A stretch of DNA of 64,000 bases from Amphiura filiformis. Lineage: Eukaryota > Echinodermata > Ophiuroidea > Amphilepidida > Amphiuridae. A program made the translations under genes and the position numbers. Below, piece after piece: positions 1 to 64,000 of this stretch; position 1 is the stretch's first letter; every line of letters begins with the position of its first letter. The notes under the pieces are model-generated. The model was not told the DNA's origin and did not search any database. It saw only the letters and a program-made list of their open reading frames with translations. Location: positions 29,412,128 through 29,476,127 of the forward strand of contig NC_092628.1 of NCBI RefSeq assembly GCF_039555335.1, given 5' to 3'.

Positions 1-37
1 ATGATATTCAAAAATGATAAATAATGATTACACATAC

Positions 38-210
38 CTATTTCACAATGCTCGCCCCAGAAGTCTTTGAAGCAGTTGCATTTATAACCACTTTCGGTTT
101 CATTGGTTTCTATGCATTGTCCTCGTCCAACAAAGCATGGAACATTTTTACAAGGAGTGGGTATAGGTAGTTCACAATGTGTTCCTGTGTGACTGTCATC
201 ACATTCACAT
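38..210 (-). CDS. Gene A exon 7: end of one EGF repeat and one divergent EGF
   Basis: Entered in phase 2 (AG|A TGT GAA TGT) and left in phase 1 at GAAATAG|GTATGT. It completes the split EGF ([15 protein letters not shown]). It then encodes a divergent EGF ([30 protein letters not shown]) that matches the position and spacing of exon 25346-25509 in the paralogue. By analogy, juxtamembrane, membrane and tail exons should follow to the left of the window. Confidence 0.85.
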
Positions 211-3200
211 CTATTGTATTATATAAATAAAAGTAAAGTAGTGTGTTAATTGACTTATTCTTATCTCATGAATTGCAATTACCATGATCACTGCATGGGC
301 AAGAATTTTACGAAATGTAAGGCTAAATTTCTCTACTTTCAAAAACTTACGAAAACAGTTCTGAAGTAAGAAGTAATTAACGCTATGGTTTAATGAATGT
401 TAACTTTAACATGGCAGGAAGTAGTAATAATACTAGTATTAGATTGTTAAACTATACTCATTTCCTTTTGATAGTTACTTTCATTTAGAAATCGACATCA
501 TCAATCAAAAGACCATATACACTATTCCCTATATCATACAATGTACGACACCAGGGAATAGTTCCTCCGATGATATTATTAATATTTTGTTAATTGATGA
601 GCGGCGTTCATACTCGTGCACGCGTATGAGAGTACCCCGGGGAGAATACCCGGTACCATGGAAATGCATGATGTGTTAAAGGAAAATGTCTCTAGAATCC
701 CACAGAATAACATACCTGTATTCACCCACTAAAGACACGCAGGTACCAAGGTTGCAAGGGGAGCTCTGACAGTAGTCGATTCGTGTCTCACACAGAACCC
801 CTTCATATCCTTCTGGACACTGGCAACTATAGCCATTTACATCATCTACACAGGTTGCGTTATGCATACACGGCAAACTTCCGCATTCATCAATATCATC
901 TTCACAACGTGCTCCTTGATATCCCGGAGTACACGCGCATGTGTAGTTAAGGAAACCATCCATACACGAAGCACCGTTTAAACACGGCTGACTTTGGCAT
1001 TCATTTATTTCCACTTGACATTGCATGCCTTCAAATCCTGGTGAACATGCACAGGTATAGTTTCCAATTTGATCTGTACATATACCGTCATTCATGCAAG
1101 GTAATGAAAGACATTCATTTATATCATCTTCGCAATTAACCCCTTCATAACCTGTTGAGCATTCACAAACATATCCTAAAAACGCATCTATGCATGTGGC
1201 TTGGTTTCTACACGGCTGACTCATACATTCATCAATCTCCTGTTCGCAATTCACCCCTTGAAATCCATCAGAGCACATACATGCGTATTGCAGAAAATGA
1301 TCAACACATGTGGCGTTGTTTTTGCATGGTAGACTCAAACATTCATTGGTTTCCTCTTCACAATTCACTCCTTGATAACCTGAAGCGCATTGGCAAATAT
1401 ATTCCAGAAAGTTATCAGTACAAGTGGCGTTATTTCTACATGGTTGACTTGCACATTCATCAATTTCCATTTCACAGTGAACGCCTTCATAACCTGGAGA
1501 ACATTGACAAGAATAGCCAAGTAGTTCATCCACACATGTATGATCTTCATTGCATGGATTACTCGCGCATTCATTGATGTTCTCTTCACAATGGAATCCT
1601 TGGTATCCAGGAGGGCAGGTGCACTGGTAGTCATCCAACTTATCAATACAAGTTGCATTATTTTGGCAAGGTATACTGAAACATTCATTAATTTCTTCTT
1701 CGCAAAACGACCCTTGATATCCGCGAGGACATTCACAAGAGACTGCGTTCAATTTGTCCTGACAGGTAGCGTTATGTTGACAAGGACTGCTCAAGCATTC
1801 ATCTATTTCCGTTTCACAGTTCAAACCTTCAAATCCTAGAGTACAAGAACATGAATAGCTGAGAAATTCATCGATACATGTGGAATTATATTGACAAGGC
1901 TCACTAGAGCATTCATTGATTTCTCTTTCACAGTGGATTCCTTCAAATCCAGGAGAACACAAGCAGGTATATCCAAGTAGTTGATCAGTGCACGTCGCGT
2001 TGTTTTGACATGGCGTACTGATGCACTCATCAATCTCGTGCTCACAATGTGTGCCTTGGTATCCAGGTGAACACAAACAGGTATAACCAAGGAATTGGTC
2101 TTCACAGGTGTGGTTATCCCGGCAAGGATTGCTGGAACATTCATTGATTTCAACATCACATAAGATCCCTTCAAAACCAGGTGCACACATACATGTAAAA
2201 CTAAGGAATTCATCAACACAAGTGGCATTGTTATAACATGGTTGACTAAGGCACTCGTTAATTTCCTCCTCACAATTAATACCCTGGTAGCCTTCCAAGC
2301 ATTCGCATCTGTAACCAAGAAATTGGTCTACACAAGTAGCATTATTTTGACATGGCTGGCTATTACATTCGTTGATTTCTAATTCGCAGTGAACACCTTC
2401 GAAGCCATCTGGACATGAGCAGGTATATCCGAGTAAATAATCGTCGCAAGTTCCTTGGTTTTGACAAGGTTGACTAGAACATTCATCGACTTGTACCCCA
2501 CAGAACATACCCTGGTATCCAGGAGAACAAAGGCATGAAAATCCAAGAAATTCGTCCTTGCAAGTGGCATTATTCTTGCAAGGTTGACTCAAACATTCAT
2601 TAATTTCAAGTTCGCAACGAATTCCTTCAAATCCTGAAGGACAATCGCATTCGTATCCAAGCAACACATCTGTACAAGTAGCGCCATTTTGGCATGGTGA
2701 GCTCGCGCATTCGTCAATTTCAAACTCACATTGATCTCCTTCATACCCGGACTGACATTCACAATCGTATTCCAACAATTTATCAACGCACGTGGCATTA
2801 TTTTGACATGGTTGGCTCAAGCATTCGTCTATTTCTTCTTCACAAAGAGTTCCTTGAAACCCTTCTGAGCACACACAAGTAAAGCTAACAAATTGATCTA
2901 TACATCTCGCATTATTCTGACACGGTAAGCTTTGGCATTCATTTATTTCTGCCTCGCAATTTACTCCTTCGTATCCAGGAACACACGTGCACGAATAGCT
3001 TAGAAATTTATCAAAACACGTGGCTGCATTACGGCAGGGATTGCTAGCACATTCATCAATTTCCAACTCGCAATTAACTCCTTCATAACCGGGGGCACAA
3101 ATGCATTCATAACTTGCGATTCTGTTTTCATTACATGTGGAGTCATGTTGGCAGGGCTCGCTTAAACATTCGTTGATATCCAGCTCACAATGTTTGCCTT

Positions 3201-6200
3201 CATATCCAGGAGCGCAAAGACATGAATAACCAAGAAACTCATCCACACATGTGTGGTCATCTACACATGGATTACTCGCGCACTCATTGATCTCAGCTTC
3301 ACAGTGGACGCCTTCGTAACCTGGTGAGCATCTGCACGTGTATCCAAGTAGATGGTCTTCACAAGTGGCTTGGTTTTGACACGGAGAGCTTGTGCATTCG
3401 TCAATTTCATGTTGGCAACGATTTCCTTCATAGCCTTCGGAACAGCTGCATGTGTACCCGTTCACTAAGTCCACGCAGGTAGAGTCATGTTGACATGGCG
3501 ACGAGTGACACTCGTTGATATTTATTTCACAATTGTTTCCTATATTACAGACAAAATAAAATATGCATGTTGAACTATAATATTACGTACATATTTGTGA
3601 GAATCTAGACCTTAAACTCGTTTTTTATACAAATATTTAAAAAGTAACGTGATACTTCTGCTTAACTTTTCAAGATGAGTAAGGTTATGCATGCATGATA
3701 CCTAAATAACTTTGTAACATTCTTGGTTATGATAGATTATATAACGGCACCATCGTCTGTGAACAACATGCGCTTTTTGCGAACAAGAGGGTGAACATCG
3801 AACATCTGAAAAACAAGCGTACTCACCTCGATATCCGTCTGCGCATGTGCATATATAACGATTTTCCCTGTTAGCACATGTTCCCCCATTCTGGCAGGGG
3901 TTTGAAGCACACTCATTTATATCCATATCACAGTTGTTTCCTTGCCAACCGGGATGACAAATTTTGGCACCTGTATCTTGATCACATTCGTAATGACCGT
4001 TGGTATCGTCATCATGAGGAATACAATATACCGTGCAGTCTGTGTTGTAGTAATTTTGATTGCAGTACACACGAATTTTGATCTCCATACTACAGGTTCA
4101 AAATTGAAAGACACAATGAGTTATAATTGTGTAAACGTATGAATAAAGTGATATCACAATCTTTTGCTTATGTATTTAATATTTTGGACAACCACACAAA
4201 TCATGCACTAAGTAATAATGACTGTCGGTGGTGTCATCGCCAGGAATACAATACATCCAACTTTTGCAAATTCATAGATTTCTTCTGCTGCTGATATTTC
4301 TGTTCGGGGCATACCAAACCTATGGATAAAATATTATTAAAGTCAAAATGCTGAGCATATTCATACGCCATGTTTTTTTTAACACAAATCATAACTTAAC
4401 TTAACATAACTCACTGTATAACATATGAAGTATCCCATGCTATCCTCAACGGAATAAGTAAATCCAGAGGATAGAATACCGTAAAATTCCGTCTACAAGC
4501 ATATATGCCTCTAAACGAGGTTTTTTTTGACACAAGAGACAAGAGGCAGATACTCTCAACAAAAACGTTATTTGGAGTTTGAACAACTATATTACTGATA
4601 AAGGCGGCTGTACAAACATGTATATTTGTAAGACCAATCTATTGCAATGTTTTTGAGAAGGGTATTGGCCTTTCATATCTTTCGTTAAAAAAAACCCCTC
4701 GTTTGGAGGCATATATGCTTCTAGACGGAATTCTACGGTATTTAGGATCCAATGATATTATCAATCATTATTATTGGATACGTAATAGCCTACAATCCCA
4801 GTCAAAATTAATTGGAACACTTGTGTAAAAGTAGGACTGTTTGAAACCGTATTTCCGTCATACTTAACATGCTACAATTTCGCCTTCTTCTTTCTTTCGC
4901 CTACTACTACAACCCTCCCCCTGCCACATCAATTAATGCTGGGTGTCTCTAAGGGTGCACAACCAAATAAACAACTGGCAACATTGACCGGAGGAATGGC
5001 GCGGACATATTTAAAGTACCTGTATCAAAGAGTTCCAACCATTTTGGCCGGGATTGTAGATCACTTACACATCCTTTTAGTGTTCTTCACCAATCAAGCT
5101 TCTATTAATTAAACGTCTCGCATTCCAACAAAAAATAATTCAAACGTACGTGTCAATTCACACAAAGTTGCTTAAGACCATAACATTAAATTGGCAAGAG
5201 ACTTCTGTAACTGCATTTTTTCAAGAAAAAAATCATATTCCAATAAGCAATTTATAACACATCTTTTTTTAAATTATTTCCGAAATACTATTTGGTATCA
5301 GTTATATAATGAAGAATGACATCTCCAAAATCTTTTTCCATCTTTCAGGCAAGGCATGAAAAAGAGTGGAATGTCAATATCCTCAGGGCGGCGTATCTGT
5401 AGCCTGTTGCTCAATGTGCTGGTTAACCTTATTTTAAATTAAATTTTTGTGTATCCTTTTTTAGGTGTTTTAAAATTTGCGTATGTGTAATATGTATGTC
5501 GTTCACGCTATGCCTGGTGGTCAGTAAAGGCTCCAGTTGTCTTGCATGTTTTTGATTTCTTTATTCCTTTAAATTTATATGTATAAATTTGTTTGAATAA
5601 AGATGATTGAATAATAATTTCTTTAAAGATGAAAGATGATCAGAAGATCACAAATTCCCAACACATTTGACAATTTGATCCCGATCTGATTGGATTGACT
5701 TACTCTGTATTTCGACCATCCAATGAGTGACTTATCCATGGACTTGATGATGACGATCCTGGACTTTGATTGATGTCTTTAGTGTACTCGTCTACCTTGT
5801 CATCTGGATTACTGTCATCTACGTCCCATATTCGGATTTTCAGTCTGACTCCCTGAGAATGAAACGGGCATTAAGTAGTTCAGGTAAAAGGTTTACATTA
5901 CGTTATATGCATGAGTGCTCATGAGATAGAATGTTATTCTATTTCTTAGAAACATCTGACTGAAGTCATCAATGGCAAGTATTCATCCTCCCCCGTTTTA
6001 GGTACCGATATGGAGCGCTGCTGTTATCTTAACAAGAGCACGTTGGGACACCCATGGGAAAACTTCACTGAAAACTAAATATGAAGCTCGGGCAAATCAA
6101 CAGAACCATAACAATAAATTGAGTGAGCGAAAAAATCAGGACTCAGTGGGGTTTGAACCCTGGTCACTCGATTGTGGTTGCCTTGATTTTCAAAATCTAA

Positions 6201-9200
6201 CCTCACTGTGGCTGTGGGATCATGTGCAAAAATTGGTACCTTATTTATTGTGCATACTGTATAAAGTTTTCTTACCGTCCATTTTGAACTCGTAAATGAT
6301 GAAGGATTGGGTATATTTCTAGGAATAATCGATTCAAAAGTAATTCGATCATTTCCAACCTTACTTGTCTCTATCAAACCAATCGTGCATCTGCTAAAGT
6401 CGTTTGATCTGAAGGGAAAAAAAAAGAAAGACAACTGCGATGATCTAAGGGCTAGATCAAAATATGTGTCACACGACTCCCAACCCACATTGTAATGTAT
6501 TCATACTTTATGCCCGAGACAACCTACCCATGCATACATTCAGAACACCCACAACAACACCCACCCGACTACACATGCCCACTCACATTCTTCTTATCTC
6601 CCTCCGACCCCAGCGACATGCCCGGGCGACATGCCCGCATACACAACAATGATGCACACCCACCCCGAAGCGAGGGGTCACTCCCATTGTGGCCTGTACA
6701 CCATCCGCGATAATAAAATTGCGTAAAAAGGGTAGTTTTTCATGGGTCGGCACGATACGCGCGTATCGTGTTTAGAATGTCAAAAACATGAAAAATTGGG
6801 AAATAGGGTAGCAAAATTGCAATTGCTAATACGCGGAAATGAAATATAGGGTATGAAATTTGATGCAAGGAATAAAATCCCTGTTGAGGGTGTGAAAACA
6901 GGCGCGTGTTACCTGTTTAGGGTATCGTTTTATCCAAGGGTTAAATCATTGTTTAGGGTGCTTTTCAAAAGTTGATTATCGCGGATGGTATACAGGCCAC
7001 AATGGGAGTGACCCCCGGGGACACCCACCCGCACACCCCACCCACACAAATCTTACCTAGATTTGAGATCATCGAGGCAAATGTTGAATCTATTATCACA
7101 AGCATTATTACCACAAGATCCAATCAAAATATCGCAGCAATCTCCATCGAGTTCACGGTGATCAGGATTAGCAAAACTCACTAATTCAATCTGCATGGTT
7201 GCATCGCCCAGCACTAGTGGTAAACTCACCTGCATGGGGTAATAACAATGATAACATTAAAGCCATATTATAACATTTGCTGAGGAAGACGCCCTCACTG
7301 AATTTTCAAATTCCTTTTTTACACGATTAAATTGTACTTTATTAAACCAATATACCCTGCAAAAATCAAGACTCTAGGTGCTGTAGTTTTGTCAAAATCC
7401 GAGATTTGGAATAAAACGCCGGAACCGGCGCTTTATTATTACGATGGAATTATTTAATCGAACGCATACACGATGTTCATAACACACAGTACGTACACGG
7501 CGTGCGGGACGGTGATACACACAACAAAGGGTCGTACCACAACATGACCGAAGGAGTGGTTTGCGCGCTGGTAGTAAATTCCAATTTTCTTTGCTTTGCC
7601 GTAGTTGTTCGGCTCAAAGATAAAAGGGGATATATCTGACAGTAAAAGCTAACATTTTATGGCAAAGAAATGCTAATCTATTTTGTTTGAAAATGTTATA
7701 ATATGGCTTTAATATATCTGTGTAATAAAGATGTGTCGACGTTGACGATTTAATACACTCTACTCCCCGTTCCAGAAAAATACAGCACTAATTATTTTAG
7801 ATTAAAAAATATTATCCTGTTCTGCCAAATGAACCATAGCTAAATCCTAATCCTTTAGTTAGTTCTAATAAATAAATAATTGTCAGAGAATATGAAAAAG
7901 GTCAAAAAACGCCCTAAAATGGATGTTATTGGCCCATATTTCCAAAATTTGACCAAATATTAAAAATTTTACTTTCATTGCCAGTTAAGACTAACTAAAG
8001 GATTAGGATTTAGCTATGTTTCATTAGGCAAAACAGGATAATATTTTTTTTATCCAAAAAAATTAGTGCTGTATTTTTCTGAATGGGGAGTAGTTCGCCT
8101 ATTAAAGAATCTTTAAACAATATTTTAAACTTTCTTAATTCTCCTTCTAACATGTCTAATATAAGTTTAAAAGCTTTAAACTTGGCCACTGTTTAGTTTA
8201 GGATTAATCAATAGTTGTTTTTACCGTTAACTCAAAACGGATTATGAGCTTTAAATCACACTAGTTTAACACCTAAACAGTAGCATGAGTTTAAAGCTTA
8301 TCCATCTATTGGTTATAAATAGCGAAGTTTACACCATTATGGTTTAAGTATATAGGTGCAGTAGCCATGGAATTGTGTGTATGTGGTTAAAAAAATCTAT
8401 TGTAGGCCGAATGCGTCGTTATTAAAACGACGTTTTGGACATCCGATGAGGTGAAATTCTCAGGTAATGGTTACAAATTTTCTCATATCTACTCTTGAAG
8501 ACGAACGTCACACACCGACATCGCCTGGTTAATAATTACATTGTACAGCAGAGACACTAAAATGAATACACGGGATCGATACACGTGAATGTGCTATGCA
8601 CGATTTGATATTCAGACGATAAATCTTTGATACCGGGGTAGAAAATGATGAATATCTCCCGTAATTTTTTTATTCTAAAGGAGCCATATTTTTTCCCTTG
8701 CACTTGAACATATGTGTTGAAAGGATATGATAGTCGTCAGCTTGCGTATTGAGAAAGAAGCGTGCGTATTGAGCTCAAAAACTGACAAAAATTCTGATTT
8801 TATATGTGCCGAACTATAGCGCAGCATAGGCTAGCTGCACTCACTCGCGTATACTCGTGGAGGCAGTCTAAAAGCAGATGACCTCATGGCGTATACATGC
8901 TCACTCACACACAGAGAGGTCAATTACCAGACTATTGTCAGTAGCCTTAGTCGGATGTCCCTCGGTCGGCTCATTATGCGTGTCAAAACTATTAAACAGG
9001 TCGGAACAAAATGGCCATGCGTGGCTGTGGATTCAACCTACCATGGCGATTTCTGCCATGAAGATATCAGGGCGATGACACACTGTGCATCAATGCCCAT
9101 GATGTCCTGAAGTAGCTATCACAACACTTAATGAACATATTAAAGTACTAACAGTCCAGTGGTTTCACGTGGTTTTATTTGTATATTTTCTCCCATGCAC

Positions 9201-11596
9201 TCCCGTTGGTGTGCAAGGGGGATTTCAAATTTATTGGCAGAGTAAAAAAAATATTTAGCTTTAGCAAGAAATCCATCTGTTGGGTTCCATGCTACCTGCC
9301 ACCCCTCTCACACTTTCTGTTTTATTATCTATATTGGAAATGTCAGTCTTCAGTAGATAGCACCCCTTACACGGTTTAGTAGATAGCACCACTGTCACAA
9401 ATCTTAAAACATCGATTTTGTGTTTGTTTTAGAGATAAAAATATCAAAATGCATTAAATTTAGAGCTTATAGTCCAAGCGAACGTGTTCGTGTCCTCAAG
9501 AAGGTCAAAATTTGAATTTACAGTGTAAACATTAATGTGCCGTCCGTCTTTGGCTCAATTGTGTATATACAGGGCTTATTTAGTTCAAAAAGAATCTTTA
9601 AAAAAATATACATTATTATTTCCAACATTTTACTCAAGTTAGACTATCTTTTGAATAAAGTGCTCAATCCCAAAAGGGAGAGCGTATAGACGATTGCCTT
9701 TTAGGCATGAAACTCAGAGTAACGACTACCTATTCTGGAAGGTCTGTTCTTTGAATTTTTACATTATTATTTCAGTAGGTCTTTCAGTGTTTGCGTGTAT
9801 GATCAAACATGTAAGTTAATTAAGCCAACAAAAAAAAGGTTTGTCTCAAAGCTCACGAGAAATTTAAAACAAATGCGAAATGCGATTTTTTTTCCAGATT
9901 TTTTCATGGTATTTTGATAAAAAAAGTCTGATTTTCGCCGATTTTTTCTGGAAAAAACTTAAAAAAATTTTTTTTTTTGAAATAAAAAAATTTCCGCATT
10001 TCTTTTTTGTCAAATCGTGCGATTTTACAAACGCGCGAGCAAGCTTTGAGACAAACCTTTTTTTTTTTTGCCTTATGAAATTCAAGAATCATAACACCGA
10101 TCCAAATGTATTTTTTAGACAATGCCCTCTGATGTAATGCGTATACCTCTTTATTTGTATATCAAAATTAACTATTGGCAATGCAAATTTTCAACTTCAA
10201 TATTGGAGTTAAAGCCATATTATAACATTTTCAAACAAAATAGATTAGCATTTCTTTGCCATAAAATGTTAGCTTTTACTGTCAGCTATATCCCCTTTTA
10301 TTTTTGAGCCGAACAACTACGGCAAAGCAAAGAAAATTGGAATTTACTACCAGCGCACATGTCGCCAATACGTACCACTCCTTCGGTCATGTTGTGGTGC
10401 GACCCTTTGTTGTGTATATCATCGTCCCGCACGCCGTGTACGTACTGTGTGTTATGAACATCGTGTATGCGTTCGACTAATAATTCCATCGTAATAATAA
10501 AGCGCCGAATCCGGCGTTTTATTCAAAATCTCGGATTTTGACAAAACTACAGCATCTAGAGTCTTGATTTTTGCAGGGTATAGGCCTATTGGTTTAATAA
10601 AGTACAATTTAATCGTGTAAAAAAGGAATTTTAAAAATTCAGTGAGGGCGTCTTCCTCAGCAAATGTTATAATATGGCTTTAAGCTACGGATGTATAGGC
10701 CTATGTACATAATGACCAAAACCCATACCTCATTTACCGCTTAATAAAAATGGTAAATAACATAACTTTTCTAAGAGTTACAATACATGCTACCGTACAC
10801 GGTGTTCACCCACACTTTGGAATGCACCATGTAAATAATGTAAATATTTGAAAGCCTGGTCGTGGTGTTTAAATAGTGACACCCTTTCCTCATAAAAATA
10901 TTGTAACAGCAAAGCGAATTAATTAAATGTTTTAATTTTCTGTTTGTTGAAGAAATCTGAATCAGATACAAATATTTTACAATGATTGAATACAGGCCTA
11001 TATTATATATGTCTAATGAAAAGCCATATGTATATAATCAATGTATTTTAATCTACGATCTTGTACAAACAAAGAGAAATGAAAAGGAAATATCTACGAC
11101 TATACACAAACCTAGTGCATATAGACGAATCCAACGAGCCAAGTCATGGTCAGGATTTGGTCGGCCATTATTGGCACCCCGCATGCACCAAACAGGTGTT
11201 GTGAGTGCCCAATTGGGTGGATTAAACCCCCTTAAAATTCGATGTTAGATTCTTTTGTATTGTAAACTGTCGATCATCATTCTTTTGTCTACGTGTAACA
11301 CGGGTGATAGAATGCAGTTTACAATACCCTTTAAGGCCGCATCATTTCATATTTTAGGTGATATAGTTGGGTCCCCGTCGCAGCTATGGCCGCCATTGAG
11401 GTGCATGAATGCGTGAAATTGGATTCGTATATACACACATAAGTTTTATTACAAAATTGATAACGTAATTATTATAACATTTATTCTTACCGTCAGCACG
11501 AGACCCAACGTAGCTATGTATATTCTTAAATCCATTGTCGGCATTTATTTAAATTTCAGCTATCGATTCCTGCTCGAAATAATATTGAACACACTG
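38..11596 (-). CDS. DSL/EGF transmembrane-type protein A (Notch-ligand-like), 3' end off the window
   Basis: Probable cell-surface Delta/Serrate-type protein. Coding exons in transcript order: 11491-11544 (ATG at 11544; exon probably starts at 11596 with 52 nt of 5'UTR after a CTTTTCTTTCAG acceptor), 7057-7229, 6276-6408, 5704-5852, 3827-4089, 716-3539, 38-210. All junctions are GT-AG and phases chain correctly (0,2,0,2,1,2,1). In the sequence I see a signal peptide ([18 protein letters not shown]), an MNNL-like Cys-rich domain, a C2-like segment with WDVDD, a DSL domain with six cysteines, then about 26 complete calcium-binding-type EGF repeats. The membrane segment and tail must lie left of position 1. 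Exon sizes 54, 133 and 149 nt are identical to those of the downstream paralogue at 18524-34380. No VWC domain is seen, unlike Jagged. Assignment to the DSL family is firm; orthology to Delta or Jagged is not claimed. Confidence 0.9.
716..3539 (-). CDS. Gene A exon 6: giant 2.8-kb exon with about 24 tandem EGF repeats
   Basis: One uninterrupted exon of 2824 nt, entered in phase 1 after a TGTAATATAG acceptor and left in phase 2 at TACAG|GTATGT (716). I count 24 complete six-cysteine EGF repeats of about 38 residues and the first half of a 25th. Nearly all start with the calcium-binding consensus (D/E)I(D/N)EC and carry the aspartate/asparagine hydroxylation pattern CxDxxxxYxCxC. Most carry the O-fucose consensus C-x4-T-C, and twelve have an N-x-T/S sequon that ends on that same Thr/Ser. 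The frame stays open 40 nt past the donor, which is read-through into the intron. Confidence 0.92.
3827..4089 (-). CDS. Gene A exon 5: DSL domain plus first EGF repeat
   Basis: The exon encodes [10 protein letters not shown], then GHYECD, TGAKIC and GWQGNNC. This is the six-cysteine DSL (Delta-Serrate-Lag2) pattern that contacts Notch EGF11-12 in known ligands. An EGF repeat ([16 protein letters not shown]) follows directly and is completed in the next exon. The atypical first EGF pair that follows DSL in Delta and Jagged is absent. The exon enters in phase 2 and leaves in phase 1. Confidence 0.92.
4475..4743. repeat. Hairpin-type element in gene A intron 4
   Basis: About 52-bp imperfect inverted arms (left contains CATATATGCCTCTAAACGAG; right contains CTCGTTTGGAGGCATATATG) around ~160 bp. 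Probably a MITE. The remainder of the intron 4090-5703 shows no other feature I can name. Confidence 0.65.
5704..7229 (-). CDS. Gene A exons 2-4: MNNL / C2-like N-terminal module
   Basis: Three exons (7057-7229, 6276-6408, 5704-5852). Exon 2 carries the MNNL signature ([16 protein letters not shown], then [10 protein letters not shown]). Exon 3 continues with [20 protein letters not shown]. Exon 4 has a C2-like strand with WDVDD and DDKVDEY. In Notch ligands this N-terminal module precedes DSL and, in vertebrate ligands, can bind lipid. Acidic residues compatible with calcium binding ([10 protein letters not shown]) are visible; lipid binding here is inference. Confidence 0.88.
6674..7015. 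mobile_element. MITE with ~40-bp terminal inverted repeats in gene A
   Basis: Ends begin GGGGTCACTCCCATTGTGGC and are inverted at 6976-7015 with few mismatches. The interior has recurring TAGGGTA-type words. It ends about 42 bp from the donor of exon 7057-7229. Confidence 0.75.
7257..7712. mobile_element. TTAA-flanked MITE, copy 1
   Basis: About 450 bp with terminal inverted repeats AGCCATATTATAACATTT, flanked on both sides by TTAA, in gene A intron 1. TTAA target sites are typical of piggyBac-type elements; the superfamily is inferred. No coding capacity. Opposite in orientation to the copy at 10209-10683. Confidence 0.8.
7760..8093. repeat. Long inverted-repeat element in gene A intron 1
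   Basis: Arms of about 100 bp (left CTACTCCCCGTTCCAGAAAA; right ends GAATGGGGAGTAG) with AAATCCTAATCCTTTAGTTAG and its inverse. Likely a palindromic MITE. Confidence 0.65.
9641..9765. repeat. Dispersed repeat fragment (second copy at 51340-51470)
   Basis: Shares GTTAGACTATCTTTTGAATA and AAAGGGAGAGCGTATA with 51340-51470, and the first part again with 51615-51655. The two main copies differ by an internal inversion of the segment holding AACGACTACCTATTCTGGAA. Confidence 0.55.
9823..10075. repeat. Inverted-repeat element in gene A intron 1
   Basis: Ends share AAAAGGTTTGTCTCAAAGCT and its inverse (AGCTTTGAGACAAACCTTTT). The interior is AT-rich and itself largely palindromic. Confidence 0.6.
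10209..10683. mobile_element. TTAA-flanked MITE, copy 2 (inverted)
   Basis: Same family as 7257-7712, in inverted orientation within the same intron, with the same terminal repeats and TTAA flanks. Internal landmarks shared by both are the GAGGAAGACGCC segment and the GGCG/CGCC palindrome next to TTTATT. Confidence 0.8.
11121..11432. mobile_element. MITE with ATAGACGAATCCAA ends, upstream of gene A leader
   Basis: Left end ATAGACGAATCCAACGAGCC, right end AATTGGATTCGTATAT. A related copy in inverted orientation sits at 49859-50162 next to the lipoxygenase PLAT exon. Both contain the TAACACGGGTGATAGAATGC-type core. Confidence 0.65.
11491..11596 (-). CDS. Gene A exon 1: 5'UTR and signal peptide
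   Basis: The ATG at 11544 opens an 18-codon hydrophobic leader that ends at a GTAAGA donor in phase 0. A second in-frame Met lies at 11535. The next exon continues VSLPLVLGD, so signal cleavage probably falls near the exon junction. The paralogue has a coding exon of exactly the same length, which supports this start. The 5' boundary at 11596 is inferred from a pyrimidine-rich CAG acceptor, implying an upstream untranslated exon that was not identified. Confidence 0.75.
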
Positions 11597-12687
11597 CTGA
11601 AAGAAAAGAGGAGAGAGATGCTTGTTGATTAAAACCAAAATATGAAATGCGGGTAATTCATAATTTTGATGATTTTATTGGTTTAAAAGACAATTCGTTA
11701 TTGTATATGGTCTTGCGATATTTAGTTATACTGATAATATTGCTTTCTTTTATGACCAGTGAGTATTATTGTGTTAGAATCATACGAATTGGCTGAGTAA
11801 AGAAACAGATTTGTTCAAACACATTTAGATAACAAAATTAACAATACATACATTGTAATAATTCTACCTTTAGAATAATGTCATAAAATAATCACCGAGC
11901 ACAAAATCACAATAAACAAAAAAAAGTACCAACCAAGGCCAGAATATGTACGTTTCACAAAGTAAACATTGAAAAACCTTCAGAAAACTTAATATTAACC
12001 TTGATTTCTTAAGAGGGTATAGTAAATGCTATTTTAAATTCAATGGACAATAAGGGCGTTTAATCATTAATTTGTAACCGGTCATATATACCAATACATG
12101 CATTCATGATGAAGGTCTATTAAATATTAGGCTCTATAATATAGGCCTATGTGGAGAAAATGGGATTACTCTAACGTCTAAAAATACGTCTTAAAATACG
12201 GATAACACTTTTTAAACACTTCAGCACGTTTCTATTTGTGCTTTACACGTAAAGGAACACGTAAAGGAATAGGAGGCGTTGCTAACAATTAACACTATAA
12301 CACGTTAACTCTATTATAACACCGTAACATGTTCTAGCAATATGAACAGCGTTAATAATTAGTGGTAAAATATCCATGCAAGCGCGGGGTTAAGCGTGTT
12401 GTGGTGTAAGCGACGTCTCCTAGTCTTTACTTTACCATGTTTACGTGTTTATTAACACTATATAAGTTGTATTTAAAGTGTAGTCGGGGAGTGCAGTAGT
12501 ACACTTTTTAGGGGAATTGAACAACGTCATATTCAACACATCAGAACAGTTAGGACTATATAGTTAATAACCATATTAAACGCGGAAAGGGCCGTGACAA
12601 AATGGTTATCGCATTATTAGTTTTTGCCATAGATTTATATTACATGTACGGGTGCTTTAACAATCTTGTCAATTATATACATGATTG

Positions 12688-12688
<1 letters not shown>

Positions 12689-12756
<68 letters not shown>

Positions 12757-12800
12757 TAATCAATCAATCAAGCAAGCAATCAATCAATCAATCAATTTAT
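12689..12800. repeat. (AATC)n microsatellite
   Basis: About 110 bp of AATC units with a few substitutions, in the intergenic region between genes A and B. The reading frame (INQS)n over it is a repeat artefact. Confidence 0.95.
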
Positions 12801-13523
12801 CTAGTATCAACAGAATCTCAAAGCATATGCTTTTTAAAAGTAAAATAATAAATGATTGATTAAATTCCTTCAACACGTAGTTGTTGTGGAGCACAGATTG
12901 TTACCGTCTAAAAAGTGCCATAGTGCGGTTATTTTATTCCGTAACAGCTCGTAACACTCGATCATAACATCACAGTTGAAGGAATCTTAATTTTACGCGC
13001 TTATAACTTTACTAATGATAAAAATGTTAATGTTAATGTCCAATTTCACTATGCACTATGGTATCCTAAAGGGTTACAGCATGGGTGTAATGTCGGTTAA
13101 ATTAATGCGTTGAAGTGCAATGGAAGTAAAATTTCTCTTACCAGCTCTGCCATCTGGGTTAGGTCGCATGAAGATGGAATTTTGTCCTGTTATATGAGTG
13201 ACTAATGCGATAGAAATAGCAAATCTCCAATTCATACACGGGTACGTTACTGCATTCTTCAAAATTCCATGGTAATTTCTGTGGTTTCTACGAATCACTT
13301 TTGACCTCGAAAGTTTACAAACAATCTTGCATTAATTTGTAGAATTACATCCCAATGAACTGATGAAATTGTGCTATTATGGCCATATCGCTTGTTACAA
13401 TAGCTTTACATCACCAATGTATATTTAAATAAGCTTACTCCACCGTGCAGACATTCTTATTTACACATGGGCGCACAAGAGGATTTCTGTCAACTTTTGC
13501 TCAATTGTTGCGGACCAGAGGAG

Positions 13524-13880
13524 GCTTAAAGGCATTCCTACAATGCACTATGATTGGGAAATTTGATCAATATAACCTAATTTTAAAGGCAAAGTCCCCA
13601 TTGCCACACACACAAAATGGTAATTTTAAAACTGCAGCCAACAAGCTAATAGTTGAGACTTAACACTGATATTTGATTTTCTTACAGGAAACATTCATAT
13701 CGTCCCACTGCATTAATTTTATTCCTCGATGTTATGAATGTTAAATAATAGGATGAAAACACCAGATATTTGCACACAATTCCAATGCAAGGCATGAACA
13801 ACTGTACCACATGTGTACAAAAGCCAGACATACAAGGTCAGAAACCCCATTGGGTTGTGGGAATGTCTTTAATGCCGTAT
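13524..13880. repeat. Dispersed repeat copy (partner at 22858-23275)
   Basis: Shares GAGGAGGCTTAAAGGCATTC, AATGCACTATGATTGGGAAA and CCCCATTGGGTT with 22858-23275 at high identity. Non-coding; the short frame through it is a shadow. Confidence 0.7.
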
Positions 13881-15560
13881 AATGACATCATCGCATAAAT
13901 CTCACGAATTAGCTTTCAAGGTACACGCAGTGGGCTTCTGTAAAGCTGAAGGTGAAAATATATGAAAATGTAACGAGTCAAGTGTGGTTTGTGCATGCAG
14001 CATGCCACGGGCACCGTGACAAATACCGAAAAAATGTCATTGTAAAACTAAAATATATTTTGTCAAACTTAACATTAATATGTTATAATCTTTCAAATAC
14101 AGTTACGGTGAAATTATGATAAGACCCCGTATAATTTCAGAGGTTGCGTTTTGAAGACCAGTCAGGTCAACTGCGACCACCACGTTGGGGGGGGGGCAGT
14201 AGGCCCTGAAGTCGGATATAGACCTACCGATGACCTCCCACTTTTTAGTCCTACCCGATCCTCTCTTTTTAGGTTCGGCAATTATCCTCCTTTTTCTCGA
14301 ATTTTATTATGAAAATGCCATTTATATGCTAAAACTGTCAAGTTCTCTTATTTCAGCAAATTCGATGGCAAATTTGTGAGGAAAAAAATCGAATTTCGCT
14401 GATTTGTTTTCTGAATTTTGTGACACGATGACCCCTATTTTTGGTCAACATTTTATACCAAGGGAACCCTTATGTTTTTCTTAATGTCACGGCCCCTTTT
14501 TATTTTTACCCGATGATGCCATTATGCTATAGGCCTATGCCCCAACTCTAAGAAGCCGGTAGGCACATACCCGTAGCAGCCGGCGTCGCCAGGATTTTGG
14601 TGTGAGGGGCAAAGCCAAATTTTCGTCCGCATTTGTCATTTTTATCCCATATTTAGTTATTTTAACTTGACAATTTGCTCTTTGGTGTCCTATTTTATCC
14701 CTGAGAATTTGCTGGGGGGATTTCCCCTGGTTATGATTCTACTGCGTCACCAGTCACTGATCATACACAAGTTCGCGACCCGGTTCGCGACTGTCACACG
14801 GCTATAATACTCAGTGCATAATGAATTCCACAGAAACTTCAATTTGACAATTACGAAGTTCCAATATCCAATTTGGAAACAGAGTGAGTTGCTAAGGTGG
14901 CAAAAGCGATGTACCTTAATTTCCTTTATTGCTTGTTATTGTATAATCATATTACCTTTATCTCACGCTGATCACTTCAATTTATGGGTCAAACACGTCA
15001 GCTAGCTCGCGTTCAAGTCCGGTGATCCCAGCGAAAGAATAAAAAATTTAAGTTGTGTATAAATCCCTTAAAAGATATTTCTGAAATGAAAAATTTGGGC
15101 AAAAAAACAAAAATTGAAGCCCATTGAAATACATGTAGCTAATTTATATACTGTTAGACCTATGCTGTATTTCAAATTACAGCGGAACTACTCTAGCCGG
15201 TTATGTTAGCAGATCTAATAATGATCAGATAATGACAACAGTACCAAAATCTGATTTCTGATGATTCTTACGATCGTCCGGATGAGCAAATCCCTGAATG
15301 GGCCTTTAAACATTGTTTGACTCATTGACTGATAAATAAACCAAAACATTTTAGGTTGGCCAATAAACACAAGAAAAGAAAACAACAAAACCTAATCAAA
15401 CAAACAATTAAATAAACACAATATAAACTATCACAATTTAATATAGGCCCTAATATAAACTAAATTCATTTAAAATGTCTTATTTTTTTCTTTCATACGC
15501 AGCTTTCAGCTGAACTACTAAATATAGGTTATGTTAGCACCTCTATGACAATGACAAAGG

Positions 15561-15615
<55 letters not shown>

Positions 15616-15616
15616 A
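15561..15616. repeat. (AAAT)n microsatellite
   Basis: About 14 AAAT units in intergenic DNA. Similar flanking text (ATAAACCAAAACATTTT, AACACAAGAAAAG) occurs on both sides (15330-15390 and 15630-15690), indicating a local duplication. Confidence 0.9.
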
Positions 15617-16207
15617 TGGCCTTTAAACATAAATAAACCAAAACATTTTCGGTTGGTTAATAAACACAAGAAAAGGAAACAACAAAAACTAATAAAACAA
15701 ACAATCAAATAAACACAACATAAACTATCATTTTATATTAATATAATTTAATATAATATAAGCTAATACCTTAGAAACTAGCCAGCATGCAGCAACAAGC
15801 ACAATTTTTCTTCAAGTTCATATTTTAACTGGCTAACACGCATGAAGGTTGTATGCCTGTCTGTTGAGGATTATTTCTCATGAACATGAGCATGATAGAG
15901 GATCCCATTCCGGCGTAAATGATACGAGCGTGTCCAAAGGTAACTTCCTATCATGCCAAGTATTAACTTTTACTACATGACTGACCTATTTTTTTCATTT
16001 GTACAAAAAATCGGAAATGAAAATGAGAGCAATGAGCATTGAACCAGGATTTAAGTGTGAGGGGACAAAGTCATATTTTCGTCCCCACTTGTCTTTTTTG
16101 CTCTTTGCTGTCCCCATTTTATCCCTGAAAAACGGGAGAAAATGGTCAAAATCAAGGAATTATACTACTCGTGATTATATGTCGACCATCATATTTATAG
16201 ACACTTT

Positions 16208-16462
16208 AAGGTGGTACTACAACCCTTGATAAATTTGTGATTATTTTTGCATTTTTCTCAAAACCTAATAAAACACTGGTAACAAAAGTTATGTATATTA
16301 TAGGGCAAGGACTCCAGTTACAACACTGGAATTTCAGTGACTCAAGACAAGTAGTTATTGATTTATTGATCAAATATTGGCTTTCCCTCATTTTTGACTG
16401 TAACTCCACAACTGTGCTGAAATAAAATTTTCAGTGCAGTAGTTGTAGTCCTTGGCCGTATA
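16208..16462. repeat. GGTACTACA hairpin MITE family, 5' copy (partly truncated)
   Basis: Copies of this family occur at 16208-16462, 21733-21963, 33097-33497, 56264-56630 and as a fragment at 58163-58200. They share ACTGGTAACAAAAGTTATGT and a large inverted repeat around TTTCAGTGACTCAAGACAAG. The best-preserved copy is 56264-56630. Confidence 0.7.
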
Positions 16463-17033
16463 AGATACATATCTTAATTGTCACCAATGCGCTATAATTT
16501 TTGATATTAACACAATTATCCACAATATGACCCACTCAAACATTAATTCACCCACGGTTAGAACTATTGAACCATATTTTGTAACACAGACTACGAAGGG
16601 GGTTGCAACCCCCCTAATTTTCAATTTTAAACGTCACGTGACCATTATATTTGGTACCTATGATTCTCCTCTAGCCAGTGATACAAAAATAAGTACAAAC
16701 ATACCCTACATAATGTCGCTATAACGTCATAATGTGAGTGCGCCCATGGGGAACTGCTGGCAATGTACAAAAGTATAGGCAAAATTATTTTCGGCTAAAA
16801 TTCTGCGGAGAGGGGGGGGGGGTGATACAACCTAGCCCTACCACAGGGCCTTTTTTTATTTTACACAATATACTATACACCATGCTATATATACTGAGAA
16901 CTGCTAAAACCCCAGTGACAGCTCAGAGCCCACTAACCGCTGTCCCCGAGGAATTTAACAGTCACTGGCAGCTGCTCTCTGGACATAGCCAGGTTTTATG
17001 GTATAGCATGGTTTTGGATCACCACAGTCAAAA

Positions 17034-17425
17034 GGCCCTATACCCGGTCCCCGCACTCCGTGCATCTGCGGGTATTCATGCTTGTCGGTGAACTTTAAAA
17101 ACACCCCCTTTTGCATCTCATTTCGCGAAGTTTCCAGGGGGAAAACACCCCTTTTTTAGCGATTTCGCGAATTATTTGCCCTTCGACAATACCCCTATTT
17201 TCGCTAAAACGCGAACGATATACCCTTTTCTGGCAGAAACGCGTAGGCTGCTCGATTAAAATACCTTTTTTTTCAATTTCGCGAACATGTGGTTTGAAAA
17301 AGCACCCTTTTTTGTGTGTTTCGCGAATCGCGTTTTATTCATCTGAAAACACCCCTTATTTCGCGAAATTTTCGACGAGCATGAATACCCGCGGATGCAC
17401 GGAGTGCGGGGACCGGGGCCCTATA
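17034..17425. mobile_element. MITE built of degenerate TTTCGCGAA-containing repeats
   Basis: Terminal inverted repeats of about 50 bp (GGCCCTATACCCGGTCCCCG; inverse at the right end). The ~290-bp core has about seven degenerate copies of a unit combining ACCCCTTTTTT with TTTCGCGAA, spaced 30-50 bp. No coding capacity. Confidence 0.7.
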
Positions 17426-18523
17426 CTAGTAGGGCTAATACAACCCTTCGTAGTTCTAGGGTTAAAGCTAAAGAAGTGACTAATTAATGACTTATGTAAA
17501 ATAATAAAATGTTTATTGTGATTAAGGATCATTCAATTCCCAATGCCAAAGTTAAAAAATAATTCTTGTTCGCCCGGGCCTACTGGGATCCCGGACTGGG
17601 ATGTGCCACGCAGACTCTGGAAGTTTGACATTCTTTTCCCCTATATATGTATAATAGAACTACATTTTACGACCTATATCTTTCCCGAAATGATGGAAAA
17701 CACATATTCCAAATGCACTAAGAAATGTTGGGCGCATTATTTTGTCTCTGCTGAAACCCACCGGAAACGGACATGCGAAGGGGCTTGCACATACCACATA
17801 CCTGAAAATGCAACATGATATAATAAATTATATAGTCCGGCTGCTAAACGCAATTTGCCCCAGAAACTTGTTTTGGTGTCCATAGTTTTGTTTGATGGAT
17901 AATGCTTCTCAAGATCACGAACTTCAAAAAGAAGTTTACTTGACCTCTGTCAGCATTGGGCATTTTGATATATGGCGGATCAAAGTTCATACAGAGGTCA
18001 AAATTCAAATTGCCTCAATGCTGTTGAAAAGTTCTCCAAATTATTCCTCTTGTCATGGCGATCCAGAAAAAGTATACCTTTACATATCTGTGACATACCC
18101 TTCTGAAGTTATAAGCAAAAAGGTCAAAGATCACGATTTGACCTCCATAGGGGTCAAAACCTGAAAAATGCTCCGATCTACACCAAAATCATCATAGTAA
18201 ATCCATGAAGAAATATAATAATTTGTAGTGTGTGTGTACGTGGGTAACCATGGTAACATAGCAAAAAAGGGTCAGGTCTATATGATTCAATGAACATTGA
18301 CCTTTGTCACCATGTTATCATGGTGATAAAACACCCTAGATATGCCAAACTATTCCCTTTTTAATTGTGTATACAAGATGTTTTTATTGCTCGAGATACA
18401 TGAAGCACCTTCATTGAAGGTGTTCTGATGGCTTAGCAAATAGACAATGTTCATGATACAGGAAGGTGTTCTAATCGCAATTTACAAAATTGATTATTTT
18501 GTTTATTCAAACATTTATCATAT

Positions 18524-18649
18524 CTATGGCTTGTATACAGGTTTTTCCACAGGCGTGAATGTTGAGCACGTTGATTGTTCCCTATCTCGATGACTTACGA
18601 CGGGTCCTATCGATGCATAATCATTGTCGAGAGAATACTCATAAGGATT
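18524..18649 (-). pseudogene. Partial third copy of the gene B tail exon
   Basis: The 3' half of the tail exon (from NPYEYSL to EKPVYKP and the stop) is repeated once more. It belongs to a ~271-bp tandem duplication (18379-18649 versus 18650-18920). It lacks the exon's 5' half and acceptor, so it is a non-functional remnant, although an 80-codon frame runs through it from flanking sequence. Confidence 0.75.
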
Positions 18650-18810
18650 GTTTTTATTGCTCGAGATACATGAAGGACCTTCATTGAAGGTGTTCTGGTG
18701 GCTTTGCAAATGTTCATGATACAGGAAGGCGTTCTCATCGCAATTTACAAAAACTATATACACTGCAGTAGCTTTTTGGATTATTTTGTTTATTCAAACA
18801 TTTATCATAT

Positions 18811-19078
18811 CTATGGCTTGTATACAGGTTTTTCCACAGGAGTGAATGTTGAGCACGTTGATTGTTCCCTATCTCGATGACTTACGACGGGTCCTATCGA
18901 TGCATAATCATTGTCGAGAGAATACTCATAAGGATTCTTGACAACTGTCGGAGTCATGTCGAGATCATTTATATCTTCTTCAAATGCTGTGTTTATAACA
19001 GCGTTGTTACGATAAATGTCTATCAAAGAGGTGTCGTATAAGATATCTGGCGTTTCCGAGTTCATAGAATTATGATTT
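18811..19078 (-). CDS. Gene B duplicated tail exon (distal copy, possible alternative last exon)
   Basis: A 268-nt copy of the tail exon with intact acceptor, frame and stop, lying in the downstream unit of a tandem duplication. Differences from the proximal exon are a handful of substitutions (for example NTAFEED versus NPAFEED, VVKNPYE versus VVENPYE). It has its own AATAAA (18794-18789). It would yield an equivalent protein if the proximal exon were skipped. Whether it is used cannot be told from sequence. Confidence 0.6.
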
Positions 19079-19196
19079 CTGAAAGTCAAATAACACGATA
19101 TGAACAAAGAAGTAGATCAATAATTACAAATAATGTTTTGTTTTGCTAACTCAAATTTTGTGATGTTACTTATTTATTTAATGACGAAATGGTGTA

Positions 19197-19239
<43 letters not shown>

Positions 19240-20505
19240 TAATTAATCAATCAAAACGCATTTGTAGCTATAAATAGCACATAAATGAGCTATCCAAGAA
19301 ACAGACGTGCAGAAAAATAGTTATTCTCACGCAAAGTTGATGGATAAAATTATTAGTTTTAAAATGCCATAGTGTCTCTATATAGTTGATTTGAATTTCC
19401 AAACTCTTTAAATAATCAATATATAATTATGGACAGTGGCGTAGCCAGGATTTTGGAACCGAGGGGGCACAACTTGTAAATGTACCGACGGAAAAAATTT
19501 TTGCCGACGGAAGTTGTGAATGGTTGCCCCAAATTTTTTTTTCAATGGTTTGAAAAAGTGAAGAGCAAACAAAAAAGATATCAGGCGCTAGCAACCGAAT
19601 AATTCAATTTTTAAACATTTGTTATACAATTTTCAATTTTACATATCTGTGACAAACCCTTCTGGAGTTATAAGCAAAAAGGTCAAAGGTCACGATTTGA
19701 CCTCCATAGGGGTCAAAACCTGAAAAATGCTCCGATCTACACCAAAATAGTCTCAAATTGTTCATCATAGGAAATCCATGAAGAAATATAATAATTTGTA
19801 GTGTGTATGTACGTGGGTAACCATGGTAACATAGCAAAAAAGGGTCAGGTCTATATGATTCGATGAACATTGACCTTTGTCACCATGTTATCATGGTGAT
19901 AAAACACCCTAGATATGCCAAACTATTCCCTTTTAATTGTGTATACAAGATGTTTTTATTGCTCGAGATACATGAAGCACCTTCATTGAAGGTGTTCTGA
20001 TGGCTTAGCAAATAGACAATGTTCATGATACAGGAAGGGGTACTCATCGCAATTTACAAAAACTATATACACTGCAGTAGCTTTTTTGATTATTTTGTTT
20101 ATTCAAACATTTATCATATCTATGGCTTGTATACAGGTTTTTCCACAGGCGTGAATGTTGAGCACGTTGATTGTTCCCTATCTCGATGACTTACGACGGG
20201 TCCTATCGATGCATAATCATTGTCGAGAGAATACTCATAAGGATTCTCGACAACTGTCGGAGTCATGTCGAGATCATTTATATCTTCTTCAAATGCTGGG
20301 TTTATAACAGCGTTGTTACGATAAATGTCTATCAAAGAGGTGTCGTATAAGATATTTGGCGTTTCCGAGTTCATAGAATTATGATTTCTGAAAGTCAAAT
20401 AACACGATATGAACAAAGAAGTAGATCAATAATTACAAATAATGTTTTGTTTTGCTAACTCAAATTTTGTGATGTTACTTATTTATTTAATGACGAAATG
20501 GTGTA

Positions 20506-20552
<47 letters not shown>

Positions 20553-23500
20553 TAATTAATCAATCAAAACGCATTTGTAGCTATAAATAGCACATAAATG
20601 AGCTATCCAAGAAACAGACGTGCAGAAAAATAGTTATTTTCACGCAAAGTTGATGGATAAAATTATTAGTTTTAAAATGCCATAGTGTCTCTATATAGTT
20701 GATTTGAATTTCCAAACTCTTTAAATAATCAATATATAATTATGGACAGTGGCGTAGCCAGGATTTTGGAACCGAGGGGGCACAACTTGTAAATGTACCG
20801 ACGGAAACAATTTTTGCCGACGGAAGTTGTGAATGGTTGCCCCCAATTTTTTTATTTCAATGGTTTGAAAAAGTGAATAGCAAAAAAAAAAGATATCAGG
20901 CGCTAGCAACCGAATAATTCAATGTTTAAACATTTGTTATACAATTTTCAATTTTCCATTCTTTCTTTCATTACTGTGCATAAGTAAAGTTAAATATTAG
21001 TCCATTGATCACCCAAATTATTTTTCAACACCTTCTGTCTACCGATGGCCTCTCATGAACCGACGGCCATCATGAGCGGGGGGGGCACTGGCCCCTGGTT
21101 CCCCCTCACTGGCTACGCCACTGATTATGGAAGTCCAATTATAGTCATTCCTTGAAAAAAAAACTGCCACAGACCCTTGTCTTCTGAAACAGGCATTCCA
21201 TAACCAGAGGATCCAGCCACAATTTTTAAGTTACCCCTATAATAAATCGAAAATTTCTTAAAAATTTACAAAAGTAATGAGTAGCAAATCCTATAATTAT
21301 AGTTTAACACAAATAATTATCCAAACGTAGAACTGTCAAAACGTATTGAGCAGTTGTAATGCAACGGTGCATGACTCTAAATTGGACCAGGTTTGTAAAA
21401 CTGTATTGTTTGATATAGTAAAAAAAAACCCTTTTTAACTTTTTTAACAAAAAGTCTTAGGCATAGGGGAACTTAGAACTTGTGGGAACTTTATTACGTA
21501 CCTTAGTCGATAACGGGTTACCACAAGAAGGAGAGTACAAGCGAGTAAAATAATTCCAATTGCAGAAGCTATTATGTACCAGTAAGTTAGAAACCAATTC
21601 TGAAATGAACGTGCAGGGTTATGGTTAGGGGATTATAGGGTAAGGAATATGGTTTGTGATTATGCGCTTACTATTCTTAACTTGCTCCAAGGGGATATTA
21701 AGGGATATGTAAAACACTTTCAAATTCAGTGGTTGCCATAAACATTTTTCTCAAAAAATAATAACACACTGGTAACAAAAGTTATGTACATAATTGGGGC
21801 AAGGAATCCAATTACTACACTGAAATTTCACTGACTCAATACAAGTGGTTCAGTATATATGATAGGAAATGAGGTACATCCTAGCGGTACCATATTTCTT
21901 ATCATAAATAACGAACCGCATGTCTTGGGTCACTGAAATTCCAGTGTAGTAAGGGGTGGTGCAATAATTATGTGTACCCCCCGGGGTGAATTATAGGGGG
22001 GCAAAGATTTTTGGCAGGCCAGAAGGGGGGGGCAAGGATTTTTGGCAGGTCAAAAGGGGGTCAAGCGATTTTGGCAGGTCGAAAGGGGTGGGCAAGCAAT
22101 TTTTGGCACAGATATTTTGGGCACCGTTTCTATATTACGCCCTAAAAAGGCGTAGGAAAACATTAGGAACACATTCAAATATGCAAAATTTCCTGCTCGC
22201 TGCGCTCGCATTATATGATAAGACAATTTAATGTTTTAAATTCGGGTTCCCCAAAATCGTGCATGTGTAAGGGGGGGCAAAGATTTTTGGCACGTCAAAA
22301 GGGGGGGCAAACCTTTTTGGCACGTCGAAAGGGGGGCAAAGATTTTTGGCACGGCCAAAGGGGGCAAGCGATTGGCATCCTTGCCCTATAATATACAAAG
22401 GGTCCAATGATTGACTTCATTTTAGCGAATTAATTCTAACCTCATCAATTGTGTCTTTTTCAGATGTAACATTTCCATTGTAAATTCTAAAGCCAAGAGT
22501 AATTTCCAGCTCCTCCTGTGGTATTCTTTTTAGCATGTCTTCTATCTCGTCAGTCGTCAGCACGTGACCAGCAATTTGAACAATAAACCCAACAGCATTG
22601 ACGTTGTCCCTGTATCAATTAAAAACAATAGCGACAACTGCAACAACATGTAATTTTTTTTCGCAAAAAATAACATTATTACACACCTAGTTATTAAATA
22701 AACATCATACCGGTATTATAGTATATAATTGGAATAAATCCCTCACAAACGTTTTCGACCATGCTATTGATACGATAGAACTCGATGTGAAATAAGACTG
22801 CCCTCAATAATTTGCAATCTAATCGAATTAATTTGGCAATTACGTTTTGGCACAGAGGGCTTACAACACTAAAAGCTATAACTACTTTTAAGTAGTTATA
22901 TAGCTTTTAGTCAGAGGAGGCTTAAAGGCATTCCTAAAATGCACTATGATTGGGAAATTTGATCAATATAACCTAATTTTAAAGGCAAAGTCCCCATTGA
23001 CACACACCCAAAATGGTAATTTTAAAACGGCAGCCAACGAGCTAATAGTTACAGGAAACATTCATATTGTCCCACTGCATTAACTTTATTCATATGTCTC
23101 AATGTTTTGAATGTTAAATAAAAGGATGAAAACACCAGATATTTGCACACAATCCCAATGCAAGGTATGGTCAACTGTGCCAATGTGTACAAAACCCAGA
23201 CATACCAAGGTCAGAAACCCCATTGGGTTATGGGAATGTCTTTAAACATCCTCTGGCTTTTAGTGTTGTAAGTATTGGTCTGTATGTGTTGGTATAAGTC
23301 ACGACAAATACAGGTTTCTTAACGCTTGAGGTATCAGGCTTCTTTCATAACAGAGACCTTGCGAAATGAAGTTAGAAACCACAAACTTTAACGTCTAGAG
23401 GATTATAGAGAATTATGTATTCAAAACCACTCTGCCATTAAAGCCGCTTGAAGTTAAAGTTAACGCGAGAATCTATAGTGTGCCGTAAATTATGATGAAA

Positions 23501-26500
23501 TACGTCATAATTTAGAACAATAGTTTGCCTATTTCCTAATAGACTACATAATTACCACTTATGTATTATCCAGTTAATAGACCAATTATTAGCTATTATT
23601 GGAAATCTAATTTGGTTGGGTAAAAAACATGCTACATGTTGCTGAAAATTATTGATTGAATTAGATCAAAATAATTTTTGTTCCAAACGTCACACTTTTT
23701 ATATACTTTTGTGTGTGCTCATGGCGTACACCAAATCAGTTTGCGGAACCAAGTTTTTAGCTTGACTTCAACGCCAAGGGGATTAAGTTCCCGTAAAATG
23801 GTCTGGTTTTACTTGAGCCAGCAGTATACGATACTTCTGGAAGAGCAAAGCAGGTGCATAACATTTTTATATATAACATGTCATAGGTTGTGCCTGGTAA
23901 GAGATGGGGTAGGGAGGAGGAGAGGAGGGCATTGGAAGTGGACAGGAGGTGCTTTGCTGGTAGCCAAGGGGGGAATCTTGTCTTCCTTCTTGACCCTCCC
24001 CTTTTGGATGCTGGCCGCCGTGATATTTTACGCTTTTAGGCCTTTTTCTGCCATTTTAAGCCCATTTTTGTAAACACGTTTCCCTTTGAGAATCGGCCCA
24101 CGCCCTCCTAAAAGAAAAACCCTGACAAAATCACTGGGGAGGGGGAAACAGGAGTGCGAGTGGGTAATTATAGGAGGGTCAAGTTTGAGAGAGCAAGTAC
24201 AGATAGAGGGGAGAAGGAGGGGAAAATAAGGAGAATGTAGGGAAGGGGAAACAGAAGGGGAAGGCGGAGAGAGATTCAGAAGGAGGGGAAAGAAATAAAG
24301 AATATGTATTTCATTAGGCTTTGCGAAGTAAATTGGAATATGAAATTGACAAAGCTGACGAGCCTTTATTAAATAATATTATATATATAGGCCTATAACT
24401 ATCGTAAGAATATTAATTGAAACGTATAGGGCCTAGCTAGTTTCAAAATAATATGATAAGGAGATTAACGCTGGGTCCCGACATAATCCATGTTGAGTGG
24501 TATCGCGAGTTCATTCATGTTTACTCAAACGAAGCTCTTAAGGTAGAGTCTTTTGTCTTGAAGTGGGACTAATAACCACTTGACTAAACAAAAGAGAGAC
24601 ATTTGGATGTAGTCGGTTACAAGCTCTTACACATGCCCTTGTAGCTCCTTGTTTTGAACGCACATTGATACACACGTCCCGAGTTTAAGCGACAAGACGC
24701 TGTTGTTGCAGTAACCAACCATACGTTCGCGTTGGAGTAACTTTGAGCAAGAAATCCAATCGATATTTCTGAAGTTGCCGTTCCAGTTAAAGTAACTTCA
24801 TTCCGCAAAGTCTCTATTATTCCTCATAGGTGCACCGTAATGCTCCCTGACAGGAACTGAAATATTTCTGAGTGAGTATCAGTTTATTGAATTTGAAAAG
24901 AACCTTTTTACAAATGAATGAACTATGATAAATCTGTCTCAAGACATATGCATATGTTCTCATTTATAATCAATCCTAATTATTGTACTTACCCAGTTTC
25001 AGCGGCAATGTATTCTTCAATTCCTAACACAGTCACTTCGATATTCTCCAATAGTAATACGACGTAGTCGAGGGCAGTAGCTAGGTTAACTTCAAATGCC
25101 TCCTTGTCAACCACCTCCCCCAATACCATCAAGGTAGACATATGGTTGGATAAGTCTTGTTAAAAGAAAGAAATACACATTTTCTTAGTGAGGAAGAGAA
25201 CTGTGTAGTAACGCCTCATGTATCTGAAAGTTGGTTTGATCGCGATTAACAATGCTAAAAGCTTTTAACTTTTGGAAGGTTATCTACATTTTAGCAGTAA
25301 TTTCACATAAAATCCTGTTCACTATATAAGTCACATATAGCCTACCTATACTACAATACTCCCCATAGAAGCCGTCATTGCAGATGCATTGATATCCATT
25401 TGATTTTTCTTCAGTTTTTTCACATTGTCCTTCAACACACGAATGTACTTCACAGGGATCTACAAGGATATCACAGTTATCACCGGTATGAACAACGTCA
25501 CATTCGCATCTGTGAAGTAAGTAGGAAAGGGTAGAAATATAGACTTCATTAATTGGATAACGATGTGTCTTTTTAATTCAAACTTGAATTCCGTACCTTT
25601 GATATCTTCAGAAAGCTAGATCTGCTTTCAGCACATTAAGATATAAACACAATATCATGCGCTCTTTGGTAAGGTTCAAATACACCAACTCACATATTTT
25701 CTGCCGAGCACTTAGATAATCGATAAAACAGCACCAAATATTCAGAATTTTTAAGTTTATGAATTTGTGACGAATTTCAGCAAAATATTATTATTACTAT
25801 AATTAAATAACTATCGTTAACATATGGACACACGTGCACAGCAACAATTCCAACTTACATTATCGGTTAATTATTTCAGCGGAACGTAACTACCATTGTA
25901 TATGTTGTAAAAATCATAGAGCTCATACCTGTATTTTCCAAGCGAAGGTACGCACGTTCCCATAAGGCAAGGAGAACTCTGACAATAATCCATTTCCTCA
26001 CTGCAATTTACCCCAGAGTAATCTTGTTCACATTGGCACACTCCATCAACACAGATACCATTTGTACAACGGACCTTTTCACAAAGATCACTTTCTGTGT
26101 CACAATTCGTGCCTTCGAATTGTTCATCACAAATACATACAAATCTGTTCAATTCATCTTGGCAAGTCCCGTGAATGCACGGAGAGCTGATGCATTCATC
26201 GATTTCTTGATCACATGTATTACCAATATATCCTGGTAAACACTCGCAAATGAATCCGTTGAGTTGATTACGACAAGTTACGAAATTCTGACACGGTGAG
26301 CTTTCACACTCATCAATGTCTTGTTCGCATTGGTCCCCACTTGTTCCCGGTGGACAGATGCAGATGTATCCTTTCTTTTCGCCTGCATTCAGATCTACAC
26401 AAGTACCTGAATTCATGCACGGTGCACTATAGCATTCATCGATATCTATTTGACAAAGATCCCCAACATATCCTGGTCGACAATGACATACAAATCCTGC

Positions 26501-29500
26501 AAGTACATCCTCGCAAATAGCATCGTTTAGACATGGAAAACTCTCACATTCATTTATTTCAATCTCACATGTATCGCCTTCAAACTCTTCAGAGCAAACA
26601 CAATGAAATTCATTGAAATCGTCATAACAGGTCCCACCATTCTTACACGGGTTCGACATGCATTCATTTATGTCATATTGACAAAATATGCCATCGTATC
26701 CTGGAGGACACACGCACCAGAATTGATCAATGTCTTCAACACATGTAGCCCCGTTCACGCAAGGTTGACTCTCGCATTCATTGTGGTTTTCACTGCAGTT
26801 AGTCCCCTTAAATCCAGTAGGACATATACAATAATAACCAGCTACCATATCTATGCAGGTCGCGTTCTCTCCACAAGGATTTTTCGCGCAGTCATCAACA
26901 TTGATACCGCATGCATCTCCGATGAATCCATCTTTGCATTCACAACGATAGTCATCAATAAGATCAATACACGTTGCACCATTTACGCAAGGAATACTTG
27001 AACATTCATCAATATCTCTAGAGCATGTGAGACCCTCATATCCAGGTTGACATATACAATGGTACCTATTGATGCCATCTACACATGTTGAATTGTTCTC
27101 GCATGGTGTACTTGAGCACTCATTGATATCAGTGTTACACACATCACCTGCATATCCTGACGGACATTCGCACCAAAACCACCCTGTTTCATCGCGACAA
27201 GTCCCACCGTTCAAACATGGCATACTTAAACACTCATCCATTTCGGTAGCGCAAGTGGTGCCTTCATAACCCACATTACAAATACACTCATATATACCAT
27301 TTCCATCGACACAAGTTGAATTGTGTTGACACGGTTGACTTTCGCACTCATCAATATTAATATGACAAAGTTCACCACGGAATCCAGAATTACATATACA
27401 GGTGTGGTGTCCGTTACCCTCAATGCAGGTCCCGTTATGAAGACATGGTGACGAAAGACACTCATCGATATCAACTTGACAAAAGTCTCCTTCAAAACCT
27501 GCAGGACAGTTACAAAGAAACCCATGGAATAAATCTACACAAGTGCCATCGTGTTGACAAGGATCGCTTAGACATTCATCAATTTCTGTTTCACAAAACT
27601 GACCTCCAAAACCGGGCTGGCACACACAATAAATGCTTGTATTGTGTGGCTCATTTGGCATGCAAGTGGCGTTATTTTGACACGGATAACTGATACAGGG
27701 ATCCACTTTATCTTGACAATTAATACCTTCATATTTTGGCGTACAAATACAAGTGTACTCGAGGAAATCATCTACGCAAGTTGAATTATGTTGGCACGGA
27801 TTACTAACGCATTCATTCACCTCTTCCTCACATTGTGGGCCAATAAATCCATTTGGACATACACAGACATAGTGATCTAATTGGTCTATACAAGTGGCAT
27901 TATTTCTACACGGACTGTTAAGACATTCGTTGATTTCCTCTTCGCAATGAGTGCCATGGTACCCTGGAACACATTCACAGTCATAACCGGGAGAATTGAG
28001 TTTGTTGGCACACGTCGAATTATGAAGGCACGGTGTACTGATACATTCATCAATCTCTTCTTCGCAATGTGTTCCTTGGAAACCGGGAGAACAAACACAT
28101 CGGTAACCTAAAAATTCATCTACGCAAGTGTGATTATCTCTGCAAGGATTGCTGGCGCATTCATCTGTATTTCTCTGACAATGATCTCCTTCATATCCAA
28201 GTGGACATATACAAGTATAACCAGCGATCACATCTACACATGTTGCAAAATTCTGACATGGATTACTGACGCATTCATCGGTTTCAAGCTCACAGAACAT
28301 GCCCTCGTATCCTGATATACACAAACAGGAGAATTCACCAATCATGTCATGACAGGTACCGCCATTCTGGCAAGGAGAAGATGCACATTCGTTGATGTTA
28401 ATGCCACAGTTGACTCCTGGCAGAAATAAACAAATTATTCTTTGTGATATTAAATGACTTCGATAAATCCATTAAACTTAGCACTCAAGGCAAAAGATTT
28501 GAGACGACCTAACACCTAATTATAAGTGTCCTGCCTGAGAAAGTTTTTGTATGTAATGACTGGCTTAGAAGCAAATTTATCCGTACATCCTTGAATTGGA
28601 CCATATTATTCTAGAATGTTGGATTGATTTCTCCCCATCCCAGGATGGATTGGAATAGATATCATAAAATTTCGCTGGAAATTCAAATCAATAGAACAAG
28701 ACCTCAAGCATGTCATGGGAGACCTCTAAAACGTTGAACAGACTGGGTCGGGGAAAGTTGCATTATCAGAGGATTGTACCGTCATCGAACCCGGGAGACC
28801 TTCATCAGAGCCCTAGGCCTTAATTAGCGAGCAAGGTACTAAGTTAAGTTAGTCCAGTCAATAAAGGTGAATTTGAAATAGCGAAATATATGCAGATAAC
28901 GAAATGGAGGTTCATTTCCCTTTCGTCATGGTTAATTGAAACGATATAAACATGAAGTTATGTCCAAATATCGCAACCTATTCTACCTACCTTGGAATCC
29001 AACCGCACATATGCAATTATAAGCATTCTCTCTGTCGATACAAGAAGCGCCATTTCGGCAAGGATTGGACAGGCATTCATGGATGTCTTGGTCGCAGTTA
29101 TCGCCTTGCCATCCAGGAAGACATATCTTGGCACCTGTTGTCTCATCACAAGTATAATGGCCCCCGTTGTCGTCTTGAGGAACACAGTGAACTGAACAGT
29201 CTAGGTCGTAAAAGTTGTTCTGACAATAAACTCGTAATCTGATATCCATACTTTAAGTAATCAGAAAACAATGTTAAAACAAAGCATGAGATCAGAATTG
29301 TTCAGTATTTTATTGTAAAGCAGTATTGTCTTATCCAATATTTGAAGTTATGTTTTGCCGGATATTACACCGTCAGTATGCTTACTAATCTGTGGGTAAT
29401 GCTCGCACGTTGCTGAATACATTCAAATAATGAGTAAAAGTAATGCATGTAATAAACAATTTATTTTCTTTAAAAACTTTTACTTACTAAGACTGTCATT

Positions 29501-32500
29501 CTCTGTTTATGTAAACGAATAAGATCAGTGCCTTTTGTGACCTGCCACCACGAAATGAGCTTAAAGTTGTGTAGTTTCGAAATGTGTTGGTGGTCTTCGT
29601 TTCCTTCGTGAATAGCCCATCGTACCCCCCTCCCATTCAAAAGGTCTACACAATGTGATGTACATACAGACATATTTCTGGCTTGAACATGAGCATGGCA
29701 AACAAAGCCATCAAGTCAGTCAGCCTGGATGTCTCAAAACTACCAACTCGCGACTTTATACTCATTTTGTTGTGGCAGGTTACGTCCTTTTTATCAGAGT
29801 TGTAAACGAATAGCAGTTGAGACAATTGCGGATTGAGTCCAAGTTCATTGAGTCGAGTCAATTTGAGATATTTCTCAGGTAAGTCAAGTCAAGTCAATTT
29901 CAATTTTATTTTTGAATATTTCAATCTTCAATTGCAAAGCCTAAAAGTACAGCTATTCACCATAGTCGAAACGTCCCTTAAATGTTTAGAGAGTGAAATT
30001 AACTCCCCCAAATACTTGTCTGTAAATGCATCTCAAGGACTGGATTTCTACTCGTACGCAGTCAAGTTATTTTACGAAATTTGATGTGATTTCTTACTCT
30101 GTATTTGGTCCTTGTAACGAATAGTCATTCCACGGTGATGTCGCTGACAGTCCAGCCATTTCAGGGAAGTCCTCATAATACTCGTCCACTTTGTCATCTG
30201 CATTGTCATCTACATCCCATACACGGATCTTTAACCGGATGCCACCCTGATATCACAAATCAAAAGGCAATTTAGCAACGATAGTAGTAGCACATTGAAT
30301 TGATTTACCAATCAGATCTACTGGTTTCACCTGCTATAACAGTGGACCCCACACCCTGCCTGTACAGTATCCCAGCTCTTGATATGAGAGCCAAAACCTC
30401 CGGCCAAAACCCAAAGAATACCTCGTCTAGTAATAAGTTGGTTAACCCATTACAGTCACATTATGGCTTACAAAACATGGTTGCTTGATTTAAAGCGCGT
30501 TGATTTCAGATGATATTTTTACTGGTTTAAATAATTTTGTAAAACTCTTATTGATTATGATTAATTCTATATTGTTTCTGTTGAATTGAATATTCATCTG
30601 CATTAGCCTATTTATTTATAGTCTTCACGATTTTAAATAACCTGAGAACCATTTGTTGGTCTTTTACCCGATAAGATTTTTTCATGAAATCACCTTGATT
30701 TATCTCTAATTTTCACATGATTTATTCAAGATTTTACATCGACAATAGTTTGCATTTGAGTAACGATTTGCTTGATTTTAATTTCATAAATGGAATTGCC
30801 AACTCTTATGTATGTGTTGAGCCACTTTGGTTGACTTTAGTTAGTGGATGTTATGTGGTTGGGGACAAAACATCCGATAATAGGATTTTGTATTTTGTTT
30901 AAAAAAAATCAACAACTACAAAATGCAAACAAGTATTTCCATTTAAATAAATAAGAGGCGAGGATGGGGTTGTTGATTTATAACGCAGTCTTATCGATAT
31001 GGATCGAAAGTTATTACAATGTTCTCATAATTCAGAAGGCCTCATATACCCAAATAAATCAAGTACTTGACTATCAAATAAATCAAGTACTTGACTATAA
31101 TTTTGTGTTTTTGAAAAACAAAACAACAACAAAAAAACCCAAAAAAACAAACAAAAATAAAACAAACAAAAAAACCACACACACACAATCAATTCAGTAC
31201 AGGTGTGTACCATCTACGGTTATTAACCTAGGAATTATCCAAATTGGTGTTTGTCTATTGGTGTGCAAACAACTAATAATTTTGATCGCAAATATGAACA
31301 AGAAAACCATTGTAAGTGAAGCATAAAGCGGTAATGGTATTAAAACAAAAACACGGTAAACACGTTATGTGTATATTTTGTCAAGTTCGTTCTGTTCACC
31401 AATCAAGTTGATCACCTGATATTACCTCCTCAGTAAACACAAAAATGTTTTAAAAATGTTTTAAACATGTTATACTTTATGTTTTAAAAACCTTTCAATA
31501 ACATTACATATCGGGTTATATGAAGGTCATGGAAACGTTTTAAAACGTTTTGTATGAAAACACACTGCAACAATGTTTTCAAAATGTTACTGTCAAATAT
31601 TGTTTGCAACCATTTTTTGCTAAATATTTTGTCAACACTTGAATAACATTATGTTATTATATTTGCAGTAGGTTATCAACAAAATGTGTTTGAATGTTAT
31701 GAAAACGTTTTATACCCTTGATATGTCCTCTATATAACCCGACATTTAAACGTTTTCTGGCAACCTTTTCTAACCTTTTGCGAATTATGTCGAAAACGTG
31801 TTGTGTTTGCTGGGTCATTCACTAATATCACCATCTTCAGAATCATTTATATTAATTCAAATAATCAATATAACGGTATGAGAAGTGAACTAAATCAGAT
31901 TCTATTAAGTTAAACAAACAACACGCGCGTTTTGGCATCATAAATGACGGTCATAGATAATGATTATGCCGTGAAAATTATGCTTTATTAAGAGACCTTT
32001 AGCATTATTAAGTAAAAGCTGGTAACCACTCTACTCTAGTTATTTTGAGGACGTCGAAAAAAAACCCTGGTTCACGCCTGCGTCACGCGATGGTACGCAG
32101 ATTGATCGGCGTAATGCTGATGTAATGATGACGTGATCCAATTAGCCAACAGAACCTGACTTTATGTTTACGCCCTAAACAAATCGGTCCTTCAAATAGG
32201 TATTGTTTATCATCTTGATTACTTACAGTCCAAGACGATCCGGAGAACACCATTGGGTTAACAATATCATTGGGAATGACCGATTCAAAGGTAATCCTAT
32301 CATTGCCAACCATTGCTGTTTCGACCAAACCAATTCCACATTGCGCATAATCCTCGGATCTGTGGTAAATGAATATAAAGCAACACTGATTTGATTTGTA
32401 GTGGCTATCTTTCCATTTCTGTATATATTCTGCAAAATAAATTTGTGAATATTCTCAGTCATCCAGGTAGATAAACATAATAAAATGCATATTGAATCTG

Positions 32501-34380
32501 TTCATCTGGACTTACTATTTTTGGACATTATCGCGTCTCATCCAAGACACATCATCAGGCTGACTGATCAGATGATGAACTATTGACCTGTGACACAATT
32601 CATGGTATGACGGGGTACGACCGCGGGGGTAGCTTTCTGATTGCTGTGTCGTAGGTCCTTGAGTGGTTTGAAAGAGGGGTCAAGGAGGCCATACATGTCC
32701 GGCGGGAGGAACCTTCGCTCAACAGAGGAGGGGGACTGCGCCACAACCCCTTTAAAAAGACCTACGACACAGCAATCAGAAAGCTACCCCGGCGGTCTCC
32801 TGTGACGTCATACCATCAAGTGTGTCACAGGTCAATAGTTCATCATCTGATCAGTCAGCCTGATGATGTGTCTTGGATGAGACGCGATCCTGTCCAAAAA
32901 TAGTAAATGCAGATGAACAGATTCAATATTCCTTTTATTATATCTATTCTGCAATTGTTTTTCTCTCCATAGAGCCTGGTTCCATCAGGACCCGTCTGTG
33001 TCTCTGTCTTTGTTTATGTGTTTGTTTGTTTCTTATGATCGAAAAAACAAACAAACACATAAACAAACGATATCAGATGGTAGGTTTGGTTCCTTATGGT
33101 GGTACTACACCCCCTGATAAATCTTGTGACTAATTTTGCATTTTCTCAAAAAATAACTACACACTGGTAACACAAGTTATTTATATTACAGGGGCAAGGA
33201 GTCCTATTACTTCACTGAAATTTCAGTGATTCAAGACAAGGGGTTCGTTATTATATGTTAAGAAATGAGGTACATTCTAGTGGTACCTCTTTTCATATCA
33301 TAAATAACGTACCGATTGTCTTGAGTCACTAAAATTCCAGTGTAACTGGATTCCTTGCCCCTATAATATACATAACTTTTTTTTTATTTAAGTCAACACA
33401 TATCAAGGCATCAACAGCTGTTATCATTACGATAAAGCTGTTACCAGTGTGTTATTATTTTTTGAGAAAAATGCAAAAAAAAACCAAAAACCCTTAACCA
33501 CATTATCTTATAACATAACAATAGCTTGTCGCAAGGAATCATATATGAAATAATTAATATTGTCTATAATCGTTGTTGAGCCAAGGCTTGAAATGTCTGA
33601 AATTAAGTGTGTTGTTAATGTATATTGACTGACACAAAGATTTGTCATTTGTTGGTGTGGTTTACGGAAATATTGAGAAGAAAAAAATGCCAGTGTACTT
33701 ACGATGGAGTTAGATGATCGAGACATATATAAAACCTATTATCGCAGGCATTATTATTACACGATCCCACTAGCTTATCGCAACAATCCCCGTCTAATTC
33801 GCGATGATCCGGGTTACTGAAACTTACTAGCTCCAATTCAACTGTGACGTCACAAAACACTGGTGAAAACTGTCATAACATAAAATGGGTTATGTTAAAT
33901 TGTGGATAACACAAGAACGAATGTATGTTAATTCTAATTTAATCCCAACTTACTTTTATCTACCTCACATTTGCAACCTCTACTCTATTACCCCTTACAT
34001 AACCCCAGGGGAATAGGCCTACATCAATCTCAGTACAGTCATGTAAATAATAACTTTAATTATTGGCATTTTTAAAAACTTTTAAAAACAAAATTAAAGC
34101 GATACTTAATTATAATGTCCATGTACTTGTCATTAGTAATATAATTTAACCAGGATAATTTACATATCATGCATGAACGACTGTTCGTATAAGAATCTAA
34201 CTGTGTTAGATTTCAGACGGATGAATAATAATATTCGTCATATTTATATGACATTATAAATATAGCTTTTTCTCCCTAAATTATTGAGAAAGTGTATTTT
34301 TTTACCTGTAGTGATACCAAAATACACAATACAGCACTGTAAACGTCAACATACGCCATTTTTATTCCATAAATGTCCAT
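18811..34380 (-). CDS. DSL/EGF transmembrane protein B (Notch-ligand-like), complete
   Basis: Full-length paralogue of gene A. Coding exons: 34306-34359 (ATG 34359; an in-frame ATG at 34380 would add seven residues), 33703-33869, 32227-32359, 30098-30246, 28991-29250, 25929-28416, 25346-25509, 24993-25155, 22441-22609, 21502-21599, 20120-20387. The sum is 4113 nt, an exact multiple of three, giving 1370 aa. Order in the protein: signal peptide 1-~23, MNNL/C2-like module to ~167, DSL ~177-220, about 24 EGF repeats to ~1138, a 110-residue unassigned juxtamembrane region, a transmembrane helix ~1255-1276 with stop-transfer RYRLR, and an 88-residue tail. A duplicate tail exon at 18811-19078 can replace 20120-20387 in frame, so the feature spans both. 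Likely a type I membrane ligand for Notch-type receptors; the receptor partner is inferred from the DSL family only. Confidence 0.92.
20120..20387 (-). CDS. Gene B exon 11 (proximal copy): cytoplasmic tail and stop
   Basis: Entered in phase 2 after a TTTGACTTTCAG acceptor and encodes 88 tail residues, ending EKPVYKP and TAG at 20120. Tyr-bearing motifs NPYEYSL and DNDYASIGP could be phosphorylation or adaptor sites (inference). There is no C-terminal PDZ ligand of the ATEV or EYIV kind. AATAAA lies 17 nt past the stop (20103-20098). This exon is nearly identical to 18811-19078. Confidence 0.88.
20747..21123. mobile_element. hAT-like non-autonomous element with 8-bp target duplication
   Basis: Begins CAGTGGCGTAGCCAGGATTT and ends GGCTACGCCACTG, flanked by the direct repeat ATTATGGA on both sides. 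An 8-bp duplication is the hallmark of hAT-type transposition. A left-end-only copy at 19437-19638 results from the tandem duplication that cut it. Confidence 0.8.
21502..21599 (-). CDS. Gene B exon 10: transmembrane helix
   Basis: Encodes NWFLTYWYIIASAIG followed by IILLACTLLLVVT and the basic stop-transfer RYRLR. It starts in phase 0 after a GTTCATTTCAG acceptor and ends in phase 2 at CTAAG|GTACGT. This single helix makes the protein type I. Confidence 0.93.
21990..22390. repeat. GGGGGCAAAGATTTTTGGCA repeat element
   Basis: Several ~35-bp tandem units of GGGGGCAAAGATTTTTGGCA type at both ends around a core with CGCCCTAAAAAGGCG. A related inverted element lies at 57285-57540. Located in gene B's intron between 21599 and 22441. 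Confidence 0.65.
22441..25155 (-). CDS. Gene B exons 8-9: unassigned juxtamembrane domain
   Basis: Exons 24993-25155 and 22441-22609 encode about 110 residues between the EGF array and the membrane helix. They contain no cysteines. Visible stretches include MSTLMVLGEVVDKEAF, LLENIEVTVLGIEEY, GFIVQIAGHVLTTDEIEDML and ELEITLGFRIYNGNVT. I do not recognise a named family. The alternation of short hydrophobic strands and amphipathic helices is compatible with a compact alpha/beta fold such as a SEA- or NOD-like membrane-proximal module, but this is a guess. Splice phases (1, 2, 0) are consistent. Confidence 0.8.
22858..23275. mobile_element. MITE with CTTACAACACTAAAAGC ends in gene B intron
   Basis: Ends are GGCTTACAACACTAAAAGCT and its inverse GCTTTTAGTGTTGTAAG. 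The left end carries an additional small palindrome. The body matches 13524-13880. Confidence 0.65.
25346..25509 (-). CDS. Gene B exon 7: end of EGF array
   Basis: Completes the split EGF (RCECDVVHTGDNCDI) and encodes a last divergent EGF (PCEVHSC, GQCEKTEEKSNGYQCIC, YGEYCSIG). The exon is entered in phase 2 and left in phase 1, as in the homologous gene A exon at 38-210. Confidence 0.9.
25929..28416 (-). CDS. Gene B exon 6: 2.5-kb exon with about 21 tandem EGF repeats
   Basis: A single 2488-nt exon entered in phase 1 (TTATTTCTGCCAG acceptor) and left in phase 2 at TACAG|GTATGA. I count 21 complete EGF repeats and half of a 22nd. Two are short and divergent near the end (CEKVRCTNGICVDGVCQC and the following one). 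Repeats 3-4 (RDNHTC, then [10 protein letters not shown]) match repeats 13-14 of gene A in order and wording. This suggests shared ancestry of array blocks or gene conversion between the two genes. Confidence 0.93.
28991..29250 (-). CDS. Gene B exon 5: DSL domain plus first EGF
   Basis: Encodes IRLRVYCQNNFY, CSVHCVPQDD, GGHYTCDETTGAKIC and GWQGDNC. This has the six cysteines and the GHY/GW landmarks of DSL domains. An EGF repeat (DIHECLSNPCRNGASC) follows and is completed in the next exon. Confidence 0.93.
30098..33869 (-). CDS. Gene B exons 2-4: MNNL / C2-like N-terminal module
   Basis: Exons 33703-33869, 32227-32359 and 30098-30246. Visible motifs are [49 protein letters not shown], and IRVWDVDD with DDKVDEYYEDF. 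Phases (0 to 2, 2 to 0, 0 to 2) match gene A exactly. Sequence identity with gene A is high in this module, supporting a tandem duplication origin. Confidence 0.9.
31430..31818. repeat. AAACGTTTT-rich MITE in gene B intron
   Basis: Starts CAGTAAACACAAAAATGTTT and ends ACGTGTTGTGTTTGCTGG (inverse). The interior repeats AAAACGTTTT words. Confidence 0.6.
32483..32937. mobile_element. Fold-back element carrying a Penelope-like C-terminal fragment
   Basis: About 155-bp inverted arms (32483-32640 and 32780-32937) surround a short spacer. The plus strand across the spacer (about 32653-32785) reads WFERGVKEAIHVRREEPSLN followed by RGGG. I recognise this as the kind of sequence that follows the GIY-YIG endonuclease in Penelope-like retroelements. 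No reverse transcriptase remains. The element lies in gene B's intron between its second and third coding exons. Confidence 0.5.
34306..34380 (-). CDS. Gene B exon 1: signal peptide
   Basis: MAYVDVYSAVLCILVSLQ is encoded from 34359 and ends in phase 0 at CTACAG|GTAAAA. The next exon continues FSPVFCDV, giving a typical hydrophobic core and a cleavage region ending near SPVFC. The 54-nt length equals that of the gene A leader exon. An upstream in-frame ATG at 34380 also has A at -3 and G at +4, so the true start could be either. Confidence 0.85.
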
Positions 34381-34594
34381 CTTACACGCATCGTTTATAA
34401 AAGTAATTGCAGAGCTTGAATTCCGAGTAATACAAAACCTACGAACCTCTTATCTAGTCCAAACATATAAAATTTATAAACTCGTGGGTAACCAAAATGT
34501 TTTACTTGGAGATAAAAACAAATATGAGATAGGTCACAAACTTGGTATAGGTACACTATCATGACTATACTCGTGATCGAAAAACAATTCGCTC

Positions 34595-35270
34595 CTTAAG
34601 GGATCTGGAATGAGCGTTTTGAGCGTTTCGACAGTATTTTTTGTGGGACATGAGAGCACATCAGACATATCGAATTGCATTCTGAATACGAAGAATGTCT
34701 TTCTGATATCAAATAAGTTTAATTTTTTAAATTCACGATATAATACAAATTTTATGACAAATTATTAAAATTTGATATTTTTCACATTTTTGATATATAA
34801 CAGTCCTCGAAGTAAATTTTACAAATCTAATGACATATTCGTAAAGTGTATGTAGCTGGGAGGAAAGCCGACGATCAATTGAAAATTTTGACCTTTCATA
34901 TTGAAGATATGGATTTTTCCCCAAAAGACCTAATTTTTTTGGTGTTTTGGGAAAAAAATCCACATCTTCAATACGAAAGGTCAAAATTTTCAATTGATCG
35001 TCGGCTTTTCATCCCACCTACATACACTTTAAGTATAAATCATCAGATTTATAAAGTTTACTTCGAGTACTGTTAAATATCAAAAATATAAATTTTTAAT
35101 CATTTGCCATAAAATGTGTATTACATTGCGAATTTCAAAAAATCAAAATTATTTGATATCAGAATGACATTCTTCGTATTCAGAATGCAATTCGATATGT
35201 CTGATGTGCTCTTATGTCCCACAATAAATACTGTCCAAAGGTTCATACCCCTTCCCTTAAGGAATATGCA
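34595..35270. repeat. AAGGGATCTGGAATGAGCG hairpin MITE family, copy 1
   Basis: Family of ~650 bp with inverted ends (GACAGTATTTTTTGTGGGAC versus TCCCACAATAAATACTGTCC) and an inner palindrome around GACGATCAATTGAAAATTTT. Further copies: 36640-37240, 40945-41066 (fragment), 43275-43700 (diverged, inside a lipoxygenase intron) and 60012-60688 (inside the ankyrin gene). Confidence 0.8.
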
Positions 35271-35471
35271 ATGTTGTTAAAGCAGTTTTTGTTTCATATA
35301 ATACTTATCTTTTTATTTTTTAAATTTACACTTGTGTGATTTGTGTGAATTATGGAACATAAAATTAAACTGTTTAAAATAAATTAAAAGGCCGTCATTG
35401 TGCACACACACTCTAATTATAGGTTAATGAACGCGTATTACATGTTGGGAGAGAAATTAGACAAAATAATG

Positions 35472-35559
35472 CACGCGCGCTGATGTTGATGCGTCTATAT
35501 AATGCACGAGCCCCGAAGGGGGGAGTGCATTAGATGCATCCACATCAGCGCGCGAAACA
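35472..35559. repeat. Short perfect-type hairpin
   Basis: Arms CGCGCGCTGATGTTGATGCG and inverse, loop GAGCCCCGAAGGGGGG (itself self-complementary). Intergenic between gene B and the lipoxygenase. Confidence 0.6.
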
Positions 35560-36639
35560 CTGCGCGTAGTACGCTGAGTGCACAATATACACAATCAATG
35601 CATGTTTCGTATTTTTCTAACGCTTGCTCTGATTGGTTCTCGCTATCAAAGAGTGTATGAATCCACAACATTCCATTCATACAAGAATTCCATGTTTCAT
35701 TAGAAAATAAAACGATTTTTGGCGATTCATAAGGAGTTTTACTAATCTTAAGACCTGCTATAATTGATCGTTGAATTGAAATATAAATATATTCACCGCA
35801 CCTTTAGTTTGTTGATGAATTCAAGTTATTTCATACATAATATAAGACTGATTGGGCAAGGCAGGGTTTATATATCTGATATTGTCAAACGGACGAATAA
35901 AGTGCCTTGTTTGTTAATTTGGCATTTCTAAATTGCAATTTGCGTTTTATAGGTGAATGCATATCAAGTATCTAGCAAGTAAGTGTCACTCTTATCTTCA
36001 TAATTATAATTAAATATTTGGAATTGAAGTCAAGTACCCTTATTATGACGTTATCAGATTTATATAAATAATGTCAACGTGACTCACTCTTGTTCAATTG
36101 TATCTATTATTAACAGTGAGTCACCTGAATCACGTGATCAAAGGTCAGGGCTTTAATAATGCTGATGACATATTTTACATTAAAAGAAATTTTCAATACA
36201 CACCATTTTTTCCATCCAGGGAGGGGACACACGAATATGAATGAAAGTGACGTACCGGAGTACGACACTAGGTTTGCTAGGGGTATCGGTGTAGGTTTTT
36301 TTTTCGAAAAAGGAAGTTGGGGTCATTTAGTGTGGAACCATTAAAATTGGGTGTCATTGATGGTGAAAAATAACTTTTGGGGCAAACAAGTTTGCACAAA
36401 ATATGCTGTATTTTTTAAGTTAAAATTGCCACAAAATGTAAAATTTTTTCGTAAAATGTTAGTGAAGCGCGCACAAATTTGCAAAATTGGGTGGGGTAAA
36501 CCTCTAAAATCAAAAGGGGGTCATTGAGTGTAAGCTGATAAAAAACGGGTGTAGAGTATGGGTGTATTGACAGATACATGACGCATGTATACCATATATG
36601 GGAGGGCGGCCTTTTTAAGCATGTTTTTGTGTTGTCAAT

Positions 36640-37240
36640 TAAGGGATCTGGAATGAGCGTTTTGAGCGTGTCGACAGTATTTTTTGTGGGACATGAGAGC
36701 ACATCAGACCTATCGAATTGCATTCTGAATACAAAGAATGTCTTTCTGATATCAAATAATTTTCATTTTTTGAAATTCACGATACAATACAAATTTTATG
36801 ACAAATTATTAAAATTTGATATTTTTCACATTTTTATATAGGAAAAGCCGACGATCAATTGAAAGTTTGACCTTTCATATTGAAGATATGGATTTTCCCC
36901 AAAGACCTCATTTTTGTTGGTGTTTTGGAAAAAATCCATATCTTCAATACAAAAGGTCACAATTTTCAATTGATCGTTGGCTTTTCATCCCACCTACATA
37001 CACTTTAAGTATAAATCATCAGATTTATAAAGTTTACTTCAGTACTGTTAAATATCAAAAATATCAATTTTTAATCATTTGCCATAAAATGTGTATTACA
37101 TTGCGAATTTCAAAAATCAAAATAATTTGATATCAGAAGGACATTCTTCGTATTCAGAATGCTATTCGATATGTCTTATGTGCTCTAATGTCCTACAATA
37201 AATACTGTCCAAACGTTCATACCCCCACCCCTTAAGGACT
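36640..37240. repeat. AAGGGATCTGGAATGAGCG family, copy 2
   Basis: Second, slightly shorter copy in the intergenic region between gene B and the lipoxygenase, in the same orientation as copy 1. Part of the central palindrome's left arm is lost. Confidence 0.75.
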
Positions 37241-37612
37241 CTATAGGTAGAAGGCTATTATCCTCTTCAGCCATAGGATTATTATGAATACGACCTTCAC
37301 GCACATTTTACACTGTAACTAAGAATACAATTTGCCGACTTTACGGTTCGTTCGTTGTGTACGGCCACATTTTATTCGCTACCACCATGCGAGTTGTTGA
37401 TATATTAAATGAGCTGTAAGGTAAAATAGGCAAAAGACAAGTTTCAAACTTATTTTTACTGTATTACTGCATTTACATTTTATATATATGCCAAACCATG
37501 TTTTTGGATTCTTGGTGACAAGAACCATTATTTGAATCGGGGAAATTTGAAACTTTGCCCCCATGCAAATGTCATTACATTACCTAACATTATGACCTAC
37601 ATATAATTAATT

Positions 37613-37740
37613 TAACTTACGTTACATTACGTTACATTACATTACATCACATTACTTCGTACATTCCATTCCATTACATTACATTACATTACATTACATT
37701 ACATTACATTACATTACAGAATTACATTACAGAATTACAT
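37613..37740. repeat. (TTACA)n pentanucleotide array
   Basis: About 20 TTACA/ATTAC units with a few variants. Not a telomeric repeat. Intergenic, about 600 bp beyond the lipoxygenase stop. Confidence 0.9.
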
Positions 37741-38323
37741 TAAGGGCATTTATTGAGCGCCCCCCAAAGAAAGGAGCGCTTTAGAATAGTCTAGTAAAAT
37801 TCAACGAAGGGCAAGAAAAGTTCAGGTAAATCGAGTGAGATTCGGTTCACTCAGACCTTTGGTCACTTTTCGGCCTCTCTGGCTGTGAGTAGGCCTAATA
37901 GTATTAGTAATACATGACTGGGCTATGTCACGCAACAAGATGACAATGGTGTTTAGTATTTAATACTTACCTATGGATCAATTTGCCGGGACTTTTCTCG
38001 CCTTTTGTCGACTTACCGGATAAATTCACATATGATGAGCAAGACTTTATTTATGTATCTTCACCTCCACTGTCCTAACAGACTACTTAGACTTTTCGTA
38101 ACATTTCTCGCCCTACTACCAGAACCTTTCCCACCTAAAATGGATTCTTTCTGGATTTTGTGGGTTTCTAGTGCAATTTCCTCAGGAAACATTGTAATTC
38201 ATAGCAATTGCCCGGGGAGGGGGCACTCAACACAATTAATTAGAAAGATTTAATATAATAACCATTCCATGAACGTAACCCATCGAACCTACATCTTTAT
38301 GGTACCTGTATTCTTGATTTTTT

Positions 38324-38790
38324 TCAAATGCTTATAGAATTAGGGATGAATTTGGGATTTAGTATGTTGTAGTCTATCTCAGGTATAGCGTCCGGATCAC
38401 CCTCGAGCTGTCGGATGACGAAATCCTCGCTTCGCCTAGTTATCTTCACTATTTGTTTGTCGATAGCTGATTTGAACCTGCATTATGAAATAATGAGTGA
38501 ATGTGAAATGCATAATGTGAATGAAATTGTTCCTTTCTGATTTCTGTTTTTTCTTTCTTTGTTCTATCGTTCTTTAAGTACTTTTTTTCTGTTTGTTCTC
38601 CTCTTTCTTTCTTAGTCTTGAAATGTATGCTAAATGTGTTAAAAAGTGAAGTCTTTTTTTCTCTTTTTTTTTTTTCTTTTTTCCTTTTTTCTTGTTTCTT
38701 TTTTTTCTTTCTTTCTTTCTTTCTTTCTTTCTTTTTTTTTCTTTTTTTTCTTTCTTTCTTTTTTTTTTTCTTTCTTTCTTTCTTTTTTTT

Positions 38791-38838
<48 letters not shown>

Positions 38839-41800
38839 TCCTTCTTTCTTTCCTCTTTTTTTATCCTTTCTGTTTTTGAGGTTTTTTCATCTTTAGTTCA
38901 TTCTTTGGGTCTTTTGTTTTAACTTTTCTTTCCCCTTCGAAATACGTACTTCGCAGCTGCTTCTGTCCCCACAGGATCATATTGGTATTGTTTCTCAAAG
39001 TCACTGAGGTAATTCAAATCGGGATCACCATGCTGACTTAACAAGTTCGAGATCTTCATGCTTAAAAGGGTTTGTTCTTTGGTTGGTAATACTTGCAGAA
39101 TATCCTCCTCAGATCTTATGTCCTGAAAAATGTATAACCATCAATAAAGGTTCCGCATATAAATTATATTATTTCAATTTGATTGATTTATTCATAATAT
39201 TCGATGATAATTGGATTTCTTTTTAGAATTCACAGTGGCTACTCTTAACTAGAACATTGCATCGTATTGTTAAATATAAACCTTTGTTTCGCTAAACAAA
39301 GTGGAGTAGATAAGCTTGATGTGTGGAACAGAATATCTATGATTAAAATCATCACTTCAGTAAAGGCATTTGATTTATGGGTGAAAATGTCTTCTTTAGT
39401 GATTTTTGTCAGCTGTTTTACTGGAAATTTGTCGACCTAACATTTTTCGGGCCACATAATAAACTAATTTTTTTTCTTCAAAAACTAGATAAAAATATGC
39501 TTTAAACCATCAATTTAGCAGTTATGAGAGCCAAAGGTTTCCATAATTCCAGGGTTAAGGCCAACCGTATTTGGTTATAACCTTTATTGTCCTGTTACTT
39601 GGTCACCTCAGTGACAGATAGAAAACATCAGGGAGTTCAAATTATGAAGTGAAAATGCACAATTTGTTTAAAGCGGCAGTAACGTAATAATTTACTTCAC
39701 CTTGTTCCTTGGAGGGGCCCCATGTAGCAAACTCGGGTAGTTTAGCGGGAATCCATATTCTTCGTATTGTCGGAAGTTGACAGCAGCATGACCGACACTG
39801 CCTGTGAAGATGATCGACGTGACGACGCTTATTACTTGGTCTGCTGTGGAAAAATGGCCAACTCTTTCCTCCTTCGTTTGACAGTTTGCGTCGTCTGCGT
39901 CTGGCTCGTCCCAACATCCATAAGACGTTTCCACAGTTTTAGTTGGGATACCCTTGTCAAACAATACGAAATAAAAGCTTTGTAACATAGCTGCATTTTC
40001 TTATTACATGATTTTTGTAATTCGGTTGTTTCCTTTTTATTTGCTGATTATTGTTCTTTATTGAGTTAACAGCACACAGCAGCATTGCATGGCAGAGAAT
40101 AGCTCAAGATAAAATAAATTGGGAAGTTGGTGAAGCGGAATGAAGTATAGCTAAAGAACAACAATATTCGAGTAGGTACGATACAATTAATCTATAGAGG
40201 GCTCGCCCTAAGTAGGTAGACGAGGTATTGTTGGTCGAAGCAGCCAAAAAATAGATTTTTATTATCTAAATCAATATATTATTGAAAAATAACACTTTGA
40301 TGTTTTGCAAAAGTTCATTCTGCAAATCATATACTTGCTTGATTTGTTGTTGTTAATAAGCAATGTACGTTTTACAACATAACTCGAGAATCTGTGATAT
40401 TTGAATTCTTCTACATACTCGCTATGAAATGATCAATGCAATTTTTGCCAAAGCTCACTACCATTCGCAAGATGCTGTGAACTACCAAATCGCAACAGTT
40501 TAAAATAGTTGCTGACCTTAAGTCTCGTCATTCATGCTTTTGGTTTAATACATGTATAATGGTTGTGTATAGCGCAAGTGCGGGTGTGTAGGTGTTTTGG
40601 TTTTGGGTGGCTGCTTTTGGTGTGAGCGGTTGTAGATTATTTTCAGGGGTGGGGTGCCGGGTGTACACATACACATCATACGGAAGAGTTGAGGGGTTAC
40701 CTTTATTCCACATCCTCCCTCGCTAAGTTTTTCTTTGTTGCATTTCTTGTTTAGCATTTTTGCCCATGCTTGAATCTCATGATCATTTTCCAGCGTGTCC
40801 GTTTCTGTTTGGAAGCAATAAGACATCCTCGGTGAAGTTCTAAAAATGACTATATATTTAAATTATTGTAAATATGAATAAACATAGCATGCATAAGTAT
40901 TGCTTTTTAATGTATAACGTTAATCATTTAAAATCTGGGGCCAAATTATTAAGGGATGGGGTATGAACGTTTGGACAGTATTTATTGTGGGACATTAGAG
41001 CACATCAGACATATCGAATTGCGTTCTGAATACGAAGAATGTCCCTCTGATATCAAATAATTTTGATCACGGGTATCTGGCAAGGTGTTAGCTACCATTC
41101 CATATCACACAATATGTAATGTAGGACAATGGCTTCTTATGCCTGACCAATGAACCATCGAGCATCCTTTTCAGCGATATGATTCATAAGGTTACATTGG
41201 CTTTTGCATTACCGTGTGAAGAAAGCAGCTTTACTTTGTTGCATCTGTCTGTTGTATACGATATTTCTGATCATGGGGTGCGAGTTGAGCGCAGACTTAT
41301 ACGCCCGCGTCATTGACTTACGTAATCGCGGCTAAGGTGCAGTTTCTAAAATTTTGAAGAGACGTCGAGAGACCGGAACTACTACACCTAAACCAAGGTC
41401 AGGTCGGCCCCGAAAGACAACAGCCAGGGAAGACCGATCGCTCCTAAGACTTTGCCGCAATGGCCGCACGAAGCCTGTATCTCAGCTACAAACAGAATGG
41501 CTGAGGTCCATAAACGCGCCTGTTACCAGGAAACTTGCGAAAAACAGACTGGTTAGTGCAGGTTTTCGCACAAGACGACCAATAAGAAAGCCAATACTTC
41601 TGCAAAGACATCGGCATGCGCGCTTACTTTGATCACAGAGACATGGGAACTTTACAGTAGGCCACTGGCATAATGTGATCTTCACTGACGAGGCCCGGTT
41701 CCTCCTCTACAGACAAGGTGGCCGATTCAAAGTCTGAAGACAGGTTGGTCAAGCCCTACTTGAGGATTATATCCTGCCTAGAGTCCAGGGAGATGGTGGT

Positions 41801-44800
41801 GGAATCACAGTATGGAGAGCATTTCACAGTAGTTCGAAATCACACCTCTACATGCTAGAAGGACACATGAACCAGGACCAATACCTGCATGTTCTTGGTA
41901 CAGTTATGCTTCCGTTTGCGAGGAGAGACTTCAAGAACAATTTCGTGATCCAAGATAACAGCACTGCGGCGGACAGAGCCCTACCTGCGAAGGAATTCCT
42001 TGAAAATGAGAATGTAGAACACCTGGACTGGTCACCTTTGAGCCCGGATATGAACCCTATACAGAACTTATGGGCAGAAGTATCCCGCGGGTTAGGTAAC
42101 ATGAACAACCAACCAATCACCATGCAGGAACTTAGATACACCCTCAATGCTTGCTGGCGAGATATTCCACAAGGAACCTTTGAAAACCTGATCGAAGGAA
42201 TGTCACGTCGCGTACATGACCTTGAGCTGGCAAGGGGTAGACATACCAAATATTGAGTTGTGTTTTCTCAAGCAAGAGACTTATCTGAACAAGTCATAGT
42301 GAGAGTTTAAATTTTTGTCTAAACAATAAAATTTACTAGTGTCTTTAATCTCATTTTGTGATACAAAGAGACCGCTAAAAAGTGTTGCGATTGTGTGATC
42401 CTTCCATTGTAATGCGCTTCCTCAGGTAATTCTTTGTTTAATTGTCAAACTGTGTAATATAAACAACAAATGACATTTGTATCTTTCAATTAAATTCAAC
42501 TGAGCACTACTCCAGAACAATAAACCTGTTCCTAATATGATTGAAAACTGCATTTGATACAAAAATAAAAATATTCCAAACTTTTGTCCATGACTGTATT
42601 TGCCTTTGTCTTGAAAATGATATCACTCAAAATGATATCAGATATTTGAGCTATTAACCTCATCAGTCATACCTTTAGCATAGTAGTGTTCAACCACTGC
42701 CGTCACATATTCCTTGATGATTCTATATAAATCCAGGGCATCGTCACGGAACGTGTAGTTGGGTAGGTAGTATTCGTCTGAATCCGGGTATTTCAGTCCT
42801 ACTCCTCTATCTTTAATGTCTTCCTCAAGATTGCCTTCCTTATCTAGCTTCCATGGTGCACAGCTCCGAAACCCTTCGTATCTACGACGGACAATTTCTA
42901 ACAATCCTTTCACGCCAATAGTCATCACAATATCAAAAGATCCCCCTTCGCTTATGAGTAAATCCCACGCTTGCCTGATCGAGAGAAATCAATGAGGGGC
43001 AATGAGGGGCAATGAAACGAACACTGTCCTTTTAAATAGTCATAATTATACATCCATTTAACATCTGACGAATATAAATGACAAATGTGTTAAAATGAAT
43101 GACAGAAGACTAAATTCAGCAGCCATCGCCACACGAGACGAAATTGAACACAAATTTGACGAATATCAATGATACAAATGTGAAATATAATGATACAAAT
43201 ATGAAATTGGTTTTGAGTTTGTGTGACTTCGATTATTAGGACGAATTTAAACTTTCCTTTTTATGAATATGAATGATATAAGTGCGAAATACTCTGGGAA
43301 AACCTGTATTATGTACGTAAAGTGCTGGGAGGAAAAGCCGATGATCATTTGAAAATGTTGACCTTTCGTGTTGACGATACACATTTTTCCCCAAATACCT
43401 AATTTGTAAAGATATTTTAGGGAAAAATGTATATCTTTAATACGAAAAGTAAACATTTTACTACCAGCTACATACACTTTAAATAAATATATATCATTAG
43501 ATTTATACATTTTACTTCAAGGACGGTTAAATATCAAAAATATAAATCTTGAATAATTTGCCATAAAATTTGTGTTATATCGCGAATTAAAAAAAAAAAA
43601 AATCTGATATCACAAGGTCATTCTTCGTATTCAGAATGCAACTCGATATGTCTGGTGTACTCTCATGCCCCACAAAAATACTGTGCAAAGGAGGGTGACC
43701 GAACCCTTGATGTAATGATAATTAACTCACTTGTTGATTTGGAGTGTGTATAGGAAGTGTGGTGCCATCAGACGGTACAATGGATGTGATATGGACACGG
43801 TCTGACCATGGAGGTATATAAATAAATGGAGAATGATCGCCAGAATTCTAATCTCCTAAGTGGAGATTATCCCGTTACCTCTATTCAATGAGTCACCAAA
43901 CTTGAATTGACCAGCCACTTCAGCCAAGCTATTGATCTCCACGATGGTTATGAGCCTCTACCATGGTTCATTGATTGTCACTCCCAAAATTTCCTCATAG
44001 GAATTGACCCTACATTGACCCGTACCGGAAGCCTTGTAAAAGAGACTGTATAATGACGTCAGCTAGTCAATCAGATGTTCAAAGTCACAAGTTTTGATAG
44101 CTTATAGTTTCAATGTATGATTGTGCGAAAACCCGAAGAAATTTGGATGTTCTGTTCTCAAGTTATGAAACTGTTTTCTACACTAGTTGTGCCGTAACTT
44201 GACAAATATACTTAGTTTTCATGTTCATATATTAAGCTTTTAAGGGGTCTGAGGGAGTTCAAATATAGTGCAAATGAAAGCAAAACGTTTTTACCTTCCG
44301 ATTGTGAAAAGATTATGTTGGGCCAATTTGGGCCATTTGAGTTACGAGCGAGCAAAATTTACCGGAAGTACTTCGAATTCAAGCAAAAGTGATGATCAGA
44401 CAATCTTTTCTAGAGAGAATTGTTAGGCCCTATACGGAATGTATAGGCCCTACATACTTTGTTTAAACAGTTTCTCATAGTTTAGTGTATGATAACCGTG
44501 ATTTGGGTTGAAGCTTCGGGTCAAATTGATTGAGTGCCATGACGGATATGTCATATTATTGCTTTTTAAACTTTTAAATCTGTATTGTCATGAAATCGTA
44601 TAGGCCGCCTAAATCATCATCATTAAACTTCTCATTTTATAATAAATAATTATCAGTATTTAGGCCTAAATGATTATATTAATATTATTAGGGGCTATCA
44701 TTTTCTTTGGAGGAGGGGTTTCAAATATACGGGGGGGTCATAACTTTTTGGGAAAAAAGTCATAATTCAATTTTTCATGACCAAAATGTAGGAAGTCACA

Positions 44801-47800
44801 AGATGACAACAGATAAGGTGTTTCTTTTTTCAAAAAGACTGATTTCTTGATGCAATTTAACTGAGACTAGTATACCTAAACCTAGGTATAGGCCTACTAG
44901 TCTCAGAATTTAAGCACTCAATTTTTGGCGAAAATGAGATTTTGATATCAAAATTTTATGAAACATGAGCACTTTCCAATAAGTATAAACTTCATTTTAC
45001 CCCATTGAAATCAATGGCCAGTGAAACAGACTTCACAATGTAATCAACTTAGCATAATCAATATAAACCTGAAAATGCCCATTCAACAATAATTGGTCAT
45101 AACCAACGTAGTACAAAAGAGGCTTGGCTGGATCATTCTCCATTTATTTATATACCTCCATGGTCTGACGTAGCGCAAGGTACATGGATTCCATGAGTAG
45201 ATGAGTAAATCCAAGATGAGACACAGATTGATGATAAGATGCATCTGCATTATTGAACCACATCTTAACTAGAAGCCACGTATATGGATTGGCGTTGTCG
45301 GGTTTGAAAACCTAAAATTCAATAAACACTTTAGAGTAGCGTTATAGTAAAACAATTTACTTTTTGTACATCGTGACGAGCTGCCGTCCTACTGTTTCAA
45401 TAACCTGCATTTTTGTCCGGATATATAAAATTTATTATCCACGCATATTCACGAGCTTGTGGATTTGGAATTGGAAATCTATGAAGAACATGACGTGATG
45501 TCATGTCACTTCACAGAAATTAAACCCTTCCACTAACGGAATAAAAAAAAGCGCAGTGATTTATAGTGCGCTACACACAGGCATAACGTCTAGACGTTGA
45601 TCCACAAGCCTCAGCACACTTAACAGGTCCCCTTCATATCTACACACATGGGTGCGCGCGAGTAAAAGCAGACACCTCATTCACGCCCGTCCCCTAACAA
45701 ACCCCCTCACCTCCACACGCACATCCCCACCTGCCACCCTCTTACCGGGTTGTCGCTATCATCCTTGCAATCGAGGTGCCGTTTGAACAGCTGAATGGCG
45801 ACAGGCATCAACTTCTTCTTCTCAGTTACAAAGAAGAGTGCTATCGGAGCTGTGATCTAAAAGTAGGAAAGGAAAAAACAGAAAGTTTTCAGTTGATTTA
45901 AAAGAAGCACTTGTACAAGACTCATCAGACCAGTCAAGTCTTGGGGCTTTCGTTATGTTTTGTAATCCCTTCCATTCATGGTACAGCTAAATACACATCT
46001 ACGTCATTTCCAAGCGTCACGTGGATGGGTCTTTTACACATTGGTATCGAAATACTTACCATTCCGTTTTTACAGGGCAAGACACTCAGAATGTCCGTGT
46101 AGTCTACCATGTACAGGCGTTTACCGTCGATTGCGGTTTGTACGGTACATCCCTCCTCCATATATGGCAGGTGCTCGTCAGCCTCCACTCGAATACTGCA
46201 ATAAAATAAGTACTTAGACACCCGGTCTTGCATGGCCAACTCCATTTTTTTGGGTACTTTAACGCATAAACCAAACGTAACTAAATAACTGATGATGTTG
46301 AGGAACATATCAGCTATTACATACTTTTTGAATTTAGACAATTGACCCTTGCATTTCGTCCAATTGTTTCTAAATGTGACCTTTAATATATTTATACATA
46401 GTGAGTGAATTTTGTGTTGTGGATGAGTCTCAAGAATAAGCACTCTCATATGACTTGTGTGAATCATCCTTTAAAAAGATGTCTTACGAGTTTTTGATGT
46501 CGTCATATGACGTGACACGTCGTATAACCACGGGGTTCGTACCAATCAGCCTTTGTTCAGCAAACATCTCATCCAAATCGCTCCAACGGTTCTTCTTGAC
46601 AGAATTCAAATACCGCTTCACAGACTATGATATCAGGAATAAAATTTAAATATCTGTCTGAAACTTGAACTTATAGTTTTAATGCAAATAAGTCTCAACA
46701 ATATTGCAGTTGCTAAGCGGACAAAAATCCCGAGGGGAATGTGAACGTTTGGTGAATGTGATCTTTTACACTATTTTGCCCTAAAAGAAGAGGCTATTAG
46801 CCATTTTGGTAACTTTTGTTACCTTCAAGATTACTGAGTAGAAGTCGTGGTAGCAGTAGTAGTACGGTGGTGGTAAAAGTAGCAGGAAGAGCAAAAGTAG
46901 TTTTGATTCTTAGAGAATTAAGGTATTGTTTTTAGCTGCTGGAGTACATCTATCGTCTCATATAACACGGGCGATATCATTATTTTAAGTAAAACAACGA
47001 AGCGAAGCCAAGTTGTTTTACGCCAAAAATAATATGTTATATGAGACGATAGATGCACGAGAGCTGCTAAAAACAATACCTTTATTCTCATTCTTAAACA
47101 CTTCAATTCAAATAAATATATATTAATCATAAGTATACCAACATTTTAATCAAATTAAATCCTATATTTTACAAAGAATTGCCTAGGGCTTACTATCGAC
47201 CAGTCTCGTTGTTTCTATGCATCTCCGATTGGTTCAAATAGCGCGTACGAATATCGTGTCGACACGTACGTGCTTACGTGTGTGATATCGTGTCATATCA
47301 CACGAATAAGAACCAATAAAATTGCAAGAACATTTTCAAGTGCTTAAGAATTGTACCGCTCAGACTGTTCGGCTGACTGTCTTACCTGTGGCTCGGCGAA
47401 AGATAGAATAGGAACTTTGTATATGTTTCCTGTTGTTTGCAAAGAGTGAGTCCACGATCCCGTGAGATGGGGCAAAAATCTTGCTTTCCATTGGTTAATC
47501 ATACCCGTCTTCACAAACGTATTCTATAGATATATGAAAGTAAAACGTAAAACAGGTTGTATGGAGGTTTTCTCACCTTACTACGTTCTTTGGGGTTATG
47601 CCTAAATAGAGTAGCTTCTTATAATTCGCCCATTATTACACTGTTCCATCCACCATATGAAAAGAGAGCCTCGAACTGGCAATAGACAAGAAAAGAAGGT
47701 AGGTTTTCTCGCATATGACGGAACCATGAAATGGGCGAATACATTGTAGTATGTCAACAAAGCTTCATGGACTCAACTTTGTGATACAATCCGATGAAGA

Positions 47801-50800
47801 ACCTGTTTGCTATGACATGACTGCCTTTTTTTTTACGTGCGCTCCCGTAGAAATCGTAGAAGTTCACTTACAAGAAACATTTGCCTTTCCAACTTGTTAC
47901 TGTAACAATATACAATGAGGACACGAGCTTTTAAAATTCGCACCTACATGTAATTTAATGGCTATATTTAATAGTGGAGTGGTCATATGCTGTTCCTCTA
48001 AGCCTATCGATAAATCAGTACCTTACCTTTGTTTCTAAACATTGCCGTCACATTATCTATAGCTGTCAATCAACTGATAAACTTGCGGCTCAAGCAATTA
48101 ACCGATCCCGCAATGCAATGGGTGGTACACACTCTTTCCATTCCATCGACTCGACATTGCTCTTATGACTCTCGCACTTCTGCTCTGATATCTGTCTTGT
48201 GCACAGAAAGTACGCTATTGATGAAGCAACAGAACTACTTCACTATGTTTTCAACTGAATCCCAAGCTGTGGGCGCTTCAATGGGTCGATCAGTATCTAT
48301 AAATTGATATAAAATCATTAATCATGAGTAAACTTACCTTGAAGTAGGATTTGCTGAAGGACTCAGATGCTTCATTGAGGTCATTCTGAAAGATATGAGG
48401 GTACACTTGTGAGTAATTTACCTTTGATTATATATCTTTGTTTACAATTTAAAGCTACTTCATTGAAAGTTGGGAATCTCTTGTTTCTCTCTTTTATACC
48501 AAACTAGTAAAACTTTAAAGTCTCAGTTCTATTAAAATATCATTCTGTCACATTCACCTCATTTTAGCCACAGGGTTTTCCATATTATGCAAAACAATGA
48601 TCGTTCTGTGAAATATGTGTATTTCCCGATCAATAAATGGGTCTGATTGACTTTGTTATTGTGATTCATATTGATTTCATGAGAGATGATTCTCATCTTT
48701 AAAGATATAGCTGTAAATGCAAAGTTGAATGATCAAATCAAATCAAAAATAATCTACATTCAAGCTATTTAGAACTTTGATAAATTCAACAGATTCAACA
48801 CTATGAGCAAACCCTGAAAATGAAGAGGATCTAGTCAATACAGGAATTGATGTTGGACAGAGAGCTGAAGTAGTCCATCCTTTTCACCTTGGCACTGGGT
48901 TTCCTGTCTTTGCCAGAAAGATCGTTGGTGACCTTCCATGGTGTAGTTGATCTCAATTTGAGATCGTCCATACATTTCAATAAAAAAAAGATAGAAAGAC
49001 TATAAAAATTATCTACTAGTTAAATTAACAGCTGATTACTAAAAACACTATAGGTATTCATTATAAGCCATCCGTGACGTACCTTAACTGGTATGCTATC
49101 TGCCGCACACACTGAGAATGCGTATGTAGGCCTCTCCATCTGAATCCCTTCTTTTCGTTGCTGTGGATTTTTGTCGTGTTGAGGGAGGATCGCATCCGCT
49201 TCTTGAATTACCTGAAAGAGCAAAGTTATTTTTCAAGCAGGATGATACCTGACGTATGTAAGATAAGACAGGGGTAGCCATCCGTTTGTTCGACTCTCCA
49301 CTTGTCAAGTTCGGCACACAGTAAACCCTCCACTAATCATAACCCTATTAAAAGTCAAGAGTAAATCCATTTGTTCATGCTGTTGATTGGCTCAAAAGGT
49401 AATTCTCATGCTGAAGGAATGCGGAGGCATGTGTCCTGTCCAGTTATTGCATAATATTAAAGCTTAAATCTATTGCATCAACAAACATAAGTGGAGTCTT
49501 TCCAGCATGACTTTAGAGCGGCTTTAGAGATCACTCACCATGCTCACTGGCTGGATGACTTCAAATGATTATCAATCAGTTCGTTCCACGTTGAGCATGT
49601 TGAGTGAAAGGGGTGTTCGTGTATCATCTCATAGGCATCATATGTTGATTGATACCTCAACACCCCTCTCTCACTCAAATAGAACTGACATTTACTGGTA
49701 CATAATTATGAAATAATCAATAGACAAGAACTCTTGATATTGGCGAAACCGAAACGGGAAGCGGTCATCAAGTTTTCCAATCATTTATTACTGTTTGCAA
49801 GTTACTGAATTTAACGAAACTCCATTCCCGATCAATCCATTTTCCCATCCATCTATCTAAAGACGAATCCAATTTCACGCATTCCTACACCTCAATGACA
49901 GCCATAGCTGGGTCACCGCTGAGTATATCTCACCTGAAATGTGAAATGATGCGTCTTTGGCGGGAATTTTAAACTGCATTCCATCACCCGTGTTATACGT
50001 AAACAAAAGAATGATGAACGTTTACACACAATACAATATAACATCAATTTTTAAGCGGCTTTAATCCAGCCAATTGGGCAGTCACAACACCAGTTTGGTA
50101 CGCCGGGGACCCAGTAATGGCCGAATAAATTCTGACCATCACATGGCACGTTGGATTCGTCTATAATATATCTTCTTTCCTTACCTGACTTTTCATTGTT
50201 ATCTTGCGATGAAATGGAAAAACCTTGGCAGCTTGGCCTTGTCCATCTTCAGGATTGTCGTCATCACTGCAAATTTTTTCGACTGTCACCGTTTCCACAT
50301 ACCACGTTAAATCAGTTTTGGTTCCTGTGCGTTCAACCCATACCTCAAGCTGCTCTATATCTCGTACGCTCGTTTTTTCCACATAAATCTCGCGCGTTGA
50401 GCCTGGCCAAAAGAGGAAGCCTTCACTTTTTGCCTCCTCGCTTTTTGTTGTTCCATCTTTGTCGTACAGCCTTACACATATTTTCCCACTGCCAAAGCCA
50501 AACTTATGCACGTTTTGTCCTTCGTATGGTCCAGTTTTAATAGTTACCCGGAACTTGTTGTCTACCGAATTAACAAACAGAAACATTAGTATTAGTCTGT
50601 TTTTCTGTGCTTAAAACGGGCGTAATACATTGTGATTTAGAGGCTTAAATTATATATTTACATGAAGAACTGGAACATCCAAATGTATTTTAATTTTATT
50701 TTTCATCATTTATATCAATTAATTTTAGACTACGGGAGACAGGTGTTTGAAAGGGCGCTTTGTTAGTAACAAAATCAGCATTTCAGAAAAGAACAAAAAC

Positions 50801-51253
50801 AGGGACAATGGATTATCGGAAGAGATTAAGTTACTGGTTACTTGCACTCATTGTGTTCTCAGATAATATTTTAATTTTAGTTTTCCTCATTTATATCAAT
50901 TAATTTTAGGCTACGGGAGACAGGTGTTTGAATGGGTGCTTTGTTGGTAACAGAAACAGCATTTATAACAGCTTAAATATTCTCATTGTGTTTTCAGGCA
51001 CCAACAGCACGAACAGAGCAACCAGAATGTGTATCCACCACATTTGTTTAGCCGTGAAGTAAAGACCCTTTACTAATCTGCAACTAAACCCTATACACTA
51101 ACACATGTAGCATCGGCCCTGATTACAAAATTCAAAGTGGATTTTTTGACGAAAGTAATGATTTTGAGAATTAATATCGCGAATATCATGGTAAAGCGAT
51201 TTAAAAATAGAAATGAAAAAAAAATGCGCTCTTACCTCCTCCCATCAAAGGTC
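38324..51253 (-). CDS. Animal lipoxygenase with N-terminal PLAT domain, complete
   Basis: Non-heme iron dioxygenase of polyunsaturated fatty acids (e.g. arachidonate to hydroperoxides). Fifteen coding exons: 51236-51245, 50185-50561, 49083-49211, 48338-48385, 47386-47523, 46488-46624, 46060-46195, 45746-45856, 45156-45311, 43731-43801, 42673-42974, 40701-40804, 39701-39952, 38950-39122, 38324-38477. They sum to 2298 nt (765 aa), with every phase matching. PLAT spans ~4-120. Iron ligands are H389 and H394 ([11 protein letters not shown]), H628 and N632 ([10 protein letters not shown]) and the C-terminal I765 (PNSISI). Other landmarks: [59 protein letters not shown]. No signal peptide is present in this model, so it is probably cytosolic. 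Positional specificity (5, 8, 12 or 15; R or S) cannot be assigned. A transposon-derived intron separates 45156 and 43801. Confidence 0.95.
38650..38870. repeat. (CTTT)n polypyrimidine tract
   Basis: About 220 bp of CTTT/TTTTC on the plus strand in the last lipoxygenase intron. The Phe/Ser-rich frames over it are artefacts. On the gene strand it is purine-rich (GAAA), so it is not a branch-site pyrimidine tract. Confidence 0.92.
40195..40515. repeat. Dispersed ~320-bp repeat, copy in lipoxygenase intron
   Basis: Inverted relative to copies at 51825-52165 and 61345-62160. Shares GATCAATGCAATTTTTGCCA, CTCGCTATGAAATGATC and AACGTACATT-type words. No coding potential. Confidence 0.7.
41273..42256 (+). 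pseudogene. Tc1/mariner-family transposase, decayed
   Basis: One continuous frame with three in-frame stops (near 41333, 41630 and 41735) and no frameshift. It is antisense within a lipoxygenase intron. It retains the helix-turn-helix region with GRPRKTT, the first catalytic Asp (FTDEARF), the second (IQDNS) and [15 protein letters not shown]. The third catalytic acidic residue, normally Glu in NPIE, is Gln here, so the protein is inactive even apart from the stops. A right inverted-repeat end (ACTTTTGTCCATGACTGTA) is visible near 42580-42599. A clear left end was not found. Confidence 0.88.
43731..43801 (-). CDS. Lipoxygenase exon 10: [10 protein letters not shown] segment
   Basis: Encodes [16 protein letters not shown] and LYTLQIN. 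This matches the conserved lipoxygenase stretch that follows the histidine helix. Its acceptor (CCATGGTCAG|ACC) is formed by the target-site duplication next to the transposon end. It leaves in phase 2 at AACAA|GTGAGT and continues in 42673-42974. Confidence 0.9.
43806..45163. mobile_element. Non-autonomous DNA transposon acting as an intron of the lipoxygenase gene
   Basis: Element of 1358 bp with perfect 33-bp terminal inverted repeats (43806-43838 and 45131-45163, beginning CCATGGAGGTATATAAATAA). It is flanked by the 5-bp direct repeat TCTGA (43801-43805 and 45164-45168; TCAGA on the gene strand). The flanks join as one lipoxygenase coding sequence (gene strand CTACG-TCAGA-CCGTG). No transposase frame is visible, so the element is non-autonomous; the superfamily was not identified. 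Other intronic sequence inside shows no further structure I can name. Confidence 0.88.
45156..45311 (-). CDS. Lipoxygenase exon 9: first two iron ligands
   Basis: Encodes [19 protein letters not shown] and [14 protein letters not shown]. This is the signature segment with the two iron-binding histidines (H389, H394) and the conserved TH. The last nine bases (ACC ATG GAG, TME) come partly from the inserted element's terminal repeat. The donor GAG|GTATAT lies inside that repeat. Confidence 0.92.
45543..45625. repeat. SINE-like repeat fragment
   Basis: Contains AAGCGCAGTGATTTATAGTG and ACGTCTAGACGTTGATCCAC. The inverted partner is at 59838-59915 (TGGATCAACGTCTAGGCGTT, GCGCACTATAAATCACTGCG). A SINE tail is likely but the class is not proven. 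Confidence 0.5.
46917..47097. repeat. Inverted-repeat element in a lipoxygenase intron
   Basis: Arms with AAGGTATTGTTTTTAGCTGC and CATCTATCGTCTCATATAAC and their inverses, around GTAAAACAACGAAGCGAAGC. Likely a palindromic MITE. Confidence 0.65.
49859..50162. mobile_element. Second copy of the GACGAATCCAA MITE, beside the PLAT exon
   Basis: Inverted copy of the 11121-11432 family (ends AGACGAATCCAATTTCACGC and CACGTTGGATTCGTCT). Lies in the lipoxygenase intron, ending about 23 bp before the exon 50185-50561 donor. Confidence 0.6.
50185..50561 (-). CDS. Lipoxygenase exon 2: PLAT/LH2 domain
   Basis: Encodes [12 protein letters not shown], then [37 protein letters not shown] and [12 protein letters not shown]. 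This is the beta-sandwich PLAT pattern that mediates calcium-dependent membrane docking in lipoxygenases. It enters in phase 1 (TTCGGTAG acceptor) and leaves in phase 0 (AGTCAG|GTAAGG). A dispersed repeat (49859-50162) ends about 20 bp from its donor. Confidence 0.93.
50688..50975. repeat. Local direct duplication in lipoxygenase intron 1
   Basis: Two ~100-bp copies (from 50688 and from 50870) share CATTTATATCAATTAATTTT and CTACGGGAGACAGGTGTTTG with several differences. Confidence 0.7.
51236..51253 (-). CDS. Lipoxygenase exon 1: short start exon
   Basis: ATG at 51245 gives MGG plus one base, then GTAAGA in phase 1. This joins the PLAT exon to read [14 protein letters not shown], the expected position for a lipoxygenase start. 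A CACTTCAG acceptor lies just upstream at 51254-51255, so the exon may be only 18 nt with a further 5'UTR exon upstream. The start is inferred from phase and length, not from homology. Confidence 0.6.
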
Positions 51254-51824
51254 CTGAAGTGAATGAAAAGAAACATGTACACTATTAAAAAACATAATAT
51301 ATATATGGAACATGAAATATAACAACATTTCACTCATAGTTAGACTATCTTTTGAATAAAGTGCTCCTATCCCAAAAGGGAGAGCGTATAAAAATTAAAA
51401 GAACAGACCTTCCAGAATAGGTAGTCGTTATTCTGAGTTTCATGCCAAAAAGGCAATCGTCAGACGACACGATGAAATGCTTTGGGTGGACTACCATCTC
51501 TTAGGAATGTGAAAGAATATACATTCCATGGTGTCAACACAGCCAAAGTCTATCCCAGAGTCAGCCTGTCTATCAGAGATCAACTGCAAAAACAGGAGCG
51601 TAATAACAACATTTTACTGATAGTTAGACTATTTTTTGAATAAAGTGCTCAATCCGAACATGAAATATATATATTTATCAATCAGTAGCAGATGATTCAG
51701 GTTATTGTTGATTGCTTCTATCATGTCTATGTTTACTTGCTTGCTTGCTTGCTTGTTATGGCTGTATATAATGGACAGCGTCACGACACATTTTATCATT
51801 CAAAGTTTTCAAGCAAATAAGTTA

Positions 51825-52165
51825 AGGTTATTAAATATTTTAAACTGTTGTGATTTGGTAGTTCACAGCATCTTACGAATGGTAGTGAGCTTTGGCAAAA
51901 ACTGCATTGCTCAATTCATAGCGAGCGTGTAGAAGAATTAAAATATCACAGATATACTTTTATAGGTGCTACGGTTCTTGAGTTACGTTGTAACTTAGGC
52001 TAAAACAACAACACTTTTGTAAAACGTACATAACTTATTAACAACAATAAATTAAGCAAGTTTGCAAAGTATACGATTTGTAGAATGAACTTTTGCAAAA
52101 CATCAAGGTGTTATTTTTCGATTTTTGCGATTTTAGGTTGCTTCGACCAACAATACCTCGTCTAC
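51825..52165. repeat. Dispersed ~320-bp repeat, intergenic copy
   Basis: Same family as 40195-40515 (inverted) and 61345-62160. Starts near TTTTAAACTGTTGTGATTTG and ends near TTGCTTCGACCAACAATACC. Confidence 0.7.
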
Positions 52166-52702
52166 CCTTAACGTCCCAACCTAATTTATCAAGCGGCGAA
52201 CTGAATGTGTGAGAAAAGGAAACTTACTTGACTCATTATTTCCCATTGTTGGTTTTTGATTGGTCCAAATTGGATGCCTTTTATCAGTAATTCCAAATCA
52301 GGGGTGTGGTATGTACATGGAGTCGGTATTAAACTTGTCGCTGAGGTGTTCGTTGGTACGTAGATACTCAATACTGACCACCAAAAACTTGAACACAATT
52401 ATTAAGAGTTTTTTATTTTATTAAATACCGTAACAGTCGGGTCAATATTTACGCTTTATAAGCATAAACCGGACAGAGAAAAAAAAACAAAGTGGCGCAA
52501 TTTTCACACATAGTTGAGTAAGTATAACAACCAATATTATTCTTAGAATTCTCCTATGTGAACTTAACCTGATCGAATGAGCGTATTTCGTGTAGGGAAT
52601 AGCGAATACCGTATACCGATGTGATCGCAGCCTAAGGCATGTTAGGTGAGAGCCAAAGCAGTCACACAGAAACTTCCAACATTTCTAGTTCTAATTCATA
52701 AT

Positions 52703-53289
52703 TGAATACCTGAGTGGAAGAAGGGCCCAACAATTGAGTTAATGAGTTAGACCCAGCATTTTATTGCCAGCAGACTGTTTTTCCTTGTGTGTGAAAGATG
52801 AGCCAAAATCCACTCTCGAAATAGTCTTCCACTTACACTTAATCATGGTTTTCATGGAAGAAAGGCCCAACTCCACGGAGTTGGGCCCTTCTTCCACAAA
52901 TATTGGGTTAAAGAGGAATTTTGTTCATCCATGAATTCTGCTTTTCACTACAATAAACTTTCTTGCTAACTACATGCTTCTATTTGTGCAATTAATGGAT
53001 AATTGCCAAATTTCTGTAGCTATTTATAACACATCTGCTTACGGAATTGGCACTTGCAGTATATTAGTGGAAGAAGGGCCCAACTGCAGCTCGTATTAAG
53101 ACCTGTACCGTTACCATGGAAACATCATATATAATTTTGAATGTATGTAATATTGTATGTTTATGTATTAAATGTCCCCTGAAGATGAAAACATTCTGTC
53201 TATAAAACTTTTCCAAATATTAAGTTTTTTCTTAATATCTCGAAAACAGTTTTGATGGAGTTGGACCCTTCTTCCACTCAGGTATTCAA
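52703..53289. repeat. GGAAGAAGGGCCCAAC inverted-repeat element
   Basis: Ends GAATACCTGAGTGGAAGAAG and CTTCTTCCACTCAGGTATTC. Inner copies of the same motif occur at 52853-52898 (palindromic) and 53066-53085, so the motif is present at least five times in 590 bp. Confidence 0.7.
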
Positions 53290-56002
53290 TTAAGTTCTAA
53301 TCTAGTTCTAGTTAAATTTCTGGCTCAAACATAATACGTGGAAATCCATTGAAAGCGGGGGCGCCCTATACACTTCACAATAAAAAAAGTTCTGCCCATC
53401 CATATCGAGACATTCACAAGCGACGAAATCTTAATTGTGTTTTTCATACATCCCATGCCGAGTGTGAGGACTACCTATCTAATGTAGAAATCCTCTCTTT
53501 GTGATCCTCGCTTGATATTCGCTTTGTCATTTTTCCTCGGGGTAACTTGATAAGGGTATCTGGATGAACGAATGGAAAAAAAGGGGGAGGGGGGCTTTGG
53601 GTGAAAAAACTTGTTTTTGGAAGGGTCCAGGTGATAGTGATGCTGAAAGTGAAGGAGCTGACTTAATAGCCCTTTTGTCGGACTAACGAACTTGGTTTCG
53701 GAGTTGAGAGCCTTAGTTTCGGACTAGCGACCGTAGGGTTAGCGATCAGTCCCAATTAATGAGCAGCTTTTTACCAACTGATCTTTTTGTCAAATGATGT
53801 ATACATAGCGTGCACCATTAGGCCTAAAAAAATTTTAGCAAAAATTATTTTAAAAAAAGAAAAGAAAAAATAGAAACAAAAAAGTTCCAAGACCTGTTTC
53901 ATACGCAATTTACCGCTTAAAATGAGTGAGTCTTAACAATTTTTTAAAAAAGTTGCCGACCGACCTAACCGAATTTTTTTCGTTACGCAAATCAAACATT
54001 TTTTTTAGGCCTTAGGTTCGATTTTTATTAGGACACTCTATAATTCCAGATCTATGTATGCATGTAATCACAAACGGGAAGAGACATGATTAATATAAAG
54101 CAATAATGTGCAGTTTGTTCCCAGCGACGCCTTTAATTTTTCTGAAACTTTTAATTTGTGCACGATTGTAAGGGAAATCATAACTCGACCTGCGGCCCAC
54201 CGTCGGTTCCGTCCGGTTTGTTTCAGATGGCAATATATACACTAAATGGATTTAATTCAACTCGATACGACCACTTCAATGACACGAATACTTTAATTCG
54301 TGTCAAAGTGGTCGTCTCTACAGTGTACACTGTTTCGCCTAAGTCATGCTGAAAAATACTATTATGAAATTCCACTGATGCATGATATAAAATATCATAA
54401 ATCTACAAACCAAATAATAAGGGGAACAATAGGGTATTGACACACGTACAACGAATCGTCACCATTACTCGTGTTTGAGAGTTTGCTCCAGGTCACTAAA
54501 CACGGGACTCGGATACCAAAAAGTGGTTTAGCGAACTTACATGTACGTAACAGACAGTTATTTGCATTATTACTGGGCAGTATACATGATATGAGCTACC
54601 TTAAAACTGAATAATGTTCAGTAAAGAACAAGTGTAGGATTTTGCTACCGTGTTGACGTCTGTGTTATGATCAAGATATTGCGGCTAAATAATAGAGGTA
54701 AATGGTTTATGTGTTTTAATTTATACAGTATAAAATGATAAATATTATGATTGATGTCGACTTTACCCAATGACCACTGTAACAATTTGATGACATAAAG
54801 TTCTTTATTTAATGATGAAGAACTGATGAAATTTTCTTTCAAAGACATTATTATCATTTTGCCAAATAGATACATGTTTTTTCTTGCTCGAAATGTCTAG
54901 CCAAGAATTTGCTCACCGATAGCTTCACATTCTAAAATGCGTAACTATCGTGTGCAAATTCGAAGCTAGAGTTCTCGAGTAAGTTTTTTCTTTTAAATTG
55001 CGATCATATTGCCAAAACAATGTACAAAATCTAAGTAAGACCTGTATATAGTTCCATTTTGTTTGATAAAAGCAAGTGAATTTTACTATTTTATCCTTCA
55101 CATCGGATGATTTCATCATGTATGACTGATTTAATAATCTGATCGACTTTCCTATTAGTCATACCTGATGAAGTCCGTTCGAGCAAGGAAGAAATATACT
55201 AGTAGTAAGTAAAAAAAAATCACTGGTTTTGTCTAGCAAAATGCAATAGGCCTATGTATATCATTAAACAAACATAATGCCTAATCTATTCAACTAAGTG
55301 AGAACATCGATGTAACTTGATATCATAATAATGTGGCACCCTCACACTAGTTTATCTATTAATGCTAAAATGCAATGAGTTATGTCTTTCATGGGGTGAT
55401 ATGGTGATGAAATATAATAAAGTAAGTCACTATTTTGTTGGCAATGAGAGAACTGTTTAAAATATTCATTCTAACTTGTTTCTTTCATGAAATTTACGAT
55501 TTCGTAAAATCCACTTATCATTCAAATAAAATGATTAAAACTTTTATCTGCACATTTTTTTTATCTGTATGATACCTTCGCTGGATGAAGAAGGTTAACA
55601 TGCTTAACGGCCCATTCAGTGATTTGCTTTTCCGGACGATCGTAAAAATCATCAAAATTCGGATTTTGGTACCTTTGTCATTATCACAAATGTGCTAACA
55701 TAGCCTGCGAGTGGTTCAGCCGCAAGCCATGTATTTAAGACAAAATAAGACATTTTACACGAATCTGTAATTTAGATACTGACAGTATCTAAATTAGCTA
55801 CGTGTATTTGAAAGCTTTTGAAACTTTTGAATGGAGCTTCAACTTCGTCAGAACTGCTGTTTTCTTCGGTTTTTTTGGCCAAATTTGTCATTTCAAAAAA
55901 GCTAAATGACAATTTGAATGACTTATCCTTCACTTTTAAGCAATTTATAAACAATTTTAATTTTTTTTACACTTGCGCTGGGATCACTGAATGGGTCTTT
56001 AA

Positions 56003-56876
56003 GGAAAGCGATGGACACCATAACTTGTTACCATCCTTGTAGATCATGTTGAGATTTCCAATGTCAATGTATTATTTGTGCCCAGTGATCCATAAATTTC
56101 ACTTAAGAATTAATCGAGCATATTAATGCATGACGCATCAGAAAAATACTCGTCTGGTACTGCAGTGTAAACATTGGCTTGTACAGTACCATGAAAAGAT
56201 CACATGATTCCTATCAAGAGAAAACAGGCGTTTTTAATACAATTTGCCAAACATTAAACATTAAGGGGGTACTACACCCCTCGATAAATTGTGTATTTTT
56301 GCAATTTTCTCAAAAACCAATAAATAACACAGTGGTAACAAAAGTTGTGTATATTATTGGGGCAAGAATCAATTACTACACTGGAATTTCAGTGACCCAA
56401 GACAAGCGGTTTGTTATTTATGATTAGAAATAAGGTACCGCTATGATGTGCCTCATTTCCTATCATATATACTGAACCGCTAGTCTTGGGTCACTGAAAT
56501 TTCAGTGTAGTAATTGGATTCCTTGCCCCAATAATATACATAACTTTTGTTACCAGTGTGTTATTATTTTTTGAGAAAAATGCAAAAATAGTCACACATT
56601 TACCACAGGGGTGTAGTACCCCTTAAGGAAAGCGATGGACACCATAAATTGTAGATCATGTTGAGATTTCCAATGTCAATGCATTATTTTTGCCCAGTGA
56701 TCCATAAATTTCACTTAAGAATTAATCGAGCATATTAATGCATGACGCATCAGAAATATACTCGTCTGGTACTGCAGTGTAAATATTGGCTTGTATCAGT
56801 CCCATGAAAAGATCACATGATTCCTATCAAGAGAAAACAGGCGTTTTTAATACAATTTGCCAAACATTAAACATTA
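56003..56876. repeat. Direct ~260-bp duplication flanking a MITE
   Basis: Left copy 56003-56264 and right copy 56628-56876 (both with GGAAAGCGATGGACACCATA and AATTAATCGAGCATATTAAT) flank one GGTACTACA-family MITE (56264-56630). The left unit's end and the right unit's start both read TTAA at the MITE edges. Confidence 0.75.
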
Positions 56877-57284
56877 ACATTATAGTAATCTAAATGAAAC
56901 ATACGATTTGATAATTAATTATTATTTATTTTTGTTATTGTCATTATTATTATTATAGCCATGTGTCTTATATTAAGACCCTTAATATGTTGGCGGCGTG
57001 ACATTGTTCTCGGCAAAATGAAATGATAATGATATTTTAAAAATGAAAAGAATACTTACACCTTATACGTCGTATATTGCTATTTTTGTATAGCTTAGTA
57101 ATTCCTTTATTATCTGACACCAAAACAAGTTTTCTACGAACTTGCCGGTTGGCGGATGTGAGAACACGATAGAAAGTCTATGGAAAAAGTTGGAACAATT
57201 GGATGACACACTTTCCCCCTTTTATGTTGAAAGGTGTTAGGTGTTGAAAATTAAAATTCAAGATTATTTCACACATTATAATGC

Positions 57285-57540
57285 CTGCGGCCTGCCAAAA
57301 TCGCTTGCCCCCTCCCCCGGCCTGCCAAAAATCCTTGCCCCTTTGCCCATGTCATATTTTTGGGATCCAAATTTGCAACACCAGGAAAATTTCCATACGC
57401 TTAAAGTGTTTCCGTACTGTTTTCTTAAGCTTTTTAGAGCATTTTGTTTAAAAGGCGTATGTGCCAAAAATCGCTTTCCCCCCTCTTCTCTTGACAAAAA
57501 TTGTTAACCCTATTTTGGCTGGCCAAATTGCCCCTCTCCC
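57285..57540. repeat. CCTGCCAAAAATC repeat element upstream of the ankyrin gene
   Basis: Inverted relative of 21990-22390 with repeated GGCCTGCCAAAA and TTGCCCC words. Ends about 100 bp before the first ankyrin-gene exon. The open frame over it is a repeat artefact. Confidence 0.6.
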
Positions 57541-57638
57541 AAGTTACCCTCCCCAGGACTTAAAGTTCGTGCAGAGCCCTTAGTTGGCCCTTATTGGTAC
57601 ATAAACAATTGATGTTTAGTACGTGTTTTACCAAACAG

Positions 57639-60600
57639 GCAATACAAGCTATGGCTGACGAGGAAGAATCGAGTCTTCCGCCAAACATGGCGACATCTTC
57701 ATTTAACGGAAAAAGTGATACGTCGATTGGAAATTCCAGTGATGGTATTAATAATAATAAAGGACGAACTGAATCATCGGAGTCAAGTCAGCCACACTCT
57801 GTAACATTCACCACCGACCATGTAAGGAAACAGTCTGTACGTGGGGGCGGACAGAAGAAACTTGGACCATTAGATCGAAAACGCCAGAGAAACGCAAGTC
57901 TGAAAATTAACCATAGCATACGGGATAAGAGAACTTTTAGGGAATCAAGTCAGAAGAAAACGTCTCATAACGGGCTAAAGCAGGATGTTACAAAGGAGAC
58001 AGGACAGAAAACAAAGAAACGTTTCTTTTCTTGGAAAAAAGGAGGGGAATCGAAGGACAATGGGGATTTACATCTTGTTAATGTAAGTTCAGCGTAATTA
58101 AAGACACATTCAGATATCTGTCAATCCCGAAGTACACCATTATATTGTGGATTTAATTAGATTAAGGGGGTACTACACCCATTGCATTTTTTTGCGGTTT
58201 TTTTTGTTGCATTTTGTGAAGAAATGAGAAAAAAAATCGACAAAGTGTATAGAAGGGTGGGTAGAAGCCAAAAGGTGGTACATCACTGATGTTTTAAATT
58301 CGCTTCATTTTGGAAAGCTTACTATCAACGGATTTCGTTAAAATTTTGGATATGTGTTGCTAACGCAACAGAGAAATACTGTTGATATGTAAAATGGGAA
58401 TAGTGGTTCCTGATTTCTTTTATGACTTCAAGAACTTGGTGCTCCACACCTATCAAAAACGAACTGGTTAAAATGCTTCTATTTTCAATGTTGAGCTATA
58501 TTTTGTATTTTTAACTAGCGACATTATTTCACTGAAACTTAATTAAGCCATAGGTAACATGTTACCACAACCATACTACCGCAATGTTAAAAAAAAATGG
58601 GATTTCTTGTCACTTATACCACCATATTAGGTAATTTTTCGTAAGCTTCACGTTTGTGATTTTGGTAACTAGTTTACCTTTATTTGTCCAATCCATTTCA
58701 ACTAGGCAATCTAAATAATTGTACTCACCATTTACATCCCAAGGTATGTTAATATACCGCTCCAAAAAGTATCCTTACACTTGGAAAAATAATCACAATT
58801 TCAAAATTGAACAATATTGAGGTAAGTTGGTTTTTGGAATAGATGAACTGCCTAATCCGGCACATTATGACACCCCATTGAATCCAATGTGACTTCAAAA
58901 AGCAAAGTTACAGGCATTTGATTAGACGAAGGTCCAGTTTTAAAAGTGACAAACTGGCCTATTCAAATCGCCACGGACTAGACATCTGGTTTGAGAGTGG
59001 ATTTACTAAAATGGTTTAAAAGTACTTTGTATGTAGAGATATTTTATAAGTTCAGGACTTGAGGTGATGAACATATTTATGTACTTCATAAATTTGCAAG
59101 AAAAAGAGAAGCGGGGTACTGATGAAAATGGTATTACATACCCATAATGCATCATTCTCCTAAATTATATCCTATTCTTAATGCACATTACAGAACACAT
59201 TGGTAGACTATAATTGAAGACAAAGATAAAAAGACTAGTTTGCGTCTGACGTCAAATTGGTTAATTAGCGCGTAAAGGAAGGTCGATTTATCTGGTGAAA
59301 AGGAATAGCAGTGAATGGCGAAAAATTACGTACTTTTACAAGGCAAAAAGCAACTTTTCCAGGTATTGTTGACATGGTGCCTTCGCGAAAGAAAGTTTCC
59401 TAGTATAAAGACCTAACTTTTGAGATGGTTTGTATGTTTGAAGGTGTAAAATTAACAATAAGGCGCCCGGTTTTACCGCCGTGTTCAGCAACTCATATCA
59501 TCACGACACTTGTAAAACAAACCGTGCTCGACTGTGATTGATAGGTGACGTCAGACGCAAACTAGTCTTTTTATCGTTGTCTTTCATTATAAAACAAAAT
59601 GAAGAAGATTCGCTTCCTTTTACATTTCTTTTATTCGCCCGACAGCTTGACACAATTTTCAGCCATACTAACCTATCTTGGTTGTGGCGTGATGAATGCT
59701 GTGGTGTGAATAAACTAGATGAGAATGGGCTAGCCCTACTACATGTTGCTGCGCAGTCGAATGATGTAGAACTTATAGAAGAACTCATACAAAAAGGAGC
59801 CGGTAAGAAACACATACAACCCACCCCACTCACCATTTAAAGTGTGCTGAGGCTTGTGGATCAACGTCTAGGCGTTGTGCCTGTGCGTAGCGCACTATAA
59901 ATCACTGCGCTTTTTTTTTTAAACACAAACACACCCAAAAAAAAAAAAAAAAAGAAAAAACAATCTCCAACCTCGGATACACATGTATATCGAGGGTTCA
60001 GAACCAGCAAGCCTTAAGGGATCTAGAATGAGCGTTTATGGCGTTTCGACAGTATTTTTGTGGGACATGAGAGCACCTCAGACGTATCGAATTGCATTCT
60101 GAATACGAAGCATGTCTTTCTGATATCAAATAACTTTCATTTTTTGGAATTCACGATATAATGCAAATTTTATGACAAATTAAAATTTGATATTTTTCAA
60201 ATTTTTGATATATAGGCCTAACAGTCCTCGAAATAAATTTTATAAATCTAATGATATATTCTTAAAGTGTATGTAGCTGGGAGGAAAAGCCGACGATCAA
60301 TTGAAAATTGATACCTTTTATATTGAAGATATGGATTTTTTTTCCCAAAAGACCTTTTTTTTTTTTGGTGTTTTGGGAAAAATCCATATCTTCAATACGA
60401 AAGGTCAAAAGTTTCAATTGATCGTCGGCTTTTCATCCCACCTACATACACTTTAAGTATAAATCATCAGATTAATAAAGTTTACTTCAAGTACTGTTAA
60501 ATATCAAAAATATAAATTTTTAATGATTTGCCATAAAATGTGTATTACATTGCGAATTTCAAAAAATCAAAATTATTTGATATCAGAAGGACATTCTTCG

Positions 60601-63064
60601 TATTCTGAATGCAATTCGATATGTCTGATGTGCTATAATGTCCCACAATAAATACTGTCCAAACGTTCATACCCCTTCCCTTAACTCACTATGAATATGA
60701 CTAGTTCTCACGAAATCAGCATAAAATAGGCTTCTTGCTCTGGTCTTTGAAAATCAATATTTCCTCCACAATGACTTTTGTTTTCTATTGAATTTTGTCA
60801 TGATTAATGAAATGTATATTCTGTAGTGCCCTGGCGACTTTATGCTCATTTTTTGGGAGCGTGTGATTGTGAGTTGTGGCTTTCTGGCTCTCAACCTTCG
60901 AAGTGGTGACCACATTTTTTTCTTAGGCAATGGGGAGGAGGGGAGGCAAAATGCCCACATTTTGTGTGGGGTTCGGGGTGGGTGGGGGTTAAAATTATGA
61001 GAAGGTGGTGAGGGGGTGCCCATCCCTCCGATCATTACGGCGATTTGATATTATTTTAGATAATACTAACCGCCTAGACCCCGGGATATTATTTGCCATT
61101 TTGTATTTTTAGATATCAACATAAAATCATCTGTGGACGAGGCTACACCTCTTCACATAGCCTCTAAGTACAATTGCGCAAACGCAACAGAGGTTCTGCT
61201 GCTACATGGTGCTGACGTAACCGATGCATTAACCAATGGGCAAACTGCTCTTCATGTATGCTGTCGGCGAGGACATTTGATGCTTATCAAGGTATGGCCG
61301 TGTCTGTGTTTGGATTAGCTTTAGGGTAAATAGATGCATTAAGGTTTAGCAACTATTTTAAACTGTTGCGATTTGGTCAGGGGCGTAACCAGACCTGACT
61401 TTCGGGGGGGGGGGGGGCAAGATTGAAAAATTTCCCAATTTTTGACCCAAAGTTGTATTTATTTATGTGCGCATCGCGAGCGGCTTGCCGCGAAGTGCTA
61501 AACGGGTGGGGTCCAGGGGCCCGCCTTAGGGCCCTCTGGTGGGGTCCAGGGTTTTTGGCATATTAGAAGCTAAAAATCCAGTGTTCAGAGTACAAAATTT
61601 CACAATGAAAGTAGTATAGATATTCTTCCCTCTTTCTTTCCCTTTTCTCTTCTCCCTTCCCCTTTTCTCTTCTCCCTTCCCCTTTTTTCTTCCCCCTTTT
61701 TTCTCTTCTCCTCCCCTTTTTTCTTCCCTCTTTTTCTCTCCTTCCCCCCTTTTACCCTTCCCAATTTTTGGCTCTTCTTCCCAGTTTTTGTGTCCGGGGA
61801 GCAGCTTGCCCCCCCCCCCCCCCCCCCCACCCCCAATGGTTACGCCACTGGATTTGGTTCTTCACAGCATTTTGCGATTGGTAGTGAGCTTTGGCAAAAA
61901 TTGCATTGATCATTTCATAGCGAGTGTGTAGAAGAATTCAAATATCACAGATATACTATTGTAGCTACTGTGGCTCTTGAGTTATGTTGTAAAGAAGGCT
62001 GAAACAACAACACTTTTGTAAAACGTACATAAATCATTTACAACAATAAATCAAGCAAGTTTACAAAGATTTGTAGAATGAACTTTTGCCAAATATCTTA
62101 TTAAGTTATTTTTCAATAATTAAATTGAATATGATAATTAAAATCGATTTTTTTGGCTGCAATATGATGTCTAAAATCAGTAATAAATAGGTCTATAACT
62201 CCCCCGGATAACGGCAAGACAGTTTCGCGCTATATTACGGTGTGTGCCATAACACCCAGGTGCAATGGGAAGCTGTTAGGGGTAGTCACAGTCGTTGTAC
62301 TGATGAACCCTGCGCCATTTGTAGGCAGCAAACGTGGTTCCGACATACTCTAATAACGGCGGAATAAATGTAAAGCGCTTTGAGGCTGTTTACGGCATAA
62401 AGCGCTATATAAATATCTACATTTTTTATTTTTTATAACGTCAAGATAAGATAAGAGGGTCGTGGCAAATAAAATTCTTCTTGCTTGATTACAGATATTG
62501 GTAGAAAAGGGAAAATCGGATGTCAATTCAAGAGATAAAGACAAAACCACACCTTTACACCAAGCAATGATCAATGGCGAACTGGAAATATTTACATATC
62601 TGGTAAGTTTGTCAGACATAGGGAGATACTTAACACAAACGATCATATACGGGTATGCACCCCACAGATGCCCCTGAATTTGACCAAAACAGAGAGCTGA
62701 AAGTCCCACGATTTTGATAATAATATTTCAACTCTAAAAGACCCCAAAATTGCTCAATCGTCTCAATTCTATTTTTAAGCGATTTCGGCTTCTCACTAAA
62801 AACTATAATTTGCCCCGGGACTGCTGCTGGTTTACTCACCCTACGATGACGACCGTTGAATAATTTCAAATACAGCTGATACTTTGTAATCATTGCTGTA
62901 AAGTGTAAACAAATTTTGTGGTGTTAAATAGTCCTATATATTTTGTTCTCTTTAGGTGGAAAACGGTGCTGATATTTGCGCCAAAGACATCAATAACGAG
63001 ACACCACTGATGCTCGCAGCACAAGGTGGATTTCTTGAAATTGTCCAGTACTTCCTTACAATCG
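57639..63064 (+). CDS. Ankyrin-repeat protein, 5' part (continues beyond the window)
   Basis: Five exons: 57639-58082 (ATG 57651), 59646-59802, 61113-61291, 62495-62602, 62956-63064. Phases are 0, 1, 0, 0 and 1, with good GT-AG sites (e.g. AAT|GTAAGT, GCCCGACAG|CTT). The first 144 residues are Ser/Lys/Arg-rich and probably disordered (RGGGQKKLG, KKRFFSWKKGG). Ankyrin repeats then follow: DENGLALLHVAAQSNDVELI, DEATPLHIASKYN, NGQTALHVCCRRGHL, DKTTPLHQAMINGELEIF and NETPLMLAAQGGFLEIV. Intron positions fall between or within repeats, as is common for ankyrin arrays. A TRPA-type channel N-terminus is one possibility, but no channel domain lies in the window, so no function is assigned. Upstream in-frame codons exist from 57594, but the CAG acceptor at 57638 and the ATG at 57651 favour the start given. 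Confidence 0.8.
60012..60688. repeat. AAGGGATCTGGAATGAGCG family, copy in the ankyrin gene intron
   Basis: Near-complete copy with both ends and the central palindrome, in intron 2 of the ankyrin-repeat gene. Confidence 0.75.
61345..62160. repeat. Dispersed ~320-bp repeat split by a nested hAT-like element
   Basis: Third copy of the 40195/51825 family, interrupted at 61378-61850 by a hAT-like element. The outer repeat resumes at TTCTTCACAGCATTTTGCGA. Confidence 0.75.
61378..61850. mobile_element. Nested hAT-like element with 8-bp target duplication
   Basis: Begins CAGGGGCGTAACCAG and ends GGTTACGCCACTG, flanked by GATTTGGT on both sides (61370-61377 and 61851-61858). The interior has long G, C and CT-rich runs. 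The similar termini at 20747-21123 suggest the same superfamily. Confidence 0.78.
62200..62425. repeat. SINE-like repeat in the ankyrin gene intron
   Basis: Ends with TAAAGCGCTTTGAG and AAGCGCTATATAAAT followed by a T-rich stretch. This is a 3' end style common to short interspersed elements of marine invertebrates. Assignment is tentative. Confidence 0.45.
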
Positions 63065-64000
63065 GTATGTTGATGATTCATTAACTTCTTAGATGATTTT
63101 GTGTAATGTTTATAACAAACAAGTATCTAGACCATCGACTTCCCATCTCATTCCATGGTATTAGGTGAAGTCACGCACGCCCTCTATGAGAAATATACGT
63201 GATTTTATTTTAAGACATCATTGATTGCTGGGATAAACCCAGAGGATGATTTAAGGAAGCCCCATCATGCACTGTAAAAGTGTTATCACTAGAGTTTCAA
63301 CTGCCACTTTACTTTTCAAATCCCATTGAACTCTGTGCAAAAGATGTTGTTTTAGAATTGCCCGTGTGTCATTATTACTTGGTCGATTTCAGATCTAAAG
63401 TGATGTATGCACGAAGGATAATTCACACCTTCCGTAGATAACATAAAATGTGAAATCGACCAACTTTTTGAAGGTGTTTTTATTGTAAATATATCTGTCC
63501 AAATTCAAATTTAACCATGCACGTGTGTATGCAGTGGGTGGGCAGTGGTGTCATGTTCACTCACACAGCTGTGCTAACCGCAAGACTTGCTGGGAAGTGC
63601 TTAAATCATCCTCTGGGATAAACTAGGCGGTGATGGAAGCGATATCGCCAATTTTGAGGTCGCCATTGGATTAACACATAATCATGAAATCTTCACAAAC
63701 AATTCTAAATTTGTTATGTGGTGTCAAAGCAAAATTATCTTACTCTAAAACCGTCGGGGTTCTGCAAAGTACCCCACTGCAAGTATGTTAATTTTCCATT
63801 TGTAATTGCTAACCGTGTATTTTGAATGGGGCTGTCAGTCCTGTATCTTCGCCAGCCTCGTACGTCACGGTCGCGCTTCCTATGCCGCCTGGGATAAACG
63901 TGTTTTTTTACTTTCTTAGACTCTGACTGTGAGTTTATCGAGACGTGCAATTGTTGCTCCTGGGCGCTCGCGCGGAACCTGGATTTACGGCCTGTCGTTT

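What the first reader, a model, noticed from the sequence alone, without database searches (positions are those of the whole stretch)
43731..45311. A transposon inserted in lipoxygenase coding sequence appears to have become a functional intron
Seen: lipoxygenase exon 9 (H389/H394 helix) and exon 10 ([10 protein letters not shown]) are separated by a 1358-bp element with perfect 33-bp terminal inverted repeats and a 5-bp target duplication (TCAGA on the gene strand). Deleting element plus one duplication gives CTACGTCAGACCGTG, an uninterrupted frame with 17 residues between TH and HP, the same spacing I recall for human 5-lipoxygenase. With the element present, a donor GAG|GTATAT lies inside its own terminal repeat. 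An AG acceptor is created by the duplicated target (TCAG|ACC). Splicing there keeps the frame and adds only three residues (TME, 412-414). Without splicing, a stop follows within four codons. Established: introner-like DNA transposons are known to make introns by contributing one splice site and using the target duplication for the other. Inference: this is a recent intron gain in an otherwise intact gene.
Basis: partly seen in the sequence, partly recalled or inferred. Interest (0 to 1): 0.92.

Follow-up and report, generated by a model that had tools for sequence, protein, structure and literature searches.

The report
Transposon-made intron in brittle-star lipoxygenase gene
In a brittle star, a 1.36-kb DNA transposon landed inside the coding part of a fatty-acid-oxidising enzyme gene and seems to be cut out of the RNA as a brand-new intron that leaves three extra amino acids, which shows letter by letter how introns can be born in animals.

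Summary
A 1358-bp element (43806-45163) with perfect 33-bp terminal inverted repeats and a target duplication lies inside a lipoxygenase exon on the minus strand. The window is from the brittle star Amphiura filiformis: NCBI protein P0002 matches my exon model at 100% and contains LRQT-MET-VSISHP, so NCBI's gene model uses the same splice sites (a prediction, probably from the same assembly). The 119 other listed homologues, five A. filiformis paralogues included, lack exactly these three residues. Removing the element and one duplication restores the uninterrupted family sequence. Two database proteins that look like unspliced genomic readings (P0127, P0128) show the exon unbroken here, against an old intron colonised later. 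The donor lies in the element's repeat; the acceptor AG is the duplicated target. Of the GT-AG pairs tested, only this one keeps both flanks and adds fewer than 20 residues. No other break was found in the 14 exons modelled. Not shown: RNA evidence of splicing, other copies acting as introns, allele state. The two repeats would pair and bury the donor. Verdict: very probably a real transposon-born intron, a known process; no echinoderm case turned up in my capped literature searches.

The parts
43806..45163 (-). 1358-bp non-autonomous DNA element inserted in the lipoxygenase coding sequence
   Evidence: perfect 33-bp inverted ends; flanking duplication; of stop-to-stop ORFs of 40 aa or more, none lying wholly inside it exceeds 58 aa
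43806..43838 (+). terminal inverted repeat, right end on the gene strand; supplies the tract upstream of the acceptor
45131..45163 (-). terminal inverted repeat, left end on the gene strand; holds the donor GAG|GTATAT
43801..43805 (-). target duplication copy 2 (gene strand TCAGA); its AG is the acceptor
45164..45168 (-). target duplication copy 1 (gene strand TCAGA), kept in the exon
43802..45155 (-). predicted intron, 1354 nt, GT-AG
   Evidence: same junction in NCBI protein P0002; the only tested in-frame pair that keeps both flanks and adds fewer than 20 residues
45156..45311 (-). lipoxygenase exon with the two iron-binding histidines (HQSVSH, GFTH); its last bases CCATGGAG come from the element
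43731..43801 (-). next exon, starts inside target duplication copy 2, ends QIN at phase 2
50185..50559 (-). PLAT/LH2 exon of the same gene (5' edge approximate)
   Evidence: Pfam PLAT, below its curated cut-off; aligns to paralogue P0003
49083..49211 (-). lipoxygenase exon
48338..48385 (-). lipoxygenase exon
47386..47523 (-). lipoxygenase exon; NCBI model P0002 starts inside it
46488..46624 (-). lipoxygenase exon
46060..46195 (-). lipoxygenase exon
45746..45856 (-). lipoxygenase exon
42673..42974 (-). lipoxygenase exon
   Evidence: Pfam PF00305
40701..40804 (-). lipoxygenase exon
39701..39952 (-). lipoxygenase exon with [10 protein letters not shown]
   Evidence: Pfam PF00305
38950..39122 (-). 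lipoxygenase exon
38324..38477 (-). last lipoxygenase coding exon, ends NSISI and stop

Best explanation
A cut-and-paste DNA transposon copy without coding capacity inserted into an ancestral continuous exon of an A. filiformis PLAT-lipoxygenase gene and duplicated its target. The element's terminal repeat brings a usable 5' splice site (CCATGGAG|GTATAT); the second target copy supplies the 3' AG (TCAG|A) behind the pyrimidine-rich end of the other repeat. The spliceosome removes 1354 nt, and 9 nt (13 gained, 4 lost) stay in the mRNA, adding Met-Glu-Thr (equally Thr-Met-Glu) at the end of the iron-ligand helix. Shown: insertion anatomy, empty-site frame, absence of the residues in the listed relatives, and the annotated junction. 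Inferred: actual splicing, enzyme function, recent age.
For: Inverted ends and duplication. Empty site equals the family sequence. NCBI protein P0002, 100% identical to the model, carries LRQTMETVSISHP. Of the 120 listed proteins (of 879 found), 119 show a gap of exactly three residues there and score higher with the empty-site version; the exception is P0002 itself. All 53 solved-structure sequences listed match the empty-site peptide across the junction; by their ranges 49 of 53 have no length change and 4 (three human 5-LOX constructs, 5fno) differ by one residue. In one search, 77 GT x 71 AG combinations at least 60 nt apart gave 16 open in-phase products; 3 keep both flanks, and all 3 use the repeat's donor. 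Donor and acceptor scores lie within the range of the gene's 12 other introns. The other modelled exons are open, with the motifs [20 protein letters not shown] and NSISI (their iron-binding role is recalled). P0127 and P0128 read as unspliced genomic exons unbroken at the site (inference). The predicted structures put the extra residues at a helix end before a loop.
Against: No RNA read or cDNA was seen: protein searches with 200-aa and 91-aa pieces gave 6 and 1 hits, none named A. filiformis. P0002 is one record, may be computed, is probably from the same assembly as the window, and omits the open PLAT exons. The donor lacks G at +5; it ranks 9 of 79 GT sites and the acceptor 14 of 73 AG sites in the region (small training set). 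In the predicted RNA fold the donor is paired into the stem (37 of 38 positions of repeat plus duplication in register; repeat duplex -53.3 kcal/mol), which could hinder U1. Local model confidence falls to 76 at residues 211-220 of P0002, against 95-96 in the blocks 431-450 of paralogue P0003.
Confidence: 0.76

Rival explanations
1. Loss-of-function insertion: the element disrupts the gene, the RNA is not spliced productively, and the annotated intron is only the gene predictor's way round a frame break. The gene would be a young pseudogene or the element a segregating allele.
For: NCBI's model is truncated at its 5' end although the PLAT exons are present; no transcript fragment found; the donor is modest and buried in the stem; without splicing a stop is the fourth codon past the donor.
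Against: No other disabling change in the 14 exons and 761 codons modelled; the first coding exon was not found. The only tested splice pair that keeps both flanks and adds fewer than 20 residues adds just three; a random insertion needs an AG at the right place of the duplication to give this, which hints at selection. This last point is inference.
Confidence: 0.16
2. The element is removed from the mRNA by a route that recognises paired inverted repeats and is not the spliceosome ('SOS splicing' of DNA transposons in animals, 2025; recalled, not searched for in the library).
For: 33-bp perfect inverted ends that pair in the predicted fold; exonic position.
Against: A GT-AG pair with in-frame outcome exists at the edges. 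As I recall, that route gives imprecise junctions.
Confidence: 0.04
3. Old intron at this place, later colonised by the transposon.
For: The gene is intron-rich (13 introns modelled), and other transposon-like sequences lie in its introns.
Against: No intron sequence lies between exon and duplication on either side: the duplication is part of codons CGT CAG ACC of the exon. Proteins that look like genomic ORFs of relatives are unbroken here (P0127, P0128). The extra residues are repeat sequence and occur in none of the 119 other listed relatives. Real intron positions of relatives could not be read.
Confidence: 0.02
4. Assembly or mapping artefact.
For: Single reference genome, no reads seen here; P0002 is probably from the same assembly, so it is no independent check.
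Against: Perfect repeats plus duplication are the signature of transposition, not of a typical misjoin.
Confidence: 0.02

Closest known systems
Introners (intron-generating transposons; PMC9860276: abstract and results section read, further passages)
   Same: Insertion into an exon makes an intron; TIRs and TSDs; one splice site carried by the element and the other co-opted from the TSD (their Fig. 2C legend); extra codons can be left in the protein (their Fig. 2F-G legend, Aureococcus); aquatic host.
   Different: Introners there are multi-copy families of similar introns, which could not be tested here. This intron is 1354 nt, against family medians of 30-654 nt. Among animals and land plants that survey found Introners in only two groups, both animals; the word echinoderm has 0 occurrences in its main text.
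De novo intron made by maize Dissociation (Giroux 1994; seen only as a reference entry in PMC3443670; details recalled)
   Same: A single DNA transposon in an exon is spliced out with sites in or near its ends.
   Different: Plant element and mutant allele; here an animal reference genome, with the rest of the modelled gene open.
Transposon-insertion intron gains listed in PMC3443670 (passages): 35 events in Oryza, Drosophila, Oikopleura, Zea
   Same: Same class of event.
   Different: Other lineages; the model illustrated there uses AGGT duplicated on both sides (sites inside the transposon are named as an alternative), whereas here the donor comes from the repeat and only the acceptor from the duplication.

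Membership tests
Introner (intron-generating transposon family) | element boundaries coincide with, or lie near, the intron boundaries | tested here: met
   intron 43802-45155, element 43806-45163: 8 and 4 bases apart
Introner (intron-generating transposon family) | several introns of similar sequence in one genome | not testable with these tools
   no genome held; one copy in the 64-kb window; repeat core absent from the viral and prokaryote collections, which are not informative for this
Introner (intron-generating transposon family) | spliced in RNA | tested here: inconclusive
   NCBI protein P0002 uses the junction, but no RNA was seen
Class II TIR DNA transposon | terminal inverted repeats and target site duplication | tested here: met
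   33 of 33 bases, duplication TCAGA or GTCAGAC
Class II TIR DNA transposon | own transposase (needed for an autonomous copy and for assignment to a superfamily; non-autonomous copies lack it) | tested here: inconclusive
   no stop-to-stop ORF lying wholly inside the element exceeds 58 aa; those ORFs were not run against Pfam; superfamily unassigned
Spliceosomal GT-AG intron | donor and acceptor within the range of the gene's own introns | tested here: met
   donor 4.35 with 2 of 12 others lower; acceptor 2.03 with 4 of 12 others lower
PLAT-lipoxygenase | lipoxygenase domain, iron-ligand histidines, C-terminal isoleucine | tested here: met
PLAT-lipoxygenase | enzyme activity with the three added residues | not testable with these tools
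   needs expression and assay

The most novel reading that the evidence does not exclude
A. filiformis carries an active or recently active Introner family in an echinoderm: a transposon whose repeats hold a donor in both orientations, so that either orientation can yield a spliceable intron wherever the target offers an AG at the right place, with further copies already acting as introns in other genes.
Probability: 0.35. Interest if true: 0.85.

Novelty: new member of a known kind. Interest (0 to 1): 0.64.

Why it matters
Intron gains whose source can be read off the sequence are rare, in animals above all (PMC9860276, section read: two animal groups only). Here the ancestral exon, the inserted element, both splice sites and the protein scar are all visible in one locus of a lineage with a published recent DNA-transposon burst (PMC11310086, passages). 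That makes two open questions testable: whether animal intron gain goes through DNA transposons, and whether pairing of inverted ends helps or hinders splicing of a new intron.

Tried and rejected
Whole-genome look for other copies: not possible. The 26-base repeat core has 0 exact matches in viral contigs and 0 in prokaryote genome contigs; the element has no megablast match in plasmids.

Transcript evidence by protein search: two searches with 200-aa and 91-aa pieces gave 6 and 1 hits, none named A. filiformis; three of the seven carry no name. The single 91-aa hit, P0128, turned out useful as a probable genomic exon of a relative.

Published intron positions of lipoxygenase genes: the search listed 15 of 658 papers and none looked usable by title and abstract start. 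I recalled human ALOX5 exon sizes but did not rely on them.

First exon joins were off by a few bases and gave broken frames; corrected. One extra exon guessed (48971-48888) was dropped, because it has no AG acceptor at its start and paralogue P0003 has no matching segment by eye.

A letter-by-letter comparison of P0128 with the window exon (7 of 72) was out of register by one residue and is meaningless; the BLAST identity (82% over 62% of the query) is the one to use. A first spacing count mixed two histidines and was redone: 120 of 127 proteins show the usual spacing and P0002 is longer by three. P0006 was caught on a wrong histidine; alignment A1 gives it the usual spacing. Five proteins (P0099, P0100, P0125, P0126, P0127) lack the searched pattern.

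Superfamily of the element: left open. The palindrome-like GTC-N-GAC target and CATG end recalled P-type elements, but nothing was tested. PMC10901741 (passages) was looked at for transposon splicing and not used.
Full report
What is there. The minus strand of the window encodes a PLAT-lipoxygenase. I assembled 14 exons joined by 13 GT-AG introns; the 5' edge of the first is approximate and the first coding exon was not found. They give 761 codons without a stop, ending in NSISI. Between the exon with the first two iron-ligand histidines (45311-45156) and the next (43801-43731) lies a 1358-bp element with 33-bp perfect inverted ends. The gene-strand duplication reads TCAGA; because its ends are complementary, 7, 5, 3 or 1 bp are possible.

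Which organism. A search of 5.8 billion proteins with the 577-aa model returned a 100% identical 570-aa protein, NCBI 'arachidonate 12-lipoxygenase, 12R-type-like' of Amphiura filiformis, on a 102.7-Mb contig (P0002). Window G+C (36.9%) fits the published 36.67% (PMC11310086, passage). This is not independent proof of splicing: such models may be computed, and the record is probably from the same assembly as the window. P0002 starts in my fourth exon and leaves out the open PLAT exons, which align to paralogue P0003.

Are the residues new? Of 879 proteins found, 120 were listed; I aligned all 120. In 119 the three residues are missing by a gap of exactly three, and the empty-site version scores higher; only P0002 itself has them. 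The five best other hits are A. filiformis paralogues (45-49% identity) that read LRQT or LQQT followed by VS[IL]SHP. In alignment A1 (40 of the 120), 39 of 39 others have 17 residues between TH and HP, P0002 has 20. By match ranges, 49 of 53 solved-structure sequences align to the empty-site peptide without length change and the other 4 differ by one residue.

Insertion into an exon, not into an old intron. Outside element plus duplication there is no leftover intron: the duplication is itself part of codons CGT CAG ACC. Two database proteins support a continuous exon in relatives. P0128 (90 aa from a 1169-nt contig) starts with 18 unrelated residues ending in YYPILQ, as expected of a pyrimidine tract and CAG, then runs VFFPDD...[10 protein letters not shown]...LLEVN, E and stop, as expected of reading into GTAA. 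P0127 (26-kb contig) has an intron-like stretch elsewhere and then runs unbroken to LQIN, A and stop (both read). That these are unspliced genomic readings is my inference from the letters; their species are unknown and their DNA was not seen.

How the intron works. The donor GAG|GTATAT sits 8 bases inside the terminal repeat. The acceptor AG is in the second target copy, behind a 33-base repeat end without any AG. In a matrix from the gene's 12 other introns, the donor scores 4.35 (2 of 12 others lower, leave-one-out) and the acceptor 2.03 (4 of 12 lower). Within the region they rank 9 of 79 GT and 14 of 73 AG, so stronger isolated sites exist. But of 77 GT by 71 AG pairs at least 60 nt apart, 16 give an open, in-phase product, and only 3 keep both flanks; all 3 use this donor, and only this pair adds 3 residues, the others 20 and 21. 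Both ends of the element carry the same repeat, so a copy in the other orientation would bring the same donor. With a 5-bp duplication, 8 retained element bases and an AG in the duplication, the frame is kept only if the AG is at positions 3-4, as here. These last two points are deductions.

A complication. The two repeats pair in the predicted RNA fold (37 of 38 positions of repeat plus duplication in register; duplex -53.3 kcal/mol), which buries the donor GU. With 1.3 kb between them the donor would be transcribed first and could be bound before the stem closes; whether that suffices is unknown. The same stem leaves room for a repeat-recognising removal route ('SOS splicing', recalled).

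Comparison with what is known. PMC9860276 (abstract and results section read; passages) reports 27,563 Introner introns in 175 genomes, family median lengths 30-654 nt, cases where the element carries the 5' site and co-opts the 3' site from the duplication, and cases that add codons; among animals and land plants only two groups, both animals, have them. PMC3443670 (passages) lists 35 earlier transposon-insertion gains. PMC11310086 (passages) reports a 10-15 Ma repeat burst in A. filiformis, mostly DNA transposons; 'intron' has 0 occurrences in its main text. Literature searches, judged by titles and starts of abstracts in capped listings: 20 of 34 papers; 20 of 4,548; 15 of 12,813; 20 of 115; 13 of 13; 8 of 1,122; 10 of 47; none listed an echinoderm case, and (introner plus echinoderm) found 0 papers. 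Most subscription papers are not held, so an unlisted report is possible.

Verdict. The insertion into a formerly continuous exon is as good as certain. That it is spliced as annotated is likely but unproven here. The event belongs to a known kind. Its value lies in the clean anatomy, the animal host, and the prediction that more copies may exist.

Noticed in passing
34620-35260, 36663-37235, 60042-60684, and ends at 40949-41067 and 43689-43596: A repeat family with ends of about 95-120 bp, 85-96% alike, in three inverted pairs about 0.6 kb apart; a fourth, wider pair brackets lipoxygenase exon 42974-42673 and a transposase ORF.
   Followed up: partly
41738-42256: Transposase-like ORF (Pfam DDE_3, below its curated cut-off; Tc1/IS630-like by recall) in a lipoxygenase intron.
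   Followed up: no
50559-48338: NCBI's protein P0002 omits the PLAT and two further exons that are open in the window; the annotation looks truncated at the 5' end.
   Followed up: partly
676-3582 and 25871-28471: Two long minus-strand ORFs of many EGF-like repeats, 968 and 866 aa (naming from the letters).
   Followed up: no
18811-19116 and 20120-20425: Two nearly identical 101-aa minus-strand ORFs 1.3 kb apart, probably a tandem duplication.
   Followed up: no
44861-44906: A 46-bp palindrome (23-nt arms, 87% complementary) inside the element, perhaps a nested insertion.
   Followed up: no
about 38560-38890: Long AAAG-rich purine tract on the gene strand shortly upstream of the last lipoxygenase coding exon.
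   Followed up: no
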